Assembly: GCF_041381155.1 (NCBI RefSeq)
Contig: NC_091136.1
Span: 45,684,284-45,748,283, forward strand
Source of the DNA: Argopecten irradians
Taxonomy: Eukaryota; Mollusca; Bivalvia; Pectinida; Pectinidae
DNA: 64,000 bases
Direction of reading: 5' to 3'
Part shown: one piece after another, positions 1 through 64,000 of the stretch
Position numbering within the stretch: the first letter of the stretch is position 1
Layout of the letters: the number at the start of each line of letters is the position of its first letter
Translations under genes and position numbers: made by a program
The notes under the pieces: model-generated
Database searches by the model: none
What the model was told of the DNA's origin: nothing
Seen by the model: only the letters and a program-made list of their open reading frames with translations

Positions 1-1182
1 TAAGTTTCCTGATATTGGCCGACTTTTTTACATTGACTAGATTAAGTGTAACATTGCTATATATAACCCATATTCACTTTGCCAAACCACATAAGGATCA
101 TGTGTGCTTTTCTATTACAGTCATTGAAGTTTAAACCCGAACTTCAGTGTTATGATTTTGTGGCGACAGATAATCCGCCTAATCCACAATTATTACATTT
201 CACGTTATAGTTTCATAACCCATATTAGACAGGCTTTATATTTTGAAAAAATTGTGATTGCAATCCTATTACATTGGCCGCTTTCGTCACTATAATAGGT
301 AGTTAACAGGTACATACCCCGCAGCCATATGTAGACCTAGATGATCTAGATCGACCAAACACAGTAGGACCTGCTGTTTCGTACAGACTTCCAATATACA
401 TTAATCAATGGAGCACTAATATACCTGTAATATTAATCAGGGTGAGCCTGTTTTGCAGTGTCGGGTTCCAAAATGCCGCCCATCTATTATGTATAAAGGC
501 ATACTGGTTTCAATTTCGAAAACTTATTTGGTGACCTATCTAAGCTGTATATATTAGGTTTGCGCTGTGACTGCGCGGGACACTAACAGATTCGAACACC
601 TGAGATTTTAGAGGTTTATACATAGACCTGTAATCAAGGAGGTTGGGTAGGTATTGTTTTATTGTCTTAATCATCATAAACTATGTCGTAATGAGTGATG
701 CTAATTGCTGTTTTAAGTCTTAATGTAAAAATTTTCTTTCCAGATTTTTTTTCTAAATTAATATTTGTAAAAATGTTGATTCGTAAACAATTTTGTATAA
801 CGTTGATATAGTGAAGCACCATGTACCGTAATAAACCACATTTTAATTAAACCCTATCGATGGCTACTTTTGTTGATTTGAAAAATATCATTTTCGATGT
901 GTCATTGACATTTCAAACATCATTAGGCAGACAAATGTTCACATTAAGTCCTTTGTCCGATCGGAATTATAGTTTTTCGCATTTGTTATTAAATAGAAAT
1001 ATGTCGTCTGGGAACAATTCAAATACTATAATATAAATAAATAAGAAATATATCACGCTATGTTGGACCGCATAATTTGCTGAGTAAGGGAAAATAGATA
1101 TTGACACGGCTAACGAAGATGGCAGGCCATGCATAGCTATTTAGTATTATATTATGGTCACGTTGACAGGTACACGTCACGG
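1..1182. other. AT-rich flank without a recognised gene
   Basis: No reading frame or RNA gene that I can support. The stretch lies directly upstream of the ankyrin-repeat gene, so part of it should be promoter or 5' UTR. I see no clear core promoter motif. A short upstream frame (ATG GCA GGC CAT GCA then TAG) begins at about 1120 and would be a five-codon uORF if transcribed. Confidence 0.4.
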
Positions 1183-1300
1183 ATGACTAGCACGGATGAT
1201 GACATGCAACCGGTCTCTGATGAGGCTGTCGATGTACCCGCTGATCCTGGCATCACACCAGCAGCTGAATCAGAAATAACCGCCGAAGGAAAGACTGCAG
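1183..1300 (+). CDS. Ankyrin-repeat gene, exon 1
   Basis: Encodes the acidic N terminus beginning MTSTDDDMQPVSDEA. It ends at GACTGCAG followed by a consensus GTAAGT donor and leaves phase 1. I chose ATG 1183 because the 18 residues after ATG 1129 look like translated 5' UTR. The Kozak context is nevertheless slightly better at 1129, so either could be used. Confidence 0.6.
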
Positions 1301-4300
1301 GTAAGTTGTCATTATATGTATATACGAAACTTATTACATTTGAAGAATTAAAAATGCAGTGATTCTATTTCATAAGACCACCACTTGTCTGTTTGGTTGA
1401 TCTGTTCCTTCATTAGCACAATTCTAAATAATCACTGACCAGGTTGCTTCACGATCTCAATTAATTCACACAAAAATGTGGTACGCACTCACCAAATTCT
1501 GTCGTGCTTAAATAACTTGACGTGTTATGGAACTCGAATATGAGACAGATTTTGTAGTCTATGGATTTTCGCATGCGAAGAGCAAGATAATTTGGTAAAT
1601 CATCAAAACCAGGTGATGGACAGTTTGATACAAAATCATTGGATTGTATGACTGTGGAAGAAGGCAAACAATCACATGTACATAAAGATACGTCGTCGAA
1701 CAAATGACTTTTACTGTGGTTGAAGGGGAACACTCACAAAGAGGGGTTGACGTCCAAAAATCGTTCTGGCTATGGCGACGGAAACAATTACGTAGAGACC
1801 TCGTCCAAATAGATCTGTGGACAAGGGAAAACAAATACAAAGAGGCCTTACCAATTCAATGTTCATGAACAAAATCTTACATAAGCCTTGAAATAAACCG
1901 TAAAAACAATGTTCTTCGCATTCAGTTACTTACCCATGGAAGTGCTAACTCTTCTACTTTTAATTTCGTATAATGTAAATGGTAGAATGGGCAAAGATAT
2001 TTGTATACAAGTTTGTATTTTATGTAACGATACTGTTGCACAAACAGTGATTATTTCTTGTTCTGGTTTTTTGATGACTACTACGATGTGAACATTGTCA
2101 CCTTCATCAGACAAATCGATGAAGATAATATTGTTTACATCGTACTAGTCATCGAATGTCACACATAAATATTCACAGGTTGTTTAACAAATATCATCAA
2201 ATAAACCATACCTCCCAACCTGACGGAAATGCTTAGAACTAATTCTTTGTAGATTTGGAAGTCAGAACCAAGTTGCCTTCCCTGCAGTGAGACACTGATA
2301 GCTTCAATCATTTCGCTTCTTTGGTGTCAACATCCTGATTTGCATTGTCACGCAAGTGGAATGAATCTAAATTCCAAAACACTACCTAATACACAACAGT
2401 AGATTAACCAAGCGCTAATTTTATTCATGAAAGGGAACGTTTCGCCGGCAGCTCTAAATAATTAATCTATGTGTCAATCAATACTGGGTCGACATCATTT
2501 TAGTGTTTATCGCCTACTTATGTATTGCGGACAATCCTGGAACCGCAGGCACCCGTCTCTATTAACTAACATCAACTCTGTGATCGGCGACTGTCGGATC
2601 CACGATGGACATTTTAACGATGACCTACACTTCTATCCCAAGTGAAGTTAGGTGGGAAAGTCACCAACGAGGTAGGAAGCGAGCTAGGGGACACTGCAAT
2701 CCTATTTTGTCACCGGATACAAGGGTTACAGAGTATACCGAGATATTTCAATAACCATAAAATGTTTTTTATTGCTGATATTTTTATTGTCATTATGTTG
2801 CACATTATTAGATGTATTTTGGATGAACATTTTTTGTTAATAAATTTTAATATCGCGTCAAACTTTTTGCTGTCTCTTCATGGTTGTTAACCATTTTATT
2901 GTCAACAAGGGAGTTCAATCACATTCCAATGATAATCCAGTCATGCAAACCCAACACACCGTTGTATTTATAAAGTTAAGCATTGGAAATAAGTTGACAT
3001 ACACTACTGTACTTACTTTCTCTATCCTACTAATGTAAATCATTCAAGATCATTTTGTGATATGATGATGTTACAACGTTTGATTAACTTACCTTTCATC
3101 GATTATATATGATTATATGATTAAGATTAAGTTGACATTGTTTACTCAACGGATGGCGTGTCTGGATGTTTTATGTTCTGTTTATATGCTCTATATCCAT
3201 TGCATGAAACAATAACATTTCACTATTGTTCTGTCTCTGACTGCATCAATTTGTTTTCGCGTCGTTTTGCTAAATTGAACAACAGTCAGGCCGTCCTATA
3301 TATATCAAAGCTTGTCCGGCGGCTGAATGTTGAAAATTGATATTAGTTTTCAATATCAGTAGAGCGTTGATAACACAAATATATCTACTTACATTGATTA
3401 GCATATGATCGATTTTGTAACCCAATATTATAGCATTCAGAGATTTGAAATAGTGTACCCTTTCATATCCTAATACATGCAATGCAATTAAAACATTGAG
3501 TTTTTGCTCACCTTCATATTCCATAGTTACCGGTATGCGACAAATACCATCGGTACAAAAAATATATGGAAGCGTAGCAAAGGTGTTATCATTTTATGTT
3601 ACTAAATACAGTTTTATTTGTTTCAGACATGGAGGAGTTGATCAGACGATGTAATCAGTCCATCATTGATTCCCAGAAGGCCCTCACCAAGTATGACGCT
3701 GTGCAGGAGGAGATTCAGGGGGCAAGGTCGAGCGTTATTGGAGGCATCTCCCGTCTACAGCGACCATCAAGACGATGGAGGAGAGCAAGAGACGATTGTA
3801 CGTAATAATACACCAATAAATCTTAACATTTATAGTGCACGGAGGACTAGATGAGAAAATAACAAAAATAAAAATTTTTGATATATCAGTTAAGTTTCAT
3901 TAGCATGATGTTAATATCTTTAAAAGGATAGCCATATTTAGAAAGGGAGTATTGAAAACGCTCATTTTATGCAAAGTTCCACTGTCACCTTCATTAAACA
4001 AATTAGTCAAAAATCAATTTGATAAACTGTGAACTATTGGATTAAAAGGGGCGGGTGTACAACTTATATAATTCCGTCTGTTACTCGCATCTTGTGTTTT
4101 AATCGGTCTTGCAATTTCCATTGCTGTCCACAGACACAGATGGCAGCTTATATGGCACCGTTATTGAGGCAACTAGGAAGTCAGCGCCTATAGCACATAG
4201 TACGCCGAACAAGCCCGAGAGAGAGTTGAGTCCTGTAGGCCGAGCTCAGATCCGGGGAATCAAAGAAAGCAGTCCTATAGAAAAGGTGCTGTCCAAAAGA

Positions 4301-6814
4301 GATGCCAGAGAAATGAGTCCTTTGGCGAAGGCTAGGGCAAAGCTGGACAGAGAATCTAGCCCGATGGCAAGAACACGTGCTAAACAGGAAAGGGAATCTA
4401 GCCCCATGACAAGAGTGATCATCAGGAAAGACAGAGAACCGAGTCCATTAGCAAAAGCGATGATGAGGAAGGAGAGAGAACAAAGTCCAATGGCGAGAAC
4501 TAGAATTGGAAGAGAAAGCAGTACAACAAAGCAGTACATTGTACCACCTATCGTTCTTAGTCGTGGGCTAGCTGCGAGGCTGGATCAGCAAAGTAGTTCG
4601 TTCGACGATGAGAATACTGGAGAAACCGAGGAAGATACTACTGATGCAAAACTGGAGCAATTTGCAGATGAAACAACAACATCGGCAGAAGACCCTTCGA
4701 AAAAGCCCAGGTCATCGTATGCGCAGATCGTTATGCCGGAGTCAAAAGCATCACTGCAGGAACGGTTACGACAGTACCGCATGGCACAGATTCAAGCAGA
4801 TGAAATCGGTATTCCGTTATCACTTCAAGAAAAGCTTCGTTACCGAATGTCTCTGTTAGGAGATGATGATATTCTCATGCCGTCTTCATTGACGCTAAAG
4901 GAAAGGCTACGGTACAGAATGTCCCTTATTGAAGACGACCTCGACGACGAAGTTTGGGAACGTATAGCAGCTCGTCTTACACAAAACAAAGATTCTGATA
5001 TCGCCATCCCAATATCTACAATGAACGGGGAGACACTTTACTACAGGGTCTCAGCTACGGATGCGGAAATCCCCAGAGGGCTGTTCCATCACGCGGCGAG
5101 GAACGGTGATCTCGCTCTCGTTCAAACTCTTGTTATGGATGGAGTCGACGTCAATGACGTAGATGGCGAAGGGATGACAGCGTTACATCATGCAGTGTTA
5201 AAATCCCAAGTTGCTGTGGCAAAATTTCTGCTTTCGTTAAAACCAATAATCGTCAACATGACCGACGTACAGGGAAAATCCCCCCTTCATTACGCCGTGG
5301 AGAATGGTCACACTCCTGTCCTCGTCTCACTCTTGTCACGTGGTGCGTTTCCTAACAGCACAGATAATCAAAAACAGACGCCACTCCACAAGGCCTGCCG
5401 GGATGGGAAACACAACATTGTCGATATCCTTCTCGAGAACGGGGCTTCCCTTTTCGCTTTCGACGACGCAATGAAAGCCCCGTTGCATTATGCAGTTGAG
5501 AACAACCACCCAGCTTGTGTGACAACTCTAGTCAAGAAGAGTGCACCCATCAACAACAGCGATGGGGACCAACGCACTCCGTTACATTATGCGGCTCAAC
5601 TAGGATTCTTTTTGATAGCAGATATCTTATTGGCCAATGGAGCGTTGGCAGATGCACTTGATAAGGATATGAAAACAGCTCTTTTCATTGCTGTGGAGAG
5701 CGATTTCATATCCATGACCCGGACCCTCATCTCGTATAATGCATCAGTGAATACGGCCGACGTGGAGCGTCTAACACCTCTTCACATCGCATCAGTCAAT
5801 GGCAATACCGACCTGGTGGTTCTACTCTTACAACACGGGGCTAGAGTCGATGCCCTAGACTGTGCAAACAGAACACCAATCAGTTACGCAGTGGAGAATA
5901 ACGAGATAGAAGTAGTCCAACTCCTGTTACAACATGACGCTAGCGTTACCATCGTTGATGTACAGAAGATGACACCTCTTCATTATTCAGCAGAAATTGG
6001 AAATGAATTCCTGGTTCATCTACTAGCGGATCACGAATTAAAGCACTCCTCGACCGACGCGACATACAAACGCCTTTTAGATGTCGCTTTCAAACACCAG
6101 AACGAACTGCTAGGAAGTATGACTATGACCCACGCTTTGAAAGGTTATAGCGAAATCATCCAACAAGACAACCAGACTCTGAGGACCAAAGCGGAAGCAA
6201 CTGAGATGATGAAGTCGTTGTTGGGTATGGTCTGTAGGCACTTCAGTCACTATCATGGAGAGAAGCTCGTGCGGGTGTGGCCTGGATACAAGGAACTGTC
6301 CGCAGACAGTCCAATGATCGTGGTCAATGTATCGAACCTACCGAAAGTAAAACCAAACGTCTTCATGGGACTTCCGATCGTGTACAGGTTGTACGGTTTA
6401 GTCAGCGACGAATCCATTGTCCTTAGTTATTCCAAGCCGGAAATAGACAAACTCACAGATCCTTTAGAAATAATGGCTATACAACGCATCATAAACAGGA
6501 ATATCGCCCGTCTGAAACTAAATCACACTAACCTTGTGAAGGTCAGTGCTAGTGCGGTTCGGTCCTTGCAAAATGGTTCCTTATTGGCGAAAGAAGCTTG
6601 CATTGTCTTGTATTGCAGAAGTAAGGGCATAATACCGTTCGGAGAGAAACCGTTCCCAAAATTTATCGAAGACGCCCCAGTAGATGTTCGGGAAGGATTA
6701 GGAGGCGATACAGAAGGTTTGGATAATCGGATGAGCACCAACAAAGTCTCCAGAGAAACTACAGACGGATCAAGAAGCAGCGAAGACTGTAGTCGAAAAA
6801 AGCTTGAATTCTAA
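1183..6814 (+). CDS. Ankyrin-repeat protein gene, three exons, about 989 residues
   Basis: Exons 1183-1300, 3627-3797 and 4134-6814 join in one open frame: GTAAGT donor and TTTCAG acceptor with phase 1, then GTACGT donor and CCACAG acceptor with phase 1. The start is uncertain; an in-frame ATG at 1129 adds 18 residues. Protein layout: acidic N terminus; a charged stretch likely to be a coiled coil (about 40-95); a basic region with seven degenerate Ser-Pro repeats of the form RExSP(M/L)A(K/R) (about 125-225); an acidic stretch; three copies of a motif like L(Q/K)E(R/K)LRYRMS (about 300-362); ten ankyrin repeats (about 411-740) with TPLHYA-type cores and GA at the turn; and a 250-residue C-terminal domain I do not recognise, ending in a Ser-rich tail. 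There is no signal peptide or membrane segment, so it is probably a cytosolic scaffold. The SP motifs are candidate proline-directed kinase sites (inference). Confidence 0.8.
1301..3626 (+). other. Intron 1 of the ankyrin-repeat gene
   Basis: AT-rich sequence between a GTAAGT donor and a TTTCAG acceptor. Short open frames occur on both strands, but none has splice sites or protein-like composition that would make it an exon. Confidence 0.55.
3627..3797 (+). CDS. Ankyrin-repeat gene, exon 2
   Basis: Begins after TTTGTTTCAG and encodes the segment starting DMEELIRRCNQSI. It is rich in E, Q, R and K and probably a coiled coil. The donor is GTACGT at 3798. This is the only donor here that both keeps the frame and gives the single base needed by exon 3. 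The last third (RPSRRWRRARDD) looks less protein-like than the first part. Confidence 0.65.
4134..6814 (+). CDS. Ankyrin-repeat gene, exon 3 (SP repeats, ankyrin repeats, C-terminal domain)
   Basis: A single 2.68-kb coding exon after CTGTCCACAG that runs to TAA at 6812-6814. It carries the Ser-Pro repeats, three RYRMS-type motifs, all ten ankyrin repeats and the C-terminal domain. Each ankyrin repeat keeps the 33-residue spacing; cores include TALHHAV, SPLHYAVENGH, TPLHKACRDGK, APLHYAVENNH, TPLHYAAQLG and TPLHIASVNG. The C-terminal domain has distinctive strings (VRVWPGYKEL, CIVLYCRSKGIIPFGE, PVDVREGLGG). The open frame upstream of 4134 is intronic. Confidence 0.85.
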
Positions 6815-7230
6815 TTAATGTTATTCTAATTAATGTTACAAAAAAATGTTACATTCGGAAACAAATGCTATAAGTTCACGTCTGATACGGACTTTGGTGG
6901 TTTGTTATATACAGACACTGTTTTTTTGGTATTTCATCTCGCGTTAGAAAATGATGTTAATATATATCACGTTACGGCAGGCGTAACAGAAGGAACTTTC
7001 TTACTTTTTCACACGTGTTATAGAACAATACGGCAATCACTGATTTCAACCCACAAAATGACTGTGATAAATGTTTTGTATTGTTATCTGTAACTTATTA
7101 TATACAGCACGCACCGGTATTCATCGTTACTTAAAGCTTGTTATTCATTTACTTTTGTTCTGTTGTTTCTACCACTATGTTATGTTTTAATTATATTTCT
7201 ATTTTAATAAATCCACATTTAAACTTACAG
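6815..7230 (+). other. Probable 3' UTR of the ankyrin-repeat gene
   Basis: AT-rich sequence from the stop codon to an AATAAA. No coding frame is supported. Confidence 0.5.
7206..7211 (+). promoter_or_regulatory. Candidate polyadenylation signal AATAAA
   Basis: A canonical hexamer about 390 bp after the ankyrin-gene stop codon and the best-placed signal for that transcript. The assignment is by position only. Confidence 0.45.
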
Positions 7231-7876
7231 GTCTTGTGTTAGCTGATTAATTTACGCCATGCATCGTAGAGAACAGGGACTTGTACTTGAGGACTTTTAA
7301 ACAATCTCCCAGAAAACAGATGTAATCCTTATCAATTAAAGTTTTAACAGAAAAAGGAGACATTTTACAGACCTAGCATGTATTGAACAGAAATCTTGCA
7401 AACCACTCGATGAAAAACTAAAATGAACCCCAACATAAACGGTATTTGTTATGTGTATAGCAAGTAAAGTAACTGAAATCATGCCTAGGTTCTTGAAAAT
7501 AATAAATGAATGAATTTATGATAAGTTTTGTACTGATTCAAGAAACAAACCATATGTTGTAAATGATTCACTTCACCTAGGGATGGACAGGTATACAGAA
7601 CACGACTGCTTCTGTGCTATACATCATGCTGATCAGTCGGGGGACTAATAAAACGAGGAGTTAATTACAATATATGGCGTCTATTGAACACTTTCACTTT
7701 TTAGAGGTCAGAATGTTAATGATTTGTAATCTAAGGTTGTTACACAATCGATTTGGACCATAGGACACCAGTGGGAAAAATATTTTTGTTAGTAGCTTAT
7801 CTTATTTAATTTATTGATTTTTTTTAACATTTCGTCAACATGATCAGTAATGTTGACAGTCTTATTATTGTAATAG

Positions 7877-8552
7877 ATGTAGTTTTATTTGGGATTGACT
7901 CATTAGTTTGATATGTAGTTTTATTTGGGACTGACTCATTAGTTTGATATGTAGTTTTATTTGGGATTGACTCATTAGTTTGATATGTAGTTTTATTTGG
8001 GATTGACTCATTAGTTTGATATGTAGTTTTATTTGGGATTGACTCATTAGTTTGATATGTAGTTTTATTTGGGATTGACTCATTAGTTTGATGTGTAGTT
8101 TTATTTGGGATTGACTCATTAGTTTGATATGTAGTTTTATTTGGGACTGACTCATTAGTTTGATATGTAGTTTTATTTGGGATTGACTCATTAGTTTGAT
8201 ATGTAGTTTTATTTGGGATTGACTCATTAGTTTGATATGTAGTTTTATTTGGGATTGACTCATTAGTTTGATATGTAGTTTTATTTGGGATTGACTCATT
8301 AGTTTGATATGTAGTTTTATTTGGGATTGACTCATTAGTTTGATATGTAGTTTTATTTGGGATTGACTCATTAGTTTGATGTGTAGTTTTATTTGGGATT
8401 GACTCATTAGCCTGATATGTAGTTTTATTTGGGATTTACTCATTAGTTTGATATGTAGTTTTATTTGGGATTGACTCATTAGTTTGATATGTAGTTTTAT
8501 TTGGGATTGACTCATTAGTTTGATGTGTAGTTTTATTTGGGATTGACTCATT
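7877..8552. repeat. 36-bp minisatellite, about 19 copies
   Basis: The unit reads, in two pieces, ATGTAGTTTTATTTGGGA then TTGACTCATTAGTTTGAT. Copies differ at a few sites (GATATG/GATGTG, GATTGA/GACTGA). Because 36 is a multiple of three, the - strand stays open for 250 codons with a 12-residue repeat (LMSQSQIKLHIK), but I do not treat this as a gene. It lies between the ankyrin gene and the 3' end of CPT1. Confidence 0.95.
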
Positions 8553-11192
8553 AACCTCTTAAATGTCAAAATGAAATCTCCCATCCTTAACAGTAGAAGA
8601 GTTGAATGTGTCTTCACATGTGATAAAAGTTAACCAAGAGAACCAGAAGCGACATATTTTTGATATTTTTATTGGTGACATGAAAATGAATCTCATCCCA
8701 CGTAAATATAAATACAAACATCTATTACAAGTCTTTTCAGCTCGAGTATATAGACATCAAAAGTCAGCATCAACTACAATTAAATTGAACAATAAATAAT
8801 CATATTAAAAGCCCATAATATCCTGTACAGCACATTTAAACAGCTTAACATCTGATATGATGCTTCTAGAGGCTTACATAATATATTGATTATCTCATAA
8901 TTTTACTGTCATTTCGCAATAAAACATCCACAATTAATAATGAGAAATAAACAAATGACTCTGTTGTTTTGCAATGTATCTCAGAATTTTATGTCATTTC
9001 CCTCAAGAAATTGTATAAAAATGGGAAATGAACATATGAGTCTATTGTTAGGCAGGTTAAAACAGAAAGTATTTTTGTATGATTAGTCACAACAGATATT
9101 TTAAGCTGCTTGATGAAGCATCTTTAACTGCAGAATTTGCTGATGGTTAAAACACATATCATAAATTAAAAATCATAAATCCTTTCAAATCTCTAAAACA
9201 GCAGACAAAGAAGAAATACCATTTTTAAATGTGAAATTAAAAAGTAACATCAATATTTAATGTCAACACAATAAATCTGTATACAATGTAATAATGTTTC
9301 ACATACAGAACAGTCATTGGTTCATAAGCAATCTATATGGTCCCAAAATTCATAGGATACCCCTAAAAATTGAGATTCAATTCATTACTATTATGTGCAA
9401 GGCATGAAGGTAATAATCATGAATGTCAAAAACGTGGCTTGCTGACTAAATGCAACTGGACATTATAGACTAACTTCCTTGACAAAATATATACCTGACA
9501 TGATACTCTAGTTTATACGAAGAATTGTCCACATACAATGAGTGAAAGCTTAATTGTTGGGTACTATGTAGACAAGATAGAAATATACTTTAATCAATAT
9601 TTATGACTACACATATATATAAATATATAATTATACAGTTCACACACTTCATGAAGCTTCACATTCATAGCTTAAAGTAAAAATATTGATACATTCAAAT
9701 CTTGTTAACTCAAAGTTAGTAGAACTCCCATACACTGATTAACAAAGTATTTAAGTTGGGTTTACTTGAACATAAAGAGAAATGTTGGGACCAATGAAAT
9801 ACTTCAACTTGAACATAATACATTGTATTCGAGTTCCATGACTTCCAAGTTAACAAGTTTAACTATATATCAACAAATGTTTAAAATCAAGGAACAATAA
9901 GTAAATATTGCCAAGTAAAAAGGGATTGTGCTTGGCAGAGACAATACACACCACATGTATATATACATCAACTGACAGCAGGTATTTCAAAAATTAAAAA
10001 ATGGTCTAGCAGTTTTCTGTAAAATAAATTACTTTCTAAAATGTGTATGATCAATTTATCATGTATTTCCTAAAACCACAAAGTTTCATTTATAAAGAAT
10101 CCATTAAATATAAAATCAAGATAATGACAGCACAGTCCAGAATAAATCTCGGCTAATACATATACAGTAAAGTTCCAAAAACGAATATGAAATAGATGAA
10201 TCTAACCATTACAGGAGCTAAGGACATTACAGATGTGATCACCGGTTTTTTTGTGAGACTTTCTTAACAAAGATGATAGGACAACATACATCAATCTGTC
10301 AAAACTAATCAGAGGATGATGAGAATCCTATGTGATGTTCACAACAGCTATCTGACACAGGATGATAGCCCAGTGCTCCCTACTACTATACATACAATAC
10401 CAGTCCAAATGATTCTGAATTTACACTGCAAGTAATCTGATAGTAGAATACAGTAATACTCTAAAAGATGAGAGATAAACAACGTCATTTTAACACCATT
10501 ATGGAATGTATGTACAAGTTCTATTCCAGGTATTGATATTCACAAAACCCAACTGCATAGTTTGAATATCTCGCTACCATCACTAAAGAGATCAGTCAAT
10601 TGCTAGTCTAGTAGGGTTATTTACTACGCTTTGTTTTGTTAACAAATATTAATATCATTTGTTCTTTCTGAAAAGAAATTCTATTATCATAATAGAACAG
10701 TTTCTATCTTAACCATTCTGTCAGCAAATCAAGTTTATGATGCACTTTTATTTCTGATTTTCTCATACATTGAATGTCTATATTTTAAATATCAGTCTTT
10801 GAAATAAAGAAATATGGTGACTAAATGTTCAATATTGGTCTAAATGAAGTAATAAATTGATTATTTCAGCAAAACATAACATGCAACTGACAGAATTAAC
10901 CAAAAAAAATATAAAAAAAAAAATAATAAAAACAACAACATTATCCTATAAGGGATACAGAAAGATTTGATGACATTGATTTACACAAGAGAAACTCTTA
11001 TCTTCAAAAATAGTGAAGTACTTTAATACTTAGGAGAGAAAACATCCATCTATAAAATACTGGTCCCTGAAACAAATACCCATATCACTCTTTACCAAAA
11101 TACATTTACATATTCACTGCGTAGCTATCCTGTCATAAAGGTTACTACGAAAGATAATAATCCCCAAATAAATACCAAAGTTAACGACCCTC
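8553..11192. other. AT-rich stretch without a recognised gene
   Basis: No supported coding frame, RNA gene or clear repeat. It lies downstream of the convergent ankyrin (+) and CPT1 (-) genes, so part of it may be 3' UTR of a long CPT1 transcript. Confidence 0.4.
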
Positions 11193-12050
11193 ACCTAAAA
11201 AAGTCACTACTACAATTAGCGACCCTCAAATCTAATTTACAGCTGACTGCATTTTAAGACAACCCGATAAGAAATAATTACTATCATATTTTGTCAACTA
11301 AATTAACCAACCTAGTATACATTGATTTATCCTCAAATGAAGGTTACTGACGTATAAACAATCCTTGGATACACTTACCAAGGTGACAGTTAAAGATTAT
11401 TACCAGTTTACAATTATTAACAAATAAACATTACTATCAAAGTTTGTTATGAAGTCTAAAAAATCAAATAGTAATTCTAATCCAAATCTTATCAAGTATT
11501 TATTATCTTTCAGAACAAAATTGCATCACATTTCTTCTAATAGCAATCAAGTTAATAGTATTAAAGAACATATTCTGCCCCTTCACCCAAAGTTAAAAAA
11601 GGTTTTCCTCAGTAGCTTTACCTAAATGAAATAAAACCACACAGAAATGTTGACGTGAGATGTCCTAGTCAGAAATACCACATTGCCATTTAAATATATC
11701 TGATGAATATCATAGATAATGTACATCACACTGAAATCTGATCACAGCTTGAAAAAGTAGTACCAAATACAGTTAATACACAATACACATAAACAAATTG
11801 CATTGTTACATAAGAAAGAAGAGACTAAAATCAAGGCATTGTTATACATCAATTTCTCCTTTATATCACTTTACTGGAAATCTCAAAACTCAAAACATTT
11901 GGCAACAGACAAAACAAACTCATCACAACAAATGCTTGCAGTGCATCAATTTGCTGAAAAGTCTATTTGAAACAAATTGGTAGCTTACAAAATTTGTTCT
12001 TATAGTTCTTGTCTGTTACACAGATTTTAGTGAATAGTCACATCAACGGA

Positions 12051-12056
12051 TTTATT
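12051..12056 (-). promoter_or_regulatory. Candidate polyadenylation signal in duplicate copy A
   Basis: TTTATT on the + strand gives AATAAA on the - strand, about 230 bp after the stop codon of the duplicated terminal exon. Copy B has the same hexamer. Confidence 0.35.
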
Positions 12057-12285
12057 TGTGTACAAATCACAGTTAGTCTATATATCCCTAAACGTTGAAT
12101 TCCTCAATTTTTCTTGTCTGACCTTGATGTTGACTTTCCTCTTTGTGACACAATTGATGATAGATCCCGATCCTTTTCCTGACCTGATGCCACCAGTCTG
12201 TAGTGTTGTAGCACAAAGGTCAAGCATGAGTTTACAGTCAAGTGTGCGAACCATGATTACTGAGCTAGTGGCGACAACACAGCAA

Positions 12286-12392
12286 CTACTTGAGCAATTC
12301 TTTCATGTCTGACATGGCTTCCAGGATGGCGTCAGCCATCTTGTCTGATGATGTGGTTTGGCAGTATTTGTTATTTGTCACATGGAAATTTA
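12286..12392 (-). CDS. CPT1: CPT1 terminal exon, distal duplicate (19A)
   Basis: The coding part is identical to exon 19B (13526-13632): it starts after TTTATTTCAG, completes an ATA codon with exon 18, and ends MKELLK then TAG. The acceptor and polypyrimidine tract are inside the duplicated block. Upstream sequence differs from copy B but offers a plausible branch region (ACTAAAT), so it could serve as an alternative last exon. The protein would be unchanged, so only the 3' UTR and regulation could differ. Confidence 0.7.
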
Positions 12393-13292
12393 CTGAAATA
12401 AAATTAACATTTAGTTTTTTTCAGTTGAAAAACCTGAAAAAGTCACTTCTACAATTAGCGACCCTCAAATCTAATTTACAGCTGACTGCATTTTAAGACA
12501 ACCCGATAAGAAATAATTACTATCATATTTTGTCAACTAAATTAACCAACCTAGTATACATTGATTTATCCTCAAATGAGGTTACTGACGTATAAACTAA
12601 CAATCCTTGGATACACTTACCAAGGTGACAGTTAAAGATTATTACCAGTTTACAATTATTAACAAATAAACATTACTATCAAAGTTTGTTATGAAGTCTA
12701 AAAAATCAAATAGTAATACTAATCCAAATCTTATCAAGTATTTATTATCTTTCAGAACAAAATTGCATCACATTTCTTCTAATAGCAATCAAGTTAATAG
12801 TATTAAAGAACATATTCTGCCCCTTCACCCAAAGTTAAAAAAGGTTTTCCTCAGTAGCTTTACCTAAATGAAATAAAACCACACAGAAATGTTGACGTGA
12901 GATGTCCTAGTCAGAAATACCACATTGCCATTTAAATATATCTGATGAATATCATAGATAATGTACATCACACTGAAATCTGATCACAGCTTGAAAAAGT
13001 AGTACCAAATACAGTTAATACACAATACACATAAACAAATTGCATTGTTACATAAGAAAGAAGAGACTAAAATCAAGGCATTGTTATACATCAATTTCTC
13101 CTTTATATCACTTTACTGGAAATCTCAAAACTCAAAACATTTGGCAACAGACAAAACAAACTCATCACAACAAATGCTTGCAGTGCATCAATTTGTTGAA
13201 AAGTCTATTTGGGACAAATTGGTAGCTTACAAAATTTGTTCTTATAGTTCTTGTCTGTTACACAGATTTTAGTGAATAGTCACATCAACAGA

Positions 13293-13298
13293 TTTATT
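13293..13298 (-). promoter_or_regulatory. Candidate CPT1 polyadenylation signal (copy B)
   Basis: AATAAA on the - strand about 230 bp beyond the stop codon at 13526. Suitable in position for the main CPT1 3' end. Confidence 0.4.
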
Positions 13299-13525
13299 TG
13301 TGTACAAATCACAGTTAGTCTATATATCCCTAAACGTTGAATTCCTCAATTTTTCTTGTCTGACCTTGATGTTGACTTTCCTCTTTGTGACACAATTGAT
13401 GATAGATCCCGATCTTTTCCTGACCTGATGCCACCAGTCTGTAGTGTTGTAGCACAAAGGTCAAGCATGAGTTTACAGTCAAGTGTGCGAACCATGATTA
13501 CTGAGCTAGTGGCGACAACACAGCA

Positions 13526-13632
13526 CTACTTGAGCAATTCTTTCATGTCTGACATGGCTTCCAGGATGGCGTCAGCCATCTTGTCTGATGATGTGGTTTG
13601 GCAGTATTTGTTATTTGTCACATGGAAATTTA
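13526..13632 (-). CDS. CPT1: CPT1 exon 19B (terminal exon, proximal copy)
   Basis: Acceptor TTTATTTCAG; the first two bases complete ATA with exon 18 to give [10 protein letters not shown], matching the INFH segment after the GEN/GEE motif in CPT1. It ends [11 protein letters not shown] and TAG, 34 residues in all. The coding sequence is duplicated exactly at 12286-12392. Confidence 0.9.
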
Positions 13633-16600
13633 CTGAAATAAAATTAACAAAACTTATATATTTCATACATTAATGAAACTAGACAAGAATTCTACGGAAC
13701 CTGAGGTGTCATCTGCACAGTTTCACAAAATTAGTTATTTACAGTTGAAAATATTGTAAATAATTAGGGGAAGTTATCAAGTCCCGTTACTCTCATTAAT
13801 CTAAAGCAATAAATCAAATCTGGTTGAAAATGGACAATAAATACTAAAGTTATTGAGCGGAAACCATAGATTATCTGTTTTGATGATTTTAAAGCTGTTA
13901 CTCTTGCAAATATTGATGGATTTTGACCAGTATTAAACCCATTTAAGATCTCATTAACATAAAGCAATATGCCAAATTTGGTTGAAATCGGACAATAAAT
14001 ACTAAAGTTATTGAGCGGAAACCATAGATTATCTGTTTTGATGATTTTAAAGCTGTTACTCTTATTAAACCCATTTAAGATCTCATTAACATAAAGCAAT
14101 ATGCCAAATTTGGTTGAAATCGGACAACAAATACTTAAGTTATCGAGCGGAAACCATGGATTTATCTGTTTTGAAGATTTTAAAGTCCCGTAACTCTTAC
14201 AAATATTGACGGATTTTGGCCATTATTAAACTCATTCATGATCTCATTGATATAAAGCAATATACAAAACTTGGTTGGAATCTGACAATAAATACTTAAG
14301 TTATTGCATGGAAACCGTTTCCCAGACGCCAACGACACGGACGCTGACCCCGACATAGTGATACTTAAAGGCCCACTACCTTTCCGAAACGGCTTTTAAT
14401 TTTTAAAATAGGAATGTGAAACGAGATCAATATTTTTGTAGAGTCGCAGAAGTTATTAACTATACGTTTACTAGCACACTTATCACCACCTTCAGAACGG
14501 TTTATATAGAATAAATAAAATGTTAATTTTCATAACGCGGGTCGTTTTATGTTTCCCGCCGTCGTCCTAAATGCCGCGCGGCAGTTAACTATCACTGCGC
14601 CAGACGGCAAAACAGCGAAATGAATTTCCACTGTTATCGTACATTAGACAGGAAATCTTGCATATGTTTGGTGTTGTAACCTCATCTTAAGCCATCGATA
14701 TATATTTTCTTTTGTTATTAATGTTTTTAAGAAACCTATAAATTTTGCTCCGGAAAGGTAGTGGCCCTTTAAGTGTCGCCCTTGCGTTGCAGGCGACTCA
14801 AAAACGCTACTATGACAGCTTACATGAAATATGAAGACTTTAAATGCATGAACAACTTTTCTAAGTTGGGTATTACCAAACAACAAATAATCATATTTTC
14901 ACTTTTCTTCAAACCAATGGTTCACACTTGAATTTTCTACGTTTAGGGGTTTTCTGCTTGTAGTCCAGCTACTTTTTGTTTTTACTAAATGACATTAAAT
15001 ATGAACATTTAACATGAACGCATACTCATTTCTTCTCCGTAGATCATGTAGGATATTCCGTAGCCATCTGGGGACGCTGGGGCGAATCCACCACCCATGC
15101 AGGAACTCTCTAGTGTCCATTGGTCAGTGTACCGAGTTGGTGTCTGTGATGTACTGAGTTTGTCTGTCATCCAAAAACTCTGTAAACCAGAAAACACTCC
15201 ACTTAAATCAAACATCTCAAATTTAAGTGAACAATAGGTATAAATATTCATCAAAGTTTATTTTCTACATTAAAATTGTTGTGAAACCTGGGTGTACTGC
15301 CATATTATTTATTCACCCAAATGACAAGGATTGAACACAACTTTTTCAATCAAGTTGTTATCTGATATACTTCTGATTCCTCAAAACAAAAAGCATTGAC
15401 TAAAGTCAAAACATTAGTTTTATTCATTAATTAAGTTAAGTAAAACAAATTGACTTCAGTCTATTTCAGACTTCAGTATGTTTTGAGAAATCAGGGCCTG
15501 GTCTTTTACCTTGTCTTGGAATAGTGCCGGTGTTGGTATGTTGAGCTCCTTTGAGGCGGCAAACAGCCCAATAAGATGTCTGTCCCAGCCCTGGCCTATA
15601 CTGGTATCAACCTTGATCTGTGTCTGGTACTGCACGGCCCGCTTGAGTAACATGATCCTTTGTTCCCTAGTCGCTCGCTCATTCTGCATGCTCTGTACCC
15701 ACTGTTTGGAGTATTCAGAGACTGAGCGAATCGTCTCTGTTCTACCATTCAGGAACATCCTACACACAGCAAAAGGAACTCAAATTACACAAAATGAAAC
15801 AGGATAGTTGTATAGTACAAAAGATAAGGTTTAAACAAAAAAATCAAATCAAAATATAAGAAATTTCCTTTTGAGAGTATTAGCTTGCAAATGTACATGT
15901 CCTCTTGCAAAAATTAACTTTTAACATTCAACATTAAAAGATAAATTATATGTACATGTATACAGAAATTAGACATCTGGGATGGCAAGATAAACAGACA
16001 TTTTACATTGTACATAAAGAAATGTCAATGACAGAAAACATGTTTTACTGAATGCTAATCGCAAGAAATAATAAGAGCCCTTTCTCTCAGTCCAACATAT
16101 ACCTGCGACCATTAACCTACCTTGTTGATGCCGATTCGTAGGTTTTAGGTATTTGGTTGTAGAGTCTGTAATACGCCAACTGTAGGGCCATCTGTAACAG
16201 AAACACATTTATATCATCTATTACAGATATGTCTCCTTATTCTTTTATTTTCCTGAAATATTGTCATAACATGCATAGATATTAATAATAAAAGTATTAT
16301 TGATTTACTGCGACCTGATACTGGGTATAAGAATTACCTGAATAAATCCATCAATACTGATCAGATATAAGAATTACCTGAATATAGCCATCAATACTGA
16401 TCAGATATAAGAGTTACCTGAATATAGCCATCAATACTGATCAGATATAAGAATTACCTGAATATAGCCATCAATACTGATCAGATATAAGAATTACCTG
16501 AATAAAGCCATCAATACTGATCAGATATAAGAACTAACTAAATAAAGCCATCAATACTGATCAGATATAAGAATTACCTGAATATAGCCATCAATACTGA

Positions 16601-19600
16601 TCAGACATAAGAATTACCTGAATAAATCCATCAATACTGATCAGATATAAGAATTACCTGAATATAGCCATCAATACTGATCAGATATAAGAATTACCTG
16701 AATATAGCCATCAATACTGATCAGATATAAGAATTACCTGAATAAAGCCATCAATACTGATCAGATATAAGAATTACCTGAATATAGCCATCAATACTGA
16801 TCAGATATAATAAATACCTGAATATAGCCATCAATACTGATCAGATATAAGAACTAACTAAATAAAGCCATCAATACTGATCAGATATAATAATTACCTG
16901 AATATAGCCATCAATACTGATCAGATATAATAAATACCTGAATATAGCCATCAATACTGATCAGATGTAAGAATTACCTGAATAAATCCATCAATACTGA
17001 TCAGATATAAGAACTAACTAAATAAAGCCATCAATACTGATCAGATATAAGAATTACCTGAATATAGCCATCAATACGTGATCAGATATTAGAATTACCT
17101 GAATAAATCCATAAATACTAATCAGATATAAGAGTTACCTAAATATAGCCATCAATACTGATCAGATATAAGAGTTACCTGAATAAGCCATCAATACTGA
17201 TCAGATATAAGAATTACCTGAATAAATCCATCAATACTGATCAGATATAAGAATTACCTGAATATAGCCATCAATACTGATCAGATATAAGAGTTACCTG
17301 AATATAGCCATCAATACTGATCAGATATGAGAGTTACCTGAATATAGCCATCAATACTGATCAGATATAAGAATTACCTGAATATAGCCATCAATACTGA
17401 TCAGATATAAGAGTTAATTGAATATAGCCATCAATACTGATCAGATATAAGAGTTACCTGAATAAAGCCATCAATACTGATCAGATATAAGAATTACCTG
17501 AATATAGCCATCAATACTGATCAGATATAAGAATTACCTGAATATAGCCATCAATACTGATCAGATATAAGAGTTACCTGAACATAGCCATCAATACTGA
17601 TCAGATATAAGAATTACCTGAATAAAGCCATCGGGGGACATCCTCTTCTTCTTAATGAAGCCTTTACCGTACTCAGGGGAGACAATTCGAAGATGAAATC
17701 CACCAGCCTGGAAAAAAGTTCAAGTACATGTTATACTTTCACTATCCTTGTCATTAGGTGGACCTTATGTATTGAAACAAGCCAGTTTTAATAATTAATG
17801 ATTGTATCACAAATAAAAAACTAAAGTACCAACACAGAACTGCAATGCACACTAGCTATATAATGTCGTTGTTTCCAATGTTCCATGTATGTTAAAAGAC
17901 AAGAATTTCACAGAAGTGGATGAGTCGCTTGCACAGCAGTGTAAAACAGCACAAAAATTAGTTATTTACAGTTGAAAATATTGTTAATAATTAGTTGAAG
18001 CTATCAAGTCCTGTAACTCCTGCAAATATTAACAAATTTAGACCAGTATCAATCCAATCCTAGATCTCATTGATATAAAGCACTATACAACATTTGATTA
18101 AAATCGGAGATTTTTAATCAAGCTATCGAGTGGAAACCAGATTTATCTATTTTGACAATTTTAAAGCCCTATTACTCTTGCAAATATTGTCGAATTTTGA
18201 CCAGTATCAAACCCATACAAGATCTCATTCATATAAAGCAATATACCAAATTTGGTTGAAATCGAAAAATAAATACTAAAGTTATCGAGCAGAAACTATG
18301 GATTTATCTGTTTCAACGGTTTTACAGTCCCGTAACTCCGGATGCTGACATTGACGCCGCCGATGCAGACATAGTGATACCTATGTGTCGCTTTTGCGTT
18401 GCAGGCAGGCAACACAAAAATATAAAATATCATCTAATAAGTAATTTCACAATTTAATACTTAAAGTACTGTGATAATGTGAAATCAGATTGTAGACCAC
18501 ATCATGGCTTCTTTGTTTGATAATGTACTCACTATAATATCATTATTACTAAAGTGACTTTGGAGCTTTAATTTGACTTCGTAATTTAAAAACCTATGTA
18601 GTCTGGTAATTATCAAAATGTTGGTAATGATTATTTTGATCCATCAGTATAAAAAATCATTACCAGCTTTCTGTAATGTTCATAGGCTTCTTCCACATCT
18701 TTCTCAAAGCCAGTCATATCCCATGTCAGCCTACACAAATAGAAGTCAAGATTATATAATATATTCATAAAATTACAATTACTTGAGTTTCCAAAACCTC
18801 AATAAAAGAATACATGACAATCAACCTCAAAACAGCAGACATAACTTCACTGTATGGAAAAACATACACATTTTGTATATGCTAGTAGACATGATAGATA
18901 ATATCTCCTAAGTTAGTGTGGGTCTGTCAAGCCAAGTTTCATCATAAAACCATTCTAGTTCAGAGAAATATTGCACAGAGTACTTGTTCACTGAGCAGCA
19001 TTCAATGTAGCAGCAGGGGTGTCCATATTACATACTACATTACATACTACATCATACTACATTACATACTAGATTACATTTCAACCTAATTAATATATCA
19101 ATAGGATTCCAGTAACCTTTCTGAATAATCCACTTTCACTTTCACAAATGTGAATGGCACCATTCAAATCATTAAAATCAAACAGACTCTTTGAAATGAC
19201 AGCAGTCTCAAGAACAAGATTACCAATACAATAATCACTGATATCAGTTAGATAACTTGACCTCACTAACCTTTCAGCAGAAGGGATTTTCTTCTTACGT
19301 GACCTCTCAGGAATAATATTGCCATCCTTGGTGTATTTCTCATTTTGTAAGAAGTATTCCCACATTCTACCAGGCAGCTGTAAATATAATACAATTTAAT
19401 TTATACTGATCTGAAAGACCTAATTCCAAACATTTTATAATAAAACAAAGTATTTATATAATATTATACATTTTAACACTATTTTTCTTCATTCACATAA
19501 AAAGTCAATACCGGTAATTTGAATCCTTAGATATAAAGTTAAGTTATATATAAGTTGATTTGTTTTCTCAAGTCTTTGAATAATAGAATCATATTAGAGA

Positions 19601-22600
19601 ATTGAGAGGAAAATGAACCTATGCAATATTTCAATTAAATTATGAGTACAGGTTCAACAGAAATATCCATAATGTATCACTAATATCAATCTGGCAAAGG
19701 CTAAAAATCCACTGCCATTTACAACACATTAGATCTAGAACTCATGCATATTTTTAGTCACACAACGCCAAAACTGCATCGAAACATATCCACACATATT
19801 TCTCCTGAAAACACTCTATTACAACTGTTTTGTGTTGACGTTTCTATTTAATGTACTAAATAATGGCCAGAAAAACAAATGTAGCTTCATTTGATTTTAT
19901 GAAATAATTAGAGTTATTTCCCTTTGTTAGTTGGTATAAAGGGAAAGTTGAATAAAAAGAGTTTACAAAGAACATATCAAGTAGATACAGTGACAATTTC
20001 AGTATTTACATGATTACAAATGGGTCATTCAAATGGTCAGTCAAGGCTAGCATTGGTTTTTGGACAAATTTCGTTTTGATGTCATCTCACTGCATAGGTC
20101 TAGAGAGGTAGATGCAAATGTGTAGTATGGTTAGTGATCATTTACTGCTACAATTCACCACACATATGTACTGGTGTCACTGAATACAATGCTAATTAAG
20201 TCATGCAAACATCAAGTATTAGTTATATTCCAATATTGTATACACAATTAACTTGATAAGAACAGACCATAATACTGAAACAACTATGTCATATAGAATC
20301 TCCATTAGACTATTTCTTGTGATGAAAGATAATTTTGATTACCTATATATAGTCCACACAGATTCATTTTACCTCCTTAACAATATAAAGATTGACAATC
20401 CTGAGCTATTATGTAGATATAAAGGTATATTTATCATACGTATGTACATAAACATATTACACATTCTCAAATGAAAATTAATCAATATCAGTGCAATGTT
20501 GTTTTTTCATGTTTTTGTTTTTTTCCTTTTCCTGAAGTCTTCTTTATTTCAAAGAAAGTGTAATCCTTCAACAACATACAGACTATTTTGTTGATACAGA
20601 AATATATTTTCACAAATCCTTTCACAATTCCCAAATCCTTACGTGTAACCCAAACGATGTAGTAGCATAAAATGCCATGCAAAGAGACACATCACCACAT
20701 GCAATACAGGGGATTTTCACAACCATGCATATCGATTTGGTCTGCTTTAAACAATTTCAAAATGAAACATAGAATATAAATAGAAGCTTGAAGTTGTATA
20801 TCTAATTTGTTTAGTATTTAATATTTCTATTGTGTTTTAAGTAACATATGTTTAATTAATAGTAATTTACTAGATATTAATCAAATAAGGACATGTTCGG
20901 TGAACTTCTGTGAACTTGCAGAATATTACTGTGTACAGGTAAGCTATATATATAGTTATGGATATATATGTACAGTGTCCGGTACCGACTGAAGCCAAGC
21001 AGAGACCAGTGCAGCTCTAGGATATATACAGCGTAAACATTGTGCAGACCCACAGGACCACTTCACCTCTCTGTACACAACTTACTGTTGCGTCAGCACA
21101 ACTGTGTTCTCCATTACACCCCACCACACCGTTGGTACTTATATTAAACATGATAGACTTGTCGAACCACCTGTCAGGACAAAACACCACCAACCAAAAC
21201 CCATTAGTAACTTATTTATGCAAAATAAAAATATTCATGATATTTCTTTCTTTCTGCTGTGTGGGGCCTGGGAGGCCATATTGTTGAAGTTTTCCAATAT
21301 TCAGTAGTTGCTGCTTATGGAGACAGTAGCCAAAGTCATTGCAGCTTACAATGTATGGGGTTGCAGTGGCCAAGCAGTTATGATTTTTTCCAACAGTATT
21401 TCATATTTGTGGCATACAATATGTGTGGCCAAGGTGGTCAATCTGTAACTTCCTAATACTCTGTACTATTGGTTACATACAACGAATATGATGCAGCAAT
21501 GACCAACTAGTTGTGGGCTAAAATTGGCTTCATGTTTGCTTATAATTTCTTGGTAACCGGTACAAGACCAGAATTACTTCATTACCTGATATCAGCCTTA
21601 GGTCTAAGATTTTTCTCTTGGTACTTTCACTTGCATAGATTATCAATCTTGGCACACCCTTAATGATTATAGCTTTTGAACAAACAAACCAATTATGCTG
21701 GTTGACTACAAAACTTCCAATCAATGAGCCTAAGTTTCCATGTTTGAGTAATTTCTTTGACAGTCCCCAGTAATGTGACAATTCATTGATTTTTGTTTAG
21801 ATTTAAAATCCAAAGGTACAGAGTTGGTATCAGTCAAGGAATAGTTTTTGAATAAGGCCAAAAAAGTAATGTCTGTTAAGGGTTACCCGACCGACCCTAA
21901 TTTTTTACCCCCGGACCCTAATTTTCCCCCCAATTTTTCTAAGAAAATAAATATTAAAAAGTCGGAATTTAGATCTCAGACTCCGATTCCGCCATTATTT
22001 CACAGTGAAAGACACTAAGAAAAAAAAATCCTCCAGACCTACCGACCCTATTTTTTTTGCTAATGTAACCCGAAACAGACATATTTTGTTTTTTGGCCTA
22101 ATGACCATCACAATCTCCACAGAAACAGAAAGTAGAAATAAAACATAACCTTCTATATAATTATCTACAAAGAAAAAAACATAATCAAAGTCATACTGTA
22201 AATAGGAATATATTCGCATGTGGATTATTTTCGCTTGATCAGCTTTCAAACTATTCGGGGTGTGCCAATCTAATACCACTTTGCATCATAAATGAAAATA
22301 TCAATTAAACTCTGCACTTGAATATAATAGCATTTGAATATAATTACATGGAGATTTAAAGAAAACAAATTAAGCTAAAATGTCCACACCACGAATAATT
22401 TCACTTTAATTTACAGTGATTAAAAGATACATGCATCCAAACTCAAATTGTTTTCTTAAATGATATTTTTAAAATTAATACATAGGTTTAGAAATTTTGA
22501 GAATTTTGTAATAAAAAGGACATATCACAACCAAATTATGACAAAAACAAACAAATACTTTATATTCAGCTTGTTTTTTTCAATCTGTGTTAAGATTTTG

Positions 22601-25600
22601 CAATAATATCTTGTTATGTATTGATGTAACAAATAAAAAAGCTGATACCGTAATTTATCATAAAGAGTTTGCATACATTTACAGCCACACTCAAAATAAG
22701 CAATGTATACACAGGAATGCGAAGCTTATTCACACTTTGAAATAAATCTGTGTATCTGAAGCAAACTGAAAAATTTCATTAGCATGTGGGTATGTGTTTA
22801 CTATACTGGTTGCAGGTGTATATGTGTACTGGGATATATGTGAGTTATATTTACAGGCATTAGCACAAAGTCATACAGGTGTGCATTCAAGGTCAAAAAT
22901 ACCACAGATACCAGGTAATTTTTTTGGAAAGATTTTCATTTTAACAGATAAATTTATATTTTGCATGAATTGATATAATACAGATTTTTGTGATATTAAA
23001 GTAAGTTCAAATGACTTTTACCATATATTTTCTCATAGGATTACAGATTTTTTTTATATGTGCAGAGAGGAGACTCATTGTTACAACAGAGGACATTTAA
23101 TGTTACCCTGTTCCGAAAAATTGAAAGCAGTCAGTTTGAACGTTATTTTGACCTTAAGTACACATGAGGAGTAATAGGTGAGTATACAATAAAACTATGG
23201 GATCTATGTTAGTGTTCAACACTGTAAAAAAATGGTCTCCACGTGAAACTCACTGTAGCGTCACCAGCCGAGTGTTCCACATTCACGCCCGTTTTACCAT
23301 TAGTAAATACGGGAAACATCATAGACTTGTCAAACCATCTGTTCAATAGGAAGCGACATATCACAGTCACATGTTTTCAAATTACAAAAAGACCAATATA
23401 AATTAAATTACCTTTAGCTTTGTTACTTCAGTGGCTGGTTTACCAGGGTGGGGAGAAGGGGGATAAATGAACATATACTTTAAATTCTTACATAAATAGT
23501 ATCATGCCAGTTACATTATTATCATAATTTAATAAAAGAGTGTACTAATAACTTGAAATGTGTTAAAGAAATGCATATTGTACAATTAAGGTATTTAGAA
23601 ATATAATATTACCAGGTACAGTGAGAGGTATAATAAATCTAAAATACAACATTTCCTTTATATATTAAACATGCAATGAATGGGCTATATTTTAAAATTA
23701 AGAATGAGGCCATTTATTTGATGACAATTAATAAAATTAAGTTTTAATATAATCATTACACAACAAATTAAACTAGATGGTATTTAATATGAATTAGATT
23801 TTGTACCAACATTCAAGAGATAGAGGGTTAGCCATATAATGTCTGGACACTTTAACCATTTGGCCACCTCAGTCAATGATAATTATATCTTAAAGTGCAA
23901 GAAGCATTAGTAAGAAAAAGTGTCCTCCAAAATTGAATTATGGCTGCTTATCAACCATTCCAACTGGGTTCACCAAACATTTAAAATTGTTAATGGAGAC
24001 TTTGTTTCCCAAAATTGCTATGACATGCAGTTAAATATCACATATCAAGTATAATCATATTTATTATCTCTTAGATCCAAAAAAACTAGTGTATACTTAA
24101 TATGAAATTAGTTACATAGTGTTGTGTTATCATATTTAACAAACTTCCATTCCAAGTCCAAACAAACACAAAAGTCTGATTGTAAAATTCTTATCCCTTC
24201 TTTACGTGTGTTGAGAAAATTATGGCAAGTAATATTTATCCAGTTTTGAGATAAGTGCATTTCAAGATAATAAACAAACAATTCAGTAAATTAATTGATA
24301 TTTGAGAAATTTACAAGAGGACACTTTTTTCAGGATCCAGCACTAATTAAACTATGTATGGAATCTAACCCACCTACAACATCCACACCCAATACTATAT
24401 ACAAAATATTGATTAGTCTATGATAATAAGATTGTTGTATCTACCGGTTAATTAGTTTTCAGTTTTGATATTTTGTTGACAATATCGATTTACTACACAC
24501 ATCATAAACCTAAATCTTTGTAAATACATGTTTAAAACATAACTTTGTATCATTAACAATCATTAAGAATCAACTAACGAGTTTACCTGTTAAATCCATT
24601 TCCAACCATAATGCATTTTCCATTTTCTTCAATTGACTGAAAAGATAGAAAGAAGAAGATTTGATTGATTATTAAAATGGTTATAGTGGTCATATATTAT
24701 TCTAAATAAAACAGTAAAAAATAATTAGTTAAAATATGATAATGAATCTGAAAAAATATTCATGAAAAATACATATTTATTTTATACTCATTGTTACTCA
24801 AGCAGAAATAAGACAAAGTTTAGTAATTCTGTACAGCCATTTTTCAATCTTTAGAAAAGCTTTTTAAAACAAGAGGTCCATGAGCCTTAGTGGTCACCTG
24901 AGTTCGGATACAGAATGAAACAAAGACATATAAACACGAGTCACTATATATTGGCCTATCAGGCCCTTGAAATCAGTTGGTGATTTTATAAATTTGACTT
25001 TTTTTTAATCTATGAAGAAAATTTGGTTCTATCAAATCTGTGAATTCAAAAGAAGATTTTTTGAAATTTTAGTCAATTTGACCGCACTTGGCCCCACCCC
25101 ACCTGTCCCGGGGGTCAGCGCGGACTGATATGGATATGTTAAAATGCTTTATCTCAGATTCATCTAAATTTCCCATGAAAATTGAGCAAATAATGCTCAT
25201 AAAAGTGTTTTTCCTATATAAAGTATAATAAATTTGATCCCCTTCCCAGGGGAAAATCTGAGATCCCAGGGCTATGAAATTCACAATTTTTGTAAAGGGC
25301 CTTAAGACCTTCCAACTTATGAATCGAAGAGTATCTGGTTCCATCAAATATGTGAATTCAGAAGATTTTTGAAGTTTTAGCCTATCTGACCCTTTTGGTG
25401 CCACCCCTCAGTCATGAAAAAATTATTAATAGGATTCAATGGCCATTCATACTGATAATTCTGACAACATTTGACTTATTTCCCATTACAAATGACCAAA
25501 TTATGCTTAAAAATGTGCTTTCCTTATAATTAGTAAACTCCAGTGGGAAACGCGAGATCCCAGGGTCATAAAATTCACAATTTTTGTAAAGGAACTTAAG

Positions 25601-28600
25601 ACCCTCCGATCTATGAGAGTATTTGATTCTACCATTTCTGGAATTTCTGAAGAAGATTTTTGAAGTTTTAGTCTATTTGACTACTTTTGGCCCCACCCCT
25701 CAAGCCCTATACAACGCACAGCGGATGGCGGACTACGCACGACAACAGATAAAAGGTGATTAGAAAAGGTCACTTGAAACTTCGCCTCAGGTGACCTAAA
25801 AATGTCTTTATATTAAATGCATACAATTGATGTAAACCTACTGTTGGTATTTCTTCATCCAGATAAACTAAAAATATTGCTGAATCTATTGTTTCTAAAG
25901 TCTTTTTGTTCAATTCCTGTTCAATCATTCTGGTGCGAATCTGAAATTTAAAGGTAAACAAAAATTCAATATCATGGATAAACATTTCTTTGTCCTTCAA
26001 ATTTTGTAAGTCAAAATATGTGTGTTTTTATCAAATATACAAAATCAGGAATATTTAAGTTCAATGTGCAATTAAATTTGGCACTTTTCCGCAAACATTA
26101 ATAGCAAGTCTTTCTGAGTACATGTACAGTAGAACCATCGAAATCGTGAACTAAAATCCAAGAGAAGATATTGTTAAGTGTGAACACAGGAAAATCAGTT
26201 GGTTTACAGTACACAGTACATTAAATTTTAATGCTCAGGATACCAGTCAATCAGCACAGAGAATATACAACAGATTAATTTTTCTTGTGATTTAGGATGT
26301 TAAAGTAACTCACATCAGCCCATTGGTCCCGTTTCAGAGCGGTGAAGATTGCCGCCTGTGAACTGTCAACTGACTCTGCAATGAATAACAATAACTTCAG
26401 ACATGAAATGATATCCATGGATATTCATTTATCAATGGATACTACAGAAAATCCTCACAACCTTTTCCTATGAACGAAAGTAATCCTAAATTATCCTCTC
26501 TCACAGTACACTCTCTTAATTTATCATTACAAATATTTCATCATCTAAACCTAAAACTTGTTTTGAAAGTGAAAATAGAGACGTTCAGTAGCTTCAAATG
26601 GAAACTTGTTTCAAAACAGATTAAGTTCTTAACTATATTTCAAAATACAATTTTTTTAATTTAATTTACCGAACCGAATTAATGCCAAATACCACAATAA
26701 TTGGAAAGCACATGTAAAATCATGAACAGATAATGATATCTTGGTCATTGATAGATAAAGGTACTGTTAAGCGAGTGTGTACTGCAAACCTTCCGCATCT
26801 TTTAAGATATGTTCCATGATCGGTAGGATTTCTGCTGGTGTCAGTAATCGATCTTTGCCATCGTTGTCAGGAGCATAGACACTCAGCTTGTAGTAACTGT
26901 TCTTTCTGAGGAAATAAAAAACTAAATTAATCAAAAATTATATTCCTGATTGAAAAACTGACATGCAGCAAACAAGAGCCTTCTGAGATCAGCAAGGTTT
27001 GCTTTGGGGGCTTTTAATGGCCTAGAAACTTAACCATTAAACCGCTTGAAATCATGGTAATCCAGCTTATATAAATGTAGAAATAATGTCAGTTGTTACG
27101 GATAACAGCATTCCACATTTTGCCTTAAGCAGCATCAACTCTGACACTAGGTTGATTTACAGAAGCCTGGCGCCGGCCGCACCCTATCTTAGGGAAGAAG
27201 ATTTTTATACAGAAATTATTATATCCAATTTTCTTCACTATTATCAAAAATAAAATCATTTAATATTAACACATTACCTTTCAATTAAAATTTTAAATGT
27301 TTCTTTCAATTGTAAAACTTTTTCCATTCCAGTGTTGCTTTTCTAATTTATGATAAGAAAAGGGGAAACAACTACTGAATTCCTACCTCAATATCACAAC
27401 ATGTTTTGAATCCTTCCATGTGACTAGTTCATCTACATGTTTGCCTGGTATACGGGAGGTACAGAACTGCATTCTGGAACAAAACAAATATGGAATTACA
27501 GATCAATAGATTTCTCGCTCAGTTCACTCAGAAATCTGAAATGGGATATGGAAGACAAAGATTATCAATATGGCTATGTTCAATTCTCTGAATCATTCCA
27601 TTGTGGGTGAATAGCAAAATTGATGAAAATTTTAGATTTTGGCATTTATTTTTTTTTTAATTTTTATCATTTTTTTTTTCTGAGGGATATAAGTATTTAA
27701 ATGTTGATCAGATCACTTACTTGTAACCTTCCATACAAATAGGTATCATGTCTTGTAAAAACTGTGGTTTTAGGGTCTCTTCCAAGATATTTTGATGAAA
27801 CCTAGAGGAAAATTAAATCAAATTGAAATTTCATGATGCTTATAATGCTAAAGTATAAAGTAGATTACAAGAAAATGCAACAATCTGTAACCAAAGCAGT
27901 AACATAATCACAGATTACTTTTCCAATAAAAGTTTATGATACCAGTAATTCTAAAAAGATTTTCTCAAAAATTAGTCTACATAAGTTATATAGACAAGAG
28001 GCCCATGGGCCTTAACGGTCACCTGATATTTTATACAAATTAGTTGTATCATTTACTAGCCAATTGATGTCTTTTGTTCATAAAATAGGAACAGAGATCT
28101 TATAGGTCTACATACAAAGTTTCATTAAAGTGGACAGTCGGGCAAGGAAAGTTAAAGTTTGTAAAAATGGAGTGAATGTATCCGGCATAATTTCTTATGG
28201 AATAGAAAGATAAAATCCCCCGTCAAAACCTCTCTGCATGTGAAGAAATTAATTTATAGTTTAGGAATCCTAAAATGTCCTTCCGACTGACTATGTCCGT
28301 GGTTACATTTCCACGCAGCCTCGCTTTCAAAGAGTTATTTCAATGGTCAGAACTGGGCAACGTAAGCAGAACTTGACCGTCGTTCTAATATGCGAGAACA
28401 TTTGGAAGGCCAATGAACGCACTAAGACTGGTTTTCTTTGCCCGACTATTCACTTTAAGCTTGGTGCATATTAACTAAAATAATCATGTTTTCAAGGATC
28501 AATAATTATTATTGCAAAAAGCAATAACTCCGTAATTAAATCAGTCGAGTCAAGCTAATTTTAGAACTCATCCAAGTTTTTGTCCTAACAAGGTCCTATA

Positions 28601-31600
28601 ATAATTGTTAGTGTTAAGGGCGGTAACTCCAAAATTACTACTGAATCACGCTAATATTCAAACTCGTCCAAGATTTTTCCACTATTAGTCTACATAACAA
28701 AGTTTCATTATGCTCATTTCATATTTACTCCAGTTATCGCGTTCACAAGGTCCAATAATATTCATTAGTGCAAAGGGCAATAACTCCATCATTTATTGTC
28801 AATGTCCAATATTAGTCTACATACAAAGTTTCATTAAGCTCGTTGATATTTATTAAAGTTATCGCATTCAAAAGGAAATGTTAACAAACGTCGCACAAAC
28901 AAAAGACTATCGCAATAAGTCACCATGACCTATGGTCAGGTGACCTAAAAATCTGGCCACTTTGTGGTATCAAAAGAATTGTAAGACAGGGGGGGATTAT
29001 CACAAAATGAAATATTTCCATTTTCTGTTCTTATATTTGATGAGATTAGTATGTATATATATGTCTGTATATAGTAATAGTCAGTCACCTGAGTATCCAG
29101 TGTGTTAGGTTAGCCGCCCTTGCTGCCTGATTTGTACTTCCAGCATCTCGTCTGTCCGTCGCATAACAGTTCACATTCACTGTAGAGGCAAACATATCTC
29201 ATAGTACAGCTTCTAATGTATATATCATAACAGTTCACAGTCAGTGTAGAGACAAAAATATCTCATAGTACAGCTTCTAATGTATATATCATAACAGTTC
29301 ACATTCACTGTAGAGGCAAACATATCTCATAGTACAGCTTCTAATGTATATATCATAACAGTTCACAGTCAGTGTAGAGGCAAACATATCTCATAGTACA
29401 GCTTCTAATGTATATATCATAACAGTTCATATTCACTGTAGAGGCAAACATATCTCATAGTACAGCTTCTAATGTATATATCATAACAGTTCACAGTCAG
29501 TGTAGAGGCAAACATATCTCATAGTACAGCTTCTAATGTATATATCATAACAGTTCACATTCACTGTAGAGGCAAAAATATCTCATAGTACAGCTTCTAA
29601 TGTATATATCATAACAGTTCACAGTCAGTGTAGAGGCAAACATATCTCATAGTACAGCTTCTAATGTATATATCATAACAGTTCACAGTCAGTGTAGATC
29701 GAGGCAAACATATCTCATAGTACAGCTTCTAATGTATATATCATAACAGTTCACAGTCAGTGTAGAGGCAAAAATATCTCATAGTACAGCTTCTAATGTA
29801 TATATCATAACAGTTCACAGTCAGTGTAGAGGCAAAAATATCTCATAGTACAGCTTCTAATGTATATATCATAACAGTTCACAGTCAGTGTAGAGGCAAA
29901 CATATCTCATAGTACAGCTTCTAATGTATATATCATAACAGTTCACAGTCAGTGTAGAGACAAACATATCTCATAGTACAGCTTCTAATGTATATATCAT
30001 AACAGTTCACAGTCAGTGTAGAGGCAAAAATATCTCATAGTACAGCTTCTAATGTATATATCATTACAGTTCACAGTCAGTGTAGAGGCAAACATATCTC
30101 ATAGTACAGCTTCTAATGTATATATCATAACAGTTCACATTCACTGTAGAGGCAAACATATCTCATAGTACAGCTTCTAATGTATATATCATAACAGTTC
30201 ACATTCACTGTAGAGGCAAACATATCTCATAGTACAGCTTCTAATGTATATATCATAACAGTTCACAGTCAGTGTAGAGGCAAACATATCTCATAGTACA
30301 GCTTCTAATGTATATATCATAACAGTTCACAGTCAGTGTAGAGGCAAACATATCTCATAGTACAGCTTCTAATGTATATATCATAACAGTTCACATTCAC
30401 TGTAGAGGCAAACATATCTCATAGTACAGCTTCTAATGTATATATCATAACAGTTCACAGTCAGTGTAGAGGCAAACATATCTCATAGTACAGCTTCTAA
30501 TGTATATATCATAACAGTTCACAGTCAGTGTAGAGGCAAACATATCTCATAGTACAGCTTCTAATGTATATATCATAACAGTTCACATTCACTGTAGAGG
30601 CAAACATATCTCATAGTACAGCTTCTAATGTATATATCATAACAGTTCACAGTCAGTGTAGAGGCAAACATATCTCATAGTACAGCTTCTAATGTATATA
30701 TCATAACAGTTCACAGTCAGTGTAGAGACAAACATATCTCATAGTACAGCTTCTAATGTATATATCATAACAGTTCACAGTCAGTGTAGAGGCAAACATA
30801 TCTCATAGTACAGCTTCTAATGTATATATCATAACAGTTCACAGTCAGTGTAGAGGCAAACATATCTCATAGTACAGCTTCTAATGTATATATCATAACA
30901 GTTCACAGTCAGTGTAGAGGCAAACATATCTCATAGTACAGCTTCTAATGTATATATCATAACAGTTCACAGTCAGTGTAGAGGCAAACATATCTCATAG
31001 TACAGCTTCTAATGTATATATCATAACAGTTCACAGTCAGTGTAGAGGCAAACATATCTCATAGTAGAGCTTCTAATGTATATATCATAACAGTTCACAT
31101 TCACTGTAGAGGCAAACATATCTCATAGTACAGCTTCTAATGTATATATCATAACAGTTCACAGTCAGTGTAGAGGCAAACATATCTCATAGTACAGCTT
31201 CTAATGTATATATCATAACAGTTCACAGTCAGTGTAGAGGCAAACATATCTCATAGTACAGCTTCTAATGTATATATCATAACAGTTCACATTCACTGTA
31301 GAGGCAAACATATCTCATAGTACAGCTTCTAATGTATATATCATAACAGTTCACAGTCAGTGTAGAGGCAAACATATCTCATAGTACAGCTTCTAATGTA
31401 TATATCATAACAGTTCACAGTCAGTGTAGAGACAAACATATCTCATAGTACAGCTTCTAATGTATATATCATAACAGTTCACAGTCAGTGTAGAGGCAAA
31501 CATATCTCATAGTACAGCTTCTAATGTATATATCATAACAGTTCACAGTCAGTGTAGAGGCAAACATATCTCATAGTACAGCTTCTAATGTATATATCAT

Positions 31601-34600
31601 AACAGTTCACAGTCAGTGTAGAGGCAAACATATCTCATAGTACAGCTTCTAATGTATATATCATAACAGTTCACATTCACTGTAGAGGCAAACATATCTC
31701 ATAGTACAGCTTCTAATGTATATATCATAACAGTTCACAGTCAGTGTAGATCTCCTAGATTTTACTGAAGATAGTAAACTAAAGATAAATTTTAATAATA
31801 AATATGGCTAATCTGCAACTGTAATACTAAAGTCAACAATTTAATTGAAATGTAAAAACAAGCACAACTTTATAAAAGCTCCCAAAATTATTTAAAACAT
31901 ATTGATACTGATAAAGCCAACAACATAACAACTTTGCATACCTATGGCTAAGAACTTCCAAGAACAAGTAGATGGAAATTTATACCAAGTAAATTCCATG
32001 GAATGCTATTTCATTTGCGAAAATATAATTAACCAAAGGATGCAATATGAGAAGCATACCATGCTGAGAAATTCTAATTTGTTAGCATTATTTTAATTTT
32101 CTCGTTACTTTAACTATCAAAATAACTGGGTTTATGGTATCATATTGTACAGAATTCAAATGACTGAGATTACAAATAATCAGTCTCTTTTGGTTAAGTA
32201 AAGGAGAATTGTAACATGGCCTCCAATTAGTCAGATCATTGATTAACTGGAGTTTTATCACAATGACTCCCAATTAAAGGCTGCAGTTGTTATGGAAACA
32301 AAGAGAAGAACAATACAGTATTTAACAGTTTATTAACAGCCTAAATCTATATAATATATCAAGTTAAGTACAGTGTATACATTTTCATGGATATTTTCCC
32401 TGGATCAATATACAATGTACATCATTTTGATTAAATGTTAGATAAGAGCAAATGAATTCTCACAGGTGTTTAACAGATAAAAGTGTTCTATCAAAAATAT
32501 ATTTCCCCATAAATATCTGACTCATTGCTAAAGGAAAGTGTGTTTTTGATTGGTCTGCAGCACCAACAACCTGTTGTGATTGTTGGTTATTGATCAAATA
32601 TTATGACTCAGTATTGTTGAGATGTTAAATCTATACATTTATATACATATATGATGGAATTCAAATCTGTCGCACAACATATTCTGCACATTATTTAGAA
32701 TAATCAAAGCTTCAATATGTATTTTTCTTCTTTCTTAAATTTCAAAATTTATTTACTGCTAAGAAACTGAAGGATAAATTTTCATACTATTAATCCTTGC
32801 CTGTTGCAAATATATTTACCGGGTACTGTGTAAATTTTGTGTTTAGCTGAATTATCCTTTGCCTATATCACAAAAAAGTACAAATGTACCTGTACATGAA
32901 AATGTTGGCTTTCAGTCAAATCTTATTAACTACCTGTAAATATGCCTTTACATCCAGCTGTATCAGGATACAGTGTATAGGCAATACATGTATGAATTCA
33001 ATGTACTAAAAGATTATACACATTTGATCAGAAAGCGTATCAAGTAGATAGCCTGCAGGGATCAATCTAGGTTTTTGGGGAAATAACCCTTTTCAAAATA
33101 GGGGAAAAGTTTGGCGAAATATAGGGGAATTTGAATCTTTTTATTTTGGTTCAAAATTAAATTATATTCATTTTGACGAAAAAGTACTGTAAAACAGCTA
33201 ATTTTATTTTTAGATTTAATAAAGCAAGATTTTAAGCTCAATAATGAAAAAATTGAGTTTATCATTAAATATGCAGTAGCTGTATGATAAATATGAAGAA
33301 ATTTGCAAACAAAAGTCTTAAAACATTAATGAAAAATAAGTCACAGGGGAAATTGTGTTACAAAAATGGTCATTTTTTAGCTTCAAATGGGGGATTTCTA
33401 AATCTTCAGGAGGAATTTTAGGCAAGAGGGGAATTCATTCCTTGAGGGGAAATTTACACATAAACGGTAATAAATCGGAGCTAGATTGATCCCTGGCCTG
33501 AGAGACACTGCAATTATATTATGTTGACTTCCATTCACGGTTTTTCCATGTACATGTACACAACATTATCAAAATCATTCATACCTTGGAATCTAATAAA
33601 ACAAGAGGCCCAAGGGCCTTAACGGTCATCTGACTACCTTGCCAACAGTCATATAGCAAATCAATTAAATATGGTGTCATGGTATATACATATATAGAGT
33701 CATCTTTGATTTGTGATCAACCAGAGACGTAACAACACTTTGTCATGATCATATCAGGATCATTTCAGGCAAGTTTCAGCCAAAACACAACGGTAGAACT
33801 GTAGTTTAAGTTCAAAATGTGTTTTCAAGATGGTAACTGTGGCGGCCATCTTGGATTTCAGATCAACCCAAAAAATAACAACAGTTGGTCAGGACCATGT
33901 CAGGATCATTTCAAGCATGTTTGTACAAAATTGCAATGGTAGAATTGTAGAAAAAGTTTGAGTTTTTAAGATGGCAGCTGTGTGGCTATCTAGGATTTTG
34001 GATCATTCCAAAAAATAATAACACTTAGTCAGGACCATGTCAGGATCATTTTATGCAAGTTTCAGCTAAATCACACAAGAAGAACATGAGAAGTTCAAAA
34101 TGTGTTTTCGAGATGGCGGCTGTGACTGCCATCTTGGATTTCGGATCAACCCGAAAAATAACAACACTTTGTCGGGACTATGTCAGGATCATTTCATGCA
34201 AGTTTCAGCTAAATCGCACCTGTAGAACTTGAGAAGAAGTTCAAAATGTGTTTTCAAGATGGCAGCTGTGGCAGCCATCTTGGATTTCGGATCGACCCGA
34301 AAAATAACAAAACATCGTCGGGACCCTGTCAGGATAATTTCATGCAAATTGCAGCCAAATTGCACCGTAAGAATTTGAGAAGAAGACTCACAATACTGAC
34401 CACTAAATCTCTAACCGGCTCCAGCATGATGGACTTTAGCATGATGGACTTAAGTTTAGACTTATTAGCCAATCAAATATGATACAACTTTCTGTAATAT
34501 CATTTCTGTTTGGTTAAATCTACATGTACTTTTTAGATTGTTTTAGATTTTTGACTGTTTTGTGGTCTTGGAGTCGGGCCAGAATTAAATCTCCAAACTT

Positions 34601-37600
34601 AGTGATTCAAAATGCTATCAAATAAACTTTCATACCATACTCTTTAATTAAACTTTTGTATGATTTCTAAACTGTATCAAAATCCATATAGAAACATATA
34701 ATGATTAAATACATGTAAAATAAATAAAGGTTAAACAAATATGTAACTGTTCTATAGCATTTCTGTAGTTTGTTTAGTATATGTGTATTAGATATAACCT
34801 CAGGATAAAAAGTATCAGCTACAATTGAAAAACAATTTAGTAACATTATAGGCAGTGTATATATATATATATATATAGCCAATTGTTCACCTAAAGACAG
34901 TTTAGTAACATTATAGGCAGTGTATATATATATAGCCTATTGTTCACCTAAAGACAGTTCAGTAACATTATAGGCAGTGTAGTCGTTGTCATGTAATTAA
35001 AGACAGTTTAGTATCATTATAGGCAATGTAGCTGTTGTCATGTAACTAAAGACAGTTAGTTTAGTATCATTATAGGCAATGTAGCCGTTGTCATGTAACT
35101 AAAGACAGTTCAGTAACATTATAGGCAGTGTAGCCGTTGTCATGTAACTAAAGACAGTTTAGTATCATTATAGGCAATGTAGCTGTTGTCATGTAACTAA
35201 AGACAGCTAGTTTAGTATAATTATAGGCAATGTAGTCGTTGTTATGTAACTAAAGACAGTTCGGTAACATTATAGGCAGTGTAGCCGTTGTCATGTACCT
35301 AAAGACAGTTAGTTTAGTATAATTATAGACAGTGTAGCTGTTGTCATGTAACTAAAGACAGTTAGTTTAGTATCATTATAGGCAGTGTAGTCGTTGTTAT
35401 GTAACTAAAGACAGTTCAGTAACATTAAAGGCAGTGTAGCCGTTGTCATATAACTAAAGACAGTTAGTTTAGTATAATTATAGACAGTGTAGCTGTTGTC
35501 ATGTAACTAAAGACAGTTAGTTTAGTATCATTATAGGCAGTCTAGTCGTTGCTATGTAACTAAAGACAGTTCAGTAACATTATAGGCAGTGTAGCCGTTG
35601 TCATGTAACTAAAGACAGTTCAGTAACATTATAGGCAGTGTAGCCGTTGTCATGTAACTAAAGACAGCTAGTTTAGTATCATTATAGGCTGTGTAGTCGT
35701 TGTCATGTAACTAAAGACAGTTCAGTAACATTATAGGCAGTGTAGCTGTTGTCATGTAACTAAAGACAGCTAGTTTAGTATAATTATAGGCAGTGTAGTC
35801 GTTGTCATGTAACTAAAGACAGTTCAGTAACATTATAGGCAGTGTAGCCGTTGTCATGTAACTAAAGACAGCTAGTTTAGTATCATTATAGGCAGTGTAG
35901 CCGTTGTCATGTAACTAAAGACAGCTAGTTTAGTATCATTATAGGCTGTGTAATCATTGTCATGTAACTAAAGACAGCTAGTTTAGTATAATTATAGGCA
36001 GTGTAGTCGTTGTCATGTAACTAAAGACAGTTCAGTAACATTATAGGCAGTGTAGCTGTTGTCATGTAACTAAAGACAGTTTAGTAACATTATAGGCAGT
36101 GTAGCCGTTGTCATGTAACTAAAGACAGTTCAGTAACATTATAGACAGTGTAGCCGTTGTCATGTAACCAAAGACAGTTCAGTTACATTATAGGCAGTGT
36201 AGCCGTTGTCATGTAACTAAAGACAGCTAGTTTAGTATCATTATAGGCAGTGTAGTCGTTGTCATGTAACTAAAGACAGTTCAGTAACATTACAGGCAGT
36301 GTAGCCGTTGCCATGTAACTAAAGACAGCTAGTTCAGTATCATTATAGGCAGTGTAGTCATTGTCATGTAACTAAAGACAGTTCAGTAACATTATAGGCA
36401 GTGTAGCTGTTGTCATGTAACTAAAGACAGCTAGTTTAGTATAATTATAGGCAGTGTAGTCGTTGTCATGTAACTAAAGACAGTTCAGTAACATTATAGG
36501 CAGTGTAGCCGTTCTCATGTAACTAAAGACGCTAGTTTAGTATAATTATAGGCAATGTAGCCATTGTCATGTAACTAAAGACAGCTAGTTTAGTATAATT
36601 ATAGAAAGTGTAGTCGTTGTCATGTAACTAAAGACAGCTAGTTTAGTATCATTATAGGCAGTGTAGTCGTTGTCATGTAACTAAAGACAGCTAGTTTAGT
36701 ATAATTATAGGCAGTGTAGTCGTTGTCATGTAACTAAAGACAGTTCAGTAACATTATAGACAGTGTAGCTGTTGTCATGTAACTAAAGACAGTTTCAGTA
36801 ACATTATAGACAGTGGAGGCGTTGTCATGTAACTAAAGACAGTTCAGTAACATTATAGACAGTGTAGCCGTTGTCATGTAACTAAAGACAGTTCAGTAAC
36901 ATTATAGGCAGTATAGCCGTTGTCATGTAACTAAAGACAGTTCAGTAACATTATAGGCAGTGTAGCCGTTGTCATGTAACTAAAGACAATTCAGTAACAT
37001 TATAGGCAGTGTAGCCGTTGTAATGTAACTAAAGACAGTTCAGTAACATTATAGACAGTGTAGCCGTTGTCATGTAACTAAAGACAGTTCAGTAACATTA
37101 TAGGCAGTATAGCCGTTGTCATGTAACTAAAGACAGTTCAGTAACATTAAAGGCAGTGTAGCCGTTGTCATGTAACTAAAGACAGTTCAGTAATATTATA
37201 GGCAGTGTAGCCGTTGTCATGTAACTAAAGACAGTTCAGTAACATTATAGGCAGTGTAGTCGTTGTCATGTAACTAAAGACAGTTCAGTAACATTATAGA
37301 CAGTGTAGCTGTTGTCATGTAACTAAAGACAGCTAGTTTAGTATCATTATAGGCAGTGTAGTCGTTGTCATGTAACTAAAGACAGTTCAGTAACATTATA
37401 GACAGTGTAGCTGTTGTCATGTAACAATTTTTTGAGTAATGGGTAGAATATATGGGTAATAATATACAAATGTATAGCCATGTCTTTATCATACAGTTCT
37501 GAAAATTTTACCTGCACAAGGCTCCCTGTAGGTGAGGTAGGCTAAGTTTAGCCAGTAGTTAGTCAGCCAGTTCTCCTCTGTAGCAAATCTACAACACACA

Positions 37601-40600
37601 ATTAGGACAATGTACATGTTATACGTTCAGATCAAAACATCACATAGTACAGTAGATTATTGATTAAGTTGTGAAATCTTTTGTCATAAAGTTTAATAAT
37701 AACATATGTTTTTGAAGCTAGCTGCACTCCCATTATTCTTATGATTATTTTTCAAAACATTAAGAAAGAAATCCACATTTTCAACTAATTAGGTATTAAA
37801 TACAATTATAATTATGTTACTGTGAAATCCTTACATGTACAAACTGAATACTGAATAAAATTTTCAACATTTTGTTTTCAAATAACGTCTTGGTACCTAA
37901 TTGTATATGGTCACTATAGGGTATAACAGAGACATTGTAACTTAATTAAATTTATATCATACTATATTTTGTAACAGCTTACTTTTGAAGCAGATGTTTT
38001 TGCAGGGTGGGGCCTTCCTTTTCCTTGAATGATAATACGGCTGTTAAAAGGTTCATGAAGTCTTCGTCCGACAGCAGAGGCCTCATGGATGTTAGATACC
38101 TGAAAATCAAAACAAACAAAGCAATGTCAATTAATGATATTTTCGCACAAAGTTCAAACAAAAGGGCTAACAGTATACATTCTTAGTACAGTTTGTCATA
38201 TTGACTTACCATACCATAATTAGCCCCTTTACTATTATTTGGTATAAGTATAAGAGGCAATCTATGTCCTCTTCCCTGATGTCTATGAATATCATTATTA
38301 CGTTCTGTAGGAAATTAGATTACAGTATATGGTTCAAAACGAAGCTACCTGCATGGCTATTAGTTTTGACTACAGAATTAAGTTAAAAAAATGTTGGACA
38401 TTGCCTTGATTTTTCTTGCGTCATTTTCTGATTAGTTATTAATTAATTTTTAAACCACATGTTTCTGAAATCAGCAAGACCAAGTATAAATTAGAGATTA
38501 TATTATGTATTGTTATTCTATTGTCACATTATACGCTGTATTGAAAATATGTCATGTAATACATGCAATTTAAAGAACAAGACAGCTAAGTCATCATTTT
38601 GCTTACATTAATGATTAACCTTATTTCTATGAGAAAAGTAGCTAAGTAATATTAATGTTTTTCAAAATAAGCATTACAGATATCGATATTAGAAAACAGG
38701 ATTATGTTTGACCAGCCGACATCTATACGTATATTATTGTGTACATTAGTATCAGGAAATCCCTTTTCTAAGTGCTGCTTTAGCCTGCCCATTATAACTG
38801 ATGAGAACCGGAAAGAGATTAAAATTACAACACCAGGAAAACTGTACATGTACACATTTGACTGTTGACTAATATATTCATCAATCGAATATAAATAGTT
38901 AAAACTTAAAACCTTTTATAATATGATTTACTTCATACCTTACGCCAAGTTTAGTTCTGAATTTAGTATCAATTAATACTTGCATTATGTGAAAACGTAG
39001 GTTGATATTGTCAATTTCTATACAGCGCCATCATATGTTTTGAACTTACTTCTCGCATGTAATGTTGAGATCTGGGACAGGGAGGCGTGGTAGCATTGCC
39101 TGGAAGAAGAAGGTCGGGAAGTTGCCTTTTCCCACTATAGCTTTTAACATCAGCCCCCATATCTGTAACACACAAATAAGACACAAAAAATACATCAAAT
39201 GATAGAAAATAAATTGATGAATGATAATGAACAGATAGACTAACTAGCATAGAATACTATGTATATAATTTTGTAAAAAAAAAAAATTTCTTTTCATGCC
39301 CACACTAGTTTATGTATAATAATACATTTTGTACATATATGTATTCCATAATAATTGTTAGGAATATGTATCAGTCTCTTCAAATACAGATCGAGTTATC
39401 TGCCCATCTAAGAAGGCATGTATTCATATATAATATATCTATAAACAAGAGATCCCAGAGGGATCTTGGCGCCCACCAAAGAAAGATCTATGTCTGACAT
39501 TGGAAAGAGGGGTCTTTTCCCTGCTTTTCAAACTTTTTCAAACACATGACATATAAAATTTGAGACAGATCGCTATAGTACTTTCTAAGAAATAGTGGTA
39601 ACAAACTTCAACAATGAAATCTAAGATGGCGGCCGGTTGGCCATCTTGTTTACCGATCAGTCCCGAAAGGCATTATGCATCAGTCCTAAAAGGTACTATG
39701 CACAACTAGGGTACAAGGGGAACCTACACATAAAATTTGAGAAAGATCCCTTCAGTACTTTCTGAGAAATAGCCGTAACAAACTTTAACAATCAAAATCC
39801 AATATGGCCGTCGGTCGGCCATCTTGTTTACCGATCGGTCCCAATTAACAATATGCACAACTAGGGTCCTTGGGGAACCTTCATATGAAATTTGTAAACG
39901 ATACCTTCAGTACTTTTTGAGAAATAGCGGTAACAAACTTTAACTATCAAAATCCAAGCCATCTTGTTGACCGATCGGTTCCAAAATGCAATATGCACAA
40001 CTAGGGCCCTAGGGAAACCTATATATGAAATTTGAGAAAGATCCCTTCAGTACTTTTTGAGTAATAGCGGTAACAAACTTTAACTGTCAAAATCCAAGAT
40101 GGCCACCTGTCGGCCATCTTGTTCACCGATCGGTCCCAAAATGTAATATGCACAACTAGGGTCCTAGGGGAACCTGTATATGAAATTTGAGAAAGATCCC
40201 TTCAGCACTTTTTGAGAAATAGCGGTAACAAACTTTAACTATCAAAATCCAAGATGGCCACCTGTTGGCCATCTTGTTGACCGATCGGTCCCAAAATGCA
40301 ATATGCACAACAAGGGTCCTAGGGGAACCTACATATGAAATTTGAGAAAGATCCCTTCAGCACTTTTTGAGAAATAGCGGTAACAAACTTTAACTATCAA
40401 AATCCAAGATGGCCACCTGTCGGCCATCTTGTTGACCGATCGGTCCCAAAATGCAATATGCACAACTAGGGCCCTAGGGGAACCTATATATGAAATTTGA
40501 GAAAGATCCCTGCAGTACTTTTTGAGAAATAGCGGTAACAAACTTTAACTATCAAAATCCAAGATGGCTGCCTGTCGGCCATCTTGTTGACCGATCAGTC

Positions 40601-43600
40601 CCAAAATGCAATATGCACAACTAGAGTCCTAGGGAAACCTGTACATAAAATTTGAGAAAGATCCCTTCAGCACTTTTTGAAAAATAGTTGTAACAAACTC
40701 TAACTATCAAAATCCAAGATGGCCGCCTGTCGGCCATCTTGTTGACCGATCGGTCCCAAAATGCAATATGCACAACTAGAGTCCTAGGGAAACCTGTACA
40801 TAAAATTTGAGAAAGATCCCTTCAGCACTTTTTGAAAAATAGTGGTAACAAACTCTAACTATCAAAATCCAAGATGGCCGCCTGTCGGCCATCTTGTTGA
40901 CCGATCGGTCCCAAAATGCAATATGCACAACTAGAGTCCTAGAGGAACCTACATATGAAATTTGAGAAAGATCCCTTCAGCACTTTCTGAGAATTAGCGG
41001 TAACAAGAATTGTTAACGGACGGACGGACGGAAGGACGGACGGACGGACGGACCACGGACCACGGACGAAAGGCGATTTGAATAGCCCACCATCTGATGA
41101 TGGTGGGCTAAAAAGCAGTGTATTATAAAGATCTACCTATAATACTTTTTTTATTAGCAAAGATTTATGCTTAAAGTAAATGGATCAGTTAATTAGCTTT
41201 AAGGCCTACGGATACCAGAACTAGCAATTATCTAAATACCAATAGTAATTTATATAATGATATTCCCATGTATGTATATAGCAAACAGGTGCATAGACTG
41301 AAAATGAGTTTTATATTGCCGCATATCCAATTCACGAATTAATGGGGAAAAAAATGATTAGATCGTAGAAATAATTAATCAGCCAAAAAGTGAAGGGATG
41401 AACACAGTGCATGCCCCCTCCAAATCTAGATTTGCTCCTGGTATATATTTGTATTATGTATGTACAAATCAGCTGGGTTTGCACTGGGTGCTCCCTAAAT
41501 AGCCTAGGGTCTTTTTCAGATATCATGGGGTCCCTCTTAAAATTTTAATGCAATGCAGCGAAAAAGTTGGGTCCTTTTCATTTTCTACGCACAAAAAAGA
41601 TATATAGGAACAGCGCATAAATACACAATCACTGCAACTATATGTCAATACATGTATATCTATAATGATACTGAGAATGTGTGCTAATTATATAATGGAT
41701 GAAACAGGGACAATGAGAATAATAGGGGCCTGTCAACAGGTTCTTTTAACTAATATATTCTGTCATGTTCTATAACATACATGTATAATACTAAGAAGAA
41801 CATGTACATTAGTACTTTAACTGTTAAACCAGATAATTATACATGTATATGAGGAAAATCACCTCTGAGATACCGGAAATAAAAACTTGACTTGCAAATT
41901 CAGCTATCCCATGTGTCATGCTTTTAAACTTTGCCATCTGTCAATTGATTGGCATAGCTTATATAGTATATATATATATATATAGCTAGCTAGATATATA
42001 CCATTCACACTATAGATTGATAATAAATTGATGTACAGGATCTGTACCTCAAATAATCTGGGCTATCAGGCATCTTTTTAAAATGTGTATGTCAAGAAAT
42101 CGAAACTTGCATGTATGCATGGATATTAAAGTCTGAATACAAATTTCAATACTAAAGCTTCAGCCACATGACCCAAATATACTTAAATATGGAATGTTAT
42201 AAATAGCATACCTGAACAGGTACATGTTGTATTATGTGCATACCCAGGTAACAAAGTTGTGTATCTATAAATAGCATACCTGAACAGGTACATGTCGTAT
42301 TATGTATATACCCAGGTAACAAAGTTGTGTATCTATAAATAGCATACCTGAACAGGTACATGTTGTATTATGTATATACCCAGGTAACAAAGTTGTGTAT
42401 CTATAAATAGCATACCTGAACAGGTACATGTTGTATTATGTACATACCCAGGTAACAAAGTTGTGTATCTATAAATAGCATACCTGAACAGGTACATGTT
42501 GTATTATGTATATACCCAGGTAACAAAGTTGTGTATCTATAAATAGCATACCTGAACAGGTACATGTTGTATTATGTATATACCAAGGTAACAAAGTTGT
42601 GTATCTATAAATAGCATACCTGAACAGGTACATGTTGTATTATGTATATACAAGTGTACCAAGGTAACAAAGTTGTGTATCTATAAATAGCATACCTGAA
42701 CAGGTACATATTGTATTATGTATATACCCAGGTAACAAAGTTGTGTATCTATAAATAGCATACCTGAACAGGTACATGTTGTATTATGTATATACCCAGG
42801 TAACAAAGTTGTGTATCTATAAATAGCATACCTGAACAGGTACATGTTGTATTATGTATATACCCAGGTAACAAAGTTGTGTATCTATAAATAGCATACC
42901 TGAACAGGTACATATTGTATTATGTATATACCCAGGTAACAAAGTTGTGTATCTATAAATAGCATACCTGAACAGGTACATATTGTATTATGTATATACC
43001 CAGGTAACAAAGTTGTGTATCTATAAATAGCATACCTGAACAGGTACATGTTGTATTATATACTTGTTATGTTACTACTATTGTATTATGAGCAGAATAT
43101 CATACAAGATCATGATTATACACACAACATGTTTCTTTCTTTTTCTCTCAATAATTTCTATGATAAATTCATTTTTCGATAACACTTGATCATGATTTGA
43201 ATCTATCCAAGTATATATATCCTATTTACCTGTAGAACATGATAAACAAGAGGCCCAGAGGGCCTGTATCGCTCACCTGGTTTGTAATGCCAAGCAATGT
43301 TCTGAATACAGGTTCATTGTTTCTTTTCTGAAGGAATTTTAATATTAACCTCAAAATCCCCTATTGGGCCCCACCCCTCCCGCCCCCAGGGGGTCAGAGC
43401 CAAAATTTATACAAGTTCTGTTCCCCTTTGCCCAAGGATGTTTATGGCCAAATTTGGTCACAATCCAAGCAAAACTCTAGGACAAGAAGTGATTTATAGG
43501 ATTTACCTCTATTTCCCCTATTGGGCCCCACCCGTCCTGCCCTCGGGGGGCCAGAGTCAAAATTTATACAAGTTCTGTTCCCCTTCCCCCAAGGATGTTT

Positions 43601-46600
43601 GTGGCCAAATTTGGTAACAATCCATGCAGAACTCTATGACTAGTAGCGATTTAAAGGATTTACCTCTATTTCCCCTATTGGGCCCCGCCCCTCCTGCCCC
43701 CGGGGGGTCAGAGCCAAAATTTATACAAGTTCTGTTCCCCTTCCCCCAAGGATGTTTGTGGCCAAATTTGGTTACATTCCATTCAGAACTCTATGACTTG
43801 TAGCGATTTAAAGGATTTACCTCTATTTCCCCTGAGGGGCTCCGCCCCTCCTGCCCCCGGGGGACCAGAGCCAAAATTTATACAAGTTCTGTTCCCCTTC
43901 CCCAAAGGATGTTTGTGGCCAAATTTGGTTACCTTCCATTCAGAACTCTATGACAAGTAGGGATTTAAAGGATTTACCTCTATTTCCCCTATTGGGCCCC
44001 GCCCCTCATGCCCCTGGGGGATCAGAGTCAAAATTTATACAAGTTCTGTTTCCCTTACCCAAAGGATGTTTGTGGCCAAATTTGGTTACAATTCATGTAG
44101 AGCTCTAGGACAAGTAGAGATTTAAAGGATTTACCTCTATTACCCATATTGGGCCCCGCCCCTCCTGCCCCCGGGGGACCAGAGCCAAAATTTATACAAG
44201 TTGTGTTCCCCTTCCCCAAAGGATGTTTGTGGCCAAATTTGGTTACATTCCATTCAGAACTCTATGACTAGTAGCGATTTAAAGGATTTACCTCTATTTC
44301 CCCTATTGGGCCCCGCCCCTCCTGCCCCCGGGGGACCAGAGTCAAAATTTACACAAGTTCTGTTCCCCTTCCCCAAAGGATTTTTGTGGTCAAATTTGGT
44401 TACATTCCATTCAGAGCTCTATGACGAGAAGCGATTTAAAGTATTTACCTTTATTACCCCTATTTGGCCCCGCCCCTCCTGACCCGGGGGATCAGAGCCA
44501 AAATTTATCCAAGTTCTGTTCCCCTTCCCCCAAGGATGTTTGTGGCCAAATTTAGTTACATTCCATTCAGAACTCTATGACTAGTAGCGATTTAAAGGAT
44601 TTACCTCTATTTCCCCTATTGGGCCCCGCCCCTCCTGCCCCTGGGGGATCAGAGCCAAAATTTATATAAGTTCTGTTTCCCTTACCCCAAGGATGTTTGT
44701 GGCCAAATTTGGTTACTATTCATGTTGAGCTCTAGGACTAGTAGCGATTTAAAGGATTTACCTCTATTTCCCCTATTGGGCCCCGCCCCTCCTGCCCCCA
44801 GGGGATCAGAGTCAAAATTTATACAAGTTCTGTTCCCCTTCTCCCAAGGATGTTTGTGGCCAAATTTGGTTACATTCCATTCAGAACTTTATGACTAGTA
44901 GCAATTTAAAGGATTTACCTCTATTACCCCTATTGGGCCCCGCCCCTCCTGCCCCCGGGGGACCAGAGCCAAAATTTATACAAGTTCTGTTCCCCTTCCC
45001 CCAAGGATGTTTGTGGCCAAATTTAGTTACATTCCATTCAGAACTCTATGACTAGTGGCGATTTAAAGGATTTACCTCTATTTCCCCTATTGGGCCCCGC
45101 CCCTCCTGCCCCCGGGGGACCAGAGTCAAAATTTACACAAGTTCTGTTCCCCTTCCCCAAAGGATGTTTGTGGCCAAATTTGGTTACATTCCATTCAGAG
45201 CTCTATGACGAGAAGCGATTTAAAGTATTTACCTTTATTACCCCTATTGGGCCCCGCCCCTCCTGCCCCCGGGGGGTCAGAGCCAAAATTTATACAAGTT
45301 CTGTTCCCCTTCCCCCAAGGATGTTTGTGGCCAAATTTAGTTACATTCCATTCAGAACTCTACGACAAGTAGCGATTTAAAGGATTTACCTCTATTTCCC
45401 CTATTGGGCCCCGCCCCTCCTGCCCCCGGGGGACCAGAGCCAAAATTTATACAAGTTCTGTTCCCCTTACCCCAAGGATGTTTGTGGCCAAATTTGGTTA
45501 CATTCCATTCAGAACTCTATGACTAGTAGCAATTTAAAGGATTTACCTCTATTTCCCCTATTGGGCCCCGCCCCTCCTGTCCCCAGGGGACCAGAGTCAA
45601 AATTTATACAAGTTCTGTTCCCCTTCCCCCAAGGATGTTTGTGGCCAAATTTGGTTACAATTCATGTAGAACTCTATGACTAGTAGCGATTTAAAGGATT
45701 TACCTCTATTTCCCCTATTGGGCCCCGCCCCTCCTGCCCCCGGGGGACCAGAGCCAAAATTTATACAAGTTCTGTTCCCCTTCCCCAAAGGATGTTTTTG
45801 GCCAAATTTGGTTACATTCCATTCAGAGCTCTATGACAAGTAGCGATTTAAAGGATTTACCTCTATTTCCCCTATTGGGCCCCGCCCCTCCTGCCCCGGG
45901 AGGGACAGAGCCAAAATTTATACAAGTTCTGTTCCCCCTCCCCCAAGGATGTTTGTGGCCAAATTTGGTTACAATCCATGCAGAACTCTATGACTAGTAG
46001 CAATTTAAAGGATTTACCTCTATTTCCCCTATTGGGCCCCGCCCCTCCTGCCCCCAGGGGACCAGAGTCAAAATTTATACAAGTTCTGTTCCCCTTCCCC
46101 CAAGGATGTTTGTGGCCAAATTTGGTTACAATTCATGTAGAACTCTATGACTAGTAGCGATTTAAAGGATTTACCTCTATTTCCCCTATTGGGCCCCGCC
46201 CCTCCTGCCCCCGGGGGACCAGAGCCAAAATTTATACAAGTTCTGTTCCCCTTCCCCAAAGGATGTTTTTGGCCAAATTTGGTTACATTCCATTCAGAGC
46301 TCTATGACAAGTAGCGATTTAAAGGATTTACCTCTATTTCCCCAATTGGGCCCCGCCCCTCCTGCCCCGGGAGGGACAGAGCCAAAATTTATACAAGTTC
46401 TGTTCCCCCTCCCCCAAGGATGTTTGTGGCCAAATTTGGTTACAATCCATGCAGAACTCTATGACTAGTAGCGATTTAAAGGAAATGTTGACGGACGGGA
46501 CGGACGGACGGACGACGGACGGACGGACGGACGACGGACGGACGGACGGACGACGGACGCCGCGCCATGACATAAGCTCACCGGCCCTTCGGGCCAGGTG

Positions 46601-49600
46601 AGCTAATAATGTTTTAGTTGGAGTATCCATTGAGACTGATGTGGATTTTTTTTTGTCAAGAATTTCCTAAAGGATAAATATATGTGTGTTGATTTGATGT
46701 AAAAAAAAATTACACCAATTCTGGCATAGTGAATTATAAAAATACCAGTTAGCTACCTATAATAACTCAGTCACACGTCTAGGATACATATTTCCTAGAA
46801 ACCTTGAAGTGATATTATATAGTTTTATTTCCCTTGGGCTACCAATATAAACCTTATATCAACACCAGTCTACCACACTTAAAGTCATGATCGGTCAATT
46901 TTGATATGATGGAGGAGGTCTATACAAATCTAAAATATTGCTGCAGTATTTGAATCATATCTACAGTATATCACATTTATAAATATAAGTGTAAGTACCT
47001 AATGCAGGAAAATTAAATGGTCGACCAAGAATGAGACTGAAGTCAATCCAACTTGAGTAATCTTAATGCATTACTGTCAGTCTCATATATATTGTCAGTC
47101 TCATATATAGGGTACTATTGTAGAGCTTATAGGATTGGGAAACATCCCATTATACATAATCATATCAAAATGTTCCCTATAAGTTACAACATTTCCCCCA
47201 CCCAAATATATATAATTAGGGTCTGTTTGGGTACGGAAATTACTGTTACACAAAAGTTATATGGAGTCTTAAAGAGCTTGAGTGTGATATTGGTTTAAGC
47301 TTACTAGTTAAATAAACTATAAAAGAAAATGTAATCAAAATCACAGCTAATACCGGTAATTATTGCTGCCATCCTAAAATCCATACTGTATATGTATATA
47401 ATGCATACAACTTGTGAAATCTTTTGGTAACCATATGTTTTATAAGTCATTTGATTCCCATGAATGATAAATATAGAACTGTCATCAGAGTGGACTTCTA
47501 GTACATATACCGACTGCTGAACAAAGTTAGTAATAACAAAATTAATAGGGGATATTGCAGAACTTATATAGTTTATTCAACTTCCCTTTATGTGATCAGG
47601 TGATCAAGGTTCGATCTGTGTACCAAATTTTATCCAAATCTGTCAAGTAGTTTAGGAGGAGTTCACCGGACAAAGTTGTGTCTACAGACAGACGGACAAC
47701 CATTCACTGTGTGGGTATAATTATAGCCTTTCTTTTTTTAAAGTCTTTATTCATTGTGTGTAATTTACCCCTTTGAATGATTTCAAAAGAGTTTTAATCA
47801 TTTGTGTTTGTTATCAATAATCAACAGAGAGTGGACTCTCCCCATCAACATGTGATATACCTTATGACGTCTGATAAAACTGTCAACATTACATACAACT
47901 TTTATCACTACAAAAGGTTATCAAGGATAGGGTTAAAGTCTGAAATGTCATAGATAGATTTACTATGTCTTTTATCCAGTTCATAGATTTTAAAGATGAA
48001 TAGACTTAAAGATAACATAAACAGATTTACAAAGTAACTTTGGACTGTAAACATTAGCTGGTTTTTATATTTCTGCATCTCGTGAAATCTAATGCCAAAG
48101 ATAATTGCTAAGATTCCATTGGTTTCTCATGAACAGTCTAACATACTTTCAGCTAAACTTTAATTTTTACCAGTAAACTCAAATGAATACCAATGTTTTG
48201 GCAATTAGTCATGATCTGCAGATTTTAATACACCGATTTAGTGTACTAGCATCAATTTATAATAATTTATATCAACCTAATTTATGAAACTAGAACTACC
48301 AATTGATATAGTAGGTACATGATGTATATAATAACCGAGTTGGAATGGATGTGGTACATTAAATCAGTACAAATCATGATCAAGCCTCACATGTACAAAG
48401 CATCATATATTTATGTAATTTATACAAGTCAAATGTCGATCATATAGAACAAGTCTAGGCCAATCATTATGATTCAACATCCCTCAGAAGTTCTTCTCAA
48501 AGATAACATATATTTATAATACAAGAATATTTACAACATGTGACTTTCAGTGTACATGTATGGGTACATTAAACACGCCCCTTGCCTCGCGTATCTATTA
48601 CTAAGACTCAGCTGACCTTATATATAATTAATTATAAACAAATGCTTATCGGGACACAAGACTATAGGTACAGACAAATTAATATCTCATGTCGCATGTG
48701 TTGTGTAAAAGAACTAAAGCATGTGACACAATGATATAAAAAATATACCCCAGTCAATTATATACACTGGTTGTGTTGGCACCAATCTGTAGTTATTAAC
48801 CTAAAAAACGCAAACTTATTATAAGATACTAGATCGCATTATTAATTTAAATTTGACAGCAACAATTCCAAAGGCAAACACATGCATGTAACAACATGAA
48901 GTATTATAGATATTACTTCATATAATATGGCACACTAATAGCTCATTGCAGCTATCTTAATGTCAATACCAGTAAATGAATACTTTGTTTGGATGAAACG
49001 CTTGGTATTGATGGAGGGCTTGGAGGCACGTAAATATGGTTATATTTATTACCATGCATATGATTATAGATCCTTGAAAAGCAATATGGGCCGACTAATT
49101 TTGAGATGGGTTAAATTCTGTATGCTAGATGCTACTTACACTTTATGTATAACTATATATTTTATGTTTCAAGATACCTCATCATTTGACACCCTACTAG
49201 ACAAAGATCAAATATAACAAAATTAAAACTTGATTTTTGCATACAATACTATGCTGCCTCACCTAAATTGACCTGTAGGATTTTTCTTGCTTGAGGTCAT
49301 GCAAAGCCCTTAAGATCAAATTAAAATGTAGTTTTCTTTATAATTGCAGAGGCCAAAGGTCAAAATATAGGTTATCATGACCTAGTTAGTTTTGGTATAC
49401 AACACAATATGTCATGTCTCATGACCACCTAGTCCACCTATAGCTAGCTACCTGGTATAGCTGAGACTAGTACACATAAGTCAAAAGTACCAGTAAGATG
49501 TGGGGACAGGGTTATCCAAAAATAATTTGGTAATAATAATAATACATATAATATACATTTCATATCTTTTTATCCTGACCATGATCATGAATATTTGTAA

Positions 49601-52600
49601 TTATGCAATGTAAGTAACAGGTGTTCACTTTTAGATCAAAACTCCAAGATATCAATAATATGCTTAGGAAGTTTGCATTTTGATACAAATAGAGGCCAAT
49701 AGAAGGAAATTTAGCCTATTAGTAAGGTCAAATTAAAATTATTCCACATGCATGAAAAACTCTGTTCTGAGAATGGAGTTAAAGTGACAATTCATATATA
49801 TTCTATACCCAGTAGGAGATAAGTTTATAAGTCTCTACCCAGTAGGAGATAAGTTTATAAGTCTCTACCCAGTAGGAGATCAGTTTATAAGTCTCTACCC
49901 AGTAGGAGATCAGTTTATAAGTCTCTACCCAGTAGGAAATCAGTTTAAAAGTCTCTACCCAGTAGGAGATCAGTTTATAAGTCTCTACCCAGTAGGAGAT
50001 CAGTTTATAAGTCTCTACCAAGTAGGAGATCAGTTTATAAGTCTCTACCCAGTAGGAGATAAGTTTATAAGTCTCTACCCAGTAGGAGATCAGTTTATAA
50101 GTCTCTAGCCAGTAGGAGATCAGTTTATAAGTCTCTAGCCAGTAGGAGATCAGTTTATAAGTCTCTACCCAGTAGGATATAAGTTTATAAGTCTCTACCC
50201 AGTAGGAGATAAGTTTATAAGTCTCTACCCAGTAGGGGATCAGTTTATAAGTCTCTACCCAGTAGGAGATAAGTTTATAAGTCTCTACCCAGTAGGGGAT
50301 AGGTTTATAAGTCTCTACCCACTAGGAGATAAGTTTATAAGTCTCTACCCACTAGGAGATAAGTTTATAAGTCTCTACCCAGTAGGAGATCAGTTTATAA
50401 GTCTCTACCCAGTAGGAGATCAGTTTATAAGTCTCTACCAAGTAGGAGATCAGTTTATAAGTCTCTACCCAGTAGGAGATCAGTTTATAAGTCTCTACCC
50501 AGTAGGAGATCAGTTTATAAGTCTCTACCCAGTAGGAGATCAGTTTATAAGTCCCTACCCAGTAGGAGATAACTTTATAAGTCTCTACCCAGTAGGAGAT
50601 CAGTTAATAAGTCTCTACCCAGTAGGAGATAAGTTTATAAGTCTCTACCAAGTAGGAGATAAGTTTATAAGTCTATACCCAGTAGGAGATCAGTTTATAA
50701 GTCTCTACCCAGTAGGAGATCAGTTTATAAGTCTCTACCCAGTAGGAGATCAGTTTATAAGTCTCTACCCAGTAGGGGATAGGTTTATAAGTCTCTACCC
50801 ACTAGGAGATAAGTTTATAAGTCTCTACCCAGTAGGAGATCAGTTTATAAGTTTCTACCCAGTAGGAGATCAGTTTATAAGTCTCTACCAAGTAGGAGAT
50901 AAGTTTATAAGTCTCTACCCAGTAGGAGATCAGTTTATAAGTCTCTACCCAGTAGGAGATCAGTTTATAAGTCTCTACCCAGTAGGAGATCAGTTTATAA
51001 GTCCCTACCCAGTAGGAGATAAGTTTATAAGTCTCTACCCAGTAGGAGATCAGTTAATAAGTCTCTACCCAGTAGGAGATAAGTTTATAAGTCTCTACCA
51101 AGTAGGAGATAAGTTTATAATTCTATACCCAGTAGGAGATCAGTTTATAAGTCTCTACCCAGTAGGAGATCAGTTTATAAGTCTCTACCCAGTAGGAGAT
51201 CAGTTTATAAGTCTCTACCCAGTAGGGGATAGGTTTATAAGTCTCTACCCACTAGGAGATAAGTTTATAAGTCTCTACCAAGTAGGAGATAAGTTTATAA
51301 GTCTCTACCCAGTAGGAGATCAGTTTATAAGTCTCTACCAAGTAGGAGATAAGTTTATAAGTCTCTACCCAGTAGGAGATCAGTTTATAAGTCTCTACCC
51401 AGTAGGAGATCAGTTTATAAGTCTCTACCAAGTAGGAGATAAGTTTATAAGTCTCTACCCAGTAGGAGATCAGTTTATAAGTCTCTTCCCAGTAGGAGAT
51501 CAGTTTATAAGTCTCTACCCAGTAGGAGATAAGTTTATAAGTCTCTACCCAGTAGGGGATAGGTTTATAAGTCTCTACCCACTAGGAGATCAGTTTATAA
51601 GTCTCTACCCAGTAGGAGATCAGTTTATAAGTCTCTACCCAGTAGGAGATCAGTTTATAAGTCTCTACCAAGAAGGAGATCAGTTTATAAGTCTCTACCC
51701 AGTAGGAGATCAGTTTATAAGTCTCTACCCAGTAGGAGATCAGTTTATAAGTCCCTACCCAGTAGGAGATCAGTTTATAAGTCTCTACCCAGTAGGAGAT
51801 AAGTTTATAAGTCTCTACCCAGTAGGAGATCAGTTCATAAGTCCCTACCCAGTAGGAGATAAGTTTATAAGTCTCTACCCAGTAGGAGATCAGTTTATAA
51901 GTCTCTACCCGGTAGGAGATCAGTTTATAAGTCTCTAGCCAGTAGGAGATAAGTTTATAAGTCTCTACCCAGTAGGAGATATGTTTATAAGTCTCTACCC
52001 AATAGGAGATCAGTTTATAAGTCTCCACCCAGTAGGAGATCAGTTTATAAGTCTCTACCCAATAGGAGATCAGTTTTTAAGTCTCTACCCAATAGGAGAT
52101 AAGTTTATAAGTCAGCAGCCTCACCAATAATTATTCTATATTATAATTAATTATAATATAAACATGTAGTATCAGGTTCTCTTGTATTTGTTATAATAAT
52201 TAATTGCAGACAATGCATGTACTCGCTGATATATTTGGCAGACAAAAAGGACTGCGGATGAAAGAATTACACTGTGGAACTAATATTTATATAAATTTAT
52301 TTGAATTTACAAATAGAAATTGAAAACAATTGACAAATAACCAGGTCCAACTGAAAAAAGAAGAAACTGCAACTGTACACATACAAATTACATGTAAGTA
52401 TAACTGTCAGTCTAATTGCATATAGGCTTTATATTACACCTACCCGTAAACAAGGTTACAGACCAATCATATTTACATACGCGGTTCCTATCTAAGTCAA
52501 GTGTATATTATATGTACTACTGCCCACATCTGGGAGTCAGTGCCATATCATTATGTTTACAATACAAAGGTTTATTTACAATCTGCAAACTTTGATGCCT

Positions 52601-54630
52601 CTTAGGTTTCTATCGTTTAAGAATTTATTTATTTTTTTAAATGAAACAACAGAATTTCCATTTTCGATTGAAATTTTAAATGGTGTGGTATGATGAATAC
52701 TTTGTGTATACATGCATTAATTATATGCATGAAATCAGTTATGGACTCTTTTTAAAGCTTAATTTTATTATTTGATGTCCTGTGACTTACATTCAAACAC
52801 CATTATATGAATAGCTGAAAGAAAATAATTCCATATATATAATGGTAATACTTCATATTTCACTCTAATAAATCTAAAAGGCACCAGACATGCAATTTAG
52901 TGTTTAAGTGGCTTAAAATTTTCACTCTTCATGATGTTCCAGGTTAATTTTTTTTATTCAGAGATTAATAACCATAATTTTATATATACAAGCCTTCAAG
53001 GCTTGACCTTTGGACCCAACAGGCCCAAGCATACTGTGCTAGTGTACTAAACTATCGTAACCAACCTAATAAACAACCCTCCTCCTTTTTGAGTCCTCAA
53101 TTTCACTTAATTCATTCAAATAAATGCACAATGAAAATATGAAAACTGTACATGCATGTAGGTTTCTTTATTTCATTTCTTTCTCAAATTGATTTATGGT
53201 TTCCTTTGTGCAGTTTTACATAAGGATAGTCCAAATTTCTTTTTATTAAACACATCCTTATTTTTTCTAATTTTTATTTAAAGCACCCAGGGTGGTCATT
53301 GGGTCGAAAACAGTATTTGCCACCCCATTTCACATTGAACAGTATAGTATATATAGCTAACAAAATATGTGAAGTACATGTCTGAAATTAATGAATTTTA
53401 TGTTATTAACAGAATTCTTCATGAGGTCAAGCATATAACTAAACAAAGTAACAATTATAGTTTATACATCCAAGTCAATTTCTTATACCTTTCTACTGAT
53501 TAAATAAAGGTAAAGATTGATGCTTGCCTGTTGTTTTCCTGCTATTGTAAGTGTATAGGTATATGATCATTATTAAGTGTTATTTTATTACCTGTCATGT
53601 AAAAGCAAAACTTAATTTGTACAATTTCAAACTTTTCAGGACCCAAAATTAAAAGAAAAGGACATACTGCAGGCATAAATTTGCAGCTGACAACTGTACA
53701 AAATTAAAGACCAAGAATTTGTAAGATTTCATTTTATATCACAGTCTGACAGTTAGATACAAGCAAAGATCCTGGCAGGTCAGTATAGCTGTAATAGCCA
53801 AAGCTTGAGTCATCATCATAGTATTATTATAGAATCAGTTGTACTTAAAAATACTTTGTACATGCACATATCATAAGATCTATTCAATAATCACTGAAGG
53901 TTCTGAAAAGATGTATTTGGACAGATGAAGCAGATTGAATTACACTATTCAAATGATTTAACTAAAGGGCAATTTCCATTAGTTTGGACCTAGACTAGGC
54001 CTATAATGTGTATCTAGATCTATTTATATAATGCAGCATTATAGTTATTTTGTTCCAAAACATTACTTATAGTTTGACTCCCATGCAGTGATATTAAAGT
54101 GATAATCCCTATCTACCATGGTCAAGTAATAAATTAGTACACAATACGGCACTAAAAACTTAATCAGTGTAAGTATGATTTTAAACATAAGTCACAGACT
54201 AGTATGAATTTCATTAAAGTGTTACAGATTCCCCTGGGAGGGCCTCTGAATTTAATGGCGCAGACAGCATAACATTTGTATGGTACAACAATGTAAGACC
54301 AATTCTTACCTTTGTAGCTGTTGATTTAGGACTATGCATCCATCCATGGTAATTTAGAAGCATTTTAAGGATGGTTATTCGGGCCAGTAAGAGTATTTTG
54401 ACGAGGCCATAACCGACAATAAACCCCAACAAAGCGATATTCATTTGATAGGGTAATGCCGACAGTTCCATCCATTTTTCTCCGAAATCTACAAAATTTC
54501 TGACGGGATCGGAGAAAACGGCGAATAGAATAGCGCTAAGGAACCCGACTGCTGACGCCTCACTGAAGTTCCTGTAGCTCATTAGTTTCCCAGTCGCCCC
54601 TAAAAACGGTGCTATAGCTGGACTCGGCAT
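13526..54630 (-). CDS. CPT1: Carnitine O-palmitoyltransferase 1 gene, 19 exons, 714 residues
   Basis: CPT1 transfers long-chain acyl groups from CoA to carnitine at the mitochondrial outer membrane, the controlling step for fatty-acid entry into beta-oxidation. Exons in coding order: 54310-54630, 39050-39162, 37983-38099, 37512-37588, 29089-29179, 27721-27801, 27387-27473, 26790-26905, 26314-26375, 25842-25940, 24587-24636, 23254-23338 or 21086-21170, 19271-19377, 18664-18730, 17618-17707, 16121-16191, 15510-15759, 15026-15179, 13526-13632. All introns are GT-AG and all phases match. Landmarks: two membrane segments (about 27-43 and 64-88), [20 protein letters not shown], catalytic EHS with His about 427 and Asp four residues later, NGRTET (about 549-554), STSQTP (about 637-642), GGGFAP and DGYG, then INFH at the last exon. 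Mammalian CPT1 is about 773 residues; the shortfall is mostly N-terminal. The identity is secure; the start and the isoform set are not. Confidence 0.95.
13683..14813 (+). mobile_element. Non-autonomous element with internal repeats, interrupted by a MITE
   Basis: Starts ACAAGAAT, contains two to three degenerate tandem copies of a unit of about 165 bp (GTTGAAATCGGACAA, GAGCGGAAACCATAGAT), and ends in a GTGTCGCCCTTGCG / GCAGGCGACTC hairpin followed by A's. A related copy is at 17899-18420. The 3' end is split by the TTAA-flanked insertion at 14369-14768. Confidence 0.7.
14365..14772. mobile_element. TTAA-flanked MITE, 400 bp, nested
   Basis: TTAA at 14365-14368 and at 14769-14772 bracket a 400-bp body whose ends are inverted repeats: AGGCCCACTACCTTTCCG on the left and its complement with one mismatch on the right. 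Removing the body and one TTAA restores the 3' hairpin of the host element, as comparison with 18381-18410 shows. A TTAA target is typical of piggyBac-type elements. There is no coding capacity. Confidence 0.8.
15026..15179 (-). CDS. CPT1: CPT1 exon 18
   Basis: Encodes [17 protein letters not shown] through [16 protein letters not shown] to GEEM. STSQTP and the GGGF...DGYG segment are hallmark CPT1/carnitine acyltransferase motifs of the acyl-CoA and carnitine sites. Acceptor TGGTTTACAG; donor GTATGC leaves phase 1. Confidence 0.95.
15510..15759 (-). CDS. CPT1: CPT1 exon 17
   Basis: Encodes [15 protein letters not shown] through [16 protein letters not shown] to LFQDK. NGRTET is the carnitine-binding TET motif and WDRHL matches the family's G(I/W)DRHL. 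Acceptor GTGTGTAG, donor GTAAAA, 250 bp, ends in phase 0. Confidence 0.95.
16121..16191 (-). CDS. CPT1: CPT1 exon 16
   Basis: Encodes [23 protein letters not shown] plus a split Arg. Matches the family's LALQLAxYxxxGxxxxTYExxxTR segment. Acceptor CTGTTACAG, donor GTAGGT. Confidence 0.95.
16325..17632. repeat. 40-bp minisatellite carrying copies of the exon 15 donor, about 32 units
   Basis: On the - strand each unit reads TGATGGCTATATTCAG then GTAATTCT, followed by TATATCTGATCAGTAT. The first part equals the last 15 bases of CPT1 exon 15 (GATGGCTTTATTCAG) apart from an A/T variant, and some units match it exactly. Most units keep CAG before GTAA or GTAT; a few (for example near 16530, 16850 and 17010) have lost the GT. 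The array fills most of intron 15. Confidence 0.95.
17618..17707 (-). CDS. CPT1: CPT1 exon 15
   Basis: Encodes [20 protein letters not shown] then [10 protein letters not shown], 30 residues, phase 0 at both ends. Corresponds to the family's GKGxIKKxxxSPDxFxQ segment. Its last 15 bases and donor are repeated throughout the adjoining array. Confidence 0.95.
17899..18420 (+). mobile_element. Non-autonomous element, sister of 13683-14813
   Basis: Begins ACAAGAATT, has degenerate internal repeats (TGGTTGAAATCG, GTTATCGAGCAGAAAC) and ends GTGTCGCTTTTGCG / GCAGGCAGGCAACAC followed by A's. It lacks the MITE found in the sister copy. Located in CPT1 intron 14. Confidence 0.65.
18664..18730 (-). CDS. 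CPT1: CPT1 exon 14
   Basis: Encodes a split Arg then [20 protein letters not shown] and KL, matching the family's LxWDxxxxCxxxIExxxxxA helix. Acceptor TTGTGTAG, donor GTAATG, phase 2 in and 0 out. Confidence 0.93.
19026..19078. repeat. Short ACATACTACATT-type repeat
   Basis: Imperfect tandem copies of ACATACTACATT in CPT1 intron 13. Confidence 0.6.
19271..19377 (-). CDS. CPT1: CPT1 exon 13
   Basis: Encodes [20 protein letters not shown] through [11 protein letters not shown] plus a split Arg. The xxxxWEY segment follows the catalytic EHS exon in CPT1. Starts in phase 0, so it accepts either exon 12a or 12b. Acceptor TTTACAG, donor GTTAGT. Confidence 0.93.
19378..21085 (-). other. CPT1 intron between exons 12b and 13
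   Basis: AT-rich sequence without a supported exon or clear element. Likely place for regulatory signals acting on the alternative exon 12 pair. Confidence 0.4.
21086..21170 (-). CDS. CPT1: CPT1 alternative exon 12b (catalytic His)
   Basis: Encodes a split Arg then [20 protein letters not shown] and EHSCADAT. Acceptor GTCCTGACAG, donor GTAAGT. Same length (85 bp) and same phases as exon 12a, with 18 of 28 residues identical, including EHS and the Asp four residues after His. Splicing both exons, or neither, shifts the frame, so the pair must be mutually exclusive. It differs from 12a just before and after the catalytic His (NGEHSCAD against NVEHSAGD), where it could alter substrate or inhibitor response. 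Confidence 0.88.
21852..22101. mobile_element. Inverted-repeat element, about 250 bp
   Basis: Left arm AAGGCCAAAAAAGTAATGTC, then TGTTAAGGGTTACCCGACC; right arm carries the complement (GTAACCCGAAACAGACAT, then TTTTTTGGCCT). The centre holds C-rich and T-rich runs. It lies between exons 12a and 12b and could fold as a long hairpin in the pre-mRNA. Confidence 0.6.
22102..23253 (-). other. Remainder of the intron between alternative exons 12a and 12b
   Basis: AT-rich, no supported feature. Together with 21171-21851 it separates the two alternative exons by about 2.1 kb in total. Confidence 0.4.
23254..23338 (-). CDS. CPT1: CPT1 alternative exon 12a (catalytic His)
   Basis: Encodes a split Arg then [20 protein letters not shown] and EHSAGDAT. 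Donor GTGAGT. The acceptor CTATTGAACAG has a poor polypyrimidine tract, weaker than that of 12b, which fits regulated use. Contains the catalytic His and the Asp four residues later, as in the family's EHSxxD. Confidence 0.9.
23339..24586 (-). other. CPT1 intron 11
   Basis: AT-rich, no supported exon or repeat. Confidence 0.4.
24587..24636 (-). CDS. CPT1: CPT1 exon 11
   Basis: Encodes [16 protein letters not shown] plus a split Arg; leads into WFDKS. Acceptor CTTTTCAG, donor GTAAAC. Ends in phase 2, as required by both versions of exon 12. Confidence 0.92.
24870..25798 (+). mobile_element. Hairpin-ended non-autonomous element E1
   Basis: Begins ACAAGAGGTCCATGAGCC with GGTCACCTGAG next, and ends CTTCGCCTCAGGTGACCTAAA-like. 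The subterminal GGTCACCTG and CAGGTGACC are inverted repeats. The body holds about three degenerate internal repeats (TTTGACC, GGCCCCACCCC, GTGAATTC). Located in CPT1 intron 10. Confidence 0.7.
25842..25940 (-). CDS. CPT1: CPT1 exon 10
   Basis: Encodes [20 protein letters not shown] then [13 protein letters not shown], 33 residues, phase 0 at both ends; corresponds to the family's AxFxVxLDE strand. Acceptor AAATTTCAG, donor GTAGGT. Confidence 0.92.
25941..26313 (-). other. CPT1 intron 9
   Basis: Short AT-rich intron, no feature seen. Confidence 0.5.
26314..26375 (-). CDS. CPT1: CPT1 exon 9
   Basis: Encodes [20 protein letters not shown] plus D, matching the family's A-x-LTA-x-x-R-x-x-WA segment. 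Acceptor CATTGCAG, donor GTGAGT. Confidence 0.92.
26376..26789 (-). other. CPT1 intron 8
   Basis: AT-rich intron with no further feature. Confidence 0.5.
26790..26905 (-). CDS. CPT1: CPT1 exon 8
   Basis: Encodes [20 protein letters not shown] then [19 protein letters not shown] and a split Gly/Glu codon. Matches the RGRYFKVxxYxxGRLL segment of CPT1. Acceptor ATTTCCTCAG; donor GTTTGC is weaker than usual. Confidence 0.93.
26906..27386 (-). other. CPT1 intron 7
   Basis: AT-rich intron with no further feature. Confidence 0.5.
27387..27473 (-). CDS. CPT1: CPT1 exon 7
   Basis: Encodes K then [20 protein letters not shown] and DSKHVVIL plus a split Arg. The SRIPG and DSKH strings match CPT1 directly. 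Acceptor TTGTTCCAG, donor GTAGGA. Confidence 0.95.
27721..27801 (-). CDS. CPT1: CPT1 exon 6
   Basis: Encodes a split Arg then [20 protein letters not shown] and ICMEGY. Corresponds to the family's LxREExxPxxxxxxxPxCxxQ segment. Acceptor TTCCTCTAG, donor GTAAGT. Confidence 0.93.
27994..28947 (+). mobile_element. Hairpin-ended non-autonomous element E2
   Basis: Begins ACAAGAGGCCCATGGGCCTT with AACGGTCACCTGAT next; ends GACCTATGGTCAGGTGACCT. The start holds the stem AGGCCC/GGGCCT; the end holds the stem GACC/GGTC, and GGTCACCTG pairs with CAGGTGACC. The body has degenerate repeats (CTACATACAAAGTTTCATTA). Located in CPT1 intron 5. Confidence 0.72.
29089..29179 (-). CDS. CPT1: CPT1 exon 5
   Basis: Encodes V then [20 protein letters not shown] and AANLTHWIL plus a split Arg; corresponds to the family's NxNYYxxD...QAARAxN segment. 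Acceptor GCCTCTACAG, donor GTGACT. Its acceptor and first 17 bases are repeated through the array immediately upstream. Confidence 0.93.
29163..31751. repeat. 64-bp minisatellite carrying copies of the exon 5 acceptor, about 40 units
   Basis: On the - strand each unit includes GTTTGCCTCTACAG then TGAATGTGAACTGTTAT, the real acceptor plus the first 17 bases of exon 5, followed by GATATATACATTAGAAGC. I count about 40 units besides the genuine junction; roughly ten keep the TACAG acceptor, and about thirty have TACACTGACTG instead, which removes the AG. Minor variants: GACAAA, GGCAAAAA, and one 4-bp insertion near 29698. Confidence 0.95.
31752..33055 (-). other. Part of CPT1 intron 4
   Basis: AT-rich, no supported exon or repeat. 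Confidence 0.4.
33051..33500. mobile_element. MITE with 15-bp perfect TIRs and 5-bp target duplication
   Basis: Inverted repeats CAGGGATCAATCTAG (33056-33070) and CTAGATTGATCCCTG (33481-33495) flank a 440-bp body; GCCTG occurs directly outside on both sides (33051-33055, 33496-33500). The body contains runs of AGGGGAAAT and GAATTT but no coding frame. Confidence 0.8.
33601..34482 (+). mobile_element. Hairpin-ended non-autonomous element E3, 3' end unclear
   Basis: Begins ACAAGAGGCCCAAGGGCCTT with AACGGTCATCTGAC next. The body holds about four tandem copies of about 150 bp (AAGATGGCAGCTGTGGC, CATCTTGGATTTCGGATC, GTCAGGATCATTTCATGC). No matching 3' hairpin is visible, so the copy may be truncated and the right boundary is approximate. 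Confidence 0.6.
34832..37425. repeat. 49/53-bp minisatellite with two unit types, about 50 copies
   Basis: The common core is GTTGTCATGTAACTAAAGAC. Type A (49 bp) continues AGTTCAGTAACATTATAGG; type B (53 bp) continues AGCTAGTTTAGTATCATTA. The two types are interspersed, with type A dominating 36740-37300. It starts next to a (TA)n run at 34858-34880 and ends about 85 bp from the donor of exon 4, in intron 4. Confidence 0.93.
37512..37588 (-). CDS. CPT1: CPT1 exon 4
   Basis: Encodes K then [20 protein letters not shown] and REPCA plus a split codon. Matches SWW...NYVSDWWEEYIYLRGR of CPT1. Acceptor GTTGTAG, donor GTAAAA, phase 2 in and 1 out. Confidence 0.92.
37589..37982 (-). other. CPT1 intron 3
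   Basis: AT-rich intron, no feature seen. Confidence 0.5.
37983..38099 (-). CDS. CPT1: CPT1 exon 3
   Basis: Encodes K then [38 protein letters not shown]. RYLxSVRPLxxxEDF is conserved in CPT1. Acceptor GATTTTCAG, donor GTAAGC. Confidence 0.95.
38100..39049 (-). other. CPT1 intron 2
   Basis: AT-rich, no supported exon or element. Confidence 0.45.
39050..39162 (-). CDS. CPT1: CPT1 exon 2
   Basis: Encodes [37 protein letters not shown] and a split Lys. The string LPRLPVP is diagnostic of CPT1. Acceptor GTGTTACAG, donor GTAAGT. Confidence 0.95.
39445..41110 (+). mobile_element. Hairpin-ended non-autonomous element E4 with about 154-bp internal repeats
   Basis: Begins ACAAGAGATCCCAGAGGGAT (stem GATCCC/GGGATC) then CTTGGCGCCCACCA; ends CCACCATCTGATGATGGTGG then GCTAAA. 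GCCCACCA at the start pairs with TGGTGGGC at the end. The body has about nine tandem units (CCGATCGGTCCCAAAATGCA, AAGATGGCC...GGCCATCTTG) and an (ACGG)n tract at 41017-41055. Located in CPT1 intron 1. Confidence 0.78.
42190..43065. repeat. 68-bp minisatellite, about 13 copies
   Basis: The unit contains CTATAAATAGCATACCTG, AACAGGTACATGTTGTATTA and CCCAGGTAACAAAGTTGTG. ACCTGAACAGGT inside it is a near-perfect dyad. One unit has an insertion near 42650. Located in CPT1 intron 1, away from any exon. Confidence 0.93.
43245..46606 (+). mobile_element. Hairpin-ended non-autonomous element E5 with about 157-bp internal satellite
   Basis: Begins ACAAGAGGCCCAGAGGGCCT then GTATCGCTCACCTGG; ends CACCGGCCCTTCGGGCCAGG then TGAGCTAAT. 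GCTCACCTGG at the start pairs with CCAGGTGAGC at the end. The body has about 20 units (AAGGATGTTTGTGGCCAAAT, TTGGGCCCCGCCCCTCCTG) followed by a (GGAC)n tract at 46483-46557. A shorter copy in opposite orientation is at 62397-63842. Confidence 0.82.
46607..49803 (-). other. Part of CPT1 intron 1
   Basis: AT-rich, no supported exon. A short stretch near 47600-47700 (GTACCAAATTTTATCCAAAT, GACAGACGGACAACC) looks like a degraded interspersed repeat related in style to the elements above. Confidence 0.4.
49804..52110. repeat. 30-bp minisatellite, about 77 copies
   Basis: The unit is GTCTCTACCCAGTAGGAGAT followed by CAGTTTATAA. Variants at CCC/CCA/GCC, GAGAT/GGGAT, and CAG/AAG are spread along it, and a block of about 450 bp recurs with shared variants (CCACTAGGAGAT after GGGGATAGG near 50295, 50775, 51235 and 51565). 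Because 30 is a multiple of three, the - strand has long open frames of [10 protein letters not shown] repeats; not a gene. Confidence 0.96.
52111..54309 (-). other. 5' part of CPT1 intron 1
   Basis: AT-rich, no supported exon or mobile element. Confidence 0.4.
54310..54630 (-). CDS. CPT1: CPT1 exon 1 (start and membrane anchors)
   Basis: Encodes 107 residues from [15 protein letters not shown] to KSTATK, with two hydrophobic segments ([33 protein letters not shown]) and LLNYHGWM, which matches LLSYHGWM after the second membrane segment of CPT1. The ATG has A at -3. The cytosolic N terminus before the first membrane segment is about 26 residues, against about 47 in mammals. The frame stays open upstream for 18 codons with QWRKRK, reminiscent of SWKKKF in the family, so a further 5' exon joined at CGTCAG cannot be excluded. 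Confidence 0.88.
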
Positions 54631-54860
54631 GATGGTGACAGCCGCTTTCCTCTTCCTCCACTGACGGGATTTTTTAGCTATCGAACGTCATCTGGAACAA
54701 CTGGTACGTTATGGTAAGGTCAGAGAGTTCCGAATGGACAGTAAAAATTTCATTGAGAGCCAAACAAATCATGACGTCATCATGTCGCGAAGGGAACAAC
54801 GCCCACAGATATTGGCCAATAGCAATACATATAACCCTATATATTGTGTGTGTCTATATG
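54631..54860 (-). promoter_or_regulatory. Probable CPT1 promoter with CRE and CCAAT boxes
   Basis: The palindrome TGACGTCA (full CRE) lies at 54772-54779, about 142 bp upstream of the ATG. ATTGGCCAAT, a double CCAAT box, lies at 54811-54820, with GTGGGC between them and TATATA-like sequence near 54840. CRE-binding factors and NF-Y act at such sites in many animals. Transcription start is not visible. Confidence 0.55.
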
Positions 54861-55785
54861 TACAGTCTACACACGTGTTGTATCCACGTGTGCACTGGTG
54901 TAAAGTCTAGAGTTTACATATTAAGACATTAAGATTAATTAGATATTGTATAATAATACGAACGTAAAGACTATTGCTTCTTGTATTTATCAGAAACATA
55001 AATACATGTATGTATATGTTTCTGTGATTATATATATATATATATGTTTTTGATGTATCTCAATCTCTGGTCAAATTAAAAAATTTACTTGATAACTGCA
55101 GTATGATGTTACAACAATAATATATAGTGATCGTTGACATACACTGAATCCTGCCTTACCGGTAGTGACCACTTCTGCACTCACTTGACCATAATATATA
55201 GTGCAATTTTCCATGTTTTCTCAGGATCCCGAATGCGGTTTGACTCCATGGCTATACATTATCTATATATCACTTACTTTATTCACGAGATGTTCTTTAT
55301 AGACATATATGACTGTAATTACATACAAGATTTCTGATAATTTAACTAACTTTAAAAATGTTTTAAATAATGGATTTCTTGGCTTTAAAATGACAATGAT
55401 ACTGTATTATATATACTATAGTGACAAATTGTTTTGGGGAAACTATATTGGGTCACTATACTAGGTACACTTTAATGAAAGCATGGATTTGTCTTATATT
55501 GGGAAAGTCTTGCTTTGAAAATAAAAGATAGATTATTTATCTCGAATAATATCCAAAATTCCATTCAAGGCCTTATTGACCTTACAAATAGGTTAGTAGG
55601 TGAGAGGTCCAGATACGTCAGAGATAACAGACACACCTCGAGACTTCGAGATAACACCGAAATTAGAATTTTAGAGATTTTATATCTAAAATATTGCATA
55701 AGATATAAAGTTGTAGTTGTTATTATTACAGAAACATAACACAGGGATCTGAAAAGTGGTTACATTTTATTTCATTATAGAGACA
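54861..55785. other. Intergenic AT-rich stretch
   Basis: No gene or clear repeat seen apart from a (TA)n run near 55030-55046. Confidence 0.4.
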
Positions 55786-55985
55786 CACCCAAGTGCCCTT
55801 GCATAGACCATTTTAGACGTTTTAGGGGTCTAGATAAAAAATATGTAAAATATTATTCTATATTGTACCAAGAATTTATATATAAGTGAGTATAAATCCT
55901 TGATTGTACCATACACGTATACAATGTAGAATATTTTTAACGATTTTACCATTTGAAAGGTTATTCTCGATCGTATACATACGTG
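55786..55985. mobile_element. Diverged palindromic element, relative of 58791-58938
   Basis: Contains AAGTGCCCTTGCATAGACC, then TTTTAGACGTTTTAGGGGTC and TAGATAAAAAATATGTAAAA, which match the right arm of the element at 58791-58938 in inverted orientation. A partial complementary arm (TTTTTAACGATTTTACCATT) follows near 55940. Right boundary approximate. Confidence 0.5.
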
Positions 55986-56686
55986 TGACGGACTCGTATT
56001 GTGTTAACAGTGCAAATTTTACTATGATAAGAAATATTTGAGTTGTATGTTGTTGACTGTTTGTACTTTTCGGACCGTTGTTAATGATAGAATTAACTTA
56101 CAGGACACAAAACTAGGAATTTAATTGACTATTGTTTCTTGTATTTAATCATTACTTTAAATTTCATATTATATATAAGCAAAATAGTGGCACATATCAT
56201 TAAAATGAAATCAACTTGAGTTTTCTTGTATTGGTGATCCAGCACAGACACTATGTATGAAATCCACAATTTGAATAATGTTCACACTCACAGTTCACTA
56301 TCCAAGAAATATCGTTAGAAAGCCGTATAGTGGGCGCTTTGAAAGGTTTGCAGTCCAACTGATATATGAAAATGACCATTGTCCAATATAATAGGTAAAC
56401 CCGGAAGTACTAATTGAATAAGAGATCTATGTTACCACTGTTGAAGACTTGACAATGTATCGTACTCTTTGATATATCTACTCAAGCTTAGCAATGATAC
56501 AAAAATAAGACTATGTGCCTTAGCTAGGACAGATCATAAACCTATTCATACATCTACAGGTAAATACATACAGTTACCGTAAGAATGAAAAAAACCATCT
56601 CAAATTTCTCTATGACATTTCTTAGAAAGAACATCTCATACATGTGCGCTTTCCTGTTTTCGAAATTCCTCAATACGTGATTATAA
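55986..56686. other. Intergenic AT-rich stretch
   Basis: No supported feature. Confidence 0.4.
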
Positions 56687-56780
56687 AATATCTCCGCCGC
56701 CTAGCTAAATATATAAAATATCTCCGCCGCCTAGCTAAAAATATAAAAAATATCTCCGCCGCCTAGCTAAAAATATAAAA
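56687..56780. repeat. Three tandem copies of a roughly 30-bp unit
   Basis: ATCTCCGCCGCCTAGCTAAA followed by ATATAAAAT occurs three times in a row with small length differences. Confidence 0.85.
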
Positions 56781-56999
56781 TCAGAAACGTACGTACTGCC
56801 TTTGTGGTGCCTAATGATCAGAAACATATAGGCCTAATAAATACGGAGTAGTAACATATACTATTATCTAATAAATGAAATATAATGACTATACACATCA
56901 GTCGATACCTTGATTATTTCTTTGTTATGTTGCCTCGTATATATATTTTCCTAATGACCGCAACATCTTTATATTTAATAACTCAACTAAATTGAATAC

Positions 57000-57145
57000 A
57001 GATGAGTTTTTCCAGTAGTTACTCTTAATATATTTTTTCTTACAATATTATATCTGTTACATTGAAGGATAAAATAATATTCGTCTTCAATTTCTGTTGA
57101 ATCACACCTACTACAAAAACGGCTTAATCTTGGAGTATTATTATA
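57000..57145 (-). pseudogene. LINE reverse-transcriptase C-terminal fragment (zinc-finger part)
   Basis: The - strand encodes NNTPRLSRFCSRCDSTEIED then EYYFILQCNRYNIVRKN before a TAG. The pattern R-x-C-x2-C ... (I/V)EDE-(Y/H)(H/Y)F-xLxC-xxY-xxxR is typical of the zinc-finger tail of non-LTR retrotransposon ORF2 proteins. It is short and broken, so it is a dead remnant. Confidence 0.6.
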
Positions 57146-57442
57146 TATGTACCAGCTTTAATAGCTAAACAGTGTGAAGATTAGCGCAACTTTTTTTCTC
57201 ATTCAAATTTTTTATTGATTTTCGTGAACATGTTATTACACAGAACAAGGAATACAATTCATCACAATACCAATAATATGTCTTACATTACAATTTTGTA
57301 TATATGCAACAAGTAACAATATTGGACATACACATTTACACAAACTCTACAAGACCAACATTTCATCTATCTACAATATGTGAATTGTCTAAGAGACAAC
57401 TAAATCTCAATGTTTTCTTTTTCAAACAAGGCATGCCCCATC

Positions 57443-57838
57443 TTATAAGGAATTTTGTATATTCATTTTTAGATTTATACATAACATTTTCCGCCTCATA
57501 ATACTTACATGTATGTAATTTAAGTACCTCAAAACATACATCGATGCAATTTTCTTAATTCTACAGTGATATACATATTGTTTGAAAAGTAATGACATTA
57601 TATTACATATATTGTTATGTCGACCATGTATACCAAGCAGTATTGATAATGGTGATAAACTAACGTTGAAAGTGGTTTTCTCAACTAACCATTTCTCAAA
57701 CTCCTTACGAAGTTTTGCTATCCTTGAATAAGATAAACGCAACTTGGTAAGACAAACTCTATACCGTTTTTCAATATCTTTCGTGAGATTAAAAGGCAAA
57801 GTAATATTATCTACCACATGTTTATATATATATGGCAT
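57443..57838 (-). pseudogene. LINE ORF2 tail remnant
   Basis: A 131-codon frame on the - strand with CLTKLRLSYSRIAKLRKEFEKW, then FKQYVYHCRIKK. LTKLRLSxxRL, then LxxEFxxWL and (K/Q)xYxYxCR follow the order in the C-terminal tail of bivalve-type LINE ORF2 proteins as I remember them, but the zinc-finger part expected between the first and second is missing here. A related finger lies separately at 57000-57145. An A-rich stretch on the - strand near 57188-57225 could be a 3' tail. Confidence 0.45.
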
Positions 57839-58336
57839 TTTGGAGATGCCTCCAGTAAAGAATGTAAATGTTGTTGGGCTTCATAAAAAATATAAGCTTT
57901 ATCAATGGCAAAATGTCATTACTACAATTAAAGAAAAACGCTACGTGGATTCACACAGTTTTCAAATAAACTATTTCTTTCATATCCCTATGAAGTTAAA
58001 AAATAGTAACATCAATGCTTAATTAACTTTTAAATTAATTTATTTCATAGTGGCAAAAATAATTTTACACTGTTTTAATAAAAGAAAACATACCTGTATG
58101 GTTATACATAAATTTTGTATATCAAGCTGTAGGTAAACTTTAAACTCCCATTATGTTTATTCTACAAACTAAACATCGATGATCTTTATTGAATTTATCT
58201 TTACTTAATTTACTATAAGGTTATCAACTCTATCATTTGCCAAAATTTGTATTTTTCTACGATTAAAAATGTTACGAAAACATAGTAGGGACTTTAACAG
58301 AATACGAAAAATAAATTACTCTGTATTTCTACTGAT

Positions 58337-58472
58337 ACAGTAGTCCGGGATACTCTGGGTCTGACGTACACCGGACTTAGACATTATGACAGATAGATTT
58401 CCATTGTAGACATCAACCTGCCATAATGTCTAAGTCTGGTGTCAGGCCCAGAGTATCTTGGACTACTGATAC
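58337..58472. mobile_element. Near-perfect hairpin, about 50-bp arms
   Basis: Left arm 58337-58388 (ACAGTAGTCCGGGATACTCT through GACTTAGACATTATG) and right arm 58422-58472 (CATAATGTCTAAGTC through GGACTACTGAT) are inverted complements with a few mismatches and one short gap; the loop is about 33 bp. No coding. Foldback MITE or hairpin RNA source. Confidence 0.75.
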
Positions 58473-58790
58473 AGGTACATTAGACAAGAAAGTGCCAGAG
58501 ATCGTTCGGTTGAGCAGTTGTCGATTATGGACCTTTGGTGAGGTCTATGTGGTGTTATACCGCCAGATAGAATTACATTATTTAGGGCGTAGACCGAGAT
58601 ATTTTTTATATTCTATCAAATCAAAGGTTCTTTATTCCTATATTAGATTCATAGATTCTTTGACCAATGTCAAAAGTATTTTTTCATGTGAGAAAAACTA
58701 TGACAAAAGGACACCACCATGAAGAAACTGTCAGTGAAATCAGAAACATTATATTAGATGTTGTCTGTTGAAATGAATACATTTGGCCAG

Positions 58791-58938
58791 ACCACGAGTG
58801 TCCATAGACCATTTTTAGACGTATATCAAAAATCGGTAAAATCATATTCTACCCAATGTAGTAGTAAAGTATGATTTTTACCATTTTTTATCTAAACCTC
58901 TAAAACGTTTATAAATGGTCGTAGGGCACTCTGGTGGG
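58791..58938. mobile_element. Palindromic MITE-like element
   Basis: The left end ACCACGAGTGTCCATAGACC is the inverted complement, with mismatches, of the right end GGTCGTAGGGCACTCTGGTG. The inner arms TTTTTAGACG and CGTTTATAAA, then GGTAAAATCATA and TATGATTTTTACC, continue the pairing. Related to 55786-55985. Confidence 0.65.
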
Positions 58939-59269
58939 TCAATATATGATTATTATGTAATCTGTAACTCATTCACAGATCTCTGTGTTATACCTGCAGA
59001 AATCACTTTACAATTTCTAATAGCACTGTGAAAATATCAAACCAATAGATTAATTTTAAATACGTGATTTTGAATTTAAAAAAACCCATTGCATAACCGT
59101 TTGAAATATAACAAAACCTTACACTTCCTTAGTCTTTATTATATATTTAGCTATGACTAATTAACACGTATCCATTGAAAACTACATAGTGCCCGTTTGT
59201 AACGAGTTAGCTCCCTTGGTGTAAGTTTCCGGTTAACAAAGGAAGGAATGTTTACTGCAATATACAAGA
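58939..59269. other. Upstream region of RCE1
   Basis: About 330 bp without a recognised element, which should hold the RCE1 promoter and 5' UTR. An out-of-frame ATG at 59248 precedes the start. Confidence 0.4.
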
Positions 59270-59388
59270 ATGGCGCCGATCGTGTTTGCTACAATCGCGG
59301 GATGGCAAGCAGTTCTTTTGTGTCTGATGTTCGCATGTATATATGTTGGTAGTTTATATATTTGGACAGACGCCCTACATAAGAACAG
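59270..59388 (+). CDS. RCE1: RCE1 exon 1
   Basis: MAPIVFATIAGWQAVLLCLM, then FACIYVGSLYIWTDALHKN and a split Arg. Donor GTAAAT at 59389. Contains the first membrane segment. Confidence 0.9.
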
Positions 59389-61828
59389 GTAAATAATTAA
59401 GCTAATGACACGCACGCACTGATCTGTAAGAAGAGACAAACTAAAATTAGGATCCGACAGAGACATTTTGCTGATGACTCGCCGAAACTGAAAACGTGTG
59501 CAGCAGCAGGGGATAGGCTAAGGGCATAACTGTTACATTTTGCATTCTGATGTCCTGTCAACACAAATATAGCCTATGTACTTTATAATATTACCCAGGT
59601 TCCTCAGAAATACACACATTGTTGGAAGGGGGTGGGTATTACTGGGTATTGGAAGGTCTAAAACGATACGATTCGTATTGACAATACACTGAAACAATAC
59701 ACGATACGTATTGACGATACAGTGGACCCCTTTTTCAAATTCAGTTGACCATTGTGTTTCGAATACTGTGACAATAAAAGACAATTTTCATAAAACATTC
59801 TATAACCAGAAAAAAAAGCTACCAAACATTTGATTCGGTTTATCATCCGTGTTAGTTCATTTCTATCAATTCGTATTCTTCGTTATGAAAAGGCATTTCT
59901 AATCCATCTAGGTGACACAGATGCCTTAAACACTTCCTATTGATTGAAATTCTCTTACTTGAATGATGTCTTAGAACAAATTTTGTTTGGAATTTCCTAT
60001 TTCTATAACGAAAACAGTAGGGTGAGTTGTTAAAATGATACAGCAATATACAGCAAGTTTGCGTATCGATATTCCATACTCTGCTGAAAACCGATACATA
60101 TCGGTATATCAATATATTATATTATCATGATCCAGCCCTATTAATTTAAGTTCAGACAAAACAAATAGGATAAATTCATTCACTTGGAAGAATGAGTTAT
60201 AGTTAAGTAATACATATATAATTCGAACACAAATAGAGTTTACCTCTGCCCTGTTTTAGTTGTCTTTATAAAGAGTTTTCTATTTTTTTCATTTTTACAG
60301 AGATGACCCAGTGACAATCAAAAGAAGATTTATGAGTGTTGGTGTTATATCTGTGATCATTCCTCTGTTATTGAGATGTTTTGGAACATACTCGGAGAAT
60401 GAAAATGTTAGTACTTATTAATGGGAGATATTCTGTCTGTGGTATGCCACAAACTATCACAATCTCAAATGTTAATTCTCAGCCTTTTACAGGACTGTTT
60501 TCACTTAATTAGGAAGGGGCCTTTTTACATTATTTTTGGGAGAAAAATGGGAAGGATGTTTCCAGGAGTAAATTGTACTTTTTGGGAATTTGGCATAAAT
60601 CTCTTGAAATAATTTCCATTGGGAATGGGGCCCATTATCGGCCCCAAAAAGCCCTTGGCAAAAGCCCTGTATAATGATGGTTTATTAAATGATCCATTGA
60701 CTGAAATAGATAATGTCAACTTACATTCAGTCTAAATAGAGTTAGACTTCTACATGTAATTCTGCTCCACTACGATGCTCTAATACAAGATTTAACGTCT
60801 CGATGTGCCGGATTCTCTCGGAAGTCTAAACAAATTATTGCTATATATACAGGTAGTATGTCACGAATTGCTATATATATAGGTAGTATGTCCCGAGAAG
60901 GCCCGATTCTAGACCAGGGGTCATGCTGAGGTGACCATGGATAGGGAGTTGATAGATCTTGTATTGGAGCATAACATATATAGAGCATCCGAGTGGAATG
61001 GAATTATTTACAAGTCTGATTTAATTAGATTGACATTTTACAATGGCAATCTTTTTTATATCCTTATAAACTAGATACAGCAATAAGATATAACCAAAAT
61101 ACAATGGACATGTAAAGTGTATACAAATCAATACTGGGTTAAATAAGTATACATTGTATATATACATTGTATAGACTTGTGATCATGATTTACTTTAATC
61201 TAGATGTTTATAATTTGATGATATGTTATAAATGTTAATATGAAATCCACTGTTTATTTGCAGGCCCATGACTTGGTAGTGTGGCTTGGTATCAGGTTCC
61301 ATGGATTCCTTCCAGCACTACTCTTCCCCTTAGTTCTTACAATGGTATGAAATGGTTTCAACATCATGCACATTCTTGCATAAATGTTTGACTGGAAATA
61401 AAACAAAAAAGCCAAAAACTTTGTTAGATTGGTCTGTGTAGAAGGCCAAATCACAGGGACTGGTAACACAAGTTTGGGGTGGGAGCTGTATACTATTCAT
61501 TTATAAACCCCAACTTGTAGTACCAGTCCCTGTGGGCTCAATGACCTGGATGATAAATTAAAACTTGATGATTTTTTTACAATAATCATGAATTGCAGTT
61601 CTTGATCAATATATAAGTACCTGTATATAATTATGTGAGTGATATTTTGTTGTGAGCAAGTCTACGAGGTAGTTTCTGTTGAAAGAAATTACTATTTATG
61701 TAATTAATGAAAGAAACAATCATTTCTGTAATTATATATGTTATGAAGACAGAATTATTTGTTGTAGGTGTTGTTCCTTGGTCCACTAGGCCTACATTAC
61801 ATGGATGGAGTTTTCAGAATCTATCTTG
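59270..61828 (+). CDS. RCE1: CAAX prenyl protease 2 (RCE1) gene, 5' part, four exons
   Basis: RCE1 is the ER-membrane endoprotease that removes the last three residues of prenylated CAAX proteins such as Ras. Exons 59270-59388, 60301-60406, 61264-61344 and 61768-61828 join with matching phases (2, 0, 0) and encode about 121 residues: a first membrane segment, ACIYVGSLYIW, then a KRRF motif, a second hydrophobic segment, GIRFHGFLPALLFPLVLTM and VLFLGPL. These match the RCE1 strings ACSYVGSLYVW, IKRRF, GFRLEGIFPAALLPLLLTM and ILFLGPL. The catalytic EE...R and His motifs lie in later exons beyond the window. Transcribed divergently from CPT1. The start ATG is followed by GCG (good context) and the N terminus is shorter than in mammals. 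Confidence 0.92.
59389..60300 (+). other. RCE1 intron 1
   Basis: AT-rich intron. Short repeats of ACGATACGTATTGACAATAC type near 59660-59720; otherwise nothing seen. Confidence 0.5.
60301..60406 (+). CDS. RCE1: RCE1 exon 2
   Basis: Completes Arg, then DDPVTIKRRFMSVGVISVII and PLLLRCFGTYSENEN. IKRRF aligns with the same string in vertebrate RCE1. Acceptor TTTTTACAG, donor GTTAGT, phase 0 out. Confidence 0.9.
60407..61263 (+). other. RCE1 intron 2
   Basis: AT-rich intron. A direct repeat of about 30 bp (AATTGCTATATATACAGGTAG, with TATGTC) occurs at about 60835-60892. Confidence 0.5.
61264..61344 (+). CDS. RCE1: RCE1 exon 3
   Basis: AHDLVVWLGIRFHGFLPALL then FPLVLTM, 27 residues, phase 0 at both ends. 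Acceptor TATTTGCAG, donor GTATGA. Confidence 0.92.
61345..61767 (+). other. RCE1 intron 3
   Basis: Contains a short inverted repeat: CACAGGGACTGGTA near 61452 and TACCAGTCCCTGTG near 61520, flanking about 55 bp. Otherwise nothing seen. Confidence 0.5.
61768..61828 (+). CDS. RCE1: RCE1 exon 4
   Basis: VLFLGPLGLHYMDGVFRIYL plus one base of a split codon. Acceptor GTTGTAG, donor GTATGG. The next exon lies outside the window. Confidence 0.88.
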
Positions 61829-62396
61829 GTATGGATTTCAGTCTTCAGATTTCATTTACATTATACAGTAACCTGACAGGGTAACCTTAGCATCTGGATT
61901 AAAAAAGCTGTTTTGATAAACATGGAAGACAATGAATACAATCTGATTAAAATACAGATCTAAACCCTTATTCTGACTTTGTTAAAGGATCTGACAACAT
62001 CCCATATGGAGTCATCACATTATGAATACCTTTTATACTCCTTGTACTTAAGTCTCAAAGCATTTTCTCCATCTAGCAACATCAACTGACAAACTCTTCA
62101 AAGCATGCATATATAGTAGCATATATATATATTTATATACATGTAGGTATGTTGTGCTCTCTTGGAGAATAAAGAACAAACACAAAAATGATACTGACCA
62201 CTCTTGCAAAATTTTTGTCTCTGTCAAGAAAATTGTTCATTCTACAATGGTAGTACATTGCGTAATTTGATTGTTCAATTTGAAAGGTTGCCAGAGTGAA
62301 ATTCTAATAGGATGTCTTGAGATCCTCTATGGAACAAAGTGAGAATAAGGAGCTGTATTTTGATCAGATTCACAATACTATTTAATAGAATTTTTT
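61829..62396 (+). other. RCE1 intron 4, first part
   Basis: AT-rich, no exon seen before element E6. Confidence 0.5.
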
Positions 62397-63842
62397 AGCT
62401 CACCTGGCCCGAAGGGCCGGTGAGCTTATGTCATGGCGCGGCGTCCGTCGTCTGTCCATCCGTCCGTCAACATTTCCTTTGAATTGCTACTAGTCCTAGA
62501 GTTCTGCATGGATTCTAACCAAATTTGGCCAAATTTGTCCAGAAACATCCTTGGTGGCAGGGGAACAAAGTTTGTATAAATTTTGGCTCTGACCACCCAA
62601 GGGTAGGAGGAGCGGGGCCCAATAGGGAAAATAGAGGTTAATCCTATAAAACGCTACTAGTCCTAGAGTTCTTCATGGATTGAAACCAAATTTGGCTAGA
62701 AACATTCTTGGGGGAAGGAGAACAGAGTTTGTATAAATTTTGGCTCTGATCCCCGGGGGGCAGGAGGGGCAGGGCCAAATAGGGGAAATAGAGGTTAATC
62801 CTTTAAATCGCTACTTGTCCTAGAGTTCTTCATGGATTGAAGCCAAATTTGGCTAGATACATCCTTGGGGAAAGGGAAACAGTGTTTGTATAAATTTTGG
62901 CTCTGACCCCCCTAGGGGCAGGAGGGGCGGGGCCCAATAGGGAAAATAGAGGTAAATCCTATAAATCGCTACTAGTCCTAGAATTCTGCATGGATTGAAA
63001 CCAAATCTGACCAGAAACATCCTTTGGGGAAGGGGAACAGAGCATTATACATTTGGGCTCTGACCCCCAGGGGGCAGGAGGGGCGGGGCTAAATAGGGTA
63101 ATAGAGGTAGATCCTATAAATCGCTACTAGTCCTATAGTTCTGCATGGATTAAAACCAAATATGGCCAGAAACAACCTTGGGGGAAGGGGAACAGAGTTT
63201 GTATAAATATTGGCTCTGACCCCGGGGGGGCAGGAGGGGCGGGGCCCAATAGGGGAAATAGAGGTTAATCTTATAAATCGCTACTAGTCCTAGTGTTCTG
63301 CATGGATTGAAACCAAATTTGGCCAGTAACATCCTTGGGGGAAGGGGAACAGAGTTTGTAAAAATTTTGGCTCTGACCCTCCGGGGGACATGATGGGGCT
63401 GGCCCAATAGGAGAAATAGAGGTTAATCATTTAAATCACTACCAGTCATAGATTTCTGCATGGAATGTAACCAAATTTGACCAGGAACATCCTTAGGGGA
63501 AAGGGAACAGAGTTTGTATCAATTTTGGCTCTGACCACACCTGGGGACAGGAGGGGCATGGCCCAATAGGGGAAATAGAGGTAAATCCTTTAAATCGCTA
63601 CTAGTCATAGAGTTCTGCATGAATTGAAACCAAATTTGGCCAAAAACATCCTTAGGCGAAGGGGAACAGAGTTTGTATAAATTTTGGCTCTGACCCCTTG
63701 GGGGCAGAAGGGGTGGTGCCCAAAAGGGGAAGTAGAGGTAAATATTCAATTTTCCTTCAGGAAAGAACAATGAACCTGTATTCAGAACATTATTTGACAT
63801 TACAAACCAGGTGAGCGATACAGGCCCTCTGGGCCTCTTGTT
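62397..63842 (-). mobile_element. Hairpin-ended non-autonomous element E6, inverted relative of E5
   Basis: Begins TAGCTCACCTGGCCCGAAGG and ends GGCCCTCTGGGCCTCTTGTT, so read on the - strand it has the same ends as E5. About nine internal units of 150-160 bp (GGAACAGAGTTTGTATAAAT, AGGAGGGGCGGGGCCCAATA) are more diverged from one another than those in E5. The GGAC tract is reduced to a GTCCGTCGTCTGTCC remnant near 62442-62465. Lies in RCE1 intron 4. Confidence 0.8.
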
Positions 63843-64000
63843 TAATTATAAAATATGATTTTCACCGATAAAATTTATTTTGACAGTAAAGCTTATGGTT
63901 TTGTTTTCTTTTTTATCACTGGTATCCCCCCCAAAAAAAAGATAAGTGTTTTAAAATCATTACTTTTCGTCACATTGGTGATAATTACATGTATATGAAC
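63843..64000. other. Window end, RCE1 intron 4
   Basis: AT-rich; nothing recognised. Confidence 0.5.

Follow-up and report, generated by a model that had tools for sequence, protein, structure and literature searches.

The window, a stretch of 64,000 nucleotides from Argopecten irradians, carries a CPT1-like gene on its minus strand. Its exons were placed by splice joins and by tblastn with P0001, a protein of 714 aa from a transcript contig which matches the gene and, as isoform A, has a carnitine/choline acyltransferase domain match (PF00755). The features identified were:

13526..54630, minus strand, CPT1-like gene of about 41 kb, start codon exon at 54630 and stop at 13526 (tblastn of P0001 on the window and splice joins)
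54310..54630, minus strand, first coding exon, end approximate, residues 1-107 of P0001 (tblastn)
39049..39162, minus strand, coding exon, approximate, residues 108-145 of P0001 (tblastn)
37982..38101, minus strand, coding exon, approximate, residues 145-184 of P0001 (tblastn)
37513..37590, minus strand, coding exon, approximate, residues 184-209 of P0001 (tblastn)
29089..29179, minus strand, coding exon (splice join and tblastn of P0001)
27721..27801, minus strand, coding exon, 81 nt (splice join)
27387..27473, minus strand, coding exon, 87 nt (splice join)
26790..26905, minus strand, coding exon, 116 nt (splice join)
26314..26375, minus strand, coding exon, 62 nt (splice join)
25842..25940, minus strand, coding exon, 99 nt (splice join)
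24587..24636, minus strand, constitutive exon preceding the A/B pair, ends ...GNGFN-R in phase 2 (splice join and tblastn)
23254..23338, minus strand, alternative exon A, 85 nt, 29 residues (405-433 of P0001)
21171..23253, minus strand, intron separating A and B, 2083 nt (from exon coordinates)
21086..21170, minus strand, alternative exon B, 85 nt, 29 residues
19271..19377, minus strand, constitutive exon following the A/B pair (splice join and tblastn)
18664..18730, minus strand, coding exon, 67 nt (splice join)
17618..17707, minus strand, coding exon, 90 nt (splice join)
16121..16191, minus strand, coding exon, 71 nt (splice join)
15510..15759, minus strand, coding exon, 250 nt (splice join)
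15026..15179, minus strand, coding exon, 154 nt, with the motif STSQTPT (splice join)
13526..13632, minus strand, last coding exon, with the stop (splice join and tblastn of P0001)

An identical coding copy of the last coding exon is located at 12392-12286.

The sequence-only reading had described A and B as interchangeable exons for the catalytic site, and its account of their structure was borne out. Re-derivation from the coordinates gave two minus-strand exons of 85 nt, each entering in phase 2, leaving in phase 0 and bounded by GT-AG sites. They have 18 of 28 whole residues in common (19 of 29 when the split Arg is counted), and the E, H and D of EHxxxD are kept in both. When A or B alone was spliced between 24587 and 19377, one open frame of 504 residues resulted over the part joined (15 exons). 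As had been claimed, use of both or neither breaks the frame: in silico splicing gave a stop 8 residues past DAT when both exons were joined and 37 residues past GNGFN when both were skipped. Homology, similar length, same phases and matching splice sites, the marks of mutually exclusive exons (MXEs), are thus all found in this pair. The residues around the histidine read NVEHSAGD in A and NGEHSCAD in B; relative to His the two differ at -4 (Val in A, Cys in B), -2 (Val, Gly), +2 and +3. In a tblastn search of the 64-kb window with both exon peptides exactly two copies were found, the next matches having E values of at least 0.3, and no third copy of the 85-nt exon was detected. The introns flanking A and B share only short matches (12-34 nt), which indicates an old duplication. 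Assembly or haplotype duplication was ruled out, A and B being alike at only 56 of 85 nt. Together these observations support A and B as candidate alternative exons for the catalytic EHxxxD segment, duplicated in tandem and kept mutually exclusive by reading frame.

Two mechanisms of exclusion were rejected: steric hindrance of double splicing, for which the 2083-nt intron is too long, and U12-type incompatibility, the donors being GTGAGT and GTAAGT. In the introns of this A+T-rich region 12 inverted-repeat pairs were counted, one arm lying inside exon A; we attach no weight to them.

The use of exon A is documented by P0001, which contains it: the contig is 3444 nt long although the gene spans 41 kb, so exon A is present in a spliced transcript. 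Over the 504 residues encoded by the spliced window exons, P0001 is identical at 503 and differs at one (Thr/Ala). For exon B no transcript was found, a search with a 146-aa fragment of the B isoform (27 candidates) giving nothing at E 1e-8. The protein database is clustered at 90% identity, and the two isoforms of a single species would fall into one cluster there. This null result, the stop 8 residues after DAT on A-B joining and the fast divergence of B are what would be expected of a relic or poison exon, rarely used or yielding only out-of-frame mRNA and turning the gene down. However, a poison exon needs neither a coding frame, nor E-H-D, nor the same phase, and exon B has a strong consensus donor (ACA-GTAAGT) and an ordinary acceptor. 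Between the two exons 29 of 85 nt are different, yet no more than 10 of 29 residues (dN 0.34, dS 1.04). When 4000 runs were simulated in which one copy was limited to synonymous change and the other drifted freely from exon A, ten or fewer residue changes occurred in three runs, and these together with an open frame and retained E-H-D in one. On this test the change in exon B is too conservative for a neutral relic.

Other bivalves, in which it had been proposed to look for the same pair, provided part of it, namely a Mizuhopecten protein model (P0002, 'isoform X2') whose segment resembles that of exon B and has the same GCNGEHS; this too argues against a relic or poison exon, which we regard as quite improbable. 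The 300 flanking residues of P0001 and P0002 are 86% identical and the exon segment 62%. This drop of 0.24 is the largest among 136 pairs formed by 17 CPT1-like proteins (drawn from the 21 best hits), the next being 0.15, and in 93 of the 136 the segment is at or above its flanks. Of the remaining pairs, 13 had flanks more than 65% identical; in these the segment was at or above the flanks in 6 and below them in 7 (by 0.04 to 0.13), so some divergence of the segment is common in the lineage. Exon B itself is 66% identical to the P0002 segment, compared with 86% for the flanks of P0001 and P0002, so either B evolves fast or P0002 has yet another copy. Exon A was nearer than B to 11 of 15 other CPT1-like proteins, with three ties and one nearer to B, and looks like the ancestral form. 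We infer that exon B is also used in mRNA of A. irradians.

The gene had been taken to be CPT1, which proved to be incorrect. The CPT_N domain (PF16484) is absent from P0001, P0002 and P0005 and present in P0121 and P0061, and sequence comparison revealed that the window gene lacks the Trp of EHSW. In a tree of 50 selected sequences, with P0083 and P0115 as the root, it fell in a CPT1-like clade (support 1.00) separate from the canonical CPT1 clade (0.82). Members of this lineage were found from sponges to amphioxus in the searches made; to our knowledge, no activity or function has been assigned to any of its proteins. By these sequence comparisons the window gene is a member of an old CPT1-like lineage and an orthologue of neither CPT1A nor CPT1B. 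It follows that the parallel drawn by the sequence-only reading, that splicing does here what vertebrates do with CPT1A and CPT1B, is not supported. The canonical CPT1 of the same scallop is located on another contig (G000:C1:54440468-54465915); its N-terminus resembles that of CPT_N-bearing CPT1 and its EHSW is intact. Of the Pecten maximus proteins, the one closest to this canonical CPT1 was placed in the canonical clade.

Alternative exons of insect CPT1 (whd) were reportedly described by Price et al. in 2010, and whether a Drosophila pair lies at the same place as A and B had been left as a question. It does not. The insect alternatives begin after EHxW (P0071 and P0084 of Drosophila navojoa; tandem copies in P0108 and P0111), whereas the window exon includes the catalytic His and ends at DAT; by sequence comparison, the counterpart of the insect segment is the start of the constitutive exon 19271..19377. 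The canonical scallop CPT1 has its own insect-type tandem pair at the active site, of 66 and 63 nt, which are probably alternative. One intron of this gene follows NGR and another splits the Trp codon of EHSW; the introns flanking the window pair lie at other positions. Thus, despite the same enzyme family, the neighbouring residues and the two tandem copies, it is highly improbable that A and B are the known insect pair inherited from a common ancestor. The insect-type position is also duplicated in gene models of two gastropods, one clam, one annelid and one brachiopod. In a label-swap test of first/second exon correspondence in canonical CPT1 (6 lophotrochozoans against 5 insects), 4 of 64 swaps did as well as the observed labelling, with contradictions from Mercenaria and, slightly, Lymnaea; a common origin of the insect-type pair across both groups is suggested. 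Since this position is duplicated in the scallop and in those gastropod, clam, annelid and brachiopod models, the pair is apparently no insect speciality, which bears on the tuning of fat oxidation in animals without CPT1A/B/C duplicates. Among the matches listed from the open-licence literature, judged by title and start of abstract, no description of alternative CPT1 exons in molluscs was found.

An AlphaFold2 model of isoform A (mean pLDDT 87) gave CrAT, COT, ChAT and CPT2 as its best solved-structure matches. In the model the exon codes for a unit beside the catalytic site, consisting of strands 411-415 and 421-426, with an NG turn between them, and the catalytic histidine loop His427-Thr433. 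E426, H427 and D431 are invariant in 28 aligned sequences, and the products of A and B, both keeping them, can both be catalytic. Against mouse COT, the B-isoform fragment scored 19.6 bits with the wild type and 15.1 with the C323M mutant; P0001, with Val at -4, scored 229 and 230, respectively, and a query with Leu at -4 scored 16.5 and 17.9. These shifts are best explained by an alignment of Cys323 with position -4 (Val423 in A), so that the Cys of B apparently corresponds to COT Cys323, a residue presumably lining the acyl pocket. CPT2 has Val at this position in the alignments, as does exon A. The titles of COT structures in the PDB name C323M and M335V.

Considering all these results, it is quite likely that A and B arose by tandem duplication and serve as mutually exclusive exons in a carnitine acyltransferase gene of the old CPT1-like lineage, with a change in acyl-CoA preference as the most likely effect. 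The spliceosome would join one of them between exons 24636-24587 and 19377-19271, and mRNA with both or neither, out of frame as each exon has 85 nt, would be removed or yield a truncated protein. Given the 2083-nt intron and ordinary GT-AG sites, exclusion would rest on frame or decay, possibly also on regulators or RNA structure. Both isoforms would be catalytically competent, keeping Glu426, His427 and Asp431, and the different strand leading to His (-4 Val/Cys) would probably alter acyl-CoA preference; the mechanism we prefer is a putative acyl-pocket switch, perhaps under some tissue control.

It had also been proposed that the two enzymes differ in kinetics or malonyl-CoA response, and the malonyl-CoA part has become less likely. 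A difference chiefly in malonyl-CoA inhibition, like that of CPT1A and CPT1B, would agree with a swapped segment beside the catalytic site and with the two Drosophila CPT1 isoforms, which are reported to differ in activation and inhibition kinetics and in tissue (PMC7767417). Those isoforms, however, are products of canonical CPT1 in which a different segment is exchanged, and the window gene is without CPT_N and is not a CPT1 orthologue. With the window gene distinct from the CPT1 of the scallop, and A and B distinct from the insect pair, the idea is weak, and we consider it unlikely. A broader proposal, which we offer tentatively and with some doubt, is that the CPT1 family has two swappable neighbouring active-site modules. 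In canonical CPT1 the alternative module would be the helix after His, in insects as well as in molluscs, annelids and brachiopods; in the old CPT1-like lineage of the scallops the preceding catalytic hairpin would have become alternative independently. There, Val or Cys would set the acyl pocket to a CPT2-like or a COT-like state, respectively, and one gene might give a long-chain and a medium- or branched-chain enzyme.

Exchange of the exon for a catalytic base would take alternative splicing to an extreme, and a pair of enzymes that differ at 10 residues and nowhere else would be a clean test case. Tandem duplicated exon substitution, or mutually exclusive exons, is a known general class (PMC9741552; PMC3228551); the scallop pair is like it in length, phase, splice sites and homology and unlike it in that an enzyme's catalytic base lies within the exchanged unit. 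COT and CPT2 (1XL7, 1XMC, 2H4T) have the same fold and at -4 apparently the Cys of B (Cys323, COT) and the Val of A (CPT2), but are separate genes rather than two isoforms of one. Like the window gene, insect CPT1 (whd) is a carnitine acyltransferase gene with two tandem exons that encode alternative versions of an active-site segment; these, however, cover about 22 residues after EHxW, and insect models with both copies (P0108, P0111) stay in frame, whereas the window exons have 85 nt, hold the His itself and have other introns in a different gene lineage. The canonical scallop CPT1 shares with the window gene two tandem, probably alternative active-site exons, and differs in their insect-type position, its intact EHSW and its CPT_N-like N-terminus.

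Minus-strand coordinates and exon joining bore out the sequence-only reading of two 85-nt exons, entered in phase 2 and left in phase 0, each with its own version of the catalytic EHxxxD segment of a CPT1-like gene. The exons concerned are:

24636-24587, minus strand, upstream exon common to A and B, its end falling within an Arg codon
23338-23254, minus strand, exon A, 85 nt, entered from the split Arg codon, leaves in phase 0
21170-21086, minus strand, exon B, 85 nt, entered from the split Arg codon, leaves in phase 0
19377-19271, minus strand, downstream exon common to A and B, joined in phase 0

Exons A and B are alike at 19/29 residues (the shared Arg counted) and at 56/85 nt, are separated by an intron of 2083 nt, and have ordinary splice sites. 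With A alone or B alone, the joined exons stayed open for 504 residues, ending with the stop at 13526. The claim that both or neither would break the frame also held, the former resulting in an early stop 8 residues past DAT and the latter in one 37 residues past GNGFN. Wrong exon combinations would be made unproductive by the frame.

The A-form protein of this gene (P0001, 714 aa) is encoded on a 3444-nt contig, the source tag of which ('lgn') we take to denote Logan SRA assemblies. It matches the joined A form at 503/504 residues, the sole difference being Thr/Ala, and also maps the remainder of the gene up to the start at 54630. Since a contig of this length carries a 41-kb gene, it represents a spliced message, and exon A must be used in mRNA.

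Exon B is a candidate exon here, and three lines of evidence argue that it is real: constraint, a B-like segment in the CPT1-like protein of Mizuhopecten yessoensis (P0002), and the divergence between P0001 and P0002. Exon B has kept its reading frame and phase, its splice sites and the E-H-D residues. Drift was simulated from exon A in 4000 runs, at 29 nt differences, with one copy limited to synonymous change and the other drifting freely; the drifting copy had 10 or fewer residue changes in 3/4000 runs, and an open frame with E-H-D kept and this few changes arose in 1/4000. P0002, named 'isoform X2' and with two member sequences, carries the B-like segment RWYDKSVSFVTFANGVTGCNGEHSTCDAT. Its identity to P0001 was 86% across 300 residues around the exon and 62% inside the exon segment, the largest drop among 136 pairs from 17 of the best search matches (P0001-P0016 and P0021, leaving out P0017-P0020, which include Lingula, Branchiostoma and Owenia). 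The segment was at least as conserved as the flanks in 93/136 pairs. Apart from P0001/P0002, 13 pairs had flanks above 65%; among these the segment equaled or exceeded the flanks in 6 and was lower by 0.04 to 0.13 in 7. Such an outlier is expected if P0001 carries A and P0002 the other exon. Counting against B is its identity of only 66% to the P0002 segment, so that either B changes fast or Mizuhopecten has a further copy. A protein search with the B fragment (146 aa, E 1e-8) found no protein. In P0008, a CPT1-like protein of Pinctada imbricata, the segment differs to an unusual degree from that of P0004-P0006 (0.55-0.59, against 0.66-0.68 for the flanks), and perhaps a B-type exon exists there too.

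The gene had been read as the scallop's CPT1, which its domain content, its clade and a canonical CPT1 on another contig (C1) indicate it is not. It is 85% identical to P0002. PF00755 is present and CPT_N absent in P0001, P0002 and oyster P0005; CPT_N is present in Pecten CPT1 (P0121) and Drosophila CPT1 (P0061). A tree built from 50 chosen sequences, with two outgroup proteins as its root and several weak inner nodes, placed the gene in a clade (support 1.00) shared with other bivalves, Lingula, Owenia, amphioxus, tunicates and sponges; canonical CPT1 from molluscs, arthropods and vertebrates was separate (support 0.82). The canonical scallop protein is 90% identical to Pecten maximus P0121:

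C1:54440468-54465915, canonical CPT1 of the same genome, protein start MAEAHSAVAFSFSV

Further CPT1-related gene pieces lie at G000:C13:5345576-5353616 (-) and 5509862-5532206 (+) of this genome, with EHSYADAP inside one exon; there was no sign of duplicated exons within the 2000 and 1500 bases examined.

The window gene also contains a minisatellite at 29162-31750 (64 bp x 40), whose unit covers the acceptor of coding exon 29179-29089 together with the initial bases of that exon. The form CTACAG-TGAAT occurs in 11 copies (true site counted) and CTACACTGACTG in 30; the copies could act as decoy splice sites. A second splice-junction-derived array, at 16326-17632 (40 bp x 33), takes in the end and donor of the coding exon 17707-17618, with TTCAG-GTA present 28 times, true donor counted. 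A recent tandem duplication, 13649-12432/12409-11193 (98.9% over 1221 bp), has produced a second copy of the last coding exon, identical to the first in coding sequence.

An AlphaFold2 model of P0001 (mean pLDDT 87) had CrAT, COT, ChAT and CPT2 as best solved matches. The exon supplies residues 405-433: two strands (411-415 and 421-426, the second with Glu426 as its last residue) joined by a turn, followed by His427 and a loop to Thr433. Glu426, His427 and Asp431 are retained in both versions. The most telling difference is at residue -4 from His, which is Val in A and Cys in B and in the Mizuhopecten protein. CPT2 resembles A in having Val; mouse COT apparently resembles B (Cys323), as read from score differences, the C323M chain losing 4.5 bits relative to wild type when scored against the B fragment and gaining 1 to 1.4 bits against queries with Val or Leu. 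Cys323 presumably lines the acyl pocket of COT. According to PDB titles, the COT mutants C323M and M335V were made. From the A/B differences, residue -4 above all, we propose that exon choice would alter acyl-CoA preference; given that both isoforms are made, we place such a change slightly short of an even chance. A difference in malonyl-CoA response is a weaker possibility, because the gene is without the N-terminal regulatory domain.

Alternative splicing of Drosophila CPT1 gives two isoforms differing in kinetics and tissue use, according to a passage of the review PMC7767417. A term search of PMC4589379 returned one passage on invertebrate Cpt1 and no mention of splicing, exons or molluscs. 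In the papers listed by literature searches, neither mollusc exon pair was apparent from titles and the beginnings of abstracts, which weakly suggests that both are novel. Whether the Drosophila exons lie at the same place as A and B had been left open; they do not, the alternative part starting directly past EHTW or EHSW in D. navojoa P0071 and P0084. Bee models P0108 and P0111 contain both copies in tandem, again directly after EHTW/EHSW. The canonical scallop CPT1 has the same arrangement as insect CPT1: its exon IGFNAEHSW stops within the Trp codon and is followed by two tandem exons and then by YTEDGHTKG, the frame being kept with both included (L051 is a stretch of C1):

C1:54460066-54460131 (L051:5566-5631), tandem exon 1, 66 nt, ADAPIMAHLWEYATIDDKFKFG
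C1:54461094-54461156 (L051:6594-6656), tandem exon 2, candidate copy, 63 nt, ADAPVMGHLWEVSTADDRSLG

Two tandem copies were also found in five lophotrochozoan models among the 120 matches listed (Lymnaea, Biomphalaria, Mercenaria, Lingula and Paralvinella). In a label-swap test of the insect-type pair, 4/64 swaps equaled the observed fit. The scallop and lophotrochozoan copies indicate that this pair also exists outside insects; it could have a single origin or have arisen more than once. The window pair occupies another position: the counterpart of the segment swapped in insect and canonical scallop CPT1 is helix 434-445, encoded by the next constitutive exon. The two introns flanking the window pair also differ from those of canonical CPT1, and this, together with its position, indicates that it arose separately from the insect-type pair.
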